A stretch of 64,000 bases of DNA from positions 868,001 through 932,000 of the forward strand of contig NZ_VFOX01000001.1 in NCBI RefSeq assembly GCF_006716345.1, read 5' to 3'. This document shows positions 1 to 64,000 of this stretch, in pieces. This DNA comes from Microbacterium saperdae (GTDB lineage: Bacteria > Actinomycetota > Actinomycetes > Actinomycetales > Microbacteriaceae). Every line of letters begins with the position of its first letter. Position 1 is the stretch's first letter. The notes under the pieces were generated by a model. It was not told the origin of the DNA. It saw nothing but the letters and a program-made list of their open reading frames with translations, and did not search any database. The translations under genes and the position numbers were made by a program.

Positions 1-559
1 CGGGCACGTCGAAGGTCTGCTGCACGTAGGCGGGGATGTCGAAGCGGTCCCACCCCGGCATGATGGGCGGGTTGTACGGCCGCCCGGAGGAGTGCTCCAC
101 CGGTCCCGGCACCCCGATGCCGACGCCGACGATCGGGATCGCCCGCAGCGTCGCATCGTCGAGGAGCGTGCGTCCCTCCGCCACCACGCGGTCGAGCACC
201 GCGACCGGTCCGCTCGCGATATCGAGTGCGTGGGTGATCGAGGCGAGGATGCGGCCCCCGAGGTCGGAGACCGCGACCGTGGCGTGCGAGGCGCCGAGGT
301 CGACCGCGAGCACGAGCCCGGCCCGCGGGTTGAAGGCGACACGCGACGGCGGGCGGCCGCCGGTCGATGCCGCCTCTCCGGCGGGGATCACCAGTCCCGA
401 GGCGAGGAGCGCGTCCACGCGGGATGACACGGTGGATCGCGCCAGCCCCGTGAGATGCACGAGGTCGGCCTTGGTGCGGGCGTGGCCATCGAGAAGGAGC
501 TGGAAGATCTCGCCGGCCCCGGTCGAGGCGCCCCCGAAACTGCGGTCGGCGTCGCTCAT
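1..559 (-). CDS. ROK family transcriptional regulator (3' part beyond window)
   Basis: The N-terminal 186 residues are present and the C-terminus lies off the window edge. Residues about 15-65 form a winged helix-turn-helix (AKADLVHLTGL-like helix followed by ARSTVSSRVDALL), then the wing motif TGGRPPSR, then the start of the ROK sugar-kinase-like fold (VDLGASHATVAVSDL, later GVGIGVPGPV). ROK regulators such as XylR/NagC bind DNA and are released by a sugar or sugar phosphate. It is divergent from the sugar-catabolic operon that starts at 675, so it is the likely regulator of that operon; the ligand cannot be read from the sequence. The ATG at 559 follows a weak TTTACT -10-like box (566-571) at leaderless spacing. 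Confidence 0.85.
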   Translation of the reverse strand, partial: MSDADRSFGGASTGAGEIFQLLLDGHARTKADLVHLTGLARSTVSSRVDALLASGLVIPAGEAASTGGRPPSRVAFNPRAGLVLAVDLGASHATVAVSDLGGRILASITHALDIASGPVAVLDRVVAEGRTLLDDATLRAIPIVGVGIGVPGPVEHSSGRPYNPPIMPGWDRFDIPAYVQQTFDVP

Positions 560-603
560 AGGGTCAGTAAACCACAGACCCTTTCGATCTCTGTGGAGCG
601 AGA

Positions 604-667
604 TTCGTCGATCGAAATAAAACTTCTGACGAAGAGGTAGCAAAAGTGTGCTGACGTGTGTCAGAAT
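604..667 (+). promoter_or_regulatory. Divergent control region with inverted repeats and -10 box
   Basis: This is the region between the ROK regulator and the catabolic operon. TTCGTC (604-609) and GACGAA (628-633) form an inverted repeat with an 18-base spacer. CTGAC-gtgt-GTCAG (651-664) is a perfect 5-bp palindrome. It overlaps a CAGAAT -10-like box (662-667) placed 7 bases before the ATG at 675, as in a leaderless transcript. The palindromes are visible; binding by the ROK protein is an inference. Confidence 0.4.
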
Positions 668-674
668 CATCGAC

Positions 675-1787
675 ATGACAACGGACGTCACTGACACCGG
701 GGTCGGAACGATCCGATCCGGCTTCCTCGGCGGAGGATTCATGGCCCAGGTGCACAGCCGCGCAGCACGCGCGGCGGGTGCCACCACGGCCGTCCTCGCC
801 AGCTCCACTCCTGACCGCGCCGCACAGGCGGCACGGGAACTCGGCATCGATCGCGCAGCGCGCGACATCGACGAGCTCCTGAGCGGCGAGGCCGACATCG
901 TGCACGTCTGCACCCCGAACGCGACGCACACCGCACTCGCCCTGCGCGTGATCGATGCCGGCAAGCACGTGATCTGCGAGAAGCCGCTCGCCACGACCCT
1001 CGCCGAGGCGCGGGAGCTGGCAGCCGCCGCGGCGGAGCGGGGAGTCGTCGCCGCGGTGCCGTTCGTGTACCGCTACCACCCGATGGTGCGCGAGGCGCGG
1101 GCCCGTGTCGCGGCCGGAGAGATCGGTGCGCTGCTCACAGTGGACTGCGGGTACCTGCAGGACTGGATGCTGCTACCGGAAGACGACGACTGGCGCGCGA
1201 CCTCGGCCGAGGGCGGCCCTTCGCGGGCGTTCGCCGACATCGGTTCGCACCTGTGCGATCTGCTCGAGTTCGTCGCAGGAGAGCGCATCGTCCGACTCAC
1301 CGCCCGGACGCGGCGGGTGTACGACGAGCGCGGCGGGCACACCGTCACCAATGAGGATGCGGTGTCGATCCTCGTCGAGATGCAGTCGGGCGCCATCGGC
1401 ACGCTGCTCATCTCGCAGATGGCGGCGGGTCGCAAGAACGCGCTCACCCTCGAGCTGCACGGCGCCCAGTCCAGCATCCGCTTCGACCAGGAGCGGCCGG
1501 AGGAGCTCTGGATCGGCAACCGCGCGGGCAACCTGCAGCTGTTCCGCGACCCGACGTTCGCCCACGAGGGCGTCGCACGCTTCTCCCGCGTTCCTGCCGG
1601 TCACGGGCAGGGCTACCAGGACGCCTTCAACGGCTTCGTCGCCGACGCCTACGCGGCCATCAGCGGCGAGACCCCCGACGGGCTGCCCACTTTCGTCGAC
1701 GGCGTCCGCGCCGCTCAGCTCACCGAGGCCGTGTTGGCCGCGGCGCGCGAAGAGCGTTGGATCGACGTCACCCCTGACCAGGCTTGA
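675..1787 (+). CDS. Gfo/Idh/MocA family NAD(P)-dependent oxidoreductase
   Basis: A 370-residue cytosolic dehydrogenase of the inositol/glucose-fructose oxidoreductase family. It has an N-terminal Rossmann fold with a glycine-rich FLGGGFM loop, the family motif CEKPL that holds the catalytic lysine, and the C-terminal-domain motif DIGSHLCDL (DxGxHxxD) expected near the sugar. Members oxidise or reduce a sugar hydroxyl/keto group with NAD(P), often at C2 or C3. It is first in an operon with a GMC sugar oxidase 16 bases downstream, an importer and three TIM-barrel proteins, so it may reduce or oxidise the keto-sugar intermediate. The ATG at 675 is chosen over a GTG at 648 because a -10 box sits 7 bases upstream of it and no ribosome site supports 648. 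Confidence 0.88.
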   Translation: MTTDVTDTGVGTIRSGFLGGGFMAQVHSRAARAAGATTAVLASSTPDRAAQAARELGIDRAARDIDELLSGEADIVHVCTPNATHTALALRVIDAGKHVICEKPLATTLAEARELAAAAAERGVVAAVPFVYRYHPMVREARARVAAGEIGALLTVDCGYLQDWMLLPEDDDWRATSAEGGPSRAFADIGSHLCDLLEFVAGERIVRLTARTRRVYDERGGHTVTNEDAVSILVEMQSGAIGTLLISQMAAGRKNALTLELHGAQSSIRFDQERPEELWIGNRAGNLQLFRDPTFAHEGVARFSRVPAGHGQGYQDAFNGFVADAYAAISGETPDGLPTFVDGVRAAQLTEAVLAAAREERWIDVTPDQA

Positions 1788-1803
1788 GCGACAAGGAATC
1801 GAC

Positions 1804-3288
1804 ATGACAGACAACTACGACCTCGTCATCGTGGGATCGGGCCCCAACGGAGCCGTGATCGCCGCCCAGGTGCACGCGCAGAGCCCCGAGGCGTCCATCC
1901 TGGTGCTCGAAGCAGGACGCGAGATCACCCAGGTGCCGGGGGAGCACCTCGTCGAAGCGGACGAGAGCGCGCTGAACGCCTCCTACGAAGACCTCATGCG
2001 CCGCGCGCGTCAGATCGAGTACGTCAAGGGCGCCGTCTCGATGAACGAGATCGAAGGGGACGCCTGGCAGGCCGATGTGCCCGGGGTCTTCCCCGCCGCG
2101 TTCTTCGGTCACAACTTCGCCGCCTTCCCCGGGGCCTCCGTGGCCTGGAACATCGGAGGCATGGGCGTGCACTGGACGGCGGCCACGCCGTGGCCGTACG
2201 CGGAGGAGATCCCCGACTTCCTCCCCCGGGAGGAGTGGGACGCCGACCTCGAGACCGCGCGCGGGCTGCTGCGCACCTCGGTCGGTCCGCTCGTCGACAA
2301 CCCGTTCACGGAGCCCATCTTCGCGGCCATCCGCGAGGCCGTCCCCAGCCCCGACCCCGCACGAGAGTTCGGCTACATGCCGATGGCCGGCGTCGCGCAC
2401 GGCGACCGCCCCTTCGCCCGCACCGGTCCCCGCGACATCGCGCCGTTCGTCTTCGACGGCAGCGCGCCGAACGTGACCTTCCGCACCGGCGTCTTCGTGA
2501 CGCGGCTCGAGAACGACGGCACCCGCGTGACCGGACTCGTCACCAAGGACGTCGAGACCGGTGCCGAGACGGTGTACCGCGGCGCGCAGATCCTCGTCGC
2601 CGCCGATGCGCTGCGTACGCCGCAGCTGCTGTGGGCATCCGGCATCCGTCCTGCGGCTCTCGGTGTGCGGCTGAACGAGCACGCCTCGATCGACGGCGAC
2701 GTCGTGATCGACGCCGCCCGTCTCGGGCTCGCTGACGCCCCCGTACCCGTTCCTCCGGCCGGCGAGCCGTTCATCGGCTCCTACTGGAGCCCCTCGATCG
2801 GCGCCGCACGCCCCGCGCACGGACAGCTCATGGAGCGCGAGTTCGACGGCCGGCACGTGCTCGGCGTCGGCTGGTACTGCGCGACCGAGATCCGTCCGGA
2901 GAACCGGATCGAGTTCTCCGATGAGATCACGGACGCGCTGGGCATGCCCCACATGACCGTGCACTTCTCCTACTCGGAGAACGATCTGGCCGAGATCCGC
3001 CGCACCATGGACGTGCAGCGGGCCGCGGCCAACGCGATCGGCACCTTCCAGGACGCCGAGTCCGAGGTGCTCCCCGCCGGGGCGTCGCTGCACTACACCG
3101 GCACCGTCCGGATGGGCCCGATCGACGACGGCACGAGCGTGGTCGACACCGACGGCCGTGTCTGGGGCTTCGACAACCTCTACCTCGCCGGCAACGGCGT
3201 GGTCCCCACCGCGTTGACGTGCAACGCGACACTCACGGGAGCGACCCTCTCCGTGCGTATCGCGCGCGCCGTCAGCGCCGCACTCTGA
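1804..3288 (+). CDS. GMC family FAD-dependent sugar oxidase (pyranose oxidase / C-glycoside 3-oxidase type)
   Basis: A 494-residue GMC oxidoreductase. The N-terminus has the FAD dinucleotide motif VGSGPNG and a matching acidic strand end (LVLEAGR). GGMGVHWTAATP around residues 119-130 is the conserved GMC flavin-binding stretch. The C-terminal catalytic pair is present: H430 in LHYTGT and N474 in TCNATLT, 44 residues apart, which resembles the His/Asn pair of pyranose oxidase. Known relatives oxidise C2 or C3 of free sugars or glycosides; bacterial homologues (CarA type) oxidise C3 of C-glycosides. It lies within a sugar operon beside a Gfo/Idh/MocA enzyme. The start is the ATG at 1804, preceded by AAGGA. 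Substrate and regioselectivity are inferred. Confidence 0.85.
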   Translation: MTDNYDLVIVGSGPNGAVIAAQVHAQSPEASILVLEAGREITQVPGEHLVEADESALNASYEDLMRRARQIEYVKGAVSMNEIEGDAWQADVPGVFPAAFFGHNFAAFPGASVAWNIGGMGVHWTAATPWPYAEEIPDFLPREEWDADLETARGLLRTSVGPLVDNPFTEPIFAAIREAVPSPDPAREFGYMPMAGVAHGDRPFARTGPRDIAPFVFDGSAPNVTFRTGVFVTRLENDGTRVTGLVTKDVETGAETVYRGAQILVAADALRTPQLLWASGIRPAALGVRLNEHASIDGDVVIDAARLGLADAPVPVPPAGEPFIGSYWSPSIGAARPAHGQLMEREFDGRHVLGVGWYCATEIRPENRIEFSDEITDALGMPHMTVHFSYSENDLAEIRRTMDVQRAAANAIGTFQDAESEVLPAGASLHYTGTVRMGPIDDGTSVVDTDGRVWGFDNLYLAGNGVVPTALTCNATLTGATLSVRIARAVSAAL

Positions 3289-3327
3289 CCTGCACTACCC
3301 GATGAACACCACTAGGAGATGATCGCG

Positions 3328-4638
3328 ATGCACACATACCCTTCCTCGCGACGCCGGGCAACGATGCTCGGAATCGCGCTTGTCGCGTCGAGCGCACTGC
3401 TGCTGACCGGCTGCGGACGCGGCGACGACACCCCGGCTGCGGGAGGCGACTCGACCACGGTCGACGACAAGCCCGCCACCGGCACGCTCGAGGTCTGGAC
3501 GCAGGGTGCCGACGGCGCCGAGCTGCCCCAGATGTTCGAGAAGTTCAAGGCCGACAACCCCGACGTCGACATCAACATGACGCAGATCCCCGAGGCCGAG
3601 TTCGCGTCGAAGATGACCGCGGCCATCACGGCGGGCACCGTCCCCGACCTGATCTACTCGTTCACCGAGACGCAGTCCTCGCTGATCGCGACCGGCGGTT
3701 TCGACCCGGTGCCGGACGGACTGGTGAACAAGGATGACTTCTTCGAGGTCATCTGGGACAACTCGGTCTACGACGACGTGGCCTACGGCGTGCCGTGGTA
3801 CGCGTACTCCGACATGGTGATCTACCGCACCGACCTCGCCGAGGCCGCCGGTGCCGAGGCGCCGAAGGACTGGGACGGCCTGCGCACCTTCGGCGAGAAG
3901 CTCAAGGAATCCGGCATCGAGTACCCTCTGGCGCTCTACGCCGCGTACGACTCGTACACCGCGCGCCAGCTGCTGACCTTCGCGGCGCAGAACGGCGGCT
4001 CCTTCATCTCCGACGATCTGTCCGAGTGGACGATCAACTCCCCGGAGAACGTGGAGGCGCTGGAGTACTGGTCCGGGCTCATCAAGGACGGTCTGGCATC
4101 GCCGGACGGACCCGCGTTCCTCGACACGGTCTCGTGGTCGACCACCGGCAAGAACGCCGCGATCATCGACGGCGGCCCCTGGTTCGTCGGCTGGTTCGAC
4201 GACGCCAACGGCGAAGGCTGGGCCGACGAGCACCTGTCGCTGTCGACCATGCCGGTCGGCCCCGACGGCGATGCGGCCACCACGGTCGGCGGCGGCAGCT
4301 GGTTCGTGCCGACCGACTCCGAGAACAAGGACGCCGCGTGGAAGTTCGCGCGCTTCATGTCGGAGCCGGAGAGCCAGGTCGAATGGTTCAAGATCTTCAA
4401 GAACATGCCGGCTGTGAAGTCCGCATGGGAAGACCCGGCCCTGGCCGACGACCGCCTGCTCGCCACGGTCGAGGCCGGTCTCGAGACCGGAATCACGCTG
4501 CCGAAGGTCTCCACCTGGAGCCAGGTCGGCACGGTCATCGGTGAGCAGATGGAGAAGGTCGTCCGCGGCGGACTCTCCGCGCAGGACGCGCTCGACGCGG
4601 CGCAGCAGCAGGCCGAGTCGATCGGGATGGGCAACTGA
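3328..4638 (+). CDS. Sugar ABC transporter substrate-binding lipoprotein (CUT1 type)
   Basis: A 436-residue extracytoplasmic solute-binding protein, family 1. A basic N-terminus, hydrophobic segment and lipobox LLTGC give a lipid-anchored Cys29. The mature part shows the family-1 pattern GTLEVWTQGADG ... FEKFKADNPDVDINMTQIP, and several aromatic residues typical of sugar binding. Two permease genes follow directly (8-base gap), so it delivers the operon's substrate, probably a glycoside or oligosaccharide. AGGAG (3314-3318) gives a good 9-base spacing to the ATG at 3328, whereas it abuts the ATG at 3319, so 3328 is preferred. No ATPase gene is nearby; a shared MsiK/MsmK-type ATPase elsewhere is likely. 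Confidence 0.9.
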   Translation: MHTYPSSRRRATMLGIALVASSALLLTGCGRGDDTPAAGGDSTTVDDKPATGTLEVWTQGADGAELPQMFEKFKADNPDVDINMTQIPEAEFASKMTAAITAGTVPDLIYSFTETQSSLIATGGFDPVPDGLVNKDDFFEVIWDNSVYDDVAYGVPWYAYSDMVIYRTDLAEAAGAEAPKDWDGLRTFGEKLKESGIEYPLALYAAYDSYTARQLLTFAAQNGGSFISDDLSEWTINSPENVEALEYWSGLIKDGLASPDGPAFLDTVSWSTTGKNAAIIDGGPWFVGWFDDANGEGWADEHLSLSTMPVGPDGDAATTVGGGSWFVPTDSENKDAAWKFARFMSEPESQVEWFKIFKNMPAVKSAWEDPALADDRLLATVEAGLETGITLPKVSTWSQVGTVIGEQMEKVVRGGLSAQDALDAAQQQAESIGMGN

Positions 4639-4646
4639 CACCTGCC

Positions 4647-5600
4647 ATGTCCACCACAGCGACTCGCACCATGGTCACCTCCGGGGCGTCTACCCGACGC
4701 CCCGGAGGCACCAGGAAGATGCGCGAGGGAAGCAAGGCGGAGACCACCACGGCGTGGCTCTTCCTCTCGCCGTTCCTCGCCCTCTTCCTGCTCTTCACGG
4801 GCATCCCCGCCATCCTGGCCATCGGAGCCAGCCTGACGGACATGACCGCGCGGGACATCCGTGACCCTCTGGGGGTCAACTTCACCGGCTTCGAAGGCTT
4901 CGCGAAGGTCATCACCAACCCCGGCTTCCAGAGTGCGTTCTTCAACACGATCATGTTCGTGGTGCTGTGCGTGCCGATCAGCATGGCGCTCGGCCTCGCG
5001 CTGGCGCTCATGCTCAACAACGGCATCCGCCGTCTCAAGACGTTCTTCCGTGCGGCGGTCTACGTACCCGTCATCACCAACATCGTGGCGGCGGCGGTCA
5101 TCTGGCAGTACGCCTTCTCGATCACCGGCCCCGTGAACTCGTCACTGGGAGACCTCGGTCTGCCGGAACCGAACTGGCTCGGCGAGCCGGGGTGGGCCAT
5201 CACCACCGTCGTGCTGATGGGCGTCTGGCGCACCACGGGAACCTGCATGATCCTGTTCCTCGCCGGTCTCCAGGCCGTGCCGGAGGAGATCTACGAGGCG
5301 GCAGCGACAGACGGAGCCGGCACCTGGCGCCGCCTCTGGTCGATCACGCTGCCGCTCCTGCGTCCGACGACGCTGCTGATCACCGTCCTGATGACGGTGT
5401 CGTTCCTGAACATCTTCGAGGAGCCGTACCTGCTGACCAAGGGCGGGCCGCTCGGCTCCACCAAATCGATCGCGGTCTGGGTCTACGAACAGTTCGGATT
5501 CGGGAACGTGTCGGCCTCGATGGCCGGATCCGTCCTGCTCCTCCTGCTCGTCGGGATCGTCGCGATCGTCCAGTTCCGAATGCTGAGGCCGAAACATTGA
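4647..5600 (+). CDS. Sugar ABC transporter permease (MalF/UgpA type)
   Basis: A 317-residue inner-membrane permease with about six membrane segments. The first is AWLFLSPFLALFLLFTGIPA near residues 36-56. The cytoplasmic EAA loop reads EAAATDGAGTWRRLW, where the ATPase docks. It follows the binding-protein gene by 8 bases and overlaps the next permease by four bases (TTGA), so the two permeases are translationally coupled and form the heterodimeric channel. A hydrophilic N-terminal tail of about 30 residues precedes the first helix; a later ATG at 4671 would shorten it. Confidence 0.9.
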   Translation: MSTTATRTMVTSGASTRRPGGTRKMREGSKAETTTAWLFLSPFLALFLLFTGIPAILAIGASLTDMTARDIRDPLGVNFTGFEGFAKVITNPGFQSAFFNTIMFVVLCVPISMALGLALALMLNNGIRRLKTFFRAAVYVPVITNIVAAAVIWQYAFSITGPVNSSLGDLGLPEPNWLGEPGWAITTVVLMGVWRTTGTCMILFLAGLQAVPEEIYEAAATDGAGTWRRLWSITLPLLRPTTLLITVLMTVSFLNIFEEPYLLTKGGPLGSTKSIAVWVYEQFGFGNVSASMAGSVLLLLLVGIVAIVQFRMLRPKH

Positions 5601-6424
5601 AGACTCTGTCTCCGACGCGTCAGGCGCTGAACTACACAGCCCTCATCGTCGTCACCGTGTTCATGCTCCTTCCCTTCGTCTGGGTGTTCTTCGGATCGTT
5701 CAAGACGCAGTCCGAGTTCCTGGGCAACCCGGGGGCCTGGTTCCCCGAGTCCTTCCAGATCGACAACTACATCCAGCTGTTCGCCGACCGTGAGTTCGGC
5801 ACGTACATGATGAACAGCTTCGTCGTCTCCGGCGTCGCGATCGTGGGCAACGTGCTGTTCAGCGCGATGGCCGGCTACGCCCTGGCGAAGCTGCGCTTCC
5901 GGGGGAAGAACTTCGTCTTCCCGCTCGTGATCATCTCGATGATCGTGCCGTACGTGGCGCTGTTCGTGCCGCAGTTCGTCGTGGTCGTGCAGATGGGACT
6001 GGTGAACTCGCTCGTCGCGATCATCCTCCCGGTCCTGATCCTGCCGCTGTGTGTGTTCATCATGCGTCAGTTCGCGCACGGGGTGCCCTTCGAACTCATG
6101 GAGGCTGCTCGTCTCGACGGCGCGGGGGAGGGACGACTGTTCTTCCGGATCTTCCTCCCGCTCACCGGGCCGGGGCTGGCGACGGTGGCGATCCTGTCGT
6201 TCCTCACCTCCTGGAACAACTTCCTCTGGCCGCTCGTCGTCGCCCAGTCGCAGGACACCTACACGGCTCCGGTCGGACTGTCCGTGGCTTCCCAGGCATC
6301 CAACACGATCTCCTTCGGACTGCTGCTCGCCGGCGCCGTCGTCGTGCTGCTGCCGATCCTCATCCTCTTCCTCTTCCTCCAGAAGTACTTCATCCAGGGT
6401 GTCGCCACCGCGGGGCTGAAGTAG
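5597..6424 (+). CDS. Sugar ABC transporter permease (MalG/UgpE type)
   Basis: A 275-residue partner permease with six predicted membrane spans and the EAA motif EAARLDGAGEGRLFF. The start is an unusual TTG at 5597 that overlaps the stop of the upstream permease; the protein then reads KTLSPTRQALNY before the first helix (LIVVTVFMLLPFVWVFFGSF). It completes the CUT1-type importer with the 3328 and 4647 genes. The frame is open far upstream, but that extension lies over the first permease and is not protein-like. Confidence 0.9.
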   Translation: MKTLSPTRQALNYTALIVVTVFMLLPFVWVFFGSFKTQSEFLGNPGAWFPESFQIDNYIQLFADREFGTYMMNSFVVSGVAIVGNVLFSAMAGYALAKLRFRGKNFVFPLVIISMIVPYVALFVPQFVVVVQMGLVNSLVAIILPVLILPLCVFIMRQFAHGVPFELMEAARLDGAGEGRLFFRIFLPLTGPGLATVAILSFLTSWNNFLWPLVVAQSQDTYTAPVGLSVASQASNTISFGLLLAGAVVVLLPILILFLFLQKYFIQGVATAGLK

Positions 6425-6441
6425 AACCGAACGGAACCGCC

Positions 6442-7389
6442 ATGCAGATGAAAGACCTGAAGTTCGCGCTCAACGCGATCCAGTGGATCAACGTCAAGGA
6501 GAACCCGGACGATCTCGACAGCGCGAGCCTGTGGCGCTTCGCGGATCCCTCGTTCGTCGCCGAGTACCCGCAGGTGCTGGCGGAGATCAGGAACGCGGGG
6601 TTCTCGGCCACGATGCTGGAGGTGCTCGACACCCAGACTCTGCAGAACTACGCCGCGATGGTCGAGGTGTCCGGTCTGGAGCTGGCTCCCGGCTACGTGC
6701 AGGTGCCGCTCGCGAGCGATCACGGCGGACGTCTGGAGCGCGGCTCGTTCGAGCGCATCCACTGGTTCGACGCGGTGCGCCGCAAGGCGGAGGAGTCCAA
6801 CTACTTCGGACTCGACACGATCTTCCTCGCCGCCGAGGTGGACCAGACCGCCATCCGCTGGGAGAAGCCGGCGATCGGCGTCGACTTCTCGCAGGATCGA
6901 CTCGACGAGCTCACCGACCTGATCGACGAGGCCGTCGACGTGCTCAACGCCGAGGGCGTGCGCCCCGGCCTGCACAACCACGTGGGCACGTGGATCGAGA
7001 CCGAGCACGAGTACGAGCACGTGCTGAACAGCATCGATGCCTCGCGCCTGGGCGCTTCCTTCGACATCGGTCACCTGGAATGGGCGGGCATCGACGCGAA
7101 GCAGGCCATCGCGAAGTGGGCGGATCGCGTGCAGGACCTGCACGTGAAGGACCTGAACCTGGAACTGGCCCGCCGCAGCCGTGAAGAGGGGGTCAGCTAC
7201 GAGCGCGCGACCGACCTGGGGCTGTACCTCGAACCGGGACTCGGCCAGATCGACATCGTCGACACGCTCTCCGTGCTCCCCGACGGCTTCGGCGGGTGGA
7301 TCATCATCGAGGTGGACAGGGCCAGCATGGATCCGGTGGCCAGCGCGCGCCACACGGCAGCCTGGGTCGCCGACGTCACCGGTTCCTGA
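6442..7389 (+). CDS. Sugar phosphate isomerase/epimerase-like TIM-barrel protein (copy 1)
   Basis: A 315-residue protein of the xylose-isomerase-like TIM barrel (AP endonuclease 2) superfamily. Candidate metal and catalytic residues lie in [29 protein letters not shown] and IIIEVD, the usual strand ends. Relatives include sugar epimerases and isomerases, inosose dehydratases, and lyases acting on 3-keto glycosides. It is strongly similar to the next gene, so the pair looks like a tandem duplication. It sits 17 bases after the importer permease. Function beyond metal-dependent keto-sugar chemistry is not assigned. Confidence 0.82.
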   Translation: MQMKDLKFALNAIQWINVKENPDDLDSASLWRFADPSFVAEYPQVLAEIRNAGFSATMLEVLDTQTLQNYAAMVEVSGLELAPGYVQVPLASDHGGRLERGSFERIHWFDAVRRKAEESNYFGLDTIFLAAEVDQTAIRWEKPAIGVDFSQDRLDELTDLIDEAVDVLNAEGVRPGLHNHVGTWIETEHEYEHVLNSIDASRLGASFDIGHLEWAGIDAKQAIAKWADRVQDLHVKDLNLELARRSREEGVSYERATDLGLYLEPGLGQIDIVDTLSVLPDGFGGWIIIEVDRASMDPVASARHTAAWVADVTGS

Positions 7390-7420
7390 CGGACCGGGCC
7401 CTGAAGAACGGAGAACAGCG

Positions 7421-8383
7421 ATGGCGCTGACACAGCATCACTTCTCACTCAACACGCTGCAGTGGATCACGGTCTCGCTCGGCGAGTCCACCGGTGAGCC
7501 GGGAAGCGTGGGATGGGAGTTCGACCTGTCGACCTTCCTGCCCAAGCAGCCCGTCATCCTCGGGCAGGTGGCCGAGGCGGGGTACTCCTCGGTCATGCTC
7601 GAGGTGCTGCCGACCCAGACGCTGCAGAGCTACGCTCGCGTGGTCGCGGACTCGGGCCTGCGGCTGTCGCCCGGCTACGTGCACATCGGGCTTCCCGAGG
7701 AGTTCGACCGTGACCACTCCGGGGACCCGGAGGCGCACTTCCGCTGGTTCGACGCGATCCGGCGCCGGGCCGAGGAGACGACCTACATGGGTCTCGACCG
7801 CGTCTTCCTGGCGGCCGACATGGCGCCGGGGCGTCCGCGGATCGACGACGCGGCGGCGATCGGGCACGCCTTCGACCGTGCGCGGCTGGATCGCGTGGCG
7901 AACGTGATCGGCGAGGCCGCCGAGGTGCTCAGGGCCGAGGGCGTGACGGCCGCGCTGCACAACCACGTCGGCACCTGGGTGGAGACCGAGGAGGAGTACG
8001 AGTACGTGCTCGACGCCATCTCGCCGAGCCTGCTCGCGGCCGGGCCCGACATCGGGCACCTGGCCTGGACCGGCGCGGATGTCGTGGAGTGGGTCGCCGC
8101 GCACGCCGACCGCATCTCCGACCTGCATGTGAAGGACATGGACCTGTCGATCGCCGCCGAGGCGCGGGCGACGCACACGCCGTACTTCGATGTGATGAGC
8201 CGCCGCTTCTTCCTCGAGCCCGGTCGCGGGGACGTGCCGATCGTCGACGCGCTCGCCGGGCTGCCGGAGGACTTCGACGGTTCTGTGATCATCGAAGTGG
8301 ACAAGCCCAGCATGGAGCCGTTCGCGAGCGCGAAGGCGAGCTGGGCGTGGATCGCCGAGAACTATCCGGAGGCCGCACGATGA
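7421..8383 (+). CDS. Sugar phosphate isomerase/epimerase-like TIM-barrel protein (copy 2)
   Basis: A 320-residue paralogue of the preceding gene. It shares the start [11 protein letters not shown] (copy 1: FALNAIQWI), [20 protein letters not shown] (copy 1: MLEVLDTQTLQNYA), the [12 protein letters not shown] block, [16 protein letters not shown] and [16 protein letters not shown]. The putative metal ligands are kept in both copies, so neither looks inactive. Divergence is concentrated around residues 120-160 and 240-265. It overlaps the next gene by ATGA. The two copies may form a heteromer or act on different keto sugars; this is an inference. Confidence 0.82.
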
Positions 8384-9390
8384 CCAGCACGCATCCCGTC
8401 ACGCTGTTCACGGGGCAATGGGCCGACCTGCCCTTCGAGGAGGTGGCCCGGCTCGCGAGCGAGTGGGGGTACGACGGACTCGAGGTCGCCGCGTCCGGCG
8501 ACCACCTCGATCTGCAGCGCGCCGACGAGGATGAGGCCTATCTGGCCTCGCGCAGGGAGATCCTGGACCGCCATGGGCTGAAGATCTTCGCGATCTCGAA
8601 CCATCTCGCCGGCCAGGCCGTGTGCGATGCGCCGATCGACTTCCGCCACCAGGCGATCCTGCGCGACTACGTGTGGGGGGACGGCGACGCCGAGGGCGTG
8701 CGCCAGCGCGCCGCGGAAGACATGAAGCGCGCGGCCCGCGTGGCGCGCAAGCTCGACATCGACACGGTCGTCGGCTTCACGGGGTCGTCGATCTGGCCCT
8801 ACGTGGCGATGTTCCCGCCGGTGCCCGCATCGGTCATCGAAGGCGGTTTCGAGGACTTCGCCGCCCGCTGGAACCCGATCCTCGACGTGTTCGACGGCGA
8901 GGGTGTGCGCTTCGCGCACGAGGTGCATCCGGGCGAGATCGCGTACGACTACTGGTCGTCCGTGCGGGCGCTGGAGGCGATCGACCACCGCGAGGCCTTC
9001 GGGTTCAACTGGGACCCCTCGCACATGATGTGGCAGAACATCGACCCCGTCGGCTTCATCGTCGACTTCGCCGACCGGATCTACCACGTGGACTGCAAGG
9101 ACACCCGGATGCGACCGCAGAACGGCCGCGCCGGCGTGCTCGGCTCGCACCTGCCCTGGGGCGACCCGCGGCGCGGCTGGGACTTCGTCTCGACCGGGCA
9201 CGGAGACGTGCCGTGGGAGGACTCGTTCCGCGCACTCGACGCGATCGGCTACACCGGCCCCATCTCGATCGAGTGGGAGGACGCCGGCATGGACCGGTTG
9301 CACGGCGCCGCCGAGGCCGTCGGATTCGTGCGGTCGCTGCTGTGGCCGAAGCCCACCGCCTCCTTCGACGCCGCCTTCAGCAACCAGTAG
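8380..9390 (+). CDS. Sugar phosphate isomerase/epimerase family protein, CGD alpha-like
   Basis: A 336-residue TIM-barrel protein, more distant from the two upstream paralogues. Candidate metal ligands are E in [15 protein letters not shown] in [12 protein letters not shown] in IYHVDCKD and E in [11 protein letters not shown]. This set and the length resemble the sugar-isomerase-like catalytic (alpha) subunit of C-glycoside deglycosidases and related 3-keto-glycoside enzymes. The small DUF6379-type beta subunit that accompanies known C-glycoside deglycosidases is not encoded in this window. It overlaps the previous gene by four bases (ATGA). Family assignment is good; the specific reaction is inferred. 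Confidence 0.8.
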
Positions 9391-9396
9391 GCCCGG

Positions 9397-10641
9397 GTGT
9401 TCTGGGAGCCCTTGCGGGCTCGATTCACCCGGGAAGCGCTGACCCGCTCCTTCGTCGCGCTGCGCATCCGCGACTACCGCCGATGGAGCATCGCGCAGCT
9501 GCTCTCCGGGGCGGGCGCCGCGGCCTCGCAGATCGCGATCGCCTGGCTCGTGATCGAGCTCGGCGGCGACGGCATCGCCCTCGGCGCGGTCACGGCCTGC
9601 ATGATGCTCCCCACGCTCCTGCTCGGTCCGTTCATCGGGATCCTGGTCGACCGCCACACGCGGCGCGCGGTGCTCCTCGTGACGGCGGTGGCGCAGATGC
9701 TCATCGCCGGCGTGCTCGCGGCCCTCACGTTCGGCGGGGCGTTGGAGCTGTGGATGCTGATGGCGCTCTCGCTCGCGCACGGTGTGGCCTTCGCGGCCGA
9801 CAACCCCGCCCGTCAGCTGCTGGTGATGGACATCGTCGGTCGCGAGCGGATGACGAGCGCCGTGAGCATGAACGAGGTGATCATCAACGGCGCCAGGGTC
9901 ATCGGACCCGCGATCGCCGGGGTGCTGCTCGTCGTCTCGGACGCGGGCTGGTGCTTCGTCGTGAACGTGCTGATGTTCGTGCCGTCGATCTTCGTGCTGC
10001 TGTCGCTGCGTCCGGTCGCCCCTGCCGGCCGTACGGAGCCGGCGGATTCGACCGCTGCCGCCGCGCGCCCGATCGGCGCCTGGCGATTCGCGATGCACAC
10101 ACCCGCCATCCGTGCGACGCTGCTCCTCGCCGTCTGTGCCTCCGCGTGCTACAACATCGCCGTCGTGGTGCCGCTCATCGTCGCCGATGTCTTCCATGCC
10201 GACGGCGGAACCTATGGTGCGCTCGCGGTGGCCTTCGGACTGGGCGCGCTGCCCGGTGCGTTCTTCTCCGCGACCGGTCCGACGATGCCCCGCAGCGCGG
10301 AGGTGCGGGCGATGGCCGTGGCGATGGCGGCGGCCGTGCTGCTCTCGGCCGGCGCGCCGACGCTGCCGCTGCTGTTCGTCGGCCTCGCGGCGGTGGGCAT
10401 GGTCGTGATGTGGTTCATCGCCAGGGCGAACGCCTTCGTGATGCTCTCGACGCCCACCGCGATCCGCGGACGTGTCATGGGCATCTGGGCGATGGCGTTG
10501 CCGGGATCGACCGTGGTGACAGGCCTGCTGATCGGCGGGCTCGCCGACCTCACGGACCCGCGTATCGCCTACGGCGCCGTCGGACTCGTCACCGCCCTGG
10601 TCGTCACGCTGTCGTGGCGGGGGCTGCGCTCAGCGCGTTGA
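9397..10641 (+). CDS. MFS transporter (EntS/MFS_3-like)
   Basis: A 414-residue major facilitator protein with about 12 hydrophobic segments. The loop GILVDRHTRRAVLL between helices 2 and 3 matches the MFS signature region, and a second half begins near residue 225 after a polar linker (APAGRTEPADST). It starts with GTG at 9397, six bases after the TIM-barrel gene, and ends the operon. Members of this branch are usually exporters of siderophores or small molecules. Here it may remove an aglycone or toxic product released from an imported glycoside, an inference from position only. Confidence 0.82.
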   Translation: MFWEPLRARFTREALTRSFVALRIRDYRRWSIAQLLSGAGAAASQIAIAWLVIELGGDGIALGAVTACMMLPTLLLGPFIGILVDRHTRRAVLLVTAVAQMLIAGVLAALTFGGALELWMLMALSLAHGVAFAADNPARQLLVMDIVGRERMTSAVSMNEVIINGARVIGPAIAGVLLVVSDAGWCFVVNVLMFVPSIFVLLSLRPVAPAGRTEPADSTAAAARPIGAWRFAMHTPAIRATLLLAVCASACYNIAVVVPLIVADVFHADGGTYGALAVAFGLGALPGAFFSATGPTMPRSAEVRAMAVAMAAAVLLSAGAPTLPLLFVGLAAVGMVVMWFIARANAFVMLSTPTAIRGRVMGIWAMALPGSTVVTGLLIGGLADLTDPRIAYGAVGLVTALVVTLSWRGLRSAR

Positions 10642-10660
10642 CCGAGCACAGCCCGGAGTC

Positions 10661-11632
10661 TCAGTGGTCGCGCAGGCGCACCAGGCGCTCGTGCCCGGTC
10701 TCCTCGAGCTCGGCCATGTCGTCGCGGGACTTCAGGAAGTCCGAGAACGAACGGTAGCCGAGCGCCTTCTCGCTGAACGACGGGTCCATGCGACGCATGT
10801 GCGTCTTCACGGCCGAGCTGTGCAGCCATTCGTCGGCATCGCCCTTGTCGTGCCCCAGCCGCAGGGCGCGTTCCAGCAGCTGTGTGGCCTCGCCCTGCTC
10901 ATCGAGCTTCGGCGGAGCGGCCTCCGCCGGCGCGGACTTCGCCTTGACGCGCGAGCGGCTCTTCGCCTTCGGGGCGTCCGCGGTCGTCTCCGCCGGTGCG
11001 GCCGTGGTCTCGACGGGCACCTCGGCGGCCGGGGGCGTGGCGGCCGGGGCGGGTGCCTTGACCGGCCGCACGACGCCGGACAGGGAGTCGTAGGCCTCGA
11101 ACTCGTCGCATGCGGCGGCGAGGGACTTGGCGGTGGAACCCGCGACGCCCACGCCGATCACATAGCGGCCGAGGCGCTTGCAGCGCTGCGCGAGCGGCAC
11201 GTAGTCGCTGTCGCCGGCGACGATCACCACGTGGGTGAGGTCGGGGAGGCGGAACATGTCTTCCACGGCATCCACGGCGAGGCGGATGTCGGCGCCGTTC
11301 TTGGCATAGGCCGCTGCGGGGAACAGCTGCACCAGGTCGACGGCGCGGGCCACCAGCTGGGAGCGGTAGACCGCGTTCACCGGCGATGACCAGTCCGCAT
11401 AGGCGCGGGTGAGCACCAGCGTGCCGAAGGAGGCGGCGTAGTCGATGATCGCGCCGACCTCGATCATCGCCTGGCTCAGGCGCTCGGCGACCTCGGGATC
11501 GTTGGGCTGCTCGGAGATGCGCTGACGGTCCTTGGCGTAGGCGTTGCGCCCGTGCACCCGGTCGTACCAGGAGATGACGATGTTGTCGAAGTCCAGATAG
11601 ACCGCGACGCGGGAGTCCGTGGGCTCAGCCAT
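10661..11632 (-). CDS. NYN domain protein with C-terminal LOTUS/OST-HTH-like domain
   Basis: A 323-residue protein. Residues 1-150 form an NYN (PIN-like, LabA/DUF88) domain with the acidic residues expected of a metal-dependent ribonuclease: VYLDFDNI, DIRLAVDAVEDMF and VAGDSDYVPLA. A low-complexity Ala/Pro/Glu/Lys linker runs from about 190 to 235. The last 80 residues (LLERALRLGHDKGDADEWLHSS ... YRSFSDFLK) resemble an OST-HTH/LOTUS RNA-binding domain. The likely role is RNA cleavage or RNA surveillance in the cytosol; the target is unknown. Its start overlaps the 3' end of the upstream Gfo/Idh/MocA gene by 8 bases, so the two are probably co-transcribed although functionally unrelated. Confidence 0.85.
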   Translation of the reverse strand: MAEPTDSRVAVYLDFDNIVISWYDRVHGRNAYAKDRQRISEQPNDPEVAERLSQAMIEVGAIIDYAASFGTLVLTRAYADWSSPVNAVYRSQLVARAVDLVQLFPAAAYAKNGADIRLAVDAVEDMFRLPDLTHVVIVAGDSDYVPLAQRCKRLGRYVIGVGVAGSTAKSLAAACDEFEAYDSLSGVVRPVKAPAPAATPPAAEVPVETTAAPAETTADAPKAKSRSRVKAKSAPAEAAPPKLDEQGEATQLLERALRLGHDKGDADEWLHSSAVKTHMRRMDPSFSEKALGYRSFSDFLKSRDDMAELEETGHERLVRLRDH

Positions 11633-12632
11633 TGTCGGCGTCCTCTCCGGGGTAGCGCACGCCGATCTGGCGGCGGATCTCGTCGAGGGTGCCCATGATC
11701 GCGACGCTCTCGGCGATCGGGAGGATGTCGCCCTCGAGAAGGCCCTCGCGCACGAGACGTTCCGCGGCGAGCGCCTCGTACTGCATGCCGCGTCCGTCCG
11801 CGTCGGAGGCAGGGCGACCGTCGAACTCCTCGATCACCTCGCCCTGTGGATCGATCACCCGCACGACGGAGGGGGACCACCAGTACCGCTCGATCTCGAT
11901 GCGCGCCTCGGTGCCGAGGATGACGGCGGTGTTCGGCCCTGCTGCGCGCGAGGACGACAGGCTCGTGGAGACCGCGCCGCCCTCGTGGGTCATGACGGTG
12001 GCGACCTCGGCGTCCGCGCCCGTCTCGATCAGGCGGGCGACGCTGTGCACGGAGGTGGGCGCTCCGAGGATGTCCCAGATGAACGAGAGCGGGTAGATCG
12101 CCAGGTCGAGCAGTGCGCCGCCGCCGAGCTCGAGCGCGTTCAGCCGGTGCGTGGGATCGGAGGGGAGCAGCTGCGTGTGGTCGGCGCTGACCGCGCGGAT
12201 CTCGCCGAGCGTGCCGGCGGCGATGATCTCGCGGACGCGGACCATGTGCGGCAGGTAGCGGGTCCACATCGCCTCGGTGACCAGCAGGCCGCGCTCGGCG
12301 GCGAGACGCTGCAGGTCCTCCGCCTCGGCGTGGTTGAGCGTGAAGGCCTTCTCGACCAGCACGTGCTTGCCGTGTTCGAGCGCGAGGCGCGCGTTCCGGT
12401 GGTGCATCGGATGCGGCGTGGAGACGTAGATGATGTCGACGTCGGGATCGGCCACGAGCGCCTCATAGGACGCATGCGCGTGCGGGATGTCGAAACGGTC
12501 GGCGAAGGCGTCGGCCGACTCCTGAGATCGGGAACCGACCGCCACCAGATCGATTCCTGCGGTGCGCAGATCGGATGCGAAGGCGCCGGCGATGCCGCCG
12601 GTCGCGAGGATGCCCCAACGAAGACCAGTCAT
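11625..12632 (-). CDS. Gfo/Idh/MocA family oxidoreductase
   Basis: A 335-residue NAD(P)-dependent dehydrogenase. The N-terminus WGILATGGIAGAFASDL carries the Rossmann glycine loop, followed by VEKAFTLN (equivalent of the EKP lysine motif) and a C-terminal GGGALLDLAIYPLSF block typical of the trans-dihydrodiol / glucose-fructose oxidoreductase-like subgroup. The substrate is unknown. The ATG at 12632 is chosen because a TACGCT -10 box lies 6 bases upstream and the longer open frame to 12845 has no protein-like features. It is divergent from the flavin monooxygenase at 12739. Confidence 0.87.
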   Translation of the reverse strand: MTGLRWGILATGGIAGAFASDLRTAGIDLVAVGSRSQESADAFADRFDIPHAHASYEALVADPDVDIIYVSTPHPMHHRNARLALEHGKHVLVEKAFTLNHAEAEDLQRLAAERGLLVTEAMWTRYLPHMVRVREIIAAGTLGEIRAVSADHTQLLPSDPTHRLNALELGGGALLDLAIYPLSFIWDILGAPTSVHSVARLIETGADAEVATVMTHEGGAVSTSLSSSRAAGPNTAVILGTEARIEIERYWWSPSVVRVIDPQGEVIEEFDGRPASDADGRGMQYEALAAERLVREGLLEGDILPIAESVAIMGTLDEIRRQIGVRYPGEDADNG

Positions 12633-12638
12633 CCTCTC

Positions 12639-12644
12639 AGCGTA
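12639..12644 (-). promoter_or_regulatory. -10 box, leaderless promoter
   Basis: On the minus strand TACGCT lies exactly 6 bases before the ATG at 12632, so transcription would start at the start codon. No clear -35 box is seen. Confidence 0.45.
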
Positions 12645-12725
12645 GAGGGTGCGCCCTGTGTGTCGGACTGTTGCGCTCTGTGACCTGCGACTTCGGCCCT
12701 CCTCGCCCCGGCCTCGGCGTGCTCC

Positions 12726-12731
12726 TACCGT
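12726..12731 (+). promoter_or_regulatory. -10 box, leaderless promoter
   Basis: TACCGT lies 7 bases before the ATG at 12739. There is no ribosome-binding site between them, consistent with a leaderless mRNA for the flavin monooxygenase. Confidence 0.45.
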
Positions 12732-12738
12732 GTCGGGC

Positions 12739-14124
12739 ATGACCGAACCCCTCATCGTCGGCGCCATGGTGCGCACTCTCGGCGCATACCCCTCCGGCTG
12801 GCGGCAGGACGGGGCGCACCGCGATCCCGCCGGTGACGCCGACATCCTGCGTCGGGTCGCACAGGCGGGAGAGGAAGCGGGGCTGGACTACCTCTTCTTC
12901 GGCGACTGGCTCGCGACCGGACCCGATCTCGAGTTCCGCGACCCCTATCTGCTCGCGCGCATCGACCCGGTGAGTGCGGTGCTGTTCCTCGCCGGCGTCA
13001 CCTCGCGCATCGGACTCATCGCGACGGTCAACACCACCTATGCCGACCCCTATACGACGGCGCGCTCGCTGGCGTCCCTCGACGTGCTCACGCGCGGACG
13101 CGCGGGGGTGAACCTGGTCACCGGCGCCGAGCCGCGGGCTGCGGGCAACCATGGCCGCGACGCGCACGCGGACAACGAGAACCGCTACGACCGGGCGGAG
13201 GAGTTCGTGACGGCACTCCGCCGGCTCTGGGATTCGTGGAGCGAGGATGCCTGGATCGCGGATGCCGCGCGCGGCGTGCTGATCGATCCGGACGGGCTGC
13301 GCCCCGCAGCCCTCCAGGGCGCGCACCTGGGCGTCAGCGGTCCGCTCAACGTCGCGCGGCCGCCGCAGGGGCAGATCCCGATCGTGCATGCCGGCACCTC
13401 TCCGCGTTCGCGGGCACTGGCGGCGACCGAGGCGGATCTCGCCCTGATCGCGGCGCCGACGCTGGCAGACGCGATCGAGGTGCGCAGGGTCCTGCGGGCG
13501 ATCGCCGCGGATGCCGGTCGCGACCCCGAATCGCTGAAGGTCATCGCACCCGTGCTGCCCGTGGTCGCCGACACCGACGCCGACGCGCATCGCATCGTGG
13601 AGCGCCTGCTCGCCCTCGTGCCGCTCGCCGAAGGTCATCAGCGCGATCGCACCGCGTTCCCCGCGAATCGCACGGTCGCGGCTCTCGCGGATGCGCTCTC
13701 GGTCGCGCCGGATGATCCGCTGCGCACCGCCGCGTTCGACGATGAGGTGACGGCGGACCAGGCATCTCGGCTGGGTGCGATCGGAGCCCAACTGATCGAG
13801 CGGCTGGCGCGCATCGCCGGGCTCGGCGTGGCGACGCGGCATCCGCTCACCTGGCGCCACCTGGTCGCGGCGCACGCGGTGCCGGCCGCATTCGTGGTGG
13901 GCGGCGCGGCGACCATCGCCGACCACTTCGAGACGTGGCGCGACGGGGGAGCCGCCGACGGCTTCAACGTGCTGTCGGCGTTCCAGCCGGCCCAGTTCGA
14001 GGCCTTCACCCGTCTCGCCGCCCCGGAACTGCGGCGCCGCGGACTGCTCGGACGCGAGGGCGAGACCCTGCGCGAACGTCTCGGCGTGACCGCGCAGTCG
14101 GCGCTCCAGACCGTGCGCGCGTGA
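12739..14124 (+). CDS. LLM class flavin-dependent monooxygenase (NtaA/SnaA/DszA type)
   Basis: A 461-residue luciferase-like monooxygenase of the large-subunit group that contains nitrilotriacetate, pristinamycin, dibenzothiophene sulfone and dimethyl sulfide monooxygenases. Hallmarks are GEEAGLDYLFFGDW, TTYADPYTTARSLASLDVLTRGRAGVNLVTG near residues 95-125, NENRYDRAEEFV, and QIPIVHAGTSPRSRALAA. Such enzymes use FMNH2 made by a separate reductase and O2. Just downstream is an importer operon that ends in another luciferase-like enzyme, suggesting both act on an imported S- or N-containing compound. An FMN reductase lies at 28828 but is not linked to this operon. The substrate is unknown. Confidence 0.85.
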   Translation: MTEPLIVGAMVRTLGAYPSGWRQDGAHRDPAGDADILRRVAQAGEEAGLDYLFFGDWLATGPDLEFRDPYLLARIDPVSAVLFLAGVTSRIGLIATVNTTYADPYTTARSLASLDVLTRGRAGVNLVTGAEPRAAGNHGRDAHADNENRYDRAEEFVTALRRLWDSWSEDAWIADAARGVLIDPDGLRPAALQGAHLGVSGPLNVARPPQGQIPIVHAGTSPRSRALAATEADLALIAAPTLADAIEVRRVLRAIAADAGRDPESLKVIAPVLPVVADTDADAHRIVERLLALVPLAEGHQRDRTAFPANRTVAALADALSVAPDDPLRTAAFDDEVTADQASRLGAIGAQLIERLARIAGLGVATRHPLTWRHLVAAHAVPAAFVVGGAATIADHFETWRDGGAADGFNVLSAFQPAQFEAFTRLAAPELRRRGLLGREGETLRERLGVTAQSALQTVRA

Positions 14125-14153
14125 CGCCGCATGACGTCAGGAGTCGTCCGGTG

Positions 14154-14172
14154 ACGGGCGGCGTCTGCCCGT
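14154..14172. terminator. Small hairpin between monooxygenase and importer operon
   Basis: ACGGGC (14154-14159) and GCCCGT (14167-14172) pair with a 7-base loop. No T-run follows on the plus strand. It could attenuate or end transcription from 12739; the evidence is weak. Confidence 0.25.
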
Positions 14173-14206
14173 GACGGCCCAGTCGCCGTGCTCTCCCCGC
14201 AATCCC

Positions 14207-14212
14207 TAGCGT
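14207..14212 (+). promoter_or_regulatory. -10 box upstream of importer operon
   Basis: TAGCGT is followed by a leader of about 48 bases that contains a strong ribosome site (CCAGGAGG, ending about 7 bases before the ATG at 14267). It is therefore a normal leadered promoter, unlike many others in this window. Confidence 0.35.
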
Positions 14213-14266
14213 GATCCACACCTCGCACTTCCATCCCTGCATCCCATCCCTCCAGGAGGCCCCCGC

Positions 14267-15901
14267 ATGAACCGCCGCACTGTCCGCGCCGCAGCCGTCG
14301 CCCTCCCGCTCGTGATGGCGGCGAGCCTCGCTGCCTGCGCCACCTCTCCCGCACCGGCGAACGCTCCGGCCGAGGCCGGCGACCCGATCACGGGCGGCAC
14401 GCTCACCTACCTCGAGCACCAGGCGTACACGAACCTCTACCCGCCGCAGGCCGGCTTCTACCCGAACGGCGGCGTGGTCAACAACATCGCCGCACGACTC
14501 ACCTGGCAGAACCCGGAGTCGCTCGAGATCGAGCCGTGGATCGCCACGGACTGGACAGTGAACGACGACGCGACCGAGTACACCTTCAACCTGAAGTCGG
14601 ATGTGACCTTCTCCGACGGCACTCCGCTCGACGCGGAAGCCGTGAAGAAGAACTTCGACACCTACGGGCTCGGTGATGCCGAACGAGGGCTGACGATCTC
14701 GGAGGCGATCAACAACTACGCCGGCAGCGACGTCGTCGACGAGGACACCGTGACGTTCCACTTCACGGCACCGTCTCCCGGCTTCCTGCAGGCGACGTCG
14801 ACGATCAACTCCGGTCTGCTCTCGCCCGAGACGCTCGACGGCACGATCGAGGACTTCGGCGCCGGCAACGCCGAGGAGATCATCGGCTCCGGACCCTTCA
14901 CCGTCACCGACGAGAAGCTGGGCACCGAGTACACGCTCGCCGCACGCGAGGACTACGACTGGGCGCCCGAGAGCGCGACCAACCAGGGGCGTCCGTACGT
15001 CGACGCGGTGCACGTGCTGGTCACTCCGGAAGATTCGGTCCGCATCGGATCGCTGCTCGCCGGACAGGCCGACTACGTGCGCTACGTGCAGGCGTTCGAC
15101 GAGGACCGCGTCGAGAGCGCCGGGTTCACGCTGTACGCCCCGCAGACCCGCGGCGTCAACAACTCGATCGCCCTCCGCCCGGAGAACCCGCTGCTCGGCG
15201 ACATCCGCGTGCGGCAGGCGATCATCGCGGCCGTGAACGCGCAGGAGGTCGTCGACACCCTCTTCACCGAGAACTACCCGGTGGCCACGTCGGTGCTGTC
15301 CTCGCAGGCCGTCGGATACAAGGACGAGTCGGAGCACTACGTCTACGACGCCGACAAGGCGGCCGAGCTGCTCGACGAGGCCGGATGGGTCCCCGGATCC
15401 GACGGCATCCGCGAGAAGGACGGCGAGCGCCTGTCGATCACGGTCTACGAGGCCAAGCCGCAGCCGCTGTCGAAGCAGACGCTGGAGCTGGTCGCGCAGC
15501 AGCTGGCTCAGGTCGGCGTCGAGCTCAAGGTCAAGCCGGGTGACGCCGGAAGCGCCGCGGAGGACACCCGCGACCCGCTGAAGACCGGCTTCTACCACTC
15601 GATGGTCGGACGTGCGGATCTCGACGTGATCAAGAGCCAGTACTTCACGAAGAACCGCGATGTGCTGATCTCGCAGGACGCGAAGCTCGATGAGCTGCTC
15701 CTCGCGGTGGCCTCCGAGCCCGATGCCGACAAGCGCATCGCGGCATCCCAGGCCGTACAGGACTACATCGCCGAGCAGGCGTACGTGATCCCGCTGTTCG
15801 AGGAGCCGCAGGTGTACGGCGCCGCCACCTACGTGCAGGGCGTGGCCTTCGAGTCGGTGGGTCGTCCGACCTTCTCCGGCGTCTGGCTCGCCGAGCACTG
15901 A
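14267..15901 (+). CDS. ABC transporter substrate-binding lipoprotein, family 5 (KPN_01854-like)
   Basis: A 544-residue periplasmic-type binding protein of the peptide/nickel/opine family. The signal peptide ends in the lipobox SLAAC (Cys24). The mature protein shows the family pattern GGTLTYLEHQAYTNLYPPQ, then YTFNLKSDVTFSDGTPLDAEAVKKNFD. The arrangement with two permeases, a fused ATPase, a luciferase-like monooxygenase and two AhpD/CMD-like proteins matches the conserved KPN_01854/KPN_01858 gene neighbourhood as I recall it from TIGRFAM families. The ligand is unknown, probably a small organic compound rather than a peptide. A clear AGGAGG ribosome site supports the start. Confidence 0.88.
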   Translation: MNRRTVRAAAVALPLVMAASLAACATSPAPANAPAEAGDPITGGTLTYLEHQAYTNLYPPQAGFYPNGGVVNNIAARLTWQNPESLEIEPWIATDWTVNDDATEYTFNLKSDVTFSDGTPLDAEAVKKNFDTYGLGDAERGLTISEAINNYAGSDVVDEDTVTFHFTAPSPGFLQATSTINSGLLSPETLDGTIEDFGAGNAEEIIGSGPFTVTDEKLGTEYTLAAREDYDWAPESATNQGRPYVDAVHVLVTPEDSVRIGSLLAGQADYVRYVQAFDEDRVESAGFTLYAPQTRGVNNSIALRPENPLLGDIRVRQAIIAAVNAQEVVDTLFTENYPVATSVLSSQAVGYKDESEHYVYDADKAAELLDEAGWVPGSDGIREKDGERLSITVYEAKPQPLSKQTLELVAQQLAQVGVELKVKPGDAGSAAEDTRDPLKTGFYHSMVGRADLDVIKSQYFTKNRDVLISQDAKLDELLLAVASEPDADKRIAASQAVQDYIAEQAYVIPLFEEPQVYGAATYVQGVAFESVGRPTFSGVWLAEH

Positions 15902-15917
15902 TGCACACGGATCACTG

Positions 15918-16904
15918 ATGAGTTTCGTCCTCCGACGAGCCGGGCAGGCCGCGATCGTACTGATCGCGGCCTTCACCGCCACGTTCTTCCTGCTCCAGCT
16001 GCTGCCGGGCGATGCGATCCTGATCAAGTTCTCGGATCCGAGCCTCGGCCTGTCGCCCGAGCAGCTCGACAGCATCCGCGCCACCTACGGCGCCGATCTT
16101 CCCTGGTGGGAGCAGTACGTGCACGCCGGGCTCGGCTTCCTGGCCGGCGACTTCGGGTACTCGACGCAGTTCGGCACGCCCGTGCGGACGATGCTCGCGG
16201 AGGCGCTGCCCGCCACGCTCCTGCTGGCCTCGCTCGGGCTGATCGTCGCCTTGCTGATCGCGATCCTCATCGCCGGGCTGTCCTCGCTCGCCCCGTTCGC
16301 CTGGCTGCGCGACGGACTGCGCCAGGTGCCGGGACTCTTCGTCGCCGTTCCCGTCTTCTGGCTCGGCATCCTGCTGATCCAGGTGTTCTCGTTCGGACTC
16401 GGCTGGGTGCCGATCGTCGGTGCCGATCCGGTGAGCGGCCTGATCCTGCCGGTGCTGACGCTCGCGGTGCCGATCTCCGCGCCGCTCGCCCAGGTGCTGG
16501 TGCGCGCGATCGACCAGGTGCAGGCGCAGCCGTTCATCACGGTCGTCCGCGCGAAGGGCGCGCCTCCGCTCTGGGTGCTCACGCGGTCGGTCGCCCGCAA
16601 CGCGACCCTGCCCACGCTGACGATCGCGGGTGTGCTGTTCGGCGAGCTCGTCGGCGGAGCGGTCGTGACCGAGACCGTGTTCGGGCGTACCGGCATCGGG
16701 CGCCTCACCGAGCAGGCCGTGTCGAACCAGGACATCCCGGTGCTGCAGGGCGTGGTCCTGCTCTCTGCGCTCGGGTTCGTGCTGATCAGCTTCGCGGTGG
16801 ACCTCGTCACACCGCTCATCGATCCGCGGCAGCGCCGTGTCGCACGCGTTTCCGCCCCGACCGCTCCCGCGAAGACGACGACCCTCCAGGAGGTGTCGGC
16901 ATGA
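15918..16904 (+). CDS. ABC transporter permease (DppB/NikB type)
   Basis: A 328-residue membrane permease with the family start FVLRRAGQAAIVLIAAFTATFFLLQLLPGD-like pattern, and the EAA-type cytoplasmic loop ITVVRAKGAPPLWVLTRSVARN. About six membrane spans are predicted. It follows the binding protein by 16 bases and overlaps the next permease by ATGA, so translation is coupled. It forms the channel together with the 16901 product. Confidence 0.9.
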   Translation: MSFVLRRAGQAAIVLIAAFTATFFLLQLLPGDAILIKFSDPSLGLSPEQLDSIRATYGADLPWWEQYVHAGLGFLAGDFGYSTQFGTPVRTMLAEALPATLLLASLGLIVALLIAILIAGLSSLAPFAWLRDGLRQVPGLFVAVPVFWLGILLIQVFSFGLGWVPIVGADPVSGLILPVLTLAVPISAPLAQVLVRAIDQVQAQPFITVVRAKGAPPLWVLTRSVARNATLPTLTIAGVLFGELVGGAVVTETVFGRTGIGRLTEQAVSNQDIPVLQGVVLLSALGFVLISFAVDLVTPLIDPRQRRVARVSAPTAPAKTTTLQEVSA

Positions 16905-17794
16905 CCGTTCCTGTTCTCACACCCCGTCCGGCCACGGACGAGCAGACCCCCGCACCCGGCGAGGCGGCGCCGGCGAGCCCGCGGAGGATCCGCCGCCTGC
17001 GCGGCCGCTCCTGGGGCCTCTACCTCGCGGTCGCGGTCGTCTCCCTCGCCGTGCTCTGGGCGCTCATCCCCGGAGTGTTCGCCCCCGGCGACCCGCTGAC
17101 CGGCACCCCCGCCGACAAGCTCCTCCCGCCCAGCGCGGCGCATTGGTTCGGCACGGACACGCTCGGGCGTGATCTGTTCGGCCGTGTCGTGCACGGGGCG
17201 GTGCACTCGCTCTCCGGAGCGCTCATCGCCGTCACCGTCGGGCTCGCGCTCGGCACGCTGCTCGGCGCGATCGCCGGAGCGCTGGGCGGCGTCGTCGACG
17301 ACGTGCTGATGCGCATCGTCGACGTGCTGCTGGCCATCCCCGGCCTGCTTCTCTCGCTCTCGGTGATCATCCTGCTCGGCTTCGGGACCGTGAATGCGGC
17401 GATCGCGGTCGGCCTGGGCAGCATCGCGGCCTTCGCCCGGCTCATGCGCGCCGAGGTCGCGCGTGTGCGACGCACCGAGTACGTCGAGGCCGCCTACGGC
17501 AGCGGCGCGACGTTCTTCACCGTGCTGCGTCGGCATGTGCTCCCGAACTCGCTCACCCCGATCGTCGCGCTCGCCGCGTTGCAGTTCGGCAGCGCGATCC
17601 TGGCGATCTCCACGCTCGGCTTCCTCGGCTACGGCGCGCCGCCGCCCACTCCGGAGTGGGGCCTTCTCATCGCCGACGGACGCAACTACATCGGGACGGC
17701 CTGGTGGTTGACCGCGCTCCCCGGCCTCGTCGTCGTGGCGGTCGTCCTGAGCGCCAACCGCATCAGCCACCGGATCGGAAGGGCGGCCCGATGA
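16901..17794 (+). CDS. ABC transporter permease (DppC/NikC type)
   Basis: A 297-residue permease with a cytoplasmic Pro/Ala-rich tail of about 35 residues, a first helix near residues 40-60, the DppC-type segment HWFGTDTLGRDLFGRVVHG, and the EAA loop YVEAAYGSGATFFTVLRRHVLPN. The ATG at 16901 overlaps the stop of the upstream permease, and its own stop overlaps the ATPase start, so four genes in a row are ATGA-coupled. Confidence 0.9.
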   Translation: MTVPVLTPRPATDEQTPAPGEAAPASPRRIRRLRGRSWGLYLAVAVVSLAVLWALIPGVFAPGDPLTGTPADKLLPPSAAHWFGTDTLGRDLFGRVVHGAVHSLSGALIAVTVGLALGTLLGAIAGALGGVVDDVLMRIVDVLLAIPGLLLSLSVIILLGFGTVNAAIAVGLGSIAAFARLMRAEVARVRRTEYVEAAYGSGATFFTVLRRHVLPNSLTPIVALAALQFGSAILAISTLGFLGYGAPPPTPEWGLLIADGRNYIGTAWWLTALPGLVVVAVVLSANRISHRIGRAAR

Positions 17795-19419
17795 GTGTTC
17801 TCGCGGTCCAGGACCTGCGGGTCTCCTACGCCACCCGTACGGGGCAGCGTGATGTCGTGCACGGCGTCTCGTTCGAGATCGGCGAGGGCGAGACCCTGGC
17901 GCTGGTCGGGGAGTCGGGGTCGGGCAAGTCCACCACGGCGCATGCACTGCTCGGGCTGCTGCCCGCCGGTGGGCGTGTCGAGGGCGGCAGCGTGCGACTG
18001 GGCGAGCTGGAGATCGCGGGGTGGACGGATCGCGCGCTGCGCAGCATCCGCGGACCCGAGATCGGCCTGGTGCCGCAGGACCCGACCACCTCGCTCGACC
18101 CCGTGCGCACGATCGGTGCGCAGGTCGAGGAGATCCTCCGGCTGCACGGCCATCGCGACCGACGCTCCCGGCGTGCGCGGGCCATCGAGCTGCTCGACCG
18201 CGTCGGCATCGACGACCCCGACCTGCGCGCACGGCAGTATCCGCATGAGCTGTCCGGCGGCATGCGCCAGCGGGTGCTGATCGCCACCGCGATCGCCCTG
18301 CGGCCGCGACTGCTGATCGCGGACGAGCCGACCAGCGCGCTGGATGCGACCGTGCAGCGCCGCGTGCTCGACCTGCTCGACGAGCTGCGCCAGGAGGAGG
18401 GCACGAGCATCCTGCTGGTCACCCACGACCTGGGCGTCGCGGCCGACCGTGCGCAGCGCCTGGTCGTGCTCAAGGACGGCCGCATCGTCGAACAGGGCGC
18501 GAGTGCGGATGTGCTGGCCGCGCCGAGCGACGGCTACACGCGGCAGCTGCTCGCCGATGCGCCGGCGTTCACGACCGGTTTCCGTCGCCCGGAAGCACCG
18601 CCGTTCCTGCGGGATGCGGCCGCGGTCGCCGCCGAGAACCCCTATGCGATCGTGGCCGAGGGCCTGGTCAAGGAGTTCTCGGTCGCCGGACGCGAGCGCT
18701 TCTGCGCCGTGGACGACGTGTCGTTCCGTGTGCGGCGGGGGACGACACACGCGCTGGTGGGGGAGTCCGGGTCCGGCAAGACGACCACGGCACGCCTCGT
18801 GACGCGCTTCCACCGTCCGGATGCCGGCTCGATCCAGGTCGACGGCGACGATGTGACCACCGCATCGAGAAAGCAGCTGCGTGCGCTGCGGCGGCGCATC
18901 CAGCTCGTCTACCAGAACCCGTTCGCCTCTCTCGATCCGCGTCAGCAGATCGTCGACATCATCGCCGAGCCGCTGCAGAACTTCGGCGTGGGTTCGCGCA
19001 AGGAACGGCAGCAGCGCGCACTCGCCCTGATCGATCGGGTGTCGCTGCCCTCCGACGTCGCGCAGCGCACCCCGCGCGAGCTCTCGGGCGGCCAGCGCCA
19101 GCGGGTCGCGATCGCCCGCGCCCTGGCGATCGATCCCGAGATCGTGGTGCTCGACGAGGCCGTGTCCGCGCTGGACGTGACGGTGCAGGCCCGCATCCTC
19201 GAGCTGCTCACCTCGCTGCAGGACGAGCTCGGACTCACCTACCTGTTCATCTCGCACGACCTCGCCGTCGTGCGGAGGATCAGCCACACGGTCTCGGTCA
19301 TGCGCCGTGGCCGGATCGTCGAGGAAGGGGTCACGGAAGAGCTCTTCCACGCCCCGCAGCACGACTACACCAGGGAGCTGCTCGCCGCGGTTCCCGGACG
19401 AACGGAGGTCTCCCGATGA
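17791..19419 (+). CDS. ABC transporter ATP-binding protein, fused DppD-DppF type
   Basis: A 542-residue cytosolic protein with two complete ATPase domains. The first has Walker A GESGSGKST at residues 40-48 and signature LSGGMRQR. The second begins near residue 290 with its own GESGSGKTT and LSGGQRQR motifs, and both have aspartate-rich Walker B stretches (ADEPTSALD, LDEAVSALD). The fusion replaces the separate DppD and DppF subunits. It energises the importer encoded just upstream and overlaps its neighbours on both sides by ATGA. Confidence 0.92.
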   Translation: MSVLAVQDLRVSYATRTGQRDVVHGVSFEIGEGETLALVGESGSGKSTTAHALLGLLPAGGRVEGGSVRLGELEIAGWTDRALRSIRGPEIGLVPQDPTTSLDPVRTIGAQVEEILRLHGHRDRRSRRARAIELLDRVGIDDPDLRARQYPHELSGGMRQRVLIATAIALRPRLLIADEPTSALDATVQRRVLDLLDELRQEEGTSILLVTHDLGVAADRAQRLVVLKDGRIVEQGASADVLAAPSDGYTRQLLADAPAFTTGFRRPEAPPFLRDAAAVAAENPYAIVAEGLVKEFSVAGRERFCAVDDVSFRVRRGTTHALVGESGSGKTTTARLVTRFHRPDAGSIQVDGDDVTTASRKQLRALRRRIQLVYQNPFASLDPRQQIVDIIAEPLQNFGVGSRKERQQRALALIDRVSLPSDVAQRTPRELSGGQRQRVAIARALAIDPEIVVLDEAVSALDVTVQARILELLTSLQDELGLTYLFISHDLAVVRRISHTVSVMRRGRIVEEGVTEELFHAPQHDYTRELLAAVPGRTEVSR

Positions 19420-20438
19420 GCGCACCGTCCATCGCGTTCTTCACGCGCCTGCTCGACGATGCCGCACCCGCGGAGCGCTACGCCCTCGCGACCGCGCAGA
19501 TCCAGCAGGCCGAGCGCCACGGCATCGGCCGCGCCTGGGTCGCGCAGCATCATTTCCATGCCGCGGAGGGAGGGCTCCCCTCACCGCTGGTGTTCCTCGC
19601 GCACGTCGCGGCGCAGACGTCCCGCATCCGCCTGGGCACGGGGGTCATCACGCTCTCGATCGAAGATCCGGTGCGGGTCGCGGAGGATGCGACGGTCGCC
19701 GATCTGCTCTCCGGTGGACGCCTGGATCTCGGCCTCGGCAGCGGGGGCACCCCCTCGTCGTTCTCTCCTTTCGGGGAGGACGTGCGCGACAAGGCGGTCA
19801 CCTACGACCGCAAGCTCGGCGTGCTGCTCGACGCTCTGGGAGGACGCGACATCGGCGAGGGCAACGCCCTCTACCCGGACGCGTCCACGCTCGAGGAGCG
19901 CATCTGGCAGGCGACGTTCTCCGTGCCGGGTGGGCATCGCGCCGGCGTGCACGGCCACGGACTGCTGCTGTCGCGCACGCAGCCGCGTCGGGCCGACGCC
20001 CTGCACGCCCCCCTCTCGGCGTTGCAGGAGCCGATCGTCGACGCGTACCTGGAAGCCCTGCCCGCGGGCGTGGCTCCGCGGATCACGGCCTCGCGCACGG
20101 TGTTCGTGGCCGACGATCGCGCCGAGGCGCTGCGCTTCGCCGAGGTCGGACTGCGCCGCGCGGCCGAGGGCTTCCGGCGGCAGGGGCAGACGATCCCCGG
20201 CGACGACAGCATCGAGGAGCTGATCACTGCGCTGGACACGCATCTGGGCACGCCGGAGCAGGTCGCCGAGTCGCTCGCTGCGGATGCCACGCTCGACCGC
20301 GCCACGGAGGTCGCCTTCCAGGTGCACTCGGTCGACGCTCCGCATGAGCAGGTGCTGCGCTCGATCGAGCTCTTCGCGGAGCAGGTCGCTCCGGCACTCG
20401 GCTACACCGTGAACCCCACACTCAAGGAGAAGGCATGA
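19416..20438 (+). CDS. Luciferase-like FMN-dependent monooxygenase (KPN_01858-like)
   Basis: A 340-residue single-domain luciferase-like protein: AWVAQHHFHAAEGGLPSPLVFLAH and RLGTGVITLSIEDPVRVAEDATVADLLSGGRLDLGLGSG are the family's flavin-pocket regions. It is embedded in the importer operon (ATGA overlaps at both ends), so its substrate is almost certainly what the importer brings in or a derivative. Enzymes of this type need reduced FMN from a partner reductase, which is not encoded in the operon. The family name is recalled, not searched. Confidence 0.85.
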   Translation: MSAPSIAFFTRLLDDAAPAERYALATAQIQQAERHGIGRAWVAQHHFHAAEGGLPSPLVFLAHVAAQTSRIRLGTGVITLSIEDPVRVAEDATVADLLSGGRLDLGLGSGGTPSSFSPFGEDVRDKAVTYDRKLGVLLDALGGRDIGEGNALYPDASTLEERIWQATFSVPGGHRAGVHGHGLLLSRTQPRRADALHAPLSALQEPIVDAYLEALPAGVAPRITASRTVFVADDRAEALRFAEVGLRRAAEGFRRQGQTIPGDDSIEELITALDTHLGTPEQVAESLAADATLDRATEVAFQVHSVDAPHEQVLRSIELFAEQVAPALGYTVNPTLKEKA

Positions 20439-21055
20439 CACACGACATCGTCGATCAGATCGCGGGGGTGACGCCGGAGCTCGACGCTCTGCGCCGTCGC
20501 CGGCCGGTCACGAGGGAGCAGCTGCAGGCGAGCTTTGACGCCCTCTTCCGGCCGGTCTCGGCGGAGCACGTCTCGCAGGAGGAGCGCGAGCTGATCGCCG
20601 CCTTCGCGACGAGCCTCGCCGGGAGCACGGACGAGACCGCCGCGTTCTACGCGGACCGCGCGCGGCACGCAGACCCCGAGCGCGCGGACGTCGTGCTCAC
20701 CGAGGCGGCCGCTGCGGTGGGGAGCGGACCGTTCGGCTCCTACACCGAGCTCGGACTGCAGGACGAGAGCACGGATGGCGAACGGTACACGCCGTCGGAT
20801 GCGGTCACGGCGGCGTTGGGCGAGCGTCTCGGCGCCGCACTCGCGCACACGCACCTGCTCGTGTTGCGGCCCCGTGAGGCCTCCGGTGCCGACCTCGGAC
20901 GGCTGCTGGCCGCCGGGTGGTCGGCAGACGGGATCGTCACGCTGTCGCAGCTCGTGTCCTTCCTGGCCTTCCAGCAGCGCGTGATCACGGGCCTGCGCGT
21001 GCTCGCGGCGGCCGGCATCGCCGCCGTCTCCGAGTCCGAGGAGGAGGCAGCATGA
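20435..21055 (+). CDS. CMD domain protein (Avi_7170-like)
   Basis: A 206-residue carboxymuconolactone-decarboxylase-fold protein. The visible core is LLAAGWSADGIVTLSQLVSFLAFQQRV near residues 155-185, a helix pair typical of this fold. The classic CxxC pair of AhpD is absent, so it may be a non-catalytic partner of the following gene. It is ATGA-coupled on both sides. The role is probably redox or peroxide handling linked to the flavin monooxygenases; this is an inference. Confidence 0.78.
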   Translation: MTHDIVDQIAGVTPELDALRRRRPVTREQLQASFDALFRPVSAEHVSQEERELIAAFATSLAGSTDETAAFYADRARHADPERADVVLTEAAAAVGSGPFGSYTELGLQDESTDGERYTPSDAVTAALGERLGAALAHTHLLVLRPREASGADLGRLLAAGWSADGIVTLSQLVSFLAFQQRVITGLRVLAAAGIAAVSESEEEAA

Positions 21056-21660
21056 CCGCCGCGCACACCGCGCTCCTGCACCAGGACTCCCCGCATCCGC
21101 ACGCCTTCACCCGCGCCGAGGTCGGGTGGACGCCGCACCTGGCCCCGCTCGCCGAGGAGGAGCTGACCGCGCGCCACTACGACGGGCTGGTCGACGCCGC
21201 GCGCGCGAAGAACGACTACTTCCGTCTGCTCGCCCGCGACCCGGAGGTGCTGAAGGCACGGACGCTGGTCGACAAGGACATCTTCTACAACGTCGCCGAA
21301 GGGCTGCCGCGCGCCGACCGCGAACTCGCCGCGACCGCGGCCTCTCGGCGCAACGGCTGCGTGTTCTGCGCCTCGGTGCACTCGCGCTTCGCGGCGCACT
21401 ACAGCAAGCGCGTCGACGAGGTCGATCTGCTGCTCGACGAGGGGGTGGATGCAGAGCTCGGCGAACGGTGGAACGCGATCGTCGCGGCCTCCGTCGCGCT
21501 CACCGACACCCCGAGCGCATTCGGGGAGGCGGAGATCGCGCGACTGCGTGCCGTCGGGCTCGACGATCTCGAGATCGCCGACGTCATCCACGGCGCCGCG
21601 TTCTTCAACTGGGCCAACCGGCTGATGCTCTCGATCGGACGACCGGTCGCCCCGACCTGA
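21052..21660 (+). CDS. Alkylhydroperoxidase domain protein (Avi_7169-like)
   Basis: A 202-residue AhpD-like protein. The redox motif is intact: C103 and C106 in NGCVFC followed by H110 in SVHSRF. AhpD-type proteins reduce hydroperoxides using this cysteine pair. It is last in the ATGA-coupled operon, next to a cysteine-free CMD homologue, which suggests a heteromer of an active and an inactive subunit. It may detoxify peroxide or hydroperoxy-flavin products of the two monooxygenases. Confidence 0.85.
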   Translation: MTAAHTALLHQDSPHPHAFTRAEVGWTPHLAPLAEEELTARHYDGLVDAARAKNDYFRLLARDPEVLKARTLVDKDIFYNVAEGLPRADRELAATAASRRNGCVFCASVHSRFAAHYSKRVDEVDLLLDEGVDAELGERWNAIVAASVALTDTPSAFGEAEIARLRAVGLDDLEIADVIHGAAFFNWANRLMLSIGRPVAPT

Positions 21661-21670
21661 TCTGATCAGC

Positions 21671-22615
21671 TCAGGGGATCAGCACGATCTTGCCCGAGGC
21701 GGCGCCGGATTCCACGAGTTCGTGGGCCTGCGCCGCTTCGGCGAGAGGCAGTTCGGGGCCGAGTTCGATCGTGAAGTCGCCGGAGGCGAGCAGGGCGATC
21801 GTCTCGGGAAGCGCCTCGGCGCGCCAGGCGAGCTCCTCGGCGGTCAACGGGTGCGGCGATCCTCCGGAGAAGGCGCGGATGCCGAAGGACGCGCCATCCG
21901 GCCCGCGCACGATGGTCGCGATGCGGTCGCGGTCGGCGACGAGAGCCAGAGATGTCTCGATCGCCTCGTCCGTGCCCGCACAGTCCAGCGCCACGGTGAC
22001 GTCCTCGGTCGCGGCTCCGCGCACGCGCTCGAGCAGACCTTCGCCGTAGGCGACCGGGATCGCGCCGAGCTCGCGCAGCTGATCGTGCCGGGCGGGACTC
22101 GCGGTCGCGATCACCGTCGCGCCCCAGGCCACCGCGAACTGCACGGCCGCCTGTCCGACGGATCCGGAGCCGCCGTGCACGAGCAGCACATCGTCGGCGG
22201 TGACCCCGAGGGAGCGCAGCGCCTGGTACGCGGTGCCGGCGGGGATGCCGATGCCGGCGCCCTCCGCGGCGGTGACGGAGTCGGGGAGGGGCGCGAGGTT
22301 CGCGGTCGGGACGAGCAGCAGGTCGGCGTACGTGCCGACCGTGTCGCGGATCGCGACGCGGTCTCCCACCGCGTAGTCGTCGACGCCGGGGCCGACCGAG
22401 TCGATCACACCGGCACCGTCGTAGCCGACGGGGCGGGGCTCGGTGATGGGCGGCGAGGGACGCCTGCCGCCGCGGATCTTGGCATCGATCGGGTTGACGC
22501 CCGCCGCCTCGATGCGCACCACGACCTCGCCGTCACCGGCGAGGGGATCGGGTACCTCGCTGAGATGCAGGACGTCGGGGGAGCCGATTTCGGTGTAGAC
22601 GATCGCGCGAGCCAT
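21671..22615 (-). CDS. NADPH:quinone reductase-like zinc-independent medium-chain dehydrogenase
   Basis: A 314-residue medium-chain dehydrogenase/reductase. The N-terminal GroES-like domain carries VVRIEAAGVNPIDAKIRGG, the Rossmann domain has VHGGSGSVGQAAVQFA near residues 140-156, and structural-zinc cysteines are lacking, all typical of quinone oxidoreductases. The enzyme likely reduces quinones or enones with NADPH in the cytosol. It is a single gene, convergent with the AhpD operon (10-base gap). The ATG at 22615 sits 6 bases from a TAGCCT -10 box. Confidence 0.87.
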   Translation of the reverse strand: MARAIVYTEIGSPDVLHLSEVPDPLAGDGEVVVRIEAAGVNPIDAKIRGGRRPSPPITEPRPVGYDGAGVIDSVGPGVDDYAVGDRVAIRDTVGTYADLLLVPTANLAPLPDSVTAAEGAGIGIPAGTAYQALRSLGVTADDVLLVHGGSGSVGQAAVQFAVAWGATVIATASPARHDQLRELGAIPVAYGEGLLERVRGAATEDVTVALDCAGTDEAIETSLALVADRDRIATIVRGPDGASFGIRAFSGGSPHPLTAEELAWRAEALPETIALLASGDFTIELGPELPLAEAAQAHELVESGAASGKIVLIP

Positions 22616-22621
22616 GCAGCC

Positions 22622-22627
22622 AGGCTA
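22622..22627 (-). promoter_or_regulatory. -10 box, leaderless promoter
   Basis: Minus-strand TAGCCT lies 6 bases before the ATG at 22615. It also falls in the 23-base gap behind the helicase stop codon, so the quinone reductase can be transcribed on its own. Confidence 0.45.
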
Positions 22628-22638
22628 CCCGCCGCAGG

Positions 22639-25600
22639 TCACCGTCCGGCGAGTGCCTTCAGGATGCGCTGGGGCGACACCGGCTGCGCGGTGCCCAGGC
22701 GCTGTGCGAACACGCTGATCCGGTACTCCTCGAGCAGCCAGCGCGTCTCGACGAGCGCGGGGGATGCTCCGGGGGAGAGCGGGATCGTGCCACCGGCATC
22801 CTCGAACGCCTTCGCCATGCGTTCGTACTCGGTCATGCGCGCACGGTCCTTGCCCGGTTCGCTCGCGAGCATCTTCAGGCGGTCGAGCATGCCGGCGAGG
22901 TATCGCGGGAAGTGCGCCAGCCGCTCGATGCCGGCCGCCGAGACGAAGCCGGGATGCAGGAGGCCGGACAGCTGCGTGCGGATGTCGTTGAGCGGCCCCA
23001 GCAGAGCGAGCGAGTTCTGCGACTTGATGCCGCGCTCGACCTCGCGCGACGAGGTCAGGATCCGGGCGACTAGCGAGACGCACGCGAACAGGTCGTCGAC
23101 CAGGGCGGCGGAGACCGCATCGCGCACACGAGCGAAATCGGCCTCGGTGCGGATGACGCCGCCCGGCACGATCCGTTCGATCGCGGCACGCGCGACCGCG
23201 GCGCGGCAGTCCTCGATCAATGCCGCGGCGGAGGAATACGGCGAGGCGGCGAGTGCCAGCTTCTCCTGGCTCGTGAGGTGCTCCTGCACGTACGACGAGG
23301 GGGACGGCACCGCGAGCAGCACCAGCCGCAGCACGCCGTCACGGGTCGCGGCCGCCGCGGCATCCGCCGTCGACTCCACGCGCACCGACGCGGTCTTGCC
23401 CTGATCGACGATCGCGGGGTATCCGCGCACGACGCCGCCGGCGACGCGGGTGCCGAGCACCTCCGGGAGATCGCCGAACGTCCATGCGGTGAGGCCGTCC
23501 TGCTCGATGGGCCCGCGGGCCGAGGCCGCCGCCACCGAGGCCGACGCCTCCTTCGCACCGCCGCGCGGACGCGGAGGTGCCGCGATCGACCGGGCCACAC
23601 TGCTGCGCGCCCGGTCGGACAGCTGCTGCTGCAGCACGGTGAGGTCGCGGCCGGAGCCGGCCGTCCTCCCGCGCTCGTCGACCGCGCGGAAGTTCATGCG
23701 CAGGTGCGCCGGCACCCGCTCCTCCTCGAAGTCGGCCGCCGAGACGAGCTGATTCGCGAGGGGCTGGATGAGCCGCGCGAGCGCCTCCTTCAGGGTGCGT
23801 GCGGGCAACCCGCCGTGCGACTCCGGGCCCTCGCCCTCGAGCTCGGCACCGAACTTCTCCGCCCAGTCCGCCGCGGGCACCACGTGGCGCCGGATGGCCT
23901 TGGGGAGGGCGCGCAGCAGACCGGTGATGAGTTCGGCACGCAGCCCCGGCACCTGCCAGTCGAATCCACGGTCCTCCACCTGCGCGAGCAGTGCGAGGGG
24001 GATGACCACGCTCACGCCGTCGTCGGCGGCGCCGGGCTCGAAGCGGTAGGCGAGGCCGAGCACCTGGTCGCCCTGCGTCCAGCGCGTCGGGAATTCGCTC
24101 TGATCGGCCCGCTCATCGTCGTCGAGCAGATCGCCCTCGCGCATCACGAGCAGCTTCGGGGTGCTCTGCAACGCCTCGCGCCACCACGCTTCGAAGGAAC
24201 GGACATCGAACACGTCGGCGGGGATGCGCTCGTCGTAGAAGCGGTACACGGCCTCATCGCCGGCGAGGATGTCGCGACGTCGTTCCCGTTCCTCGAGCTT
24301 CTCGAGACGCTTGCGCAGTTCGCCGTTGCTGCGCCAGAAGGCGCTGACGCGCTTGTCGATGCGCGTCGGATCCCATTCGCCCTCGACCAGCGCATGGCGC
24401 AGGAACAGCTCGCGTGACGCCGCCCGATCGATGCGCGCGAACTGCACGCGCCGCCGTGGGATGATCTCGAGCCCGAACAGCGTCACCTTCTCGAATGCGA
24501 CGGCCGCGCCGGCATCCTTCGACCAGTGCGGTTCGGTGACCTGACGCTTGGCGAGGTCGCCGGCGAGCGATTCCGCCCAGGCCGGATCGATCGCGGCGAC
24601 CGTGCGGGCGAACGTGCGCGACGTCTCGACGATCTCGGCGGCGATCACCGCCGGGGGACTCTTCTTGCGCAGGCCGGAGCCGGGGAAGATCGAGAATCGG
24701 ATGCCCCGGGCGCCGCGGTACTCCGCGATGCGACGTTTCGGGTCCTTCGCGGGGGAGTGCGACTTGCCTGCGGGCGCGCTGCGCTCATCGAGGATGCCGA
24801 TCTGCGACAGGAGACCGGACAGGAGGGCGCGGTGGATCGCGTCGGGGTCGCTCGTCCCGGCGTCGCCGCCCTGACGGTCGGGCGACTTCACGAGCGTGCG
24901 CAGCTGCCGGTGCACGTCGAACCATTCCCGCACCCGCACGTAGTTCAGGTGCTCGGCGCGGCACAGCCGTCGGAAGGCACTGGATCCGAGCTCGCGCTGC
25001 TGCTCGCGCAGGTGATTCCAGAGGTTCAGGAGAGTCAGGAAGTCGCTGGTCGGATCCACGAAGCGCGCGTGCAGCCGGTCGGCCTCCTCGCGGCGCTCCT
25101 CCGGACGTTCCCGCACATCCTGGATGGTCATGCCCGACACGATCGCGAGCACGTCGCGCGTCACGGTGGAGGCAGAGCTGGCGCGGCCCGCCTCGATCAG
25201 CATGCGGGCGAATCGCGGATCGATCGGCATGCGCGAGATGTCGCGACCGATGCGGGTGAGGTGCGGGGAGCCGTCCCGGCGAGACGGTTCGACGGCTCCG
25301 AGCTCGGTGAGCAGATCGAACGCGGCCTTCACTCCGCGGGAGTCCGGCGGGGTCAGGAAGGGGAACGCCGCGATGTCGCCGAAGCCCAGCGACAGCATCT
25401 GCAGGATGACCGATGCCAGCGAGGTGCGCAGGATCTCGGGCTCGGTGTACTCGGGGCGGCGGTCGAAGTCCTCTTCGCTGTACAGCCGGATCGCGATGCC
25501 GTCGCTCGTGCGGCCGGCGCGGCCGGAGCGCTGGTTCGCCGAGGCCTGCGAGATCGCCTCGATCGGCAGGCGCTGCACCTTCGAGCGGTTGCTGTAGCGG

Positions 25601-26580
25601 GAGATGCGCGCTGTTCCGGTGTCGATCACGTAGCGGATGCCTGGAACCGTGAGGCTCGTCTCGGCGACGTTGGTGGCCAGGATCACGCGGCGGCGCACAC
25701 CCGCGACACGGCTGCGCTCGAAGACCCGGTGCTGCTCCGCGGCGGAGAGGCGTCCGAACAGCGGGAGCACCTCGGTGGGGGAGCGGTCGTGGGCGTAGGC
25801 GCCGCGCACCGCATCCGCGGCGTCACGGATCTCGGCCTCGCCGGGCAGGAACACCAGCACATCACCGGGCGCCTCGCGGTCCAGCTCGCGCAGCGCAGCG
25901 ACGATCGCCGAGACCTCGTCCTCCGGCTCTCCCTCGACTCCTTCTTCCGTCTCCTCCGTCTGTCCGCGATAGCGGATCTCCACGGGATACGTGCGGCCCG
26001 ACACCTCGATGATCGGCGCCGGCACCGGATCCTCGTCGGCTCCTGATCCCGATGAGGGGGCGAAATGCCGCGCGAAGCTCTGCGGATCGATCGTGGCCGA
26101 GGTGATGATGACCTTGAGGTCGGGGCGTTCCGGGAGGATCCGCACCAGGTAGCCGATCAGGAAGTCGACGTTGAGCGAGCGCTCGTGGGCCTCGTCGATG
26201 ATGATCGTGTCGTACCGCGTGAGCAGTCGGTCGCGGTGGATCTCGTTGAGCAGGATGCCGTCGGTCATCAGCGCGATGCGCGTGTCGTCGGAGACCTTGT
26301 CGGTGAAGCGGACCTTGTAGCCGACGAGGGTGCCGAGCTCGACCTGCAGCTCCTCGGCGACGCGCTCGGCGATCGTGCGCGCGGCCAGGCGACGCGGCTG
26401 TGTGTGCGCGATGCGCGTGCGCCCGAGCTCGAGAGCGATCTTGGGCAGCTGCGTGGTCTTGCCCGAGCCGGTCGCGCCGGCGACGATCACGACCTGGTTG
26501 TCGCGGATGGCGTCGGCGATCTCCTCCCTGGCCGCACTGACGGGCAGCTCCGGGGGATACGAGATCACGGGTGTGGACAT
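22639..26580 (-). CDS. hrpA: ATP-dependent RNA helicase HrpA
   Basis: A 1313-residue DEAH-box helicase, the full length of HrpA. Walker A GATGSGKTT is at residues 35-43, the DEAH box at 129-132, SATIDPQSF follows (motif III), and QRSGRAGR marks motif VI. The middle has the helicase-associated HA2 and OB-like domains. The C-terminal third corresponds to DUF3418, which is specific to HrpA. Family members unwind RNA and rescue stalled or collided ribosomes. It is monocistronic; a TACGAT box lies 8 bases upstream with a GGAGGG stretch between. Confidence 0.95.
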   Translation of the reverse strand: MSTPVISYPPELPVSAAREEIADAIRDNQVVIVAGATGSGKTTQLPKIALELGRTRIAHTQPRRLAARTIAERVAEELQVELGTLVGYKVRFTDKVSDDTRIALMTDGILLNEIHRDRLLTRYDTIIIDEAHERSLNVDFLIGYLVRILPERPDLKVIITSATIDPQSFARHFAPSSGSGADEDPVPAPIIEVSGRTYPVEIRYRGQTEETEEGVEGEPEDEVSAIVAALRELDREAPGDVLVFLPGEAEIRDAADAVRGAYAHDRSPTEVLPLFGRLSAAEQHRVFERSRVAGVRRRVILATNVAETSLTVPGIRYVIDTGTARISRYSNRSKVQRLPIEAISQASANQRSGRAGRTSDGIAIRLYSEEDFDRRPEYTEPEILRTSLASVILQMLSLGFGDIAAFPFLTPPDSRGVKAAFDLLTELGAVEPSRRDGSPHLTRIGRDISRMPIDPRFARMLIEAGRASSASTVTRDVLAIVSGMTIQDVRERPEERREEADRLHARFVDPTSDFLTLLNLWNHLREQQRELGSSAFRRLCRAEHLNYVRVREWFDVHRQLRTLVKSPDRQGGDAGTSDPDAIHRALLSGLLSQIGILDERSAPAGKSHSPAKDPKRRIAEYRGARGIRFSIFPGSGLRKKSPPAVIAAEIVETSRTFARTVAAIDPAWAESLAGDLAKRQVTEPHWSKDAGAAVAFEKVTLFGLEIIPRRRVQFARIDRAASRELFLRHALVEGEWDPTRIDKRVSAFWRSNGELRKRLEKLEERERRRDILAGDEAVYRFYDERIPADVFDVRSFEAWWREALQSTPKLLVMREGDLLDDDERADQSEFPTRWTQGDQVLGLAYRFEPGAADDGVSVVIPLALLAQVEDRGFDWQVPGLRAELITGLLRALPKAIRRHVVPAADWAEKFGAELEGEGPESHGGLPARTLKEALARLIQPLANQLVSAADFEEERVPAHLRMNFRAVDERGRTAGSGRDLTVLQQQLSDRARSSVARSIAAPPRPRGGAKEASASVAAASARGPIEQDGLTAWTFGDLPEVLGTRVAGGVVRGYPAIVDQGKTASVRVESTADAAAAATRDGVLRLVLLAVPSPSSYVQEHLTSQEKLALAASPYSSAAALIEDCRAAVARAAIERIVPGGVIRTEADFARVRDAVSAALVDDLFACVSLVARILTSSREVERGIKSQNSLALLGPLNDIRTQLSGLLHPGFVSAAGIERLAHFPRYLAGMLDRLKMLASEPGKDRARMTEYERMAKAFEDAGGTIPLSPGASPALVETRWLLEEYRISVFAQRLGTAQPVSPQRILKALAGR

Positions 26581-26588
26581 AGCCCTCC

Positions 26589-26617
26589 ATCGTATGCCGC
26601 GAATCGCCCCCTACGAT
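26589..26617. promoter_or_regulatory. Back-to-back -10 boxes for hrpA and the 26624 gene
   Basis: Minus-strand TACGAT occupies 26589-26594, 8 bases before the hrpA ATG. Plus-strand TACGAT occupies 26612-26617, 6 bases before the GTG at 26624 (leaderless spacing). Two identical hexamers thus drive divergent genes from a 43-base gap, and each promoter's -35 zone overlaps the other gene's start. Confidence 0.45.
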
Positions 26618-26623
26618 CATCGA

Positions 26624-27850
26624 GTGACCATCGCCCTTCGCCCCCTCCAGTGGATCCGAGAGTTCGGACGACCACCCCGCATCCTCGGTCTCGACATCGC
26701 GCGCGGTCTCGCGATCCTCGGCATGGCCGGCGCGCACATCGGCGAGACCGAGCCGTTCCAGTGGCTCGACCCCACCACGTGGACCGACCTCGTGCACGGA
26801 CGCTCCTCGATCCTGTTCGCGGTGCTCGCGGGCGTCTCTATCGCCCTGATGACCGGGCGCAGCACCCTGCCCGACCGCGAGCGCATCCCGAGCATCCGCC
26901 TGAACCTGATCGGCCGAGGCGCCGTGATCTTCCTGATCGGGCTGGCGCTCGAGATTCTGAACACCCCGATCGCCGTGATCCTCACGCTCTACGGGCTGCT
27001 GTACGTGGCGGTGATTCCGTTCCTCCGGTGGCGGGTGTGGCAGCTGCTGGTCGCCTCTGGAGTCCTCGCGCTCGCCGGTCCCGCTCTGCTCGCCCTCCTC
27101 GGCGCGGTGACCCTGAACCCCTACGGTGCGGGGATCGGCTTCGTGTTGTACGGCACCTACCCCATCACGGTGTGGATGGCGTTCGTGCTGGGCGGACTCG
27201 CCCTCGGGCGCCTCCGCATCGACCAGGTGCGTACCGCCGGCGTGGCACTCGGGGTCGGGGTGCTGCTCGCTGCGGCCGGATACGGCCTCGGCGCGCTGGG
27301 TTCCGCGACGGGAGTCACGTGGTCGAGCGCCAGCTTCTCGTGGAGTTCCGGCTCGTCAGGGGCGAGCGACATGAGCATCCTCCCCGGGGAGGACTCGGCC
27401 GAGGGGAGTTCATCCGAGGAATGGGTCGAGCCGAGCGGATGGGACACCTACCCGCAGTCGCTCGCCGATGCCGATCCGCTCGGCTCCGCCCTGATCGCGT
27501 TCCTCTCCGTCGACCCGCACACCGGCGGCACGGCCGAGATCCTCGGCTCCGGAGGATTCGCCCTCGCGGTCATCGCGCTGTGCATCCTGCTCAGCCGCCC
27601 GTTGCGCTGGCCGCTTCTCCCGCTGGGGGCGCTCGGGTCCATGCCGCTGTCGGCATACAGCGGTCACGTGCTCGTGATCGCGCTGCTCTCGGGACCGGGC
27701 GGGTACTTCACGAGCAACGTCCTCTGGGCGGTGATGGCGGTCGGACTGCTCGTGGTCACGACCCTGTGGTCGGTGTACGTCGGGCGGGGGCCGCTCGAGC
27801 GTCTCGTGGGGTGGAGCGCCGCGAAGATGGCCGCCGTGCCGACGCGCTGA
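26624..27850 (+). CDS. DUF418/DUF1624-type multi-pass membrane protein (putative acyltransferase-like)
   Basis: A 408-residue integral membrane protein that begins ILGLDIARGLAILGMAGAH, the signature of the heparan-alpha-glucosaminide N-acetyltransferase/DUF1624-DUF418 group, with the usual conserved acidic residue and histidine in helix 1. About nine to ten membrane helices are predicted. A Ser/Glu-rich extracellular loop spans roughly residues 230-285. These proteins may transfer acyl groups to cell-envelope glycans; no substrate can be assigned. The start is the GTG at 26624, supported by the leaderless -10 box; a longer upstream frame overlaps hrpA and is not protein-like. Confidence 0.8.
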   Translation: MTIALRPLQWIREFGRPPRILGLDIARGLAILGMAGAHIGETEPFQWLDPTTWTDLVHGRSSILFAVLAGVSIALMTGRSTLPDRERIPSIRLNLIGRGAVIFLIGLALEILNTPIAVILTLYGLLYVAVIPFLRWRVWQLLVASGVLALAGPALLALLGAVTLNPYGAGIGFVLYGTYPITVWMAFVLGGLALGRLRIDQVRTAGVALGVGVLLAAAGYGLGALGSATGVTWSSASFSWSSGSSGASDMSILPGEDSAEGSSSEEWVEPSGWDTYPQSLADADPLGSALIAFLSVDPHTGGTAEILGSGGFALAVIALCILLSRPLRWPLLPLGALGSMPLSAYSGHVLVIALLSGPGGYFTSNVLWAVMAVGLLVVTTLWSVYVGRGPLERLVGWSAAKMAAVPTR

Positions 27851-27905
27851 CGTCATCCGGCGAGATGATCCGTCACGGTCAGGGCGTGCCTGTCATCACA
27901 GGTCG

Positions 27906-28754
<849 letters not shown>

Positions 28755-28814
28755 CCTCTCAGATCGCACATGACGCCCCGTGTCGCTCCCCGCGACATGG
28801 GGCGTCGTCGTGGG

Positions 28815-28820
28815 TACGGT
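28815..28820 (+). promoter_or_regulatory. -10 box, leaderless promoter
   Basis: TACGGT lies 7 bases before the ATG at 28828. This spacing favours 28828 over the in-frame ATG at 28780, whose upstream region lies only 25 bases from the previous stop. Confidence 0.45.
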
Positions 28821-28827
28821 CGAACAC

Positions 28828-29397
28828 ATGACAGCTCGCTACCGCGTCGTGGCCGTGTCGGGATCCCTGCACGAGCCGAGCAAGACCACCGCCCTCATCC
28901 GCGCCATCGCCGAGGCGGTGGCCGAGCGTGCCGAGGTCGACGTGGAGATCATCGAGCTGACCGACATCGGCCCCCGGCTCTCCGGCGCATTGCGGCGCGA
29001 CCAGCTGCCGCCCGAGGTCGAGGAGAAGCTCCAGGCCATCGAGGCCGCCGATCTGCTGATCGTCGGGAGCCCGGTCTACCGCGCGTCGTTCACGGGGTTG
29101 TTCAAGCACCTCTTCGACTTCGTCGGCCAGTACGACCTGGTCGGAAAGCCCGTGCTGCTGGCCGCCACCGGGGGAGGAGAGCGCCACGCGCTCATCATCG
29201 AGCACCAGCTGCGTCCGCTCTTCGCGTTCTTCCAGGCGCTGACGCTCCCGCTGGGCGTCTACGCGAGCGACACCGATTTCGATCGCTACGAGATCGTCTC
29301 CGACGTGCTGCGCTCGCGCATCGCCCTCGCCGCCGAGCGCGCCCTGCCGCTGGTCGGCTATGCGGCTTCGCGTCCGGTCGAGCTCCTGGTCGGCTGA
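28828..29397 (+). CDS. NAD(P)H-dependent FMN reductase (MsuE type)
   Basis: A 189-residue flavodoxin-like flavin reductase. The FMN phosphate loop is SGSLHEPSKT (residues 11-20) and the family motif GSPVYRASFTGLFKHLFD lies near 79-96. Enzymes of this type supply FMNH2 to two-component monooxygenases such as those acting on sulfonates. Two luciferase-like monooxygenases in this window (12739 and 19416) need such a partner, but this gene is 7 kb away and transcribed separately. It could serve them, or others elsewhere. Confidence 0.85.
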   Translation: MTARYRVVAVSGSLHEPSKTTALIRAIAEAVAERAEVDVEIIELTDIGPRLSGALRRDQLPPEVEEKLQAIEAADLLIVGSPVYRASFTGLFKHLFDFVGQYDLVGKPVLLAATGGGERHALIIEHQLRPLFAFFQALTLPLGVYASDTDFDRYEIVSDVLRSRIALAAERALPLVGYAASRPVELLVG

Positions 29398-29422
29398 CAG
29401 CCCGTCACCGCTACGGGCGGCG

Positions 29423-29428
29423 TAGCGT
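29423..29428 (+). promoter_or_regulatory. -10 box, leaderless promoter
   Basis: TAGCGT lies 6 bases before the ATG at 29435. Confidence 0.45.
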
Positions 29429-29434
29429 GAGGGC

Positions 29435-31246
29435 ATGACCAACCGGCTCGCCGACACGCTCAGCCCGTACCTGCGGGCGCACGCCGACAACCCCGTCGAC
29501 TGGTACCCGTGGGGGCCCGAGGCATTCGCCGAGGCGCAACGCCGCGATGTGCCGCTGCTGATCTCGATCGGCTACTCGACATGTCACTGGTGCCATGTGA
29601 TGGCGCGGGAGTCCTTCGCCGATCCCGATATCGCCGCCCTCATGAACAGCGGCTTCGTCGCGGTGAAGGTCGACCGCGAGGAGCATCCCGACGTCGATGG
29701 GGCCTACATGGCCGCCGCCTCCGCCTTCACGCAGAACCTCGGGTGGCCGCTCACCGTGTTCGCGACCCCGCGCGGAGGCACGTTCTTCGCCGGAACCTAC
29801 TGGCCGCCGGACGCGCGACCCCCGCTGCCGTCGTTCCGCGAGGTGCTCGCGGCGGTCGGGGAGGCGTGGACGCAGCGTCGCACGCAGGCCGAGGAGTCGG
29901 CGGATGCCGTGTCCGATGCCCTGCTCCGGGCTGCGGAGGCGGCGCCGACGGACCTGCCCTCGGCAGCGGCGCTGGTGACGGCCGCCGAGGCGATCGCCGC
30001 GCGCGAGGATCAGCAGTTCGGCGGGTTCGGTGGAGCCCCGAAGTTCCCTGTCGCGACGACGCTGCGCTTCCTGCAGAGTCCCTTGCTCGTGCGCGAGGCG
30101 CCGAACGCGGCGCGCTCGGCGCGGCGGGCGCTCGTCGCGATGGCGGGTTCCGACCTCCGCGATGCCGATGGCGGGTTCTTCCGCTACGCCACCCGGCGAG
30201 ACTGGACCGTGCCGCACTACGAGCGGATGCTGACCGACAACGCCCAACTGCTCGAGGTCGCGTTCGACGCCGGTGACGCCGAGACCGCCCGGGGGATCGC
30301 GGGCTTCCTCATCACGACGCTGCAGCGGCCGGAAGGCGGATTCGGTGCTGCGCAGGACTCCGAGTCCTGGATCGACGGGCGTCGCGATGAAGGCGGCTAC
30401 TACCAGCGACCCGTGTCGGAGCGGTCAGGGCTGGAGCCCCCCTCCGTCGACGGCAAGCTCATCACCGGGTGGAACGGCCTGGCGATCGGCGCGCTCGCGC
30501 GGTCCGGCGCGCGGTGGGGTGAGCCCTCCTGGATCGATGCGGCAGCGCGGGCAGCCGAGACGGTTCTGCGGGTGAACCGCGGCGCCGACGGTGAGTTCGT
30601 GCGGACGTCACTCGACGGCGTCGCCTCGGCTGCCGTCGCGACCGGCGCGGATCTGGCGCTGCTCGCCGACGGGCTGTTCGCGCTCGCGCTCGCGTCGGGC
30701 GAGGCATCCTGGGCGTCTGTCGCCCGCGACATGCTGGATCAGGCTCTCGACGGCGGGCGCAGCGATCCTCTGCTCGCGGCGCACGGAATCGCCGCTTCTC
30801 CCGACCAGACGGATGGCGACCTGCCCTCTGATGTCGCGGCGATCGCCACCGCCGCCCTGACCGCATGGCGACTCGGGGCGGGGGAGCGGTATCGGGAGGC
30901 GGCCGTGAGTGCGGTGCGTGACCATGGCGCCCGCGGGATCGACCAGCCGTTCGCCCACGGCAGCCTGCTGCTCGTGGCGGCGGGCCTGGTCGACCCGCCC
31001 CGGCAGATCGTGGTGGTGACGGAGGACGTGACCGGTGCACTGGCGGTGACGGCGCTTCGGGCCGATGCCGACACCGTCGCCGTGGTCACCCCCGCGCAGG
31101 CACGTTCGTTCGCGGATGCCGGGTTCGAGCTGTTCGAGGGCAAGGGTGATGTGCCGCCCGGCGGTGAGGGGCTGGCCTACGACTGCCGCGCCTTCGTCTG
31201 CCGTCTGCCGGTCGATGATCCGCGCTCTCTGTCGCTGGAGCGCTGA
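29435..31246 (+). CDS. Thioredoxin-domain protein YyaL/SSP411 type (DUF255)
   Basis: A 603-residue protein. The N-terminal thioredoxin-like domain is DUF255: [18 protein letters not shown] and C50-HW-C53 in [10 protein letters not shown], then [12 protein letters not shown]. The C-terminal two thirds form an (alpha/alpha)6-barrel-like region similar to glycosyl hydrolase/epimerase folds ([27 protein letters not shown]). Length and domain order match full-length family members in bacteria and animals. The biochemical role of this family is not settled; it is probably cytosolic and redox-linked. Confidence 0.9.
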
Positions 31247-31265
31247 CTCGCGCCGGACTCAGCGC
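31240..31265. terminator. Bidirectional hairpin between convergent genes
   Basis: GCGCTGA (31240-31246) and TCAGCGC (31259-31265) form a perfect 7-bp stem with a 12-base loop. It spans the stop codons of the DUF255 gene (plus) and the small minus-strand gene. No T-run is seen on either side, so termination efficiency is uncertain. Confidence 0.35.
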
Positions 31266-31477
31266 GCGTTGCGCGGATGCTGCCGCGCGGTGCGTTCGTT
31301 CCCTCGGCGGTAGTTCCCGGTCAGTCGCGCCATCAGCAGCTGCGTGTCGCCGCTCTCGATCTCGGTGAGGAAGTCGCGCGCTCGCGCGCCCCGCAGCACC
31401 GTGGCTGTCACGCCGTGGTGTCGGATCACGACGTCGTCGCCGCGCACCACGAAGTCGAATCCGGACGGCGCAGGCAT
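31259..31477 (-). CDS. Small hypothetical protein, 72 residues
   Basis: An unrecognised 72-residue protein starting MPAPSGFDFVVRG, mixed charge with no membrane segment. The middle (VVIRHHGVTATVLRGARARDFL) looks like a small alpha/beta unit and the C-terminal 20 residues are Arg/Asn-rich. Support for it being real is a TACGAT -10 box 7 bases before the ATG at 31477 (leaderless spacing) and its tidy convergent position with a shared hairpin. The longer open frame to 31852 is not supported. No function is proposed. Confidence 0.6.
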   Translation of the reverse strand: MPAPSGFDFVVRGDDVVIRHHGVTATVLRGARARDFLTEIESGDTQLLMARLTGNYRRGNERTARQHPRNAR

Positions 31478-31484
31478 GCAGGAG

Positions 31485-31490
31485 ATCGTA
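31485..31490 (-). promoter_or_regulatory. -10 box, leaderless promoter
   Basis: Minus-strand TACGAT lies 7 bases before the ATG at 31477. Confidence 0.4.
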
Positions 31491-31531
31491 TCCCCTGCGG
31501 CGCCCGGCGCAAGGCAACGTGTATCAAGGAG

Positions 31532-31575
31532 TTGACACACAGATGATGCCCTGTGTACCGTTCGAGTGGTACACA
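31532..31575 (+). promoter_or_regulatory. Promoter with YtrA-type GntR operator
   Basis: TTGACA (31532-31537) is a consensus -35 box; 18 bases later TACCGT (31556-31561) can act as -10. A perfect inverted repeat, TGTGTACC (31552-31559) and GGTACACA (31568-31575) with an 8-base spacer, covers the -10 and start site. GTAC-centred half sites of this kind are typical operators of YtrA-subfamily GntR repressors, and such a gene is the second gene of this operon, so autoregulation is likely. Confidence 0.65.
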
Positions 31576-31589
31576 AGTGGGAGGTGATC

Positions 31590-32501
31590 ATGGCGGGGAT
31601 CATGATGGTGGCGTATGCGCTGGGGATCGTGGCTGCGGCGGTCGTGGTGTGGCTCGCGGTGCATCGGCGGCGGGAAGATGCGCCGTCCGCGCGGCTCCTC
31701 CCGGTTCTCCGCGCTGCGCGTCGTCGCGCCGTGATCGCCGTGGTGTTCGCGACCGCCGTGTTCATCGCGGGCGCGCTGGCGGGTATCGCGTTGCCCGAGA
31801 TGCTCGGGCAGCCGTTCGCGGTCGCTCCGCTGGTCGCCGGTGCGGCGGGCATGCTGCTCTACAGTGCCACCCCTCCGCGTCAGGTCGTGCTGCGCGACGA
31901 CGAGCCGCGGGCCGCACAACTGGTACCGCGCTCCGCCCTCTCCGCCGTGCCCGCGCGATGGGCCGCGGCGTTCCTCCTCTCGGCCGTGGCCTTCCTCGTG
32001 CTCGTGCTCTTCTGCGGGATGACGGCCGCGCTCGATGAGCAGGGGCGCTCGCGCACCATCGGCTTCGAGTCGGAGGAGTTCTCCTCATGGTCGAGCCCGT
32101 ACCCCGGCTGGTTCTACGGCGTACCGGCACTCATCGCCCTCGTCCTCCTGGCGGCGTGCACGCTGATCGCGCTGCAGCGCATCAGTGCCACGCCGGCCTT
32201 CCCACGACAGGCCGATGCGCTGCTCGACGGGTTGTGGCGGCGGCGCTCGGTCGAGGTGATCCTGAAGCTCGGTATCGGTGCCGTCCTCTTCTCGTTCGGA
32301 GGCATCGCGGCGACGGCCGGGATGGCCATGGGCAACGCGATGATCGCCGGCAGCACGCCGATGGTGTGGTCGATCGCGTCGGGTGCGCTCTGGATCTCGG
32401 GTGTCGTGGCGCTGGTGCTCAGTATCGTGAGTGTCACCCTCGCCGGTCTGACCGCCGTGACGATCGGAGAGGCGGCGACCAGGATGGAGAGCGTTCGATG
32501 A
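31590..32501 (+). CDS. Multi-pass membrane protein of unknown function, paired with GntR regulator
   Basis: A 303-residue integral membrane protein with about seven hydrophobic segments (residues 4-25, 45-68, 75-92, 122-145, 173-195, 222-245, 258-288). No recognised domain. GGGAGG sits at good spacing before the ATG at 31590; an upstream ATG at 31566 would overlap the operator and is rejected. Its stop overlaps the ATG of a YtrA-type GntR gene, an arrangement in which the regulator usually controls a membrane or ABC export protein that responds to cell-envelope stress. That role is an inference from context. Confidence 0.75.
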   Translation: MAGIMMVAYALGIVAAAVVVWLAVHRRREDAPSARLLPVLRAARRRAVIAVVFATAVFIAGALAGIALPEMLGQPFAVAPLVAGAAGMLLYSATPPRQVVLRDDEPRAAQLVPRSALSAVPARWAAAFLLSAVAFLVLVLFCGMTAALDEQGRSRTIGFESEEFSSWSSPYPGWFYGVPALIALVLLAACTLIALQRISATPAFPRQADALLDGLWRRRSVEVILKLGIGAVLFSFGGIAATAGMAMGNAMIAGSTPMVWSIASGALWISGVVALVLSIVSVTLAGLTAVTIGEAATRMESVR

Positions 32502-32857
32502 TCACGGTCGACCCGGCCGGCCCCGTCGCCCCGTTCGAGCAGGTGCGCTCGCAGATCGCCGACGGCATCCGCTCGGGCGCACTGGCGGAGGGATTCCGTC
32601 TGCCGTCGATCCGGCAGCTCGCCGCCGACCTGCGCGTCGCCGCCGGAACGGTCGCGAAGGCGTACTCGGCCCTCGAGTCCGAGGGACTGATCGAGAGCAG
32701 TCGTGCCCGCGGCACACGGGTGCGGGGCGGCAACGCCCATGGGGTGCGCGTGCGCGAGGCGGCTCAGGCCTTCGTGGATGCGACCGACGGCATCACTCTC
32801 GACGAGGCGCTCGGCGCCGTGCGTGCGGCATGGGCGACGCGCCGCCACTCCGGCTGA
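32498..32857 (+). CDS. GntR family transcriptional regulator, YtrA subfamily
   Basis: A 119-residue regulator. The GntR winged helix-turn-helix spans residues 12-75 (PFEQVRSQIADGIRSGAL ... LPSIRQLAADLRVAAGTVAKAYSALE). Only about 40 residues follow, as in the short-tailed YtrA group, which lacks a large ligand domain. It overlaps the membrane-protein gene by ATGA. A perfect palindrome with GTAC half sites sits at the operon promoter and is the likely operator. The inducer is unknown. Confidence 0.9.
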   Translation: MITVDPAGPVAPFEQVRSQIADGIRSGALAEGFRLPSIRQLAADLRVAAGTVAKAYSALESEGLIESSRARGTRVRGGNAHGVRVREAAQAFVDATDGITLDEALGAVRAAWATRRHSG

Positions 32858-32968
32858 GTGCGCGCTCCAGCTGGACAGTCTGCACAGCGGATGGCGCGCT
32901 GCTCGCGTCGGACTGCGCGTGATGCGCACCTTTCGCTGCACCGATTGCCCAGCTGTCGGCATCCGGTC

Positions 32969-32984
32969 TACTGTTGCGCGACAG
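32969..32984 (+). promoter_or_regulatory. -10 box and overlapping palindrome upstream of aminotransferase operon
   Basis: TACTGT (32969-32974) is a possible -10. It overlaps CTGT-tgcgcg-ACAG (32971-32984), a near-palindrome with a GCGC centre. The operon's third gene is an Lrp/AsnC regulator, a possible binder. The leader to the ATG at 33034 is about 50 bases and contains CAAGGA as ribosome site. The rest of the 176-base gap after the GntR gene shows nothing recognisable. Confidence 0.35.
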
Positions 32985-33033
32985 CAGGCGTCGCCGCCTG
33001 CGCCGCCAGGATCACAGCAAGGATGCTCTGCCG

Positions 33034-34140
33034 ATGCCCCTCCCCACCCGCCGCGGACTCGATGCCGTGCCCGCCTACCGACAGGGGCGTTCGGCTCCGG
33101 CCGGTGCGTCCAAGCTCTCCTCGAACGAGTCTCCACATCCGCCGCTTCCCTCGGTGATCGACGCCGTGCACGATCGGCTCGGATCGATCCACCGCTACCC
33201 CGACATGAGCGCGGCGGCCCTGCGGGGTCGACTCGCCGAGCGCTACGACGTCGATCCCTCCCTGGTCACGGTCGGCGCCGGATCCGTGGAGATCGCCGCG
33301 CAGCTGATCCACGCGGTCGCCGGTGACGGTGACGAGGTCATGTTCGCCTGGCGGTCGTTCGAGGCCTATCCGTCGCTCGTGCGGATCGCCGGTGCCACTC
33401 CGGTCGCCGTGCCGCTGACCTCGGAGCATGTGCACGATCTCGACGCCATGCTCGCCGCGATCACCCCGCGCACGCGCCTGATCTTCATCTGCAACCCCAA
33501 CAATCCGACCGGAACCGTGGTCGGCGCCGACGAGCTCGAGCGCTTCGTGGCCGCGGTCCCGCAGGACGTGCTCGTGGTGATCGACGAGGCCTACGTGCAC
33601 TTCGATCGCACGATGTACTACTCCGGTGGGACCGAGGGCGCGGGAATCGAACTCTTCCGCCGCCACCCGCACGTGGCCGTGCTGCACACCTTCTCGAAGG
33701 CCTACGGTCTGGCGGGTCTGCGCATCGGCTACGCCATCGCGCCGGCGGAGATCGCCGAGAACCAGCGCAAGGTCGCCGTCCCGTTCGGCGTCACCGATCT
33801 CGCCCAGATCGCGGCGAGTGCGTCGCTGGATGCCGAAGACGAGCTCGCCATCCGCATCGACGAGGTCGTGCGACAGCGCGACCGGCTGCACACGCTGCTC
33901 ACCGCGGCCGGATGGCCGGCGGTCCGCTCGCAGGCGAACTTGGTCTGGGTGCCCGCGGGGGAGCGCACCGAGGAGCTCGAGACGCTGCTGCGCGAGGGCG
34001 GCGTCATCACGCGTGCCTTCGCGGGCGAGGGCGTGCGCATCTCCTCGGGGTCCGCCGAGGACATCGACCGGGTGGAGGCCGCGCTGGCGGCATCCGCCGC
34101 GAACCCCGATCTTTCCGCTCGCAAGGAGGCGACCGTATGA
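33034..34140 (+). CDS. Histidinol-phosphate/aromatic aminotransferase family enzyme
   Basis: A 368-residue PLP-dependent class II aminotransferase of the HisC/Pat type. Markers are KLSSNESPHPPLPSV near residues 25-39, FICNPNNPTGTVV, VIDEAYVHF, and the PLP lysine in HTFSKAYGLAGLRIGY. It is not in a histidine operon; instead it is coupled by ATGA to an amino acid permease and followed by an Lrp-type regulator. This points to aromatic or other amino acid transamination in catabolism rather than histidine synthesis. Naming it hisC would be unsafe. Confidence 0.85.
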   Translation: MPLPTRRGLDAVPAYRQGRSAPAGASKLSSNESPHPPLPSVIDAVHDRLGSIHRYPDMSAAALRGRLAERYDVDPSLVTVGAGSVEIAAQLIHAVAGDGDEVMFAWRSFEAYPSLVRIAGATPVAVPLTSEHVHDLDAMLAAITPRTRLIFICNPNNPTGTVVGADELERFVAAVPQDVLVVIDEAYVHFDRTMYYSGGTEGAGIELFRRHPHVAVLHTFSKAYGLAGLRIGYAIAPAEIAENQRKVAVPFGVTDLAQIAASASLDAEDELAIRIDEVVRQRDRLHTLLTAAGWPAVRSQANLVWVPAGERTEELETLLREGGVITRAFAGEGVRISSGSAEDIDRVEAALAASAANPDLSARKEATV

Positions 34141-35525
34141 CCGAAGTGCCCGTCACCACGACGACGACCAAGGGACTGCGCCCGGGACTCACGCGCCGAC
34201 AGATCTCGATGATGGGGCTCGGGGGAGCCATCGGAGCCGGGCTGTTCGTCGGCTCCGGCCAGGCGATCGGCCTTGCCGGTCCCGCCGTGCTGATCTCGTA
34301 TCTGGTCGCCGGCGGGATCGTGATCCTCGTGATGGCGATGCTCGCCGAGATGGTGGCCGCTCGTCCCAGTTCCGGTGCCTTCAGCTCCTACGCGCAGAAG
34401 GCGATGGGTCGCAGCGCCGGCAGCGCGGTCGGATGGCTGTACTGGATCCAGCTCGTCGTGGTGATCGCCGCCGAGGCGACGGGGGCCGCGGGTATCGTCG
34501 CCGGCTGGGTGCCCGGTGTCCCCGCATGGCTGTGGGTGCTGATCTTCGTGGTCGCCCTCACCGCGGTCAACCTGTTCGGCGTGAGCAACTACGGCCGCTT
34601 CGAGTTCTGGTTCGCCGCCATCAAGGTCGCCGCGATCATCGCGTTCCTCGTGGTCGGCGTGTGCGCGATCGTCGGGCTGATCCCGGGGGTGCCGGCGACC
34701 GGCATCAGCAACCTCTTCGACAACGGCGGATTCGCCCCGAACGGCATCACGGGCATCGCCGCGGCTCTGCTCATCGTGGTCTTCGCGTTCGGAGGCACCG
34801 AGGTCGTCGCGATCGCGGCCGCCGAATCCGATGACCCGGCGCGCAACATCCGCCGCATCGTCCGCGAGGTGCTGGTGCGCATCCTGATCTTCTACATCGG
34901 CTCGATCTTCGTGATCGTCGCGGTGCTGCCGTGGGATTCCCCCGCGGTGCTCGACGGACCGTTCTCCGCCGTGCTGGCGACGCTGCACGTGCCCGGCGTC
35001 GACCTCGTGATGTCGCTCATCGTGGTGGTGGCGCTGCTCTCGGCCATGAACGCGAACATCTACGGCGCCTCGCGCATGGCGTTCTCGCTCGGTGAACGCG
35101 GCCTCGCTCCGCAGGGGATCACGCGCACGAGCCTGAAGGGCGTGCCGTTCGTCGCCGTGCTCTCCTCGGTGGCCTTCGGGTTCGTGACGGTGGGGCTGAA
35201 CTGGGCGTTCCCCGACGTGGTGCTGCCGGCGCTGCTCAACGTGGTGGGTTCCACACTGCTGGTCATCTGGACCGCGACGGCGCTCGCGCAGATCATCCTG
35301 CGCCGTCGGGCCGACCGCGACGGCACTCCGATGCCGATGCGGATGTGGGGCTTCCCGTGGTTGTCGTGGCTGTGCCTCGTGCTGCTCGCCGGAGTCATCG
35401 CGTTGGCGATGATCGATGAGGCCGCTCGCATCCAGCTGCTGCTGACGCTCGGCCTCACCGCCGTGCTGCTCATCGTCGCCCGCCTCACGCGGGGCATGGC
35501 GCGCGCCGGCGTGGTCAAGGAATAG
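34137..35525 (+). CDS. APC family amino acid permease
   Basis: A 462-residue transporter with about 12 membrane helices. The first helix region MMGLGGAIGAGLFVGSGQAI and the segment FGGTEVVAIAAAESDDPARNI are hallmarks of the GabP/ProY/AroP amino acid-polyamine-organocation branch. It overlaps the aminotransferase gene by ATGA and precedes an Lrp/AsnC gene by 8 bases, so uptake, transamination and regulation of one amino acid are probably co-transcribed. Confidence 0.92.
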   Translation: MTEVPVTTTTTKGLRPGLTRRQISMMGLGGAIGAGLFVGSGQAIGLAGPAVLISYLVAGGIVILVMAMLAEMVAARPSSGAFSSYAQKAMGRSAGSAVGWLYWIQLVVVIAAEATGAAGIVAGWVPGVPAWLWVLIFVVALTAVNLFGVSNYGRFEFWFAAIKVAAIIAFLVVGVCAIVGLIPGVPATGISNLFDNGGFAPNGITGIAAALLIVVFAFGGTEVVAIAAAESDDPARNIRRIVREVLVRILIFYIGSIFVIVAVLPWDSPAVLDGPFSAVLATLHVPGVDLVMSLIVVVALLSAMNANIYGASRMAFSLGERGLAPQGITRTSLKGVPFVAVLSSVAFGFVTVGLNWAFPDVVLPALLNVVGSTLLVIWTATALAQIILRRRADRDGTPMPMRMWGFPWLSWLCLVLLAGVIALAMIDEAARIQLLLTLGLTAVLLIVARLTRGMARAGVVKE

Positions 35526-35533
35526 GCGCGGGC

Positions 35534-36022
35534 ATGCGCATCGATCGCCTCGACGCGGAGCTCATCCGGCTGCTCACCGAGTCGCCCCAGCTGCCGCTGC
35601 TGGAGTGCGCGCGGCGGCTGGGGATCGCCCGGGGCACGGCCACGAGCCGACTCGCCCGCCTGCACGAGGGAGGGGTGATCGAGGCGATCGTGCCGCGCAT
35701 CGATCCGAGCGGCTTCGGCTACGGTGTCGTCGCGTTCTGCCTGGTCGAGATCGATCAGAAGGTCGGGCACGACGAGGTCGCCACAGCCCTCGCCGACGCG
35801 GTGCCCGAGATCGTCGACATGCACACCGTCACCGGAGCCAGCGACATGCAGCTGCGCCTGGTCGCGCGCGACGCCACGCAGCTGCAGGAGGTTCTCGACC
35901 GCGTGGCACTCGTGCCGGGCGTGGCCAGGACGGCATCGTCGATCGCGATGCGCACGCACCTGTCCGGGCGGGTGCTGCCATTGGTCGAGCACGTCGCCGG
36001 GGATGAGCCCGTCACGCGGTGA
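35534..36022 (+). CDS. Lrp/AsnC family transcriptional regulator
   Basis: A 162-residue regulator with an N-terminal helix-turn-helix (LDAELIRLLTESPQLPLLECARRLGIARGTATSRLARL, residues 5-43, read in part) and a C-terminal RAM ligand domain (VVAFCLVEIDQKVG ... MHTVTGASDMQLRLVARD). Lrp-type proteins sense amino acids. As third gene of the aminotransferase-permease operon it is likely the local regulator. Confidence 0.9.
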   Translation: MRIDRLDAELIRLLTESPQLPLLECARRLGIARGTATSRLARLHEGGVIEAIVPRIDPSGFGYGVVAFCLVEIDQKVGHDEVATALADAVPEIVDMHTVTGASDMQLRLVARDATQLQEVLDRVALVPGVARTASSIAMRTHLSGRVLPLVEHVAGDEPVTR

Positions 36023-36043
36023 CGCGGATCGAGGCGACGCGGC

Positions 36044-37597
36044 TCAGACCCAGCCGGGCAGCCAGTTGTGCAGGCGCCAGAACTCGTATGGCACGCTGAT
36101 GCCCGCCCACAGCGGGTAGAAGAAGGCCGAGACCAGCACCACGAACGCCAGGAAGATGATGACGGTCCGCTCGCCGGATTGACGCCGGTACAGCGGATCC
36201 TCCCGGCGTCCGGCGATGACCCGCAACGTCATGGCGAGTGCGATCACCAGGAACGGCACCATGACCACGGTGTAGAACTGGAAGATCGTGCGCTCGGGGA
36301 ACAACAGCCACGGGATGTACGTCGCAGCGAGGCCCACGAGGGGCACGCTGATCTCCGGTCCGACCGGCTGACGGCGTATCCAGCCGCGCACCAGGAGGAA
36401 CAGCAGGAACACGGCTGCGGCGACCCCGGCGTACCAGATGAGCGGGTTCGGCACGGCGGAGATCACCGCCATGCAGTGGTCGACGCCGCAGGAGGCCGGA
36501 TCCGTGCCCACCCACACGGCGGTGGGGCGCAGCAGGAAAGTCCACTCCCACGCGGGGCTCGCGTAGGGGTGCCCGCGGTTCAACCCCACGTGGAAGCCGA
36601 GCATCGACTGGTGGTACTTCCACAGCGCGACCAGCGGATTCGCATCGCTCTGCCTGTCGTACCCGCCCGCCGTCACGAACCAACCGGTCCAGCTGATCAG
36701 ATACACCGCGAGCGCGGGGAACACGAGCAGCAGGAACGACACCGGTCCCTGGCGGAACGCCGCATCCGAGGGCCAGAGGACCACACCGGCGCGGCGGCGG
36801 GCGAGGGCGTCCGTCACCACCACGTACAGGCCGAACGCGGCGAGCACGTACAGGCCCGACCACTTCACGGCGCAGGCCGCACCCAGGGCGAGACCCGCGG
36901 CGATCAGCCACGGACGGCGCCACAGGATCGGACCCCAGAACGGGTCGGGGGCGTCGGGGTCCGCGCGCTCCAGGAGCGGTATCGTCCGGCGGCGATCGAG
37001 CAGGACGAACAGCACCCCGAGCAGCACGAAGAACGTCAGGATGCCGTCGAGCAGGGCGATCCGGCTCAGCACGATGCTGAGACCGTCGAGCGCGATCAAG
37101 GTGCCCGCGACGGTGGCGACCACGATCGATCCGCTCAGCAGCCGCGCGATCAGGTACACCAGCAGCACGGAGGCCGTGCCCAGGAGCGCGGTGGCCAGTC
37201 GCCATCCGGCGCTGTTGTCCGGTCCGCCGATCGCCATGCCCAGCGCGATCAGCCATTTGCCCAGCGGCGGATGCACGATGAACGAGCCCTGCTCCGACAG
37301 CGGCAGCTGCTGCAACGTGACGAAGGCGTCGTTCGCCCCCTCGCCCCAGGTGCCCTCGTAGCCGAGGGTCCATAGCGACCAGGCGTCCTTGACGTAATAG
37401 GTCTCATCGAATGCGAGCTGGTGCGGATGGCCGATGTTGATCAGCCGCAGCACGGCCGCGATCGCCGTGACCACGAGCGGGGCGAGCCAACGTACAGAGC
37501 GGCGCCAGTCAGGATCGAGCAGGACGCGGTCGCGCAGCTGCCCGTATCGTGTCAGCCGCTCCTCGGGAGCAGGCAGCAGGGGCACGGGCGCGGTCAC
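36044..37597 (-). CDS. pmt: Dolichyl-phosphate-mannose--protein mannosyltransferase
   Basis: A 517-residue polytopic membrane glycosyltransferase of the GT39 PMT family. The first extracytoplasmic loop carries the acidic motif FDETYY (D64, E65), essential in PMTs, followed by YVKDAWSL. About 11 membrane helices and the C-terminal PMT region (RTIFQFYTVVMVPF) are present. It transfers mannose from polyprenyl-phosphate-mannose to secreted proteins. It is divergent from rsmI, the same arrangement as in mycobacteria (Rv1002c/Rv1003). The start is GTG at 37597, 6 bases from a TAGGCT box. Confidence 0.92.
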   Translation of the reverse strand: MTAPVPLLPAPEERLTRYGQLRDRVLLDPDWRRSVRWLAPLVVTAIAAVLRLINIGHPHQLAFDETYYVKDAWSLWTLGYEGTWGEGANDAFVTLQQLPLSEQGSFIVHPPLGKWLIALGMAIGGPDNSAGWRLATALLGTASVLLVYLIARLLSGSIVVATVAGTLIALDGLSIVLSRIALLDGILTFFVLLGVLFVLLDRRRTIPLLERADPDAPDPFWGPILWRRPWLIAAGLALGAACAVKWSGLYVLAAFGLYVVVTDALARRRAGVVLWPSDAAFRQGPVSFLLLVFPALAVYLISWTGWFVTAGGYDRQSDANPLVALWKYHQSMLGFHVGLNRGHPYASPAWEWTFLLRPTAVWVGTDPASCGVDHCMAVISAVPNPLIWYAGVAAAVFLLFLLVRGWIRRQPVGPEISVPLVGLAATYIPWLLFPERTIFQFYTVVMVPFLVIALAMTLRVIAGRREDPLYRRQSGERTVIIFLAFVVLVSAFFYPLWAGISVPYEFWRLHNWLPGWV

Positions 37598-37603
37598 CGG
37601 TCC

Positions 37604-37626
37604 AGCCTAGACAACGCGCCTATGCT
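37604..37626. promoter_or_regulatory. Overlapping divergent leaderless promoters of pmt and rsmI
   Basis: Minus-strand TAGGCT (37604-37609) is 6 bases before the pmt GTG. Plus-strand TATGCT (37621-37626) is 6 bases before the rsmI GTG. Only 35 bases separate the two start codons, so the polymerases' footprints overlap and the genes may compete for transcription. Confidence 0.5.
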
Positions 37627-37632
37627 GAGCGG

Positions 37633-38454
37633 GTGATCATCCTCGCTGCCACGCCGATCGGAAACCTCGGCGACGCCTCGCGCCGCCTGATCGAGGTCCT
37701 CGAGAACGCGGAGGTCGTGGTCGCCGAAGACACGCGCACCACCGGACGCCTGCTGCAGGCGCTGCAGATCGCCAATCGGCCGCGGCTGATCGCGCTGCAC
37801 GACCACAACGAGAAGCAGAAGGCCGCCGAGCTCGCCGCCCTCGCGGTCGAGACCGATGTCGTCGTGATGAGCGACGCGGGAATGCCGACGGTCAGCGACC
37901 CCGGCTATGGACTGGTCGCCGAGGCGGTCGCACAGGGGGTCACCGTGACGGCGATCCCCGGGCCGAGCGCCGTGCTGATGGCCCTTGCGATCTCAGGACT
38001 CCCCACGGATCGGTTCACGTTCGAGGGTTTCCTCCCGCGCAAGCCGGGGGAGCGGCGCTCGACGCTGCGCGCGCTGGCTGCCGAGCCGCGCACCATGGTG
38101 TTCTTCGAGTCGCCGGCCCGACTCGCCTCCTCGCTCGCCGACATGGGCGGCGCCTTCGGCGACGAGCGCCGGATCGCGGTGTGCCGGGAGCTGACGAAGT
38201 TCTACGAGGAGGTGCGTCGGGGCACCGCCTCCGAGCTCGTCTCCTGGGCGAAGGACGGCGTCAAGGGTGAGATCGTCGTGGTCGTCGAGGGCGCTCCGCA
38301 CCGCGACGCCTCTCCGGAGGATGCGCTCGCGCAGGTGCAGCAGCTCGTCGCCGATGGCATCCGCTTGAAGGAGGCGGCCTCCGAGGTCGCCGCGCTCTCC
38401 GGGCTCTCCTCGCGCGACCTGTACCAGGCCGCGCTCGCCGCCCGCGTGAAGTGA
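37633..38454 (+). CDS. rsmI: 16S rRNA (cytidine(1402)-2'-O)-methyltransferase RsmI
   Basis: A 273-residue SAM-dependent methyltransferase of the tetrapyrrole-methylase fold. Diagnostic blocks are LAATPIGNLGDASRRLIEVL at the N-terminus, VAEDTRTTGRLL, SDAGMPTVSDPGYGLV and GPSAVLMALAISGLPTDRFTFEGFLPRK. It methylates the 2'-O of C1402 in 16S rRNA at the ribosomal P site. The GTG at 37633 is used, matching the leaderless promoter; an upstream in-frame extension overlaps pmt. Confidence 0.95.
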   Translation: MIILAATPIGNLGDASRRLIEVLENAEVVVAEDTRTTGRLLQALQIANRPRLIALHDHNEKQKAAELAALAVETDVVVMSDAGMPTVSDPGYGLVAEAVAQGVTVTAIPGPSAVLMALAISGLPTDRFTFEGFLPRKPGERRSTLRALAAEPRTMVFFESPARLASSLADMGGAFGDERRIAVCRELTKFYEEVRRGTASELVSWAKDGVKGEIVVVVEGAPHRDASPEDALAQVQQLVADGIRLKEAASEVAALSGLSSRDLYQAALAARVK

Positions 38455-38501
38455 CTGATCCTCTGCGGAGCCGCGCGCAGCGCCGGAAGACGTCGCACGG
38501 G

Positions 38502-38507
38502 TAGCCT
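38502..38507 (+). promoter_or_regulatory. -10 box of LacI-family regulator gene
   Basis: TAGCCT is followed about 25 bases later by a strong GGAGGGAGG ribosome site and the GTG at 38539; this one is leadered. Confidence 0.35.
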
Positions 38508-38538
38508 GGGTCGACACGCACGGAGGGAGGATGCGATC

Positions 38539-39645
38539 GTGCCCAAGACAGCCACGGTGTACGACGTCGCCGACCATGCCGGCGTGTCGATCGCGACCGT
38601 GTCGCGCGTGCTGCGCTCGCCGGATGCCGTGCGTCCGGCCACGCGCGAGCGGGTGCTGGATGCCGTCACGGCGCTGGGCTACGTGCCCAGCGGCAGCGCG
38701 CGCGGGCTCGCGGAGCGGCGCACGGGCGTGCTCGGTCTGTACTTCCCCGGTTTCGACGCCGCGGAAGAGGCCCCGCCGCTCGATGTGCTGACCTCCGGCG
38801 CCGCGGCCGCGAAGCCGTTCACGGTCGTGCAGGACGCCGCGGAGCCGGGCGAGGAGCACCACACCCTGCTCTTCCTCGACGAGGTGCTGCGCGGCGCGGA
38901 GCTGGAGGCGTGGAAGCAGGGCTTCGTGCTGATGATCGGCGTCGGACGCGATGACCCCTCCCGTGCCACGGTGCGCGACATGGCCGGCAAGGTCGACGGA
39001 CTGATGGTGCTGGCGGAGAGCGTGCCGGAGGAGGAGCTCGCCGGGCTCTCCCGCCGCATTCCGGTCGTGGTGCTGTCCGGCCCGCCTCGCGGCGACCACT
39101 ACGACCACGTGACGGTCAGCAACACCGAGGCGATGGCGGAGCTGACGCGCCACGTGCTGGCGCAGATCGGCGACGGCGCGCTCGCGTTCGTCGCCGGCCC
39201 TGAGGACTCTCCGGACGGTGCCCAACGCTGGGACGGCTTCGCCGCCGCGCTCGCAGAGGCGGGCAGATCTCTCGATGCCGTGACGGTCGCCAGAGGCGAT
39301 TTCACCCGCGCCTCGGGTCGGCGTGCGGCCGAGGAGATCCTCGCGCGGACGACACCCTCCGCGCTCGTCGCCGCCAACGACCAGATGGCGCTCGGCGCGC
39401 TCGAGGTGTTCCGTTCCGTGGGCCTCCGGGTTCCGGATGACGTGGTGGTGACGGGCTTCGACGGCATCGAGGCGGCGACGCTCTCACGGCCTCCGCTGAC
39501 CACGATCCGCCAGCCGATGATCGATCTCGGTCGCGCGGCCGTGCAGGTGCTCGCCCGCCGTCTGGAGCGTCCGGACGCCGAGCCGCTCGTGGTGCATCTG
39601 CCGCTGCAGATCCTGCTGAGAGAGAGCTCGCAGAGGCCGGATTAG
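38539..39645 (+). CDS. LacI family transcriptional repressor (glycoside operon)
   Basis: A 368-residue repressor. The LacI-type helix-turn-helix and hinge occupy residues 5-58 (VYDVADHAGVSIATVSRVLR, then YVPSGSARGLAERRTG). The rest is a periplasmic-binding-protein-like sensor domain ending LTTIRQPMIDLGRAAVQVL. It is directly upstream of an importer operon with a beta-glucosidase. A LacI-type near-palindrome (39730-39743) lies in the promoter between the two, so it most likely represses that operon until a beta-glucoside-derived sugar binds. GTG start with an ideal ribosome site. Confidence 0.9.
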   Translation: MPKTATVYDVADHAGVSIATVSRVLRSPDAVRPATRERVLDAVTALGYVPSGSARGLAERRTGVLGLYFPGFDAAEEAPPLDVLTSGAAAAKPFTVVQDAAEPGEEHHTLLFLDEVLRGAELEAWKQGFVLMIGVGRDDPSRATVRDMAGKVDGLMVLAESVPEEELAGLSRRIPVVVLSGPPRGDHYDHVTVSNTEAMAELTRHVLAQIGDGALAFVAGPEDSPDGAQRWDGFAAALAEAGRSLDAVTVARGDFTRASGRRAAEEILARTTPSALVAANDQMALGALEVFRSVGLRVPDDVVVTGFDGIEAATLSRPPLTTIRQPMIDLGRAAVQVLARRLERPDAEPLVVHLPLQILLRESSQRPD

Positions 39646-39704
39646 GGGCGCCGTGGCACCGTTCCCACGCCAGTGATGGCAAGGGGACAGGAGGCATCGG
39701 CCCG

Positions 39705-39743
39705 TTGTCAAGGGGTTGCGAGGCAGAAATGTATGCGCTTACA
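39705..39743 (+). promoter_or_regulatory. Promoter and LacI-type operator of glycoside importer operon
   Basis: TTGTCA (39705-39710) can serve as -35, with AATGTA (39728-39733) 17 bases downstream as a weak -10. TGTATGCGCTTACA (39730-39743) is a LacI-family operator-like palindrome with a GCGC centre and a single mismatched pair, and it covers the -10/start region as expected for repression. Confidence 0.55.
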
Positions 39744-39821
39744 CTCGCTCATGCGGCACGGTCCGCAGGGCGTCCCGACCACGTGACGCCCTTCATGACA
39801 GAGACGACATGAGGTGGCAGG

Positions 39822-41486
39822 GTGTCGAAGAAGCACACGCTCCGGCGTTGGCGCAGAGCCGCGATCGTAGGTCTGGCGGCCGCGGCCGTCGTGCTCAGCG
39901 GATGCAGCATCCAGATCACATCGCAGCCCGATCCCTCGATCGGCGCCGACACGATGCTCATCAACGCCGACAAGGGCAATCCGTTCTTCACGAAGAACTT
40001 CAACCCGTACCTGACGAACACGCGGACGGCCTCGCGGTGGATCTACGAACCGCTGATCCTGGTCAACCCGCTCGACGGCACGCTCAACCCCTGGCTGGCG
40101 ACCGAGTGGTCGCAGCCCGATGCCCGCACGATCGTGATGACGATCCGCGACGACGTGCAGTGGAGCGACGGCGAGGACCTCACCCCCGGTGATGTGGCGT
40201 TCACCTTCCAGCTGCTCAAGGACAATCCGTCGCTCGACATCAAGGGCGCGTGGCAGCACCTGGAGAGCGTCGAGACCGACGGGAACGACGTCATCCTGCA
40301 CCTGCAGAGCGAGGACGCCCCCTCGCTCTCGATCCTCGGACTGACCATGATCGTGCCGGAGCACCTGTGGGCCGATGTGAAGGACCCGAGCACCTATCGC
40401 AACGAGAACCCCGTCGGCACCGGGCCGTTCGTGCTGGGCAACTACAACGACCAGCAGTACTCGATGGACAAGAACCCCGATTACTGGCAGGCGGACTCGA
40501 TCGAGATCGAGCACATCATCCTCCCGGCGACCAACTCGCAGCTCGACACCGTCAGCCGCGGCTACGACTGGGCCTACGCGTTCATCTCCGACGTCGAGGG
40601 CACGTGGGGAGCGGCGAGCGAGCACAACGCCTGGTGGTTCCCGCCGGGTGGCGTGATCGCCCTGATGCCGAACCTCGAGGTCGCCCCGTTCGACGACGTG
40701 AACGTGCGCCGCGGCATCGCTCTCTCCCTCGACCGTGAGGAGATCGCCGAAACCGCCTCCGAGGGATACATGAAGCCCGCCGGTCAGACCGGACTCATCC
40801 TCCCCAACCAGGAGCAGTATCTCGATCCGAGCATCCCCGATCAGGGCATGATCACTCAGGACGAGGACGCCGCGCTCGCGGCCTTCGCCGAGGCCGGATA
40901 CACGCTCGACGGCGACCGTCTCGTGAACGCCGACGGCGAGCAGCTCGAGTTCGCGCTCACTACCGCCAACGGCTTCACCGACTGGACCAGGGCCGCGCAG
41001 ACCGTCCGCAGCCAGCTCGCCGAGGTCGGGGTGAAGGTCACGCTCAAGCTCCCACAGCCGGCGGGATACCAGAGCGCGATCAGCAACGGCGACTTCGAGA
41101 TGGCGATCGGCGGCATGGGCAACGGCGACGTCTACCAGGCCTACAACAACCTCCTCTCCAGCGAGTTCTACGTGCCGTCGGGAGAGCCCACCGCCAACAA
41201 CTTCGAGCGCTACAAGTCGGAGAAGGTGGACGGGCTGCTGGCCGAGTACCGCGAGACCGTCGACACCACCCGTCAGGCCGAGATCGTGAAGGAGCTGCAG
41301 GGCGTCGTCTACGACGAACTCCCCGTGATCGGGCTCTACTACGGCGGCATCTGGGGGCTGTTCAACGACGCGAAGTTCACCGGGTGGCCCACCGCGGACG
41401 ATCCGTACATGATCCCGCAGAACTACGACTCGGCGCCGTTGATGATCTTCACGAAGCTCGAGCGAGTGAACGGAGACGACAAGTGA
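39822..41486 (+). CDS. ABC transporter substrate-binding lipoprotein, family 5
   Basis: A 554-residue binding protein of the oligopeptide/dipeptide family. Signal peptide with lipobox VLSGC gives Cys28; the mature part has NPFFTKNFNPYLTNT, TIRDDVQWSDGEDLTPGDVAFTFQLL and TGPFVLGNYN, all family 5 hallmarks. Because the operon has a LacI regulator and ends in a GH1 glucosidase, the ligand is probably a beta-linked oligosaccharide rather than a peptide. Family 5 binding proteins that take up cellobiose are known in Thermotoga and archaea. GTG start at 39822. Confidence 0.88.
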   Translation: MSKKHTLRRWRRAAIVGLAAAAVVLSGCSIQITSQPDPSIGADTMLINADKGNPFFTKNFNPYLTNTRTASRWIYEPLILVNPLDGTLNPWLATEWSQPDARTIVMTIRDDVQWSDGEDLTPGDVAFTFQLLKDNPSLDIKGAWQHLESVETDGNDVILHLQSEDAPSLSILGLTMIVPEHLWADVKDPSTYRNENPVGTGPFVLGNYNDQQYSMDKNPDYWQADSIEIEHIILPATNSQLDTVSRGYDWAYAFISDVEGTWGAASEHNAWWFPPGGVIALMPNLEVAPFDDVNVRRGIALSLDREEIAETASEGYMKPAGQTGLILPNQEQYLDPSIPDQGMITQDEDAALAAFAEAGYTLDGDRLVNADGEQLEFALTTANGFTDWTRAAQTVRSQLAEVGVKVTLKLPQPAGYQSAISNGDFEMAIGGMGNGDVYQAYNNLLSSEFYVPSGEPTANNFERYKSEKVDGLLAEYRETVDTTRQAEIVKELQGVVYDELPVIGLYYGGIWGLFNDAKFTGWPTADDPYMIPQNYDSAPLMIFTKLERVNGDDK

Positions 41487-42463
41487 AGTACCTCCTCCAG
41501 AAGTTCGGCCTGTTCGTGCTCACCCTGTGGGCCGCGATCACTCTGAACTTCTTCCTCCCGCGGCTCATGCCCGGCTCTCCGGCGGACGCCGCGATCGCGA
41601 AGCTCTCGCAGAACGGTCCGGTCTCCGACGCCACCCGCGCGGCCATCGAGGCGCAGCTCGGCGTGCCGACCGGTTCCGTCTGGGATCAGTACGTCACCTA
41701 CCTCGGTCAGGTCGCCCGGTTGGACTTCGGCGTCTCTTACACCTTCTATCCGCAGTCGGTCGCGAGCATGGTCTCCACCGCACTGCCGTACACGATCGGC
41801 CTGGTCGGGATCGTCACGATCCTCGCCTTCGTGATCGGCACGCTGATCGGTGTGGCGGCCGCCTGGCGGCGCGGGACCTGGCTCGACAGCCTGCCCACGC
41901 TGACCGGTTCCTTCCTCAGCACCTTCCCGTACTTCTGGACCGCGCTGCTGCTGCTGTTCTTCCTCGGCTACGTGCTCCACTGGTTCCCGACGACCGGCGC
42001 CTACTCCGCGACCACGACACCGGGCTTCACGTGGGAGTTCATCTCCGACCTCGCCATACACGCGGTGCTCCCCGCGCTGACGATCCTGCTCACCTCGCTG
42101 GGCGGCTGGATCATCGGCATGCGCAACGCGATGATCAACACGCTCGGTCAGGACTACGTGACCTTCGCCGAGGCGAACGGACTGCGCGGGCGCACGATCG
42201 CCCTGCGCTACGCCGCGCGGAACGCGATCCTCCCCAACCTCACCGGCTTCGGGCTCACGCTCGGCGGCGTGGTGGGCGGATCCATCCTCGTCGAGCAGGT
42301 GTTCGGCTATCCCGGCATCGGATATCTGCTGTTCAACGCCGTGATCGGGCAGGACTACCCGCTCATGCAGGCGCTCTTCCTGATGATCACCGTGAGCGTG
42401 CTCATCGCCAACTTCCTCGTCGACATCCTGTACGGCGTACTGGACCCAAGGACCCGCCGATGA
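41483..42463 (+). CDS. ABC transporter permease (DppB type)
   Basis: A 326-residue membrane permease beginning VKYLLQKFGLFVLTLWAAIT, with the family's EAA-type loop YVTFAEANGLRGRTIALRYAARN. The start is GTG at 41483, overlapping the binding-protein stop (GTGA); its stop overlaps the next permease by ATGA. It forms half of the importer channel. Confidence 0.9.
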   Translation: MKYLLQKFGLFVLTLWAAITLNFFLPRLMPGSPADAAIAKLSQNGPVSDATRAAIEAQLGVPTGSVWDQYVTYLGQVARLDFGVSYTFYPQSVASMVSTALPYTIGLVGIVTILAFVIGTLIGVAAAWRRGTWLDSLPTLTGSFLSTFPYFWTALLLLFFLGYVLHWFPTTGAYSATTTPGFTWEFISDLAIHAVLPALTILLTSLGGWIIGMRNAMINTLGQDYVTFAEANGLRGRTIALRYAARNAILPNLTGFGLTLGGVVGGSILVEQVFGYPGIGYLLFNAVIGQDYPLMQALFLMITVSVLIANFLVDILYGVLDPRTRR

Positions 42464-43374
42464 CTTCCACCATGAACGTCAAGCTTCCTGCCGACCGCAT
42501 CGCCTCCCCGAGTCCGTGGCGCGCCTTCGGGCGCATGATCGGAACCCTCTGGGGCAACGGCAAGGCCCGACTCGGGCTGTGCCTGCTCGCCTTCTTCGTG
42601 CTCGTGGCCGTGTTCGCCCCGGTGATCGCGCCCTACGGAGCCAAGGACAACGGCTTCGAGCGCAATGCCGACGCCTCGGCCGCCCACTGGCTGGGCACCA
42701 CGGCTGCGGGGGAGGACGTGCTGAGCCAGCTCATCTACGGGGCGCAGATCAGCCTGCTGGTCGGTTTCGCCGCCGGCATCCTCTCCACGATCGTCGCCGT
42801 GCTCATCGGACTCAGCTGGGGCTACATGCGCGGCTTCGCCGGTGAGGTGGTCGGCTTCGTGGTCAACCTCTTCCTGGTGATCCCCGGCCTGCCGCTCATG
42901 ATCGTGATCGCCGCGTACCTGCAGAACGGCGGCATCCTGATGATCATCGCGGTGATCGTCGTCACCGGGTGGGCGTGGGGTGCACGCGTGCTGCGCAGCC
43001 AGACGCAGTCGCTGCGCGGCAACGACTTCGTCGCCTCGGCCCAGTTCTCGGGAGACAGTGCGGCGCGCATCGTGTTCCGCGAGATCCTCCCGAACATGAC
43101 CTCGATCATCGCCGGCACGCTCTTCGGCGCCGCCACCGCGGCGATCCTCGCCGAGGCGGGGCTCGAGTTCCTGGGCCTCGGAGACTCCAGCATCGTCAGC
43201 TGGGGCACCATGCTCTACTGGGCGCAGAACTCCAACTCGCTGCTGACCGGGCAGTGGCTGCTGCTGTTCGCCCCCGGTCTGTGCATCGCACTGCTGGCCC
43301 TGAGCCTGACACTGATCAACTTCGGCGTGGATGGCATCTCCAATCCGCGCCTGCGAGAGGGGAAGGGCCGATGA
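42460..43374 (+). CDS. ABC transporter permease (DppC type)
   Basis: A 304-residue permease. It contains HWLGTTAAGEDVLSQLIYG, the usual DppC motif after the first helix, and the cytoplasmic loop FVASAQFSGDSAARIVFREILPN. Both ends are ATGA-coupled to neighbours. It pairs with the 41483 permease. Confidence 0.9.
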   Translation: MTSTMNVKLPADRIASPSPWRAFGRMIGTLWGNGKARLGLCLLAFFVLVAVFAPVIAPYGAKDNGFERNADASAAHWLGTTAAGEDVLSQLIYGAQISLLVGFAAGILSTIVAVLIGLSWGYMRGFAGEVVGFVVNLFLVIPGLPLMIVIAAYLQNGGILMIIAVIVVTGWAWGARVLRSQTQSLRGNDFVASAQFSGDSAARIVFREILPNMTSIIAGTLFGAATAAILAEAGLEFLGLGDSSIVSWGTMLYWAQNSNSLLTGQWLLLFAPGLCIALLALSLTLINFGVDGISNPRLREGKGR

Positions 43375-45083
43375 ACGCCATGAATGCGGATGACGTGCTG
43401 CTGGAGGTCGATTCGCTCTCGGTCGAATACGCCTCGCCCGGCGCCGTGCCGGTGACCGCGGTCGAGGACGTCTCCTTCACGCTCCGTCGCGGAGAGTTCG
43501 TGGGGCTGGTCGGCGAGTCCGGATCGGGCAAGTCCACGCTCGGCTTCGCGCTCACGCGACTGCAGAAGCCGCCGGCGCGGATCAGCGGAGGCCGCATCCT
43601 GTTCGGCGGTCGCGACATCCGCGAGCTGGATGCGGAGGAGCTGCGTCGCCAGCGTCAGGGCGGTTTCGCGATGGTGCTGCAGTCCGGCATGAACGCGCTC
43701 AACCCGGTGCGCACGGTCGGTGCGCACTTCCAGGACATCTTCGCCGCGCACGGTCATGTGCCCCGCGACGCCCGTGACGCCAGGGCCCGCGAGCTGATCG
43801 GCAAGGTCGGCCTCGATCCCGAGGTGCTCGCCCGTTACCCCGGTGAGCTCTCCGGCGGCATGCGGCAGCGCGCGTCGATCGCGCTCGCCCTGTCGCTGGA
43901 ACCGCAGCTCATGGTGTTCGACGAACCGACCACCGCGCTCGACGTGCTCGTGCAGCACGCGGTGATGGACACGATCCGCGACCTGCAGAAGGCCGAGCAG
44001 TTCACCGCCATCCTCATCAGTCACGATCTCGGGATCGTGCTGGAGGCGACCGACCGCGTGATGGTGATGCATGAGGGGCGCATCGTGGAAGATGCCCGCA
44101 GTGAGGACATCCTGCGCGCTCCGAAGGACGAGTACACGCGGATGCTGCTCAGCCACTACGCGGATCCGCGCGCCGAGACCATCTCGATCCCCGGTTTCGT
44201 CGACCTCGGCACCCGCCGACGGGAGGGACGGGTCCGCACGGATCTCACCGAGACGCTGCCGACCGTGTCGCAACGCGATCTGCGCCGGGCCGATGCCGCG
44301 ATCGTGGTGGAGGGCGTGTCGAAGCGCTACCCGGCACCACGCCGCGGTCAGGAGGCCGTGGTCGCTGTGGATGACGTGTCGTTCCGCCTGGAGCCCGGCG
44401 AGGCGCTCGCGCTGGTCGGTGCATCCGGCTCGGGCAAATCGACCATCGCGAAGCTGATCACCGGGGTCGAGAAGCCCACCGCCGGCACCGTGAAGTTCGG
44501 CGACGTCGACGTGGCCACACTGCGCCGCGGCGGTCTGCGCGACCTGCGCAAGGACGTGCAGATGGTGTTCCAGGACCCCTATGCGGCGCTGAACCCCCTG
44601 CACACCGTCGAGTACGCGCTCTCCCGACCGGTGCGCAACTACACGCCGCTGCGCGGGCAGGAGGCCAGGGCGCGCGTCCTCGAGCTGCTGGAGACCGTGG
44701 GGCTCACCCCGGTCGAGCAGTTCGCGGCGAAGCTGCCGCATCAACTCTCGGGCGGGCAGCGTCAGCGCGTCGTGATCGCCAGGGCGCTCGCGAGCGATCC
44801 TCAAGTGCTCATCGCCGATGAGCCGGTCTCGATGCTCGACGTCTCGTTGCGCGCCGGCGTGCTCGCCCTGCTCGAGGATCTGCGCGAACGCTGGGGCATC
44901 AGCATGCTCTACATCACGCACGATCTGCTCAGCGCGCGACTCGTGACCGAGAACATCCTCGTGCTCAACAGCGGGCGGGTGGTCGAACGCGGCGAGACCT
45001 CCCAGGTCCTGCAGCATCCGCAGGATCCGTACACGGTCGAACTGCTCGACGCGGTGCCGAACCCCGCCCGCGCCGCACGCTGA
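43371..45083 (+). CDS. ABC transporter ATP-binding protein, fused DppD-DppF type
   Basis: A 570-residue double ATPase. Domain one carries Walker A GESGSGKST and signature LSGGMRQR. Domain two, from about residue 305, has GASGSGKST and LSGGQRQR. Walker B stretches are FDEPTTALD and ADEPVSMLD. It powers the importer upstream. It is the second fused DppDF protein in this window (the other is at 17791); the two operons have the same gene order but different binding proteins, so they are separate systems. Confidence 0.92.
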   Translation: MNAMNADDVLLEVDSLSVEYASPGAVPVTAVEDVSFTLRRGEFVGLVGESGSGKSTLGFALTRLQKPPARISGGRILFGGRDIRELDAEELRRQRQGGFAMVLQSGMNALNPVRTVGAHFQDIFAAHGHVPRDARDARARELIGKVGLDPEVLARYPGELSGGMRQRASIALALSLEPQLMVFDEPTTALDVLVQHAVMDTIRDLQKAEQFTAILISHDLGIVLEATDRVMVMHEGRIVEDARSEDILRAPKDEYTRMLLSHYADPRAETISIPGFVDLGTRRREGRVRTDLTETLPTVSQRDLRRADAAIVVEGVSKRYPAPRRGQEAVVAVDDVSFRLEPGEALALVGASGSGKSTIAKLITGVEKPTAGTVKFGDVDVATLRRGGLRDLRKDVQMVFQDPYAALNPLHTVEYALSRPVRNYTPLRGQEARARVLELLETVGLTPVEQFAAKLPHQLSGGQRQRVVIARALASDPQVLIADEPVSMLDVSLRAGVLALLEDLRERWGISMLYITHDLLSARLVTENILVLNSGRVVERGETSQVLQHPQDPYTVELLDAVPNPARAAR

Positions 45084-45113
45084 CTCCCACACCCCGAATA
45101 GAAAGGAGCCTCC

Positions 45114-46283
45114 GTGCTCTCATTCCCTGAAGGCTTCCTCTGGGGCGCCGCGACCGCAGCCCACCAGGTGGAGGGGAACAACACCACCAGCAACTGGTGG
45201 GCGATGGAGCATGCGCCCGGCTCGCCCATGGTGGAGCCGTCCGGCGATGCCGCCGACCACTTCCACCGCTACCCGGAGGACATGCGCCTGCTCGCGGAGG
45301 CGGGACTCAACTCCTACCGGTTCTCGGTGGAATGGGCGCGCATCGAGCCCGAGCGCGGGTTCGTCTCACGCGCCATGCTCGACCACTACCGCCGCATGAT
45401 CGACACGGCGCGCGAGAACGGCCTCGACCCGACGGTCACCCTGATGCACTTCACGGTGCCGCAGTGGTTCCAGAAGGACGGATTCTGGCGGGCGGATGAC
45501 GCGGTCGACCTGTTCGCCCGCTACGTCGAGACGGTGCTGCCGATCCTCGACGGCGTCCGTTACGTCTGCACCATCAACGAGCCGAACATCGCCGCGATGC
45601 TCGCCGGGGGAGAGGACGCGGCGAACCTCGTCGCCTTCGGCCTTCCGAATCCGGACCTCGCGGTCGCCGACACCCTGCTCGACGCGCATCACCGGGCATC
45701 GGAGATCGTGCACAGCGTCGCCGGAGCACAGGCCGGGTGGACGATCGCCACGCAGGCGTTCCACTCGACGGGGGAGCCGGGTGCGGACGAGATGCTCGCC
45801 GAGTACGGCGACCCGCGCGACCACTGGTACCTGGAGCAGTCGGCCGGCGACGACTTCGTCGGCGTGCAGGCCTACACGCGCACCTTCATCGGACCCGAGG
45901 GGCCCCGTCCGGTCAGCCCCGACGTGGAGACGACCCTCACCGGCTGGGAGTTCTATCCGGAGGCCCTCGAGCTCGGCGTCCGCAGCGCCTGGGAGCGCAG
46001 CGGAGGAGTGCCGGTGCTCGTGACCGAGAACGGCATCGCCACCGCCGACGACACCCGCCGCATCGCCTACACGCAGGGCGCGCTCGAGGGGCTGCACCGC
46101 GCGATCTCTGATGGCATCGAGGTGCGCGCCTACCAGCACTGGAGCGCACTGGACAACTACGAGTGGGCGAGCGGATTCGCGCCGACCTTCGGCCTGATCG
46201 GCTTCGATCGCGAGACGTTCGTGCGCGCGCCGAAGCCCTCTCTGGCCTGGCTGGGCGAGGTCGCACGGCGCAACGCGCTCTGA
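45114..46283 (+). CDS. Glycoside hydrolase family 1 beta-glucosidase
   Basis: A 389-residue GH1 enzyme. The start FPEGFLWGAATAAHQVEG is the family's N-terminal signature; the acid/base is E156 in TINEPN and the nucleophile is E305 in VTENG; NYEW near the C-terminus lines the sugar site. It is shorter than typical GH1 enzymes (about 440-480 residues), with loops missing rather than the catalytic core. It has no signal peptide, so it cleaves imported beta-glucosides in the cytosol. It is last in the LacI-controlled importer operon, 30 bases after the ATPase. GTG start with AAAGGAG upstream. Confidence 0.92.
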   Translation: MLSFPEGFLWGAATAAHQVEGNNTTSNWWAMEHAPGSPMVEPSGDAADHFHRYPEDMRLLAEAGLNSYRFSVEWARIEPERGFVSRAMLDHYRRMIDTARENGLDPTVTLMHFTVPQWFQKDGFWRADDAVDLFARYVETVLPILDGVRYVCTINEPNIAAMLAGGEDAANLVAFGLPNPDLAVADTLLDAHHRASEIVHSVAGAQAGWTIATQAFHSTGEPGADEMLAEYGDPRDHWYLEQSAGDDFVGVQAYTRTFIGPEGPRPVSPDVETTLTGWEFYPEALELGVRSAWERSGGVPVLVTENGIATADDTRRIAYTQGALEGLHRAISDGIEVRAYQHWSALDNYEWASGFAPTFGLIGFDRETFVRAPKPSLAWLGEVARRNAL

Positions 46284-46315
46284 ACCGGATGCTCCCGCGG
46301 CACCTCGCGCGGGGA

Positions 46316-46366
46316 TGTGCGCTTCCCTCGGCCGGATCTCCGCGATTCGGCCGAGGGAAGCGCACA
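46316..46366. terminator. Long perfect hairpin after the GH1 gene
   Basis: The 19-base arms 46316-46334 and 46348-46366 are perfectly complementary. The stem continues inward for four more pairs (one G-T), leaving a 5-base loop. The stem is GC-rich and starts TGTGCGCTTCCC. There is no T-run, so it may be a rho-independent-like barrier of the actinobacterial (I-shaped) kind, ending the glycoside operon. Confidence 0.6.
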
Positions 46367-46396
46367 AGGCCGAGCGAAGCGCGCAGGCCGAGTGGG
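46349..46396 (+). repeat. Short tandem repeat overlapping the hairpin
   Basis: The right arm of the hairpin begins a direct repeat: GGCCGAGGGAAGCGCACA (46349-46366) is followed at 46368 by GGCCGAGCGAAGCGCGCA, and at 46386 by a third, truncated GGCCGAGTGGG. Units are 18-19 bases apart with few changes. Confidence 0.55.
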
Positions 46397-46445
46397 CAAC
46401 TCCGATGAAACGGGCGCGAACGGAGCCGGGACCACGCGCCGGGGT

Positions 46446-46451
46446 TACTCT
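46446..46451 (+). promoter_or_regulatory. -10 box, leaderless promoter
   Basis: TACTCT lies 6 bases before the second of two adjacent ATG codons (46458). This decides the start in favour of 46458 over 46455. Confidence 0.4.
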
Positions 46452-46457
46452 CGGATG

Positions 46458-47999
46458 ATGACGCACGCGATCCGCACGACGCGCGGGGACCGGCTGCGGT
46501 CGGCCGCCGCCGGCCTCAGTGCGGCGGTCGTCGCCGTCGGGCTGGCCGAGCTCGTCGCGGCCGTGGTCGAGCCGAGCGCGAGCCCCTTCGCCGTGATCGG
46601 GAGCGGGCTGATCGACCTCGCGCCGAGCTGGGCGAAGGACACCGCGATCGCGCTGTTCGGAACCGGTGACAAGGCGGCGCTGATCACGGGGATCGCGCTC
46701 GTGCTCGCGGCCCTTGCGGCGGCCGCCGGCATCCTGGAGTCCTGGCGATCCGGCGTGGGCGCCGTCATCGTGGGCGGCCTCGGTGCGCTGACACTGGTTG
46801 CGGCGATGATCCGCCCGGGTGCTGGACCCTTCGCGTGGCTGCCGGGCCTCGTCGCCGCCGTCGTCGCGGTCGTCGCACTGCGACTGCTCACCCGCAGGCT
46901 GCGCCCGATCGCGGGGTTCGCCCCCGACCACGAGGACCGCCGCCGGTTCCTGCTCTGGACGGCCGGCACGGCGGCCGCGGGACTCATCGCGCTCGCGGTC
47001 GGCAATGTTGCGCGCGGCGCGACGCGGTCGATCGACGCGGTGCGCGAGGCGCTGCACCTGCCGAAGGCGGCGGCACCCGCGGCGGCGGTGCCGAGCGCGG
47101 CGGAGCTGGCCATCCCCGGGCTCGCCCCTGTCGTCACCCCGAACACGGACTTCTACCGGATCGACACCGCGCTGATCGTCCCTCGAGTCGACCCGGCCGA
47201 CTGGTCGCTGCGCATCCACGGCATGGTCGATCACGAGGTGACGGTCACGTGGGACGAGCTGCTGGCGCTGCCGATGACCGAGTCGTTCGTCACACTCGCC
47301 TGCGTGTCGAACGAGGTGGGCGGCTCCCTGATCGGCAACGCGCGCTGGTTGGGCCATCCGGTGCGTGAGCTCCTCGCGCGGGCCGGAGTGCGATCGGATG
47401 CCGACATGGTGCTCTCGACCTCCATCGACGGATTCACCGCGTCCACTCCGCTGGAGGCGCTCACGGACGATCGTGACGCGCTGCTGGCGATCGGCATGAA
47501 CGGCGAGCCGCTGCCCATCGAGCACGGATTCCCGGTGCGGATGGTCGTGCCGGGGCTCTACGGCTACGTGTCGGCGACGAAGTGGGTGACCGAGCTCGAG
47601 GTCACACGCTTCGACCGTGCGATGGGGTACTGGACCCCACGAGGGTGGTCCGATCACGGCCCGATCAAGCTGCAGTCGCGCATCGACGTCCCCCGAGGCG
47701 GCCGCGTGATCGAGGCCGGCGATTCCGTGATCGCGGGGATGGCCTGGCAGCAGCACGTCGGCATCGCCGGCGTCGAGGTCCGTGTCGACGGCGGGCCGTG
47801 GCGCTCCGCCGATCTCGCGGCGCCGATCTCGGCCGACACGTGGGTGCAGTGGAGCATGCCGTGGGCGGCCGAGAGCGGCAGCCACACGATCGAGTGCCGC
47901 GCCCTGAGCGTCGACGGCGACACGCAGGTCGAGCAGCAGGCGCCTCCGGCTCCCGATGGTGCGCAGGGCTGGCACCGCGTCGACGTGACCGTGGACTGA
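46458..47999 (+). CDS. Membrane-anchored molybdopterin-dependent oxidoreductase (sulfite oxidase family)
   Basis: A 513-residue protein. Residues 1-150 contain about four membrane helices. Around residue 161 comes RRRFLLWTAGTAAAGLIAL, a Tat-like RR segment plus another helix. From about 215 onward it is the sulfite-oxidase-type molybdopterin domain with Mo-ligand Cys282 in FVTLACVSNEVGG, and YGYVSATKWVTELEVTRF. The C-terminus has the dimerisation Mo-co domain (GMAWQQHVGIAGVEVRVDGGPW). The catalytic domain would face outward. No heme or quinone-partner gene is adjacent, so the electron acceptor and substrate are unknown. Confidence 0.87.
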   Translation: MTHAIRTTRGDRLRSAAAGLSAAVVAVGLAELVAAVVEPSASPFAVIGSGLIDLAPSWAKDTAIALFGTGDKAALITGIALVLAALAAAAGILESWRSGVGAVIVGGLGALTLVAAMIRPGAGPFAWLPGLVAAVVAVVALRLLTRRLRPIAGFAPDHEDRRRFLLWTAGTAAAGLIALAVGNVARGATRSIDAVREALHLPKAAAPAAAVPSAAELAIPGLAPVVTPNTDFYRIDTALIVPRVDPADWSLRIHGMVDHEVTVTWDELLALPMTESFVTLACVSNEVGGSLIGNARWLGHPVRELLARAGVRSDADMVLSTSIDGFTASTPLEALTDDRDALLAIGMNGEPLPIEHGFPVRMVVPGLYGYVSATKWVTELEVTRFDRAMGYWTPRGWSDHGPIKLQSRIDVPRGGRVIEAGDSVIAGMAWQQHVGIAGVEVRVDGGPWRSADLAAPISADTWVQWSMPWAAESGSHTIECRALSVDGDTQVEQQAPPAPDGAQGWHRVDVTVD

Positions 48000-48050
48000 G
48001 TGCCGGTCGTGATCGTTTCCGGGCGGCGTAACCAGTCCCTCCATCCCACC

Positions 48051-48056
48051 TAGAAT
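48051..48056 (+). promoter_or_regulatory. -10 box, leaderless promoter of metG
   Basis: TAGAAT, one of the best -10 matches in the window, lies 7 bases before the ATG at 48064. Confidence 0.5.
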
Positions 48057-48063
48057 TGTCCCC

Positions 48064-49641
48064 ATGCCCGCAGGCGAATCGTTCTACATCACCACGCCCA
48101 TCTACTACCCCTCCGATGTGCCGCACATCGGTCACGGGTACACGACGGTGGCCGTCGACACGCTCGCGCGTTGGCACCGCCAGGCGGGCGATGACACCTG
48201 GATGCTGACGGGCACCGACGAGCACGGTCAGAAGATGCTGCGGGCCGCGGCGGCGAACGGCGTGACCCCGCAGGAGTGGGTCGACAAGCTCGTCACCGAG
48301 AGCTGGTTCCCCCAGCTGGAGACCCTCGACGTCGCCAACGACGATTTCATCCGCACCACGCAGGAGCGCCACGAGACGAACGTGCAGACGTTCTTCCAGC
48401 GGCTCTACGACCGCGGCTACATCTACGCGGGCGAGTACGAGGCGCTCTACTGTGTGGGCTGCGAGGAGTTCAAGCCGGAGTCCGAGATCGTCGACGGCAC
48501 CGGACCCTTCGAAGGCCTCAAGGTGTGCGCGATCCACTCCAAGCCACTCGAGCTGCTGCAGGAGAAGAACTACTTCTTCAAGCTCAGCGAGTTCCAGGAC
48601 CGCCTGCTCGAGCTCTACAAGACCCAGCCCGATTTCGTGCGCCCCGATTCGGCGCGCAACGAGGTCGTCTCCTTCGTGAGCCAGGGTCTCAAGGACCTCT
48701 CCATCTCGCGCTCCACCTTCGACTGGGGCATCCCGCTGCCGTGGGACGAGTCGCACGTCATCTACGTGTGGGTCGACGCACTGCTGAACTACGCCACCGC
48801 GGTCGGCTACGGCTCCGACGAGGAGACCTTCGCGCGCCGGTGGCCCGCCTACCATGTGGTGGGCAAGGACATCCTGCGCTTCCACGCCGTCATCTGGCCG
48901 GCACTGCTGATGGCCGCAGGTCTCGATGTGCCCAAGGGCGTCTTCGCGCATGGCTGGCTGCTGGTCGGCGGCGAGAAGATGTCGAAGTCGAAGCTCACCG
49001 GCATCGCGCCGACCGAGATCACCGACGTCTTCGGCTCGGATGCCTACCGCTTCTACTTCCTCTCGGCGATCGCCTTCGGGCAGGACGGCTCCTTCTCCTG
49101 GGAGGACCTCTCCGCGCGGTATCAGGCGGAGCTCGCCAACGGCTTCGGCAACCTCGCATCCCGGACCACCGCGATGATCGAGAAGTACTTCGAGGGCATC
49201 GTGCCCCCGGCCGCCGAGTACACCGAGCAGGACCTCGCGATCCAGAAGATCGTGGCGGATGCCGCAGCGAACGCGGATGCCGCCGTCGAGCAGTTCCGCA
49301 TCGACGAGGCCATCGCCGCGATCTGGAAGATCGTCGATGCGCTCAACGGCTACATCACCGAGAACGAGCCGTGGGCTCTGGCGCGCGACGAGGACAACCG
49401 CGCGCGCCTCGGGACCGTGCTGTACACGTGCGCGGAGGGACTGCGCGCGCTCGCCGTGCTGCTGTCGCCCGTGATGCCGCAGGCCACCGAGAAGCTGTGG
49501 CACGCGCTCGGCGCCGTCGCGAGCCTCGGGCGTCTGCAGGACCAGCCGATCCGCGAGGCCGGAGCCTGGGGTGCGCTGCGCCCTGGTGCCAGCGTCAACG
49601 GACTCGCTCCGCTGTTCCCGCGGGTGGAGTCCGCCGTCTGA
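48064..49641 (+). CDS. metG: Methionyl-tRNA synthetase
   Basis: A 525-residue class I aminoacyl-tRNA synthetase. The HIGH motif appears as HIGH at residues 21-24 and KMSKS at 305-309. YITTPIYYPSDVPHIGHGYT, LTGTDEHGQK and HVVGKDILRFH are MetRS-specific. A partial zinc-knuckle-like CVGC...C is present near residues 129-157. There is no C-terminal tRNA-binding extension, as is usual in actinobacteria. It charges tRNA-Met in the cytosol. tatD follows after 3 bases. Confidence 0.96.
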   Translation: MPAGESFYITTPIYYPSDVPHIGHGYTTVAVDTLARWHRQAGDDTWMLTGTDEHGQKMLRAAAANGVTPQEWVDKLVTESWFPQLETLDVANDDFIRTTQERHETNVQTFFQRLYDRGYIYAGEYEALYCVGCEEFKPESEIVDGTGPFEGLKVCAIHSKPLELLQEKNYFFKLSEFQDRLLELYKTQPDFVRPDSARNEVVSFVSQGLKDLSISRSTFDWGIPLPWDESHVIYVWVDALLNYATAVGYGSDEETFARRWPAYHVVGKDILRFHAVIWPALLMAAGLDVPKGVFAHGWLLVGGEKMSKSKLTGIAPTEITDVFGSDAYRFYFLSAIAFGQDGSFSWEDLSARYQAELANGFGNLASRTTAMIEKYFEGIVPPAAEYTEQDLAIQKIVADAAANADAAVEQFRIDEAIAAIWKIVDALNGYITENEPWALARDEDNRARLGTVLYTCAEGLRALAVLLSPVMPQATEKLWHALGAVASLGRLQDQPIREAGAWGALRPGASVNGLAPLFPRVESAV

Positions 49642-49644
49642 GCC

Positions 49645-50523
49645 ATGGCGGACACCTACGTGCGTGAGCGTTCGGGCGACGGACGCAAGGATCTGCGCTA
49701 CCCGGCGGCTCCCGAGCCGTTGCGTGTGCCGGTCTACGACAATCACGCGCATCTGGAGATCCTCGACGGTGACGATCCGCTCTCCCTGACCGAGCAGCTC
49801 GACCGGGCCGCGGAGGTGGGCATCGCGGGCGTCATCCAGGCATCCGGTGACATCGAGTCGTCGCGCTGGGCCGTGGAGGCGGCAGCGTCGGATTCGCGGG
49901 TGCTCGCCGCCGTGGCGATCCATCCCAACGACGCGCCGACCTACGCCGAGGCGGGACGGCTCGACGAAGCGATCGCCGTGATCGACGAGCTCGCCGCGCA
50001 CCCGCGCGCCCGGGCGATCGGTGAGACCGGTCTCGACTTCTTCCGCACGGAGCCCGAACGGCGGGCACCGCAGTTCGAGTCGTTCGAAGCGCACATCGCG
50101 CTGGCGAAGAAGCACGGCATCGCCATGCAGATCCACGACCGCGACGCGCATGAGGCGGTGCTGGAGACCCTGACGCGTGTCGGAGCGCCCGAGCGCACCG
50201 TGTTCCACTGCTTCTCCGGAGACGACGTGATGGCGCGTCTCTGCGCGGATGCCGGATATCACCTGTCCTTCGCCGGCAACGTGACGTTCAAGAACGCGCA
50301 GAACCTGCGTGATGCCCTGCAGGTCACGCCGCTGGACCGCATCCTGGTCGAGACCGACGCGCCGTTCCTCACGCCGGTTCCGCTGCGAGGACGGCCGAAC
50401 GCACCCTACCTGGTGCCGATCACGGTGCGGTTCATGGCGGCGGAGCTCGGGATCGAGGTCGACGAGCTCGCGGCACAGATCGCCGCGAACACGCTGCGGG
50501 TCTACGGTTCCTTCGACGCCTGA
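49645..50523 (+). CDS. tatD: TatD family metal-dependent DNase
   Basis: A 292-residue hydrolase. Metal ligands are seen in [35 protein letters not shown] and [10 protein letters not shown]. TatD enzymes are 3'-5' exonucleases acting on DNA, linked to repair. It follows metG directly, the conserved actinobacterial order metG-tatD-(rpfB)-rsmA-ispE. Its last 22 bases overlap a minus-strand remnant of a transporter gene. Confidence 0.93.
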
Positions 50524-50663
50524 CTCTCGTCGGGCATCGGTTCGCTGACGGGTGCCGCACTCACGATCTGCGAGATCGGCTTCCAGACGAAGAGCAGGGT
50601 CAGCGCCGCGCCGACGAAGGCGAACCACCACGGGCCGGTGAGGCCCCACACTTCGGCGATCAC
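50502..50663 (-). pseudogene. Remnant of an MFS transporter (C-terminal end only)
   Basis: A 53-codon reading frame translates to [18 protein letters not shown], then [15 protein letters not shown] and a short polar tail. This is the pattern of the last transmembrane helix of a DHA-type major facilitator. An in-frame TAG lies just upstream of the first codons shown, and no other transporter sequence is seen between it and rsmA. It is therefore a decayed 3' end. In mycobacteria and relatives this slot between tatD and rsmA holds rpfB; here neither rpfB nor an intact gene is present. Confidence 0.6.
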
Positions 50664-50744
50664 ATCGCCCTACGCCTTCGGCATCCGTCCACAGCAGTAG
50701 CGGCCTCGGACACGGCGGTGCCGAGCGGGTCGCCGCGCATAGGC

Positions 50745-50750
50745 GAGAAT
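50745..50750 (+). promoter_or_regulatory. -10-like box upstream of rsmA
   Basis: GAGAAT lies 6 bases before the ATG at 50757, separated by six G residues that could instead act as a close ribosome site. Leaderless spacing fits, but the first base of the hexamer is off consensus. Confidence 0.3.
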
Positions 50751-50756
50751 GGGGGG

Positions 50757-51626
50757 ATGACCGTCACCCTGCTCGGCGCCACCGAGATCCGCCGCCTCGC
50801 CGCCGAGCTCGACGTCACCCCCACCAAGAAGCTCGGCCAGAACTTCGTGGTCGACGCGAACACCGTGCGCAAGATCGTGCATGCGGCCCGGGTGCAGCCG
50901 GGGGAGCGCGTGGTCGAGGTCGGACCAGGGCTCGGATCGCTCACGCTCGCGATCCTGGAGGCCGGGGCCGCGGTCACCGCCGTCGAGATCGATCATCGCC
51001 TGGCCGCACGCCTCGCGCAGACCGTGGTCGAGCACGGCGTCGCGCCCGAGATGCTGACGGTCGTCGATGCCGACGCGCTGCGCATCACTGAGCTCCCCGG
51101 CGAGCCCACGGTGCTGGTCGCGAACCTCCCGTACAACGTCTCCGTCCCGGTGCTGCTCCACTTCCTCGAGAACTTCGACTACCTGCAGCGCGGTGTGGTG
51201 ATGGTGCAGGCGGAGGTCGCCGAACGCCTCGCCGCGAAGCCCGGCTCGAAGATCTACGGCTCTCCGAGTGTGAAGGCCGCGTGGTACGGAGAGTGGAAGC
51301 TCTCCGGCACCGTGTCCCGTCAGGTGTTCTGGCCGGTGCCGAACGTCGACAGCCTGCTGGTCGGGTTCGATCGATCAGAGGGCGAGCGCGGCAGTGAGGA
51401 CGAGCGTCGCCGCACGTTCCGGATCGTCGATGCCGCCTTCAACCAGCGTCGCAAGATGCTCCGTCAGGCGCTGTCCGGCATCTTCGGCAGCTCGGCGGCG
51501 GCATCCGAAGTGCTGATCGCGGCGGGCGTGGCACCCACTGCGCGCGGCGAAGACCTCACGGTCGAGGACTATCAGCGCATCGCCCAGCACGCCGGATCGA
51601 TCGATGAGGTGGGCATCACCGGCTAA
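50757..51626 (+). CDS. rsmA: 16S rRNA dimethyladenosine transferase RsmA (KsgA)
   Basis: A 289-residue SAM-dependent methyltransferase. [10 protein letters not shown] near the N-terminus, the SAM loop [10 protein letters not shown], and the catalytic motif NLPYN at 123-127 are diagnostic. It dimethylates A1518 and A1519 in helix 45 of 16S rRNA during 30S assembly. The ATG at 50757 is chosen; an upstream ATG at 50718 would add unconserved residues. Confidence 0.96.
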
Positions 51627-51629
51627 TCT
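51624..51629 (+). promoter_or_regulatory. -10 box, leaderless promoter
   Basis: TAATCT lies 6 bases before the GTG at 51636. It overlaps the rsmA stop codon (TAA 51624-51626), so the reductase can be expressed independently of rsmA. Confidence 0.4.
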
Positions 51630-51635
51630 GGCACG

Positions 51636-52703
51636 GTGACCGAGTCTTCGCGCTTCAGCCCCGATGTCCCCGAGCTGCACCGTCCGTACACCGCGGACGA
51701 GAGCCGCTACCAGCAGTTCGCCTATCGCCAGGTCGGCTCGTCGGGCCTGTATCTGCCGCCGATCTCGCTCGGACTGTGGTGGAACTTCGGCGACAACATC
51801 CCGCTCGACAACCAGCGCGCACTGTTGCGCCACGCCTTCGACCATGGCATCACGCACTTCGATCTGGCGAACAACTACGGTCCGCCCTACGGGTCGGCGG
51901 AGAAGAACTTCGGACGCATCTTCGCGGAGGACTTCCGTCCCTATCGCGACGAGCTCATCATCTCGTCGAAGGCCGGCTGGGACATGTGGCCCGGTCCCTA
52001 CGGCGACTTCGCCAGCCGCAAGTACATCCTCGCGAGCGCGGAGCAGTCGCTGACCCGCATGGGCCTGGACTACGTCGACATCTTCTACTCCCACCGGGTC
52101 GACCCCGTGACCCCGATCGCCGAGACCGTGGCAGCGCTCGACGCCCTGGTCCGCCAGGGCAAGGCCCTCTATGTCGGGATCTCCTCGTACAGCGCGGAGC
52201 GTACGGAAGAGGCCGTCGCGGTCGCCGAGGAGCTCGGAACGCCGCTCATCATCCACCAGCCCGCGTATTCGATCCTCAACCGCTGGGTCGAGGACGGGCT
52301 GACCGACACCCTGCAGGCGCACGGTCTGGGCGCCATCGCCTTCACTCCGCTGGCGCAGGGGCTGCTGACCGACAAGTACCTCGGCGACGGCACCGCCGAC
52401 CGCGCACAGCAGCGCGGATCGCTGCCGGACGGACCGCTGACCGATGAGGCCGTGCAGACGCTGCGATCGCTCAACGAGGTCGCCCGCGAGCGCGGGCAGT
52501 CCCTCGCGCAGCTCGCGCTGCAGTGGACGCTGCGCAACCCGGTCGTCGCCTCGGCGTTGATCGGTGCCTCGCGTCCCGCGCAGCTGGACGAGAACATCGC
52601 GGCGGTCGACGGACCCGCGTTCACGAGCGAGGAGCTCGCCCGCATCGATGAGCTCTCGGGGGCCATCGACGTGAACCTGTGGGCGAAGTCCTCGGAGCTG
52701 TGA
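51636..52703 (+). CDS. Aldo/keto reductase (YghZ / L-glyceraldehyde 3-phosphate reductase-like)
   Basis: A 355-residue NADPH-dependent reductase of the AKR14/Kv-beta-like group. The tetrad is D76 and Y81 in HFDLANNYG, K112 in ISSKAGWD and H153 in FYSHRVD. PPYGSAEKNFGRI and WDMWPGPYGDFASRKYI are typical of YghZ proteins, which reduce L-glyceraldehyde 3-phosphate and methylglyoxal. It is inserted between rsmA and ispE. GTG start at leaderless spacing. Confidence 0.9.
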   Translation: MTESSRFSPDVPELHRPYTADESRYQQFAYRQVGSSGLYLPPISLGLWWNFGDNIPLDNQRALLRHAFDHGITHFDLANNYGPPYGSAEKNFGRIFAEDFRPYRDELIISSKAGWDMWPGPYGDFASRKYILASAEQSLTRMGLDYVDIFYSHRVDPVTPIAETVAALDALVRQGKALYVGISSYSAERTEEAVAVAEELGTPLIIHQPAYSILNRWVEDGLTDTLQAHGLGAIAFTPLAQGLLTDKYLGDGTADRAQQRGSLPDGPLTDEAVQTLRSLNEVARERGQSLAQLALQWTLRNPVVASALIGASRPAQLDENIAAVDGPAFTSEELARIDELSGAIDVNLWAKSSEL

Positions 52704-52716
52704 CGGGCATCCGATC

Positions 52717-53649
52717 ATGAGCCTCGCCGCGTCGACCGAGTCCGTGCATGTGCGCGCGCCGGGCAAGATCAATGTCTATCTGGGAGTGGGCGGTCGTCAC
52801 GACGACGGCTATCACGCGCTCGCGACGGTCTTCCAGGCGGTGTCGCTCTACGAGGATGTGATCGCACGCCATGCGGATGACTTCTCGCTCACGGTCTCCG
52901 GCGCCGACGATGTCGACGACGTGCCCTTGGACGACCGCAATCTCGCGATGCGCGCCGCGAAGCTCCTGGCCGCGGCGACCGAGTATCCCGGCGGCGTCGC
53001 GCTCGAGATCCGCAAGAGGGTCCCGGTCGCCGGGGGCATGGGCGGTGGCTCGGCGGATGCCGCGGCGGCGCTCGTCGCGTGCGATGCGCTGTGGGGCACC
53101 GGCCTGTCGGCCGCGCGGATGCATGAGCTCGCTTCTCGGCTCGGCGCGGATGTGCCGTTCGCGCTGCACGGCGGCACAGCCGTCGGAACGGGACGGGGCG
53201 ATCAGCTCAACCCTGCCCTGGCGCGTGGGCGGTTCGACTGGGTGCTCGTGACGAGCGAACACGGCCTCTCGACGCCGGTGGTCTACGGGCGGCTGGATAC
53301 GTTGCGCGAGGAGGAGGGCGCACTCGCCGACGATCCGCCGCTGTCGCTCGACGTGCCGATCCCCGTGCTTCAGGCGCTGCGCTCCGGCGACCCTGGGCAA
53401 TTGGCGGAAACTCTCTACAACGACCTGCAGGCGGCCGCGCTGTTCGAGCGGCCCGACCTGGCACAGACGATCGACATCGGAATCCGCGCCGGCGCTCTGC
53501 AGGGCATCGTCTCGGGCTCCGGCCCCACGATCGCGCTCCTGTGCGCCGATCCCGAAGTCGCGCAGGATGTGCAGACGGCACTGCGGCGGTCCGGGCAGGA
53601 AGCGCTGCATGTGCACGGCCCGGTGCCGGGCGCTCGCATCATCGTGTGA
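52717..53649 (+). CDS. ispE: 4-diphosphocytidyl-2-C-methyl-D-erythritol kinase
   Basis: A 310-residue GHMP kinase. APGKINVYLGVGGRHDDGYH at the N-terminus is the IspE signature; the ATP-binding glycine loop GGMGGGS is at residues 106-112; GSGPTIALL is near the C-terminus. It phosphorylates CDP-methylerythritol in the non-mevalonate isoprenoid pathway. It lies 13 bases after the reductase gene and is the end of the metG-ispE block. Confidence 0.96.
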   Translation: MSLAASTESVHVRAPGKINVYLGVGGRHDDGYHALATVFQAVSLYEDVIARHADDFSLTVSGADDVDDVPLDDRNLAMRAAKLLAAATEYPGGVALEIRKRVPVAGGMGGGSADAAAALVACDALWGTGLSAARMHELASRLGADVPFALHGGTAVGTGRGDQLNPALARGRFDWVLVTSEHGLSTPVVYGRLDTLREEEGALADDPPLSLDVPIPVLQALRSGDPGQLAETLYNDLQAAALFERPDLAQTIDIGIRAGALQGIVSGSGPTIALLCADPEVAQDVQTALRRSGQEALHVHGPVPGARIIV

Positions 53650-53676
53650 CGCACGACGGGAGTCGAAGCGGGCAGC

Positions 53677-53718
53677 CCCTCTCGAGTCATCCGGTTCCCC
53701 AACCGGTACTCGAGAGGG
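53677..53718. terminator. Long two-part hairpin after ispE
   Basis: Outer arms CCCTCTCGAGT (53677-53687) and ACTCGAGAGGG (53708-53718) and inner arms CCGGTT (53691-53696) and AACCGG (53701-53706) are perfectly complementary, with a cat/t asymmetric bulge and a CCCC loop. It probably ends the metG-ispE transcript. No T-run follows. The 79 bases between it and the next gene's stop hold nothing I recognise. Confidence 0.6.
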
Positions 53719-53797
53719 TGCTCACCACAAGGGACGTGGCTGCTCTGCCTCACTGCGTTCGGCTTCGCACCCCAGATGCTCTGCCTTGTAGCCCCAG

Positions 53798-54487
53798 CTA
53801 CTGAATCGACAATAGCGCCACTTTGCTTGTCCCCCAAATGGGGGACAAAGAAAGTCGCTGTGAGTTTGCTGAAGGTTTCCAGCCGAAGGCCGGAGCGAGG
53901 CTCCTGAGCTGCACTTCGAGCAGGTGCACCCACGTCAGGATGACCGTGAAACCGATCGCCTCGAACAGGGTGAGGTTGATCCAGCCGAGCGTCATCGCCG
54001 CCATGCTGGCGACCATGGTCACGCCGGCGATGGCCGCGAGGCGCGTGAGTCGAGGCGAGAGCTGGCGCAGGAAGATGCGGTGCACGATCAGCAGGCAGGC
54101 GAACGAGGAGAGCATGAGGAGCGAGGAATTGTCATGCGCGGCCTTGTCGACCGACAGCGGGAACACGCCGATCGCCCCGAGGCTCATCCCCAGCGTCGCC
54201 ACGAAGAACGGCACCACGCGGGCCGCGTGACGGTACTTCGCCTCGGCGATCAGCGGCGTGCTGATGAGCCAGATCCGCATCATCACCGCTGATGCCGTGA
54301 TGACCACTCCTGCGGCGATCAGGCCGCCGTTGAAGAGGGTCGCCGACAGATCGTCGGTCATGCCGAGACGGCTGAAGTACAGTTCCCACCATTCGGGGTC
54401 GGTGGTGGTGAGGGTGGCCGCGAGAATGCCTGCGCAGAGGATCATTCCGGCGGTGAGAGTCATAGACGCTCTTCTGGGGGAGCTCAT
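53798..54487 (-). CDS. DUF998-like multi-pass membrane protein
   Basis: A 229-residue membrane protein with about six helices (residues 8-25, 48-70, 88-108, 119-138, 147-168, 172-195). The layout with a short FSRLGMTDDLSATLFN loop after helix 1 fits DUF998. Nothing indicates a function. The last 25 residues (after FGWKPSANSQ) are encoded across a 36-base hairpin and look unlike the rest, so the natural C-terminus may have been replaced by run-on sequence. Confidence 0.7.
   Translation of the reverse strand: MSSPRRASMTLTAGMILCAGILAATLTTTDPEWWELYFSRLGMTDDLSATLFNGGLIAAGVVITASAVMMRIWLISTPLIAEAKYRHAARVVPFFVATLGMSLGAIGVFPLSVDKAAHDNSSLLMLSSFACLLIVHRIFLRQLSPRLTRLAAIAGVTMVASMAAMTLGWINLTLFEAIGFTVILTWVHLLEVQLRSLAPAFGWKPSANSQRLSLSPIWGTSKVALLSIQ
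53820..53855. repeat. 36-base imperfect palindrome inside the 3' end of the DUF998-like gene
   Basis: TTGTCCCCC (53827-53835) and GGGGGACAA (53840-53848) are perfect 9-base arms around an AAAT loop. After a two-base mismatch/wobble, ACTTT (53820-53824) and AAAGT (53851-53855) extend the stem. It could be a terminator acting on either strand, or the trace of a small mobile element; neither is shown. Confidence 0.5.
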
Positions 54488-54705
54488 GGCTTTGTCCTGT
54501 CGCCATACGCTCGACGGCCGGCCAGGACGAAGTTGAGTCCCTCCTCAGGCGAGCGTTCATCGGGTGCGGAGCTGTGAAAGCCCGCTGGGTAATTGTCATT
54601 CTAGCGACAACAGCCGGGTCACGCCGGGTTTCTCTTTTCGATGTGCTAGTCGAGGCCGATTCGCGCCATTCGAGTCCCCGGCGTGCGGTCCACGGCGCCT
54701 GCGTA

Positions 54706-54735
54706 CATAATGAAGTAACGATGTGACCGTGCACA
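54706..54735 (+). promoter_or_regulatory. Promoter and operator-like site of LacI-family gene
   Basis: CATAAT (54706-54711) is a good -10. TGTGACCGTGCACA (54722-54735), with TGTG/CACA ends, lies at the predicted start of transcription and resembles the palindrome upstream of the transporter operon (55824-55839), suggesting autoregulation. GGAGG (54741-54745) is the ribosome site. Further upstream TTGTC and GACAA flank an 8-base spacer near 54594-54611. The rest of the 263-base gap (54488-54750) shows no gene. Confidence 0.45.
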
Positions 54736-54750
54736 CGCAAGGAGGCTGCG

Positions 54751-55764
54751 ATGTCCAGCGCCTCTGAGCGTGCCCGGTTGCCGAGCATCCGCGACGTCGC
54801 ACGGCTTGCCGGGGTGTCTCATCAGACCGTCTCGCGAGTGCTGAACGATCATGCCAGCATCCGTCCCGAGACCAAGGCCAAGGTCCTCGATGCGATCGCC
54901 GTGCTGGACTATCGCCCGAATCTCGCGGCCCGAGCGCTGGTGACGAGCAAGTCCAACATGCTCGGCATCCTGTCGGCGACGATCGGCGAGTTCGGCCCCA
55001 CGTCGTCGATCGCGAGCATCGAGGATGCCGCACGTGAGGAGGGCTACTCGGTCTCGACCCTCAACCTCGCCGCGACCACGCCCGAGGCGATTGGCAGTGC
55101 GGTCCGCCAACTGGCCAGGGAGCAGGTCGACGGGATCGTGGTGCTGGCGCCGCAGGTGCGCGTCTTCCATGTGCTGCGGGGGATGGCCGTCTCGCTGCCC
55201 TTCGTCAGCCTGCAGACTGCATCGGGGTCGGACGGCGTGAGCCTCTCCGCAGATCAGGTCGCGGGGGCGCGGGCGGCCACCGAGCATCTGATCGGACTCG
55301 GGCACAGCGACATCCTGCACCTGGCGGGTCCGCAGGACTGGATCGAGGCGGAGTCGCGGATGCGGGGCTATCTCGACGCGCTGCGCGAGGCCGACCTGCC
55401 CACGTTCCCGCCGATCCGTGGCGACTGGTCCGCGGACTTCGGGTACTTCGCCGGCCAGGAGCTCTCCCGAAGACGCGACTTCACCGCGGTGTTCGCGGCG
55501 AACGATCTGATGGCGATCGGCCTGCTGCACGGCTTCCGCGACACGGGCATCCGCGTGCCGGAGGACGTCAGCGTCGTCGGGTTCGACGACGTGCCCGTCG
55601 CCGCTCACGTCGCGCCGACCCTCACGACCGTGCACCAGGACTTCCCCGAGCTCGGGCGCAGGGCGGTCAAGATCCTGCTCGCGCAGATCCGGGGTGAGCA
55701 GGTGCCGTCGTTCGGTCCGTTGCAGACGACTCTGCGCCTGCGCGAGTCGTCCGGGTCACGGTAA
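54751..55764 (+). CDS. LacI family transcriptional regulator (MmsABC operon)
   Basis: A 337-residue repressor. The helix-turn-helix and hinge are [20 protein letters not shown] and [16 protein letters not shown], residues 11-65. The sensor domain contains [24 protein letters not shown] and [21 protein letters not shown]. It precedes the monosaccharide importer by 106 bases; matching palindromes at both promoters imply control of both. The effector is probably a pentose or hexose. Confidence 0.9.
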
Positions 55765-55787
55765 CGACACGAAATCGCCGCCCGGAC

Positions 55788-55839
55788 TTGACAGCGTCCC
55801 GTCCACATTGGACGATGTTACAAATGTGAACGGTCACAT
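55788..55839 (+). promoter_or_regulatory. Promoter and LacI-type operator of the MmsABC operon
   Basis: TTGACA (55788-55793) is a consensus -35; GACGAT (55811-55816) follows at 17 bases. ATGTGAACGGTCACAT (55824-55839), an inverted repeat with 6-base arms ATGTGA/TCACAT, covers the predicted start of transcription. This geometry is that of a repressor site. Confidence 0.6.
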
Positions 55840-55870
55840 CGAAGGTGACCGCACGTCGCGAGGAAGATCC

Positions 55871-57439
55871 GTGAGCACCACAGCAACGTTGCCGACCGTG
55901 TCAGGCCCGATCCTGGAGATGCGCAGCATCACCAAGGAGTTCCCGGGAGTGAAGGCCCTCTCCGAGGTGTCGATCACCGTGCGCGCCGGCGAGATCCACG
56001 CCATCTGCGGCGAGAACGGCGCAGGCAAGTCGACCCTGATGAAGGTCCTGTCCGGCGTCTACCCGTACGGGAGCTACGACGGCGAGATCCTGCTCTACGG
56101 CGAGGAGCAGCGCTTCCGCGACATCGCGGCCAGCGAGCAGGCCGGCATCGCGATCATCCACCAGGAGCTCGCGCTGATCCCCGAGCTCTCGGTCACCGAG
56201 AACATCTTCCTCGGCAACGAGATCCGTCACTTCGGCCGCATCGACTGGCAGGCGCAGAAGGCGCGGGCGATCGAACTCCTCGCCCGCGTCGGCCTGAGCG
56301 AAGACCCCGACGCGCAGGTGAAGACGCTCGGCGTCGGCAAGCAGCAGCTGATCGAGATCGCCAAGGCGCTGAACAAGGACGTCAAGCTCCTCATCCTCGA
56401 CGAGCCGACCGCCGCCCTCAACGAGAACGACTCGCAGCACCTGCTGGACCTGATCCTCGGCCTGAAGGCCAAGGGCATCGCGTCGATCATGATCAGCCAC
56501 AAGCTCAACGAGATCGAGCAGATCGCCGATGAGATCACGATCATCCGCGACGGCCGCACGGTCGAGACGCTCGACATCTCCCGCGGCGAGATCAACGAGG
56601 ACCGCATCATCCGCGGCATGGTCGGCCGCTCGCTCGAGAGCCGCTACCCGGACCGCACCCCCGAGATCGGCGAGGTGTTCTTCGAGGTCAAGGACTGGTG
56701 GGTCCAGCACCCGACCGTGACCGAGCGCATGGTCGTGAAGGGATCGAACCTCAACGTCCGTCGCGGCGAGGTCGTCGGCATCGCCGGCCTGATGGGCGCG
56801 GGACGCACCGAGTTCGCGATGAGCATCTTCGGCCGCTCCTACGGCACATACCTGTCGGGAACCATGATCAAGGACGGTCAGGAGATCGCGCTGCCGGACG
56901 TCGCCGCGGCGATCAAGCACGGGCTGGCGTACGTGAGCGAGGACCGCAAGGTGCTCGGTCTCAACCTCCTCGACACCATCAAGCGCGCGACGGTCTCGGC
57001 GAAGCTCTCGAAGATCGCGCGACGCGGCGTCGTCGACCCCCGCGCCGAGTATGCCGTCGCCGAGCAGTATCGCAAGGCCCTGCGCATCAAGACCCCTTCC
57101 GTGGAAGAGGGCGTCGGCAAGCTCTCGGGTGGCAACCAGCAGAAGGTCGTGCTGGCGAAGTGGATGTTCACGGATCCCGACCTGCTCATCCTCGATGAGC
57201 CGACGCGTGGCATCGACGTCGGAGCCAAGTACGAGATCTACGCGATCATCAACGAGCTCGCGTCACAGGGCAAGGGCGTCATCGTCATCTCCAGCGAGCT
57301 GCCCGAGCTGCTCGGCATCTCCGACCGCATCTACACCGTCTTCGAAGGTCGGGTCACCGACTGCATCCCGGCCGAACAGGCGACACCCGAGGCACTCATG
57401 CGCAGCATGACCTCCGCGACCCAGAAAGCATCCGCATGA
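55871..57439 (+). CDS. mmsA: Multiple monosaccharide ABC transporter ATP-binding protein
   Basis: A 522-residue double ATPase of the CUT2 class (MmsA/GguA/XylG). Domain one has Walker [10 protein letters not shown] (47-55) and [10 protein letters not shown]. Domain two has the degenerate first loop GLMGAGRTE and the signature [14 protein letters not shown], typical of CUT2 sugar ATPases. It powers pentose/hexose uptake with the next two genes. The GTG at 55871 is chosen because it follows the promoter-operator; the longer frame to 55694 overlaps the LacI gene. Confidence 0.92.
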
Positions 57440-58806
57440 CCACCGATCTCACGACCGCGAAGCGCGGCTTCCACTTCAAGGACATCACCAAGATGTTCGG
57501 CGGCGGACAGTCGACGCTCCGCCAGTTCGGCATCCTCGGCAGCCTCGTCGTCATCCTGGTCGTCTTCCAGCTGCTGACCTGGATCTTCAAGGGCCAGGGA
57601 CTCACGCTGTCCTCGGGCAACCTGATCAACGTCGTCAACCAGTACTCCTACATCCTGATCCTCGCGATCGGCATGGTGATGGTCATCATCATGGGGCACA
57701 TCGACCTGTCGGTCGGATCCGTCGCGGCGTTCACGGGCATCATCGTCGCCAAGGCGATGGCGGACTGGAACCTTCCTTGGCCGCTGGCCATCCTCCTCGG
57801 TCTCGGGGTGGGCGTGCTCGTCGGCGCCTGGCAGGGGTTCTGGGTCGCCTATGTGGGCGTACCCGCGTTCATCGTGACGCTGGCGGGCATGCTGTTCTTC
57901 CGCGGCGCGAACCAGTGGGTCGGCGACTCGCAGTCGATCCCGGTTCCGCAGGGGTTCAAGATCATCGGTGCCGGCTACCTGCCGGAGCTGTCGTTCATCC
58001 CCGTTCCGTTCAACGTGCTGACCATGGTCCTCGCCCTGATCGGTGTCGCCTGGATCGTCGTCTCGGAGATCCGCACCCGGCGCGCGCAGGCCAAGATGGG
58101 CTCCGATATGGCGCCCGGCTGGGTGAGCGTCACCAAGGTCGTGCTGATCTCGATCGTCATCCTCGTCGCCGGATGGTTGTTCGCGACCGGACGTGAGGGC
58201 ACCAGCTTCCCGATCTCGGGCGTGATCCTCCTGCTGCTCGTGATCCTCTACACCTTCATCACGAACAACACCGTGTTCGGTCGCCACATCTACGCCGTCG
58301 GCGGCAATCGCCAGGCCGCACGTCTGTCGGGCGTGAAGGACCGCTGGGTCGACTTCTTCGTCATGATGAACATGTCGGTCCTCGCTTCGCTCGCCGGAAT
58401 GATCTACGTCGCCCGTGCCACGGCCTCCGGCCCGCAGGACGGCAACGGCTGGGAGCTCGACGCGATCGCCTCGGTCTTCATCGGTGGCGCCGCCGTCTCG
58501 GGTGGTATCGGTACCGTCATCGGATCGATCATCGGTGGTCTCGTGATGGCGTTCCTCAACAACGGACTCGCGCTGCTGGGCGCAGGAGCCGACGTGGTCT
58601 CGATGATCAAGGGCCTCGTGCTCCTGTTCGCGGTCGGCGTCGACGTCTGGAACAAGCAGCAGGGTCGCCCGTCGATCATCGGATTCCTCACGCGCCGCTT
58701 CGGCCGCAAGGAGGATCCGGCGCTCGCCACCTTCGACCCGAAGGCGAACTACCCCACAGGTCAGAAGTACGAAGCCCCCGCCGTCGACGAGACGCGCGGA
58801 AAGTAG
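57436..58806 (+). CDS. mmsB: Multiple monosaccharide ABC transporter permease
   Basis: A 456-residue CUT2 permease, longer than RbsC/XylH-like proteins in the manner of GguB. About ten helices; the conserved stretch [16 protein letters not shown] near residues 76-91 and [27 protein letters not shown] are family hallmarks. It overlaps the ATPase gene by ATGA. A polar tail of about 50 residues ends the protein. Confidence 0.92.
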
Positions 58807-58865
58807 GGGTCGAGCCGCGTGCCGCACGCGCGACGAGACCTTCACACACCAGAGAAAGAGATCAC

Positions 58866-59984
58866 ATGAAGAAGATTCTTCTGTCGGCGACAGCGCTTGT
58901 CGTCGCGGGCGCATTCGCCCTCACCGGCTGCTCCTCGGAGCGTGGCGGTGACGCCGGTACCGGGTCGGGGGAGGAGACCACCAAGGGCTTCGCCGCTGAC
59001 GCCACGATCGGTGTCGCGCTTCCGGACAAGACCTCGGAGAACTGGGTCCTCGCCGGCCAGCTGTTCACGGACGGTCTCAAGGAAGCCGGCTTCAAGGCCG
59101 ACGTCCAGTACGCGCCTGCCAGCAACACGGTCGCGGAGCAGCAGAACCAGATCCAGGCCATGGTCACCGGTGGTGCCAAGGTCATCATCATCGGCGCGAA
59201 GGACGGCAAGCAGCTCGCGACGCAGGTCGAGGCAGCCCGCGACGCCGGCGTCACCGTCATCGCCTACGACCGTCTGATCGAGAACACCGACGCGGTCGAC
59301 TACTACGTCGCGTTCGACAACTTCAAGGTCGGTGAGCTTCAGGGCCAGGCTCTGCTCGACGGTCTCGCCGAGCGTGCCGGTCACGACGCTCCGTACAACA
59401 TCGAGCTGTTCTCCGGTTCCCCGGATGACGCGAACTCGGCCGTGTTCTTCGACGGCGCGATGAGCATCCTCCAGCCGAAGATCGACGACGGCACGCTGAA
59501 GGTCGTCTCCGGCCAGACCGAGATCGCCCAGACGGCGACCGAGGGCTGGAAGGCTGAGAACGCTCAGCGTCGCATGGACTCCCTGCTGACGTCGACGTAC
59601 AGCTCGGAGACGCTCGACGGCGTCCTCTCCCCGAACGACACTCTCGCTCGCGCCATCATCACCTCGGTGCAGGGTGCGGGCAAGGACGTACCGGTCGTCA
59701 CCGGTCAGGACTCCGAGGTCGAGTCGGTCAAGTCGATCATGGAGGGCATCCAGTACTCCACGATCAACAAGGACACCACGCTCCTCGTCCAGCAGTCCAT
59801 CAAGATGGTCGGACAGCTCCAGAAGGGCGAAGAGGTCGATGTCAACGACACCGAGTCGTACGACAACGGCGTCAAGGTCGTTCCGGCGTACCTGCTCGAC
59901 CCGATCATCGTCACGAAGGAGAACGCACTCGAGGCTTACGCCAACGTGCCCAGCCTCCTCGAGATCGTGAAGTCGTACCAGTAA
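58866..59984 (+). CDS. chvE: Multiple monosaccharide-binding lipoprotein (ChvE-like)
   Basis: A 372-residue CUT2 binding protein. Lipobox ALTGC gives Cys22. GVALPDKTSENWVLAGQLFTDGLKEAGF and VIAYDRLIENTDAVDYYVAFDN are close to ChvE, which binds arabinose, galactose, glucose and xylose. It is last of the operon, unlike many systems where it comes first. A 59-base gap with AGAAAGAG precedes it. No catabolic sugar gene is attached, so imported sugar must feed pathways encoded elsewhere. Confidence 0.9.
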   Translation: MKKILLSATALVVAGAFALTGCSSERGGDAGTGSGEETTKGFAADATIGVALPDKTSENWVLAGQLFTDGLKEAGFKADVQYAPASNTVAEQQNQIQAMVTGGAKVIIIGAKDGKQLATQVEAARDAGVTVIAYDRLIENTDAVDYYVAFDNFKVGELQGQALLDGLAERAGHDAPYNIELFSGSPDDANSAVFFDGAMSILQPKIDDGTLKVVSGQTEIAQTATEGWKAENAQRRMDSLLTSTYSSETLDGVLSPNDTLARAIITSVQGAGKDVPVVTGQDSEVESVKSIMEGIQYSTINKDTTLLVQQSIKMVGQLQKGEEVDVNDTESYDNGVKVVPAYLLDPIIVTKENALEAYANVPSLLEIVKSYQ

Positions 59985-59993
59985 GCAGCATCA

Positions 59994-60050
59994 GCCCTCG
60001 CTGAGGGCACAGTACGAGCCGTCCGGACCTTCGGGTTCCGGGCGGCTCGT
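59994..60050 (+). terminator. Double hairpin ending the MmsABC operon
   Basis: GCCCTC (59994-59999) and GAGGGC (60003-60008) form a small hairpin. Directly after it, 14-base arms 60014-60027 (ACGAGCCGTCCGGA) and 60037-60050 pair fully with one G-T and a 9-base loop. Two stems in a row just after the stop codon make this the clearest terminator in the window. The 69 bases to the next stop codon hold nothing else. Confidence 0.75.
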
Positions 60051-60119
60051 CTGCGTTCGGGGCAGAGCGAAAAACCGAGGTGCGGCAGGTCTGAGGGGAG
60101 GTCTTCCGGATGCGGTGCG

Positions 60120-61046
60120 CTAGTTCCAGACCGGGTCGTCGGGGTCGGGGGAGTCCGTGCCGTCGGCATCGGTCATGATGCGCGCCTCAGCGATCCACGA
60201 CGTCAGTGCGCTGTCGTGGAGAAAAGAAGGGCGCGGCGTGCCGAGGAGATCGGGGGTCGCCACGATGTCCAGCGGCTCATCGCTCGCGAAGATGACGACG
60301 TTGCCGAGCGGCCCTTCATCATCTTCCGGCTCTGCGTCGAGAACGACGGCGACGTGGTCGAACACGGAGCGCAGGGTGGCCGCCTGTCGCCGTGAGTACT
60401 CGAAAGGATGCCCGTCGAGCAGGTTCACGGCGACGACTCCGGCTGCGGCGGAGCGCGCGGCGACCCGGCGGTAGAACTCCTGGCTGGCCACGCGATGCCG
60501 GATGACGGCTGCGTCCCAGAGATCGACGACGGTGAAGCGCGCATCCGCCCAGTCGGTGTCGACCGCAGGGCGACCAGTGGCTGCGGCACCGAGCGTCGGG
60601 GCAGGGGACGGCGGCGCCGGCGATCGCTTCTCGCCCGGAAGCTCCGCGTCCGCGACCGTTCGAGCATCGCCGAAGATGACGCGTACGTCAGAGCCGGCAG
60701 GGAGGGGCAGCGCGGCGGTCACTGCGGCATAGAGCGTGGGCTCGAATTCGACCACGAGTTGGGGTGATCCGGCGCGGGTTGCCTCGACGTAGCGGGCCAG
60801 GGTGAGTGCTCCGGCTCCCAGGTGCACGGTGAACAGCGGCGCACCGGGTTCGGCGGCGGCATCCATTGCGCGGGCGATGTGCTGGGTGTAGGCGTATTCG
60901 AGCATGGTGGGCTCGGTCATCGAGACGACGGACTGCGCGATTCCATCCACGCTGAGCTCGTAGCGACCGGGGTGCCGCCTCGACTGCACCAGCTTGGCCT
61001 TGCGATTGTCTAGCGAGAGGGAGAACACCCGGCGATTCCATGCCAC
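60120..61046 (-). CDS. Spermidine synthase-like protein
   Basis: A 308-residue Rossmann-fold protein of the spermine/spermidine synthase-like group. TVHLGAGALTLARYVEAT is the SAM-type nucleotide loop, VVEFEP the following acidic strand end, VIFGDARTV the next, and FTVVDLWDAAV the catalytic-site strand. Many actinobacterial members lack polyamine activity and their role is uncertain. The start is GTG at 61046, 6 bases from a TAAACT box. It is cytosolic and monocistronic. Confidence 0.85.
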   Translation of the reverse strand: MAWNRRVFSLSLDNRKAKLVQSRRHPGRYELSVDGIAQSVVSMTEPTMLEYAYTQHIARAMDAAAEPGAPLFTVHLGAGALTLARYVEATRAGSPQLVVEFEPTLYAAVTAALPLPAGSDVRVIFGDARTVADAELPGEKRSPAPPSPAPTLGAAATGRPAVDTDWADARFTVVDLWDAAVIRHRVASQEFYRRVAARSAAAGVVAVNLLDGHPFEYSRRQAATLRSVFDHVAVVLDAEPEDDEGPLGNVVIFASDEPLDIVATPDLLGTPRPSFLHDSALTSWIAEARIMTDADGTDSPDPDDPVWN

Positions 61047-61052
61047 CCGTCG

Positions 61053-61058
61053 AGTTTA
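61053..61058 (-). promoter_or_regulatory. -10 box, leaderless promoter
   Basis: Minus-strand TAAACT lies 6 bases before the GTG at 61046 and sits in the 53-base gap behind the HNH gene's stop. Confidence 0.45.
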
Positions 61059-61099
61059 GGTCGGACGGAAGCCGCCGGAGACCGCACACCCGTGCGTTC

Positions 61100-62534
61100 T
61101 CAGAACGGCACGAGCGCCGATTCGGCCGTCTCGAACTCGACGGGCGTGGACTCGGCGGTTCCGAACGCGGCCGCCTCGAACTCGGCGGGCGTGGACTCGG
61201 CGGGCGTGAACCGCGCCGTGTTCTGTGCAGGCGCGTGGTCGATGTACACGTCGCCCGTCGGGCTTCTCCACTCGAGAACCCCGCCGACCCTTTGCTCCAC
61301 CTGCCAGGGGGAGTGGTGCTTCATCATGTGATGTCGACGGCAGAAGTGCGCGAGGTTGTCTTCGCAGGTCGGCCCGCCTTCGGCCGCGGCATGGGTGTGG
61401 TCTATGTCGCACCTGCGCGCCGCAAGACCGCACGTCGGGAATCGGCAGCGCTGATCCCTCGCCCGGAGATGTCTCTTCAACTGATCGCCCGGTCGATATC
61501 GGTCGACGGCCAGCAACGCTCCGCTGATCGGGTGGGTCAGAACCCGATCCCACCCGATCGCCGCCCCGGCGATCCTGCGCGCGGTGGCGGCGTCGATCGG
61601 GCAGCGACCGTCGAGCTCGGCCGCTGGCAGGTCGGTTCGCGATCCGCACTCGTCCATCAACGTCATGACCGGCACGGTCACCTCCACGCGCGCATGGATC
61701 GCATCGAGCAGCGCGTCCTCCGAGTGGTGCCCGGTCGGTGCGCCCGTGAGCACGAGATCTGCGAGCAGGTCCGCGCGCAGCTGGTCGACCGTGCGGTCGT
61801 CACTGGGCTCGTCGGAAGAATCGACGGAGGGATCGTCGGAGGCAGGGCGAGCGTCCCTCGCCTTCCGCTCTTTCGCGGCACGGGCGTTCTCCTCGCGCAC
61901 GCGGTGCGCCATCTGCGACAGACGGTCGTACATGCCGTGGATGAGCGTCGACGGCCCCTGCACGCCCAGCTCGGACATCCCGTCATCGAGGTCGTTCACC
62001 CAGACGCGTCGGTTGTCGCGCGCGTCGCGATGACGCTCCGTCAGCGACCGTGCCTGGAATCGTTCAGCGATCCGGCGCGCATGGCGACGCAGGCGGTTCG
62101 GCGACTCGGCTTCTGCGATCACGAGGACCGCGGCCGCGTATGCCGCGCGATCGCGGGGATCATCGAGATGTGCCCCCGCCTCGACGATGACTCGCGTGTG
62201 CGCGGCGGTGATGCGCCCGGCACCCTGCGCGGCCCATACGTCGGGGAGATCCGTCACGAGACGCGATGCTGCCGCCATCCGACGTTCGATCGTGCGATCG
62301 TTCACGCGTTGTGCGGCACCGATCTCGGCGGCCACTGCGCGCGTCGCCATGTCGCCGTAGTCGGGATGATTCGCCTGCCTGGCGATGTCGATGGCCAGCC
62401 GAGACGCCATCGCGAGCATGCCGTCTCGGGCGGCCAGCATTCCGCTGATGGTCTCTTTCCGCAGCCTGCAGACCGGCGACCAGATCGGCGAGCATCGCCA
62501 TCTGGGAGTCGTTCGCATCGAGCAGATCGGGCAT
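61100..62534 (-). pseudogene. DUF222/HNH endonuclease with an apparent +1 frameshift
   Basis: The DUF222 domain and C-terminal HNH nuclease (CRFPTCGLAARRCDIDHTHA ... NLAHFCRRHHMMKHH) are read in one frame up to about 62455. The family's expected N-terminus, MPDLLDANDSQMAMLADLVAGLQAAE, is encoded from the ATG at 62534 in another frame. The two join at the minus-strand run GGAAAGAG (A-run 62456-62458), where removing one A would give LQAAEETISGMLAARDG. So this is one gene interrupted by a one-base insertion, real or a sequencing error, or it starts at an internal codon. DUF222/HNH proteins are abundant in Microbacteriaceae; their role is unclear. Confidence 0.75.
61131..61203 (-). repeat. Tandem 45-base repeat coding the HNH protein's C-terminal tail
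   Basis: A 28-base segment at 61131-61158 recurs at 61176-61203 with one change, a 45-base (15-codon) period. On the protein it gives a Thr/Ala/Glu/Phe-rich tail with repeated ESTPAEFE/ESTPVEFE units. A partial third unit follows toward 61212. Confidence 0.6.
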
Positions 62535-62680
62535 GGACACAGTCCACCACCGACCACCGACATTCGAACATAAATGCGACGACGATCGCTCCCGTGACCG
62601 TGCGCCCGCGCAGGCTATCCGCACATCGCGGCCCTTCGCTGATGGGGTGAGCGCACATGGGACGGCCCCGCCGCCCGTCC

Positions 62681-62686
62681 TACCGT
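62681..62686 (+). promoter_or_regulatory. -10 box upstream of esterase gene
   Basis: TACCGT is followed by a leader of about 29 bases that includes GAGAGGGA, 8 bases before the ATG at 62722. Confidence 0.35.
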
Positions 62687-62721
62687 GAGGACCACTGATC
62701 GACCGACGAGAGGGATGTCTC

Positions 62722-64000
62722 ATGCCGTACGACTTTCGGGGAGGGCGCGGCGTCCGGACCCTCGTCTCTCTCGCAGCAGCCACGACGCTGATCACCGCCG
62801 GTTGGGCCGGCACCCACGCGAGTGGAGAGGGTGCCTCTGCGGTCCCCGCTCCTGTCTCTGCATCCGCTCACACCGCCGTCGTCGCGGATGAGCCGGACTC
62901 GTTCATCCGCGACGTGAGGACGTGGCTGATGACCTCGGAAGATGGCCGTACATACAAGATCTCGGTGGCGCTCCCGGCCGGCTACACCGAGAGCGGGTCC
63001 GCGTACCGCGCGCTCTACGTCACCGATGCCAACGCCGAGTTCGGAATCGCGGTGGAGACCGCGCGGTTGAACGCTCCCGGCACGGTCGTCGTCGGGATCG
63101 GATATGACAACCCTGGTCAGGGCTTCGCCGCTTCAGGCGTTCCACGAACCCTCGATCTGACTCCGACCGACATCGGCGCGGCGACTCCTTCCGGCGGTGC
63201 ACCGGAGTTCCTCTCGTTCCTTCGAGAGGAACTGGTCCCGCGAGTCGAGCGGGACTTCCACGTCGACGCGGGCGACCGCGCGCTGATGGGGCATTCCTTC
63301 GGCGGTCTCTTCGCGACCTACACACTGCTGCACAACGAAGGACTGTTCCAGCGCTTCGTGATCGCGAGCCCGTCGCTCTGGTGGGATGAACACACGATCC
63401 TCGACGTCGAAAGCGAGTACGCCGCCGCGAACGACGCACTCGACGCACGCGTATTCCTCTCTGTCGGATCGCTGGAGGAGACCACGACCGGTTTTCCGAT
63501 GACGAGCGATATGACGCGCTTCGCGACGACGCTGTCTGACCGTGCGTATACGGGTTTGGAGCTCGGCGGGCATGTCTTCGAGGACGAGACACACCTGTCG
63601 GTGATCGGGGCATCCTTCAGTCGTGGGCTCCGGTTCATCTACGCCGCGCCCGGGACGACGATCCCGGGTACCGAACTGCCTGCAGATCCGGTGGCGGCGG
63701 CGCCCCAGATCAGCTCGCATCCCGTCGATGTGCGCGTCGACGAAGGGGAGGACGCGAGATTCACCGCGACTGCGACAGGTGTCCCCGCCCCCACCGTGCA
63801 CTGGCAATCGCGACTCTCGAGCTCCGGGGACTGGGTCTCGATCCCGGATGCGACGGCCACAGCGTACGTCGTGAGCGGCGCACGCGCGTCGGCGACCGGC
63901 ACGGAGTACCGAGCGGTGTTCCGGAACACGTCCGGCGAAGCGATCACGGACGCCGCCACCCTCACCGTCGCTGCGACGGGGGAGGAGCCCGGACAGGGGA
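62722..64000 (+). CDS. Secreted alpha/beta-hydrolase (Fes/IroE-type esterase) with Ig-like domain, 3' end beyond window
   Basis: The first 426 codons are present and the frame is still open at the window edge. A signal peptide covers about residues 1-34 (hydrophobic LVSLAAATTLITAGWAG). The hydrolase domain has nucleophile S192 in MGHSFGGLF and the following SPSLWWDE, as in enterobactin-esterase-like and D-type esterases; the histidine is likely in DETHLSV. After about residue 330 comes an Ig/bacterial-surface-like domain (PQISSHPVDVRVDEGEDARFTA-type pattern). It is exported and may be cell-wall associated. The substrate is unknown. Confidence 0.85.
   Translation, partial: MPYDFRGGRGVRTLVSLAAATTLITAGWAGTHASGEGASAVPAPVSASAHTAVVADEPDSFIRDVRTWLMTSEDGRTYKISVALPAGYTESGSAYRALYVTDANAEFGIAVETARLNAPGTVVVGIGYDNPGQGFAASGVPRTLDLTPTDIGAATPSGGAPEFLSFLREELVPRVERDFHVDAGDRALMGHSFGGLFATYTLLHNEGLFQRFVIASPSLWWDEHTILDVESEYAAANDALDARVFLSVGSLEETTTGFPMTSDMTRFATTLSDRAYTGLELGGHVFEDETHLSVIGASFSRGLRFIYAAPGTTIPGTELPADPVAAAPQISSHPVDVRVDEGEDARFTATATGVPAPTVHWQSRLSSSGDWVSIPDATATAYVVSGARASATGTEYRAVFRNTSGEAITDAATLTVAATGEEPGQG

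Follow-up and report, generated by a model that had tools for sequence, protein, structure and literature searches.

We think it reasonably likely that a nine-gene operon in the 64,000-nucleotide stretch of Microbacterium saperdae DNA analysed here (the window) takes up a glucoside and breaks it down non-hydrolytically, by oxidation, beta-elimination, hydration and reduction. The imported substrate is probably an O-glucoside, a plant-type glycoside being a plausible candidate, and a C-glycoside is unlikely. On our best reading, the kind of pathway is known, and what is new is an oxidase-initiated, non-hydrolytic version of it with an IolE-like candidate lyase. In general terms, a conserved and regulated gene set of a soil-type bacterium probably splits sugar-linked molecules after prior oxidation of the sugar, and the splitting enzyme probably differs from the one known for such oxidases.

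Gene content and layout

The preliminary description of this DNA had reported an operon joining a GMC oxidase, a Gfo/Idh/MocA protein, three TIM barrels, a sugar importer and an MFS transporter. All nine genes lie on the forward strand and Pfam agrees with this inventory. The operon and its upstream elements are as follows:

2-559, reverse strand: N-terminal part of a divergent ROK-family regulator (Pfam ROK, 25.5 bits; cut-off 22.9)
622-647, no strand assigned: operator-like inverted repeat ACTTCTG-N12-CAAAAGT, recognised by conservation across the lineage
662-667, forward strand: CAGAAT, candidate -10 box, 7 nt upstream of the ATG
675-10641, forward strand: nine-gene operon, from open reading frames with Pfam agreement for each gene
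675-1787, forward strand: Gfo/Idh/MocA oxidoreductase, predicted 3-keto-glucose reductase (Pfam GFO_IDH_MocA, 93 bits)
1804-3288, forward strand: GMC flavin oxidase in pyranose/C-glycoside-oxidase sequence space, predicted glycoside 3-oxidase (PDB matches, motif, H430/N474)
3319-4638, forward strand: sugar ABC solute-binding protein, SBP (Pfam SBP_bac_1, 125.6 bits)
4647-5600, forward strand: ABC permease 1 (Pfam BPD_transp_1, 71.3 bits)
5597-6424, forward strand: ABC permease 2, TTG start (Pfam BPD_transp_1, 71.4 bits)
6442-7389, forward strand: TIM1, IolE-like TIM barrel, predicted 3-keto-glycoside beta-eliminase
7421-8383, forward strand: TIM2, a TIM1 paralogue (46% identical) sharing its site, predicted to act as a second eliminase
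8380-9390, forward strand: TIM3, predicted 2-hydroxy-3-keto-glucal hydratase (2zds, 520 bits; AtHYD 8ro4, 135 bits)
9397-10641, forward strand: MFS exporter-type transporter (Pfam MFS_3, 137.6 bits)

The gene order is kept in 20 other uncut loci of the same oxidase lineage, so the arrangement is not a product of chance. The MFS gene is present in 13 of the 21 lineage operons, and the Amycolatopsis locus L018 holds, of the operon set, just the ROK, Gfo, hydratase-like, GMC and TIM2-like genes. An ATPase gene for the ABC importer is absent inside the operon. As the preliminary description had noted, no classical glycoside hydrolase accompanies these genes: no such Pfam family matched among the ten proteins scanned, including the in-window part of the ROK protein. 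A tRNA search found none, and no RNA element reached Rfam thresholds.

The flavin oxidase

By sequence, the GMC protein is homologous to pyranose and C-glycoside oxidases, and it is the only POx-type GMC protein in the genome. Its best PDB matches are 8qve (279 bits), MtCarA (7dve, 234) and PsG3Ox (7qf8, 213), against 43 bits for choline oxidase. The NCBIfam scores, all below cut-off, are 143.9 bits for pyranose oxidase (TIGR02462, curated cut-off 544.9), 74 for choline dehydrogenase and 22.1 for cholesterol oxidase; in Pfam, GMC_oxred_C scores 68.9 and GMC_oxred_N 34.8 bits. Choline and cholesterol oxidases, which the preliminary description had raised as the competing assignment, are thus outscored in both PDB and NCBIfam, and we reject that assignment on these scores; the oxidase trees hold POx-type rows only.

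The catalytic His/Asn pair that had been noticed earlier corresponds to H430 and N474 in the alignment with 7qf8. The protein also carries a GVHWT motif, with GVHW at 121-124, which the available text of PMC10807413 gives as the flavinylation motif of clade III POx of the ScPOx type. The clade III substrate loop, R(P/T)(F/Y)VDEDG(E/R), is not matched, the loop of the window oxidase reading MEREFDGR followed by a gap. In the tree, from which L019, L135 and L148 (best oxidase match of at most 380 residues) were left out, the window oxidase falls in its own 16-row starred lineage, which adjoins the Streptomyces canus type and lies off the CarA/PsG3Ox side.

TIM1 and TIM2 as candidate lyases

TIM1 and TIM2 are 46% identical. 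The TIM1 site, H178, H180, D208, H234 and E290, is invariant in 43 sequences and recurs in TIM2 as H180, H182, D210, H236 and E292. Both conform to the pattern of metal His, catalytic His, Asp, His and Glu of AtOGE, whose site is HxH, D, H, E, whereas CGEs carry Glu at the first position (PMC10628242, from the available text); IolE also has HxH. Among the matches listed, both proteins are closest by sequence to IolE, whose fold the modelled TIM1 shares, and AtOGE is not named among the listed sequence matches or TIM1 fold matches. TIM2 does not appear to be a recent duplicate, as it groups weakly (86/78) with an Amycolatopsis protein, apart from TIM1.

We surveyed genes within 8 kb of the oxidase at 118 loci, excluding L105-L119 (short flanks) and L085-L104 and dropping nine loci judged to be same-contig duplicates (L121, L138-L140 and L142-L146). 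A TIM1/2-type gene is found at 41 loci and CarB/CGDB-type neighbours at eight, and the two never occur together. All 39 TIM1/2-linked tree rows fall in one 72-row clade devoid of CarB/CGDB-linked rows (SH-aLRT 99, the value given on the tree once rerooted at MtCarA). A hydratase-type gene stands alongside at 23 of the 41 TIM1/2 loci and five of the eight CarB/CGDB loci, and a Gfo gene at 25 and four, respectively, as would be expected if both lyases yield the same glucal; at L166, the hydratase-type and Gfo genes lie beyond the 8 kb counted.

These data bear on the alternative that the oxidase feeds a C-C-cleaving deglycosidase, as in CarA/CarBC, with a TIM1/TIM2 heteromer in place of CarB/CarC. 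The oxidase does come from the same sequence space, TIM1 and TIM2 are adjacent paralogues, and a Microbacterium oxidase, MPOx, oxidises aspalathin and phlorizin alike (PMC11673046, from the available text). However, the two lyase types exclude one another in the survey, TIM1 and TIM2 have HxH where Glu is reported for CGEs, and the small CGDB subunit (PF19906) has no match in the M. saperdae genome, although the same probe gave hits in 11 of 150 family genomes. Moreover, TIM2 is missing from nine of the 21 lineage operons (the 21 include the window), so there is no obligate TIM1-TIM2 pair and an obligate heteromer is unlikely. We therefore consider C-glycoside degradation improbable, if the least so of the alternatives. 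The preliminary description had left the substrate as a C- or O-glycoside; the C half is not supported, with no CGDB match in the genome and an oxidase outside the CarA/PsG3Ox side, and O-glycosides fit better.

TIM3 and the Gfo/Idh protein

TIM3 is predicted from its sequence to be a 2-hydroxy-3-keto-glucal hydratase. It matches AtHYD (8ro4) over the whole domain (residues 19-324, 134.6 bits, E 3.6e-38), and its E181, D212, E298 and H183 align with AtHYD, taking the metal-binding residues of the latter to be those assumed from AtOGE. The HVKD of AtHYD is DCKD in TIM3, with Asp for one His, and H236 stands two residues earlier. Of the three metal-dependent barrels put forward in the preliminary description, TIM1 and TIM2 thus have intact ligand patterns, and TIM3 departs at that one position.

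The best NCBIfam model for the Gfo protein is levoglucosan dehydrogenase (NF052479, 184.1 bits, short of its cut-off of 650), and Gfo genes adjoin hydratase-type genes in both TIM1/2 and CarB/CGDB loci. The levoglucosan match would suit a pathway in which Gfo/Idh performs the 3-oxidation and the GMC protein acts elsewhere, e.g., on the released sugar or aglycone, as would paralogue clusters in the same genome that hold TIM1-like and Gfo genes with no GMC match (L001, 19.9 kb examined). Against this, the oxidase and a TIM1/2-type gene stay together at 16 of the 41 loci with no Gfo match within 8 kb, so that the oxidase, not Gfo, is the constant partner, and we give such a dehydrogenase-first order only a slim chance.

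Least probable is a cyclitol route, in which GMC would oxidise inositol or an inositol glycoside, TIM1 and TIM2 would be inosose dehydratases and Gfo/Idh an inositol dehydrogenase: the likeness to IolE described above and an IolG match to Gfo (114 bits) speak for it, but the IolG score is below cut-off, the IolE model (TIGR04379, cut-off 290) gives TIM1 105.5, TIM2 81.6 and TIM3 35.3 bits, neither IolE nor IolD was found above cut-off in the genome (best IolD 226.5 bits, cut-off 715), a hydratase-like TIM3 would have no evident role there, and the oxidase is a member of a family that oxidises glycosides and pyranoses. This answers the preliminary description's concern that the barrels might belong to an inositol pathway, and the oxidative, 3-keto-type route that it had proposed is retained, with a pyranose/C-glycoside-oxidase homologue, Gfo/Idh and metal TIM barrels.

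Regulation

The ROK gene extends beyond the window edge, its Pfam score covering the in-window part, where an HTH-like segment is visible by eye. The divergent ROK gene adjoins the operon in lineage loci (for example, 73-80% in L019, L021 and L138-L142; 55% in L120; 42% in Amycolatopsis L018). The inverted repeat, its half-sites 12 nt apart and differing from ACTTTTG/CAAAAGT at no more than two positions, is present in all 16 lineage intergenic regions examined, the window included, and matches once in the window versus zero times in 100 shuffles; at two mismatches, it was not found in L018, L025, L122, L128 or L001. It looks like the operator of the operon, at which a ROK repressor may bind to control transcription. 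A wider regulon is not supported, as the genome holds one other site at one mismatch and the reversed control pattern also gives one.

CAGAAT occurs in 13 of the 16 intergenic regions (by eye), and its position 7 nt before the ATG suggests a leaderless mRNA. A strict sigma-70 promoter scan returned no site. The single terminator-like site lies within the MFS gene, scores below the shuffle mean and was rejected.

Proposed pathway

From the genes, active-site residues, oxidase lineage, conserved linkage and conserved repeat observed above, we infer all of the catalytic steps and the C3 position. The ABC importer would take up the glycoside, and the GMC oxidase, with O2, would oxidise C3 of the glucosyl unit to yield a 3-keto-glycoside and H2O2. 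In TIM1 (plus TIM2 where present), a metal held by H178, D208, H234 and E290 would polarise the ketone while H180 removes the C2 proton, expelling the aglycone by beta-elimination to leave 2-hydroxy-3-keto-glucal. TIM3 would hydrate this to 3-keto-glucose, from which Gfo/Idh would form glucose in an NAD(P)H-dependent reduction. Export of the aglycone perhaps falls to the MFS protein.

If this is correct, O-glycoside breakdown is a further branch driven by the oxidase family, and its lyase seems to have been drawn from proteins of the inosose-dehydratase fold. The operon would then also provide a candidate family of lyases that lack CGDB, together with an oxidase lineage whose substrate loop is reduced. 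With an O2-driven start the pathway would be irreversible, the price being NAD(P)H and H2O2, and functions would follow for proteins now annotated as inosose dehydratase, sugar phosphate isomerase or putative DNA-binding protein (SCO6571). A broader proposal seems to us evenly balanced, namely that the pyranose-oxidase family comprises at least three exchangeable oxidise-then-cleave modules with a common hydratase and reductase. The lyase would be CarB/CGDB, a Streptomyces TIM protein or the IolE-derived HxH TIM1/TIM2, which would form a class of 3-keto-glycoside beta-eliminase that is so far undescribed, was recruited independently and works with an O2-dependent oxidase.

Comparison with known systems

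Research on the non-hydrolytic cleavage of glycosides is recent, and to our knowledge the enzymes established as initiating it are dehydrogenases and CarA-type oxidases that are tied to C-glycosides. The operon is not named in the titles or abstract openings among the matches listed from the open-licence literature. The systems most comparable to it are as follows:

(i) IolE shares its metal-ligand motifs with TIM1 and TIM2 and, in the model, its fold with TIM1, but both proteins score below the curated IolE cut-off.

(ii) The levoglucosan genes lgdA-B1-B2-C of Bacillus smithii (PMC7676230) likewise encode a four-step scheme, run by Gfo-type enzymes and two TIM-type (sugar phosphate isomerase) proteins. 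They start with an NAD-dependent dehydrogenase on an anhydrosugar, whereas the window has a flavin oxidase.

(iii) The ScPOx-type clade III loci of Streptomyces, the group neighbouring the window oxidase, likewise have GVHW and ABC genes alongside, but a different TIM partner (TIMst) and a carboxylesterase-like gene (by eye) between the ABC genes and the oxidase.

(iv) The Agrobacterium tumefaciens AtOGE/AtHYD operon (PMC10628242, from the available text) has in common with the window the logic of oxidation, elimination, hydration and reduction, the likeness of TIM3 to AtHYD and the HxH, D, H, E site of TIM1 and TIM2. Its first step is taken by a dehydrogenase, GlycDH, reported to be about 20% identical to CarA-type oxidases, and among the matches listed TIM1 is nearest to IolE.

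(v) CarA/CarBC of Microbacterium sp. 5-2b and the PsG3Ox cluster, like the window, place a pyranose-oxidase-type flavin oxidase next to TIM barrels, and related clusters (L132 and L163-L166) have Gfo and TIM3-type genes too. Unlike them, the window lacks a lyase of the CarB/CGDB type, and its oxidase, with a short substrate loop, falls on the opposite side of the tree.

Operon and setting

The nine-gene operon proposed in the preliminary description was borne out, with all nine genes on the forward strand and Pfam assigning their products to Gfo/Idh, GMC, a solute-binding protein, two permeases, three AP_endonuc_2 TIM barrels (TIM1 and TIM2, predicted eliminases, and TIM3, a predicted hydratase) and an MFS transporter. 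A divergent ROK regulator gene, also recognized by Pfam, lies upstream and continues past the left edge of the window (C1:868001-932000 in a 4.3 Mb genome of two contigs); no glycoside hydrolase family was found by Pfam among these ten proteins.

622-647: inverted repeat ACTTCTG-N12-CAAAAGT, operator-like, between ROK and Gfo
662-667: CAGAAT, immediately 5' of the ATG
675-10641 (+): nine-gene operon
1804-3288 (+): GMC flavin oxidase
11628-12845 (-): second Gfo/Idh gene, on the strand opposite to the operon
12727-20435: peptide-type ABC transporter (SBP_bac_5, permease, ATPases) between two luciferase-like monooxygenase genes

Weak opposite-strand Gfo matches also recur 3' of the operon in many loci of the lineage, the oxidases closest to the window GMC. 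The inverted repeat is present in 16/16 lineage intergenic regions examined, the window counted, always with 12 nt between arms that differ from ACTTTTG/CAAAAGT by no more than two mismatches. Allowing one mismatch, the pattern has one site in the window versus none in 100 shuffles; elsewhere in the genome it has one further site, and a reversed control pattern gives as many. CAGAAT recurs in 13/16 regions, and its position near the ATG suggests a leaderless transcript; a strict promoter scan returned no site.

Oxidase identity

In a PDB search, the GMC protein matches solved pyranose and C-glycoside oxidases (8qve, 279 bits; MtCarA 7dve, 234; PsG3Ox 7qf8, 213), versus 43 bits at most for choline oxidases, and it is the single copy of this type found in its own genome (E <= 0.001). 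The PDB molecule name of 7dve reads 6'''-hydroxyparomomycin C oxidase. The protein carries H430, N474 and GVHWT at 121-125; GVHW is the clade III motif of Kostelac et al. (PMC10807413). The clade II motif GAWH was recognized in no row of the compared oxidases, MPOx being a clade II enzyme (PMC11673046). A 113-row tree places the window GMC in a starred 16-row lineage nested within a starred 55-row group that includes Streptomyces canus, Amycolatopsis and other Microbacteriaceae, with MtCarA and PsG3Ox on the opposite side; the lineage's exact joining point is less sure because its stem is long (1.11). The substrate loop is short in 9/9 aligned lineage members.

Distribution and gene content of the lineage

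Oxidase matches at E <= 1e-40 occur in 81 of 247 genomes of the genus sample, and the window lineage (at least 76% identity) in 14 of the 247, own genome counted, the G492 gene being in two pieces. The 15 named contigs with an oxidase at this identity comprise 14 Microbacterium and one unclassified Microbacteriaceae. M. hydrocarbonoxydans (L008) is one species with the operon.

Gene content was counted by eye in 21 operons not cut short (window plus 20 loci; L005, a 4.4 kb contig, was excluded). ABC genes and TIM3 are present in 21/21 and TIM1 in 20/21, the exception being L013, which has a TIM2-type gene only. TIM2 (12/21) and the MFS gene (13/21) co-occur, the latter accompanying 12/12 operons with TIM2 versus 1/9 without it. 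At L013:13011-14440, two TIM-like fragments lie with TIM3 on one side and MFS on the other. Frames are broken in L019 and L148; several L019 operon genes are frameshift-split, probably through assembly errors.

Candidate lyase types linked to the oxidase

Neighboring genes up to 8 kb from the oxidase were scored in the 118 loci left after removal of nine duplicates, and the following pattern emerged:

(i) The neighboring candidate lyase is TIM1/2-type at 41 loci, the Streptomyces-type TIM (TIMst) at 26, the CarB/CGDB type of C-glycoside deglycosidases at eight and none of these at 43; TIM1/2 and CarB/CGDB share a locus in 0/118.

(ii) In a 119-row oxidase tree (window counted; three loci with broken oxidase matches omitted), a single clade of 72 rows unites all 39 TIM1/2-linked rows, the window among them (SH-aLRT 99, the value shown once the tree was rerooted on MtCarA). 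Its other members are 26 TIMst-linked and seven unlabelled rows; it contains none that is CarB/CGDB-linked. The TIM1/2 label requires five changes versus a shuffled mean of 33.0, with 0/500 shuffles as low, a contrast inflated by close relatives.

(iii) Hydratase-type genes stand within 8 kb at 23/41 TIM1/2 loci and 5/8 CarB/CGDB loci, and Gfo at 25/41 and 4/8; since both lyase types have these neighbors, we infer that hydratase and reductase are shared and that the lyase is the exchanged part. However, no hydratase was matched that close to the oxidase at 18/41 TIM1/2 loci.

The related oxidases of L022-L044, L046 and L048 (Streptomyces, Nonomuraea) are paired with a different IolE-like TIM protein, whose S. 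canus copy reads by eye HxE instead of HxH; a carboxylesterase-like gene separates ABC from oxidase in both Streptomyces loci inspected (L025, L044).

In the family sample, CGDB is present in 11/150 genomes. Ten have an oxidase match, 35-39% identical to the window oxidase, within 20 kb of the CGDB gene; the eleventh, G028, has none at the cut-off. Seven genomes whose sole oxidase match is at least 41% (G000, G033, G063, G090, G108, G116, G140) are not among the eleven, and G045 holds a 41% oxidase and CGDB on separate contigs. CGDB is also absent from G132 and G148, with more distant oxidases (35% and 32%).

Candidate hydratase and related loci

TIM3 scores 520 bits against SCO6571 (2zds) and 135 against the Agrobacterium tumefaciens hydratase AtHYD, with which E181, H183, D212 and E298 align, while the AtHYD segment HVKD reads DCKD in TIM3 (H236, D238). 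The function of AtHYD rests on preliminary evidence (PMC10628242) and its PDB name. SCO6571 was deposited as a putative DNA-binding protein; as a close relative of TIM3 that resembles AtHYD in sequence, it is probably misnamed.

Amycolatopsis nivea L018 has, in order, a divergent ROK gene, Gfo (48%), a TIM of hydratase-like type (26% identical to TIM3; best PDB matches 2zds, 44 bits, and AtHYD, 28 bits), GMC (45%) and a TIM2-like gene (49%). This set would supply every enzyme that the proposed route calls for, and no transporter of the types seen in the window was matched next to it. L154 and L162 each carry GMC, ABC, TIM1-type, Gfo and hydratase-like genes.

About 360 kb off on C1 of the own genome, a paralogous cluster (L001:13851-18361) holds a TIM3 paralogue (84%), Gfo (43%), a TIM1-like protein sharing 33% identity with TIM2 and what looks by eye like a ROK kinase gene, with no GMC match around it within the stretch examined. 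Another TIM1-like and Gfo pair adjoins a dipeptide-type ABC transporter (by eye; L001:4986-6919).

Comparison with known routes

Every catalytic step of the window route is predicted. Its four proposed steps match those demonstrated for levoglucosan in Bacillus smithii (PMC7676230) and those proposed in A. tumefaciens (PMC10628242). PsG3Ox adjoins CarB/CarC homologues (PMC10646112), and C-C cleavage requires CarB as well as CarC (PMC8563793). The window stands apart in that its oxidase comes without CGDB and IolE-like proteins would take the place of the lyase; the general logic of the route is ordinary.
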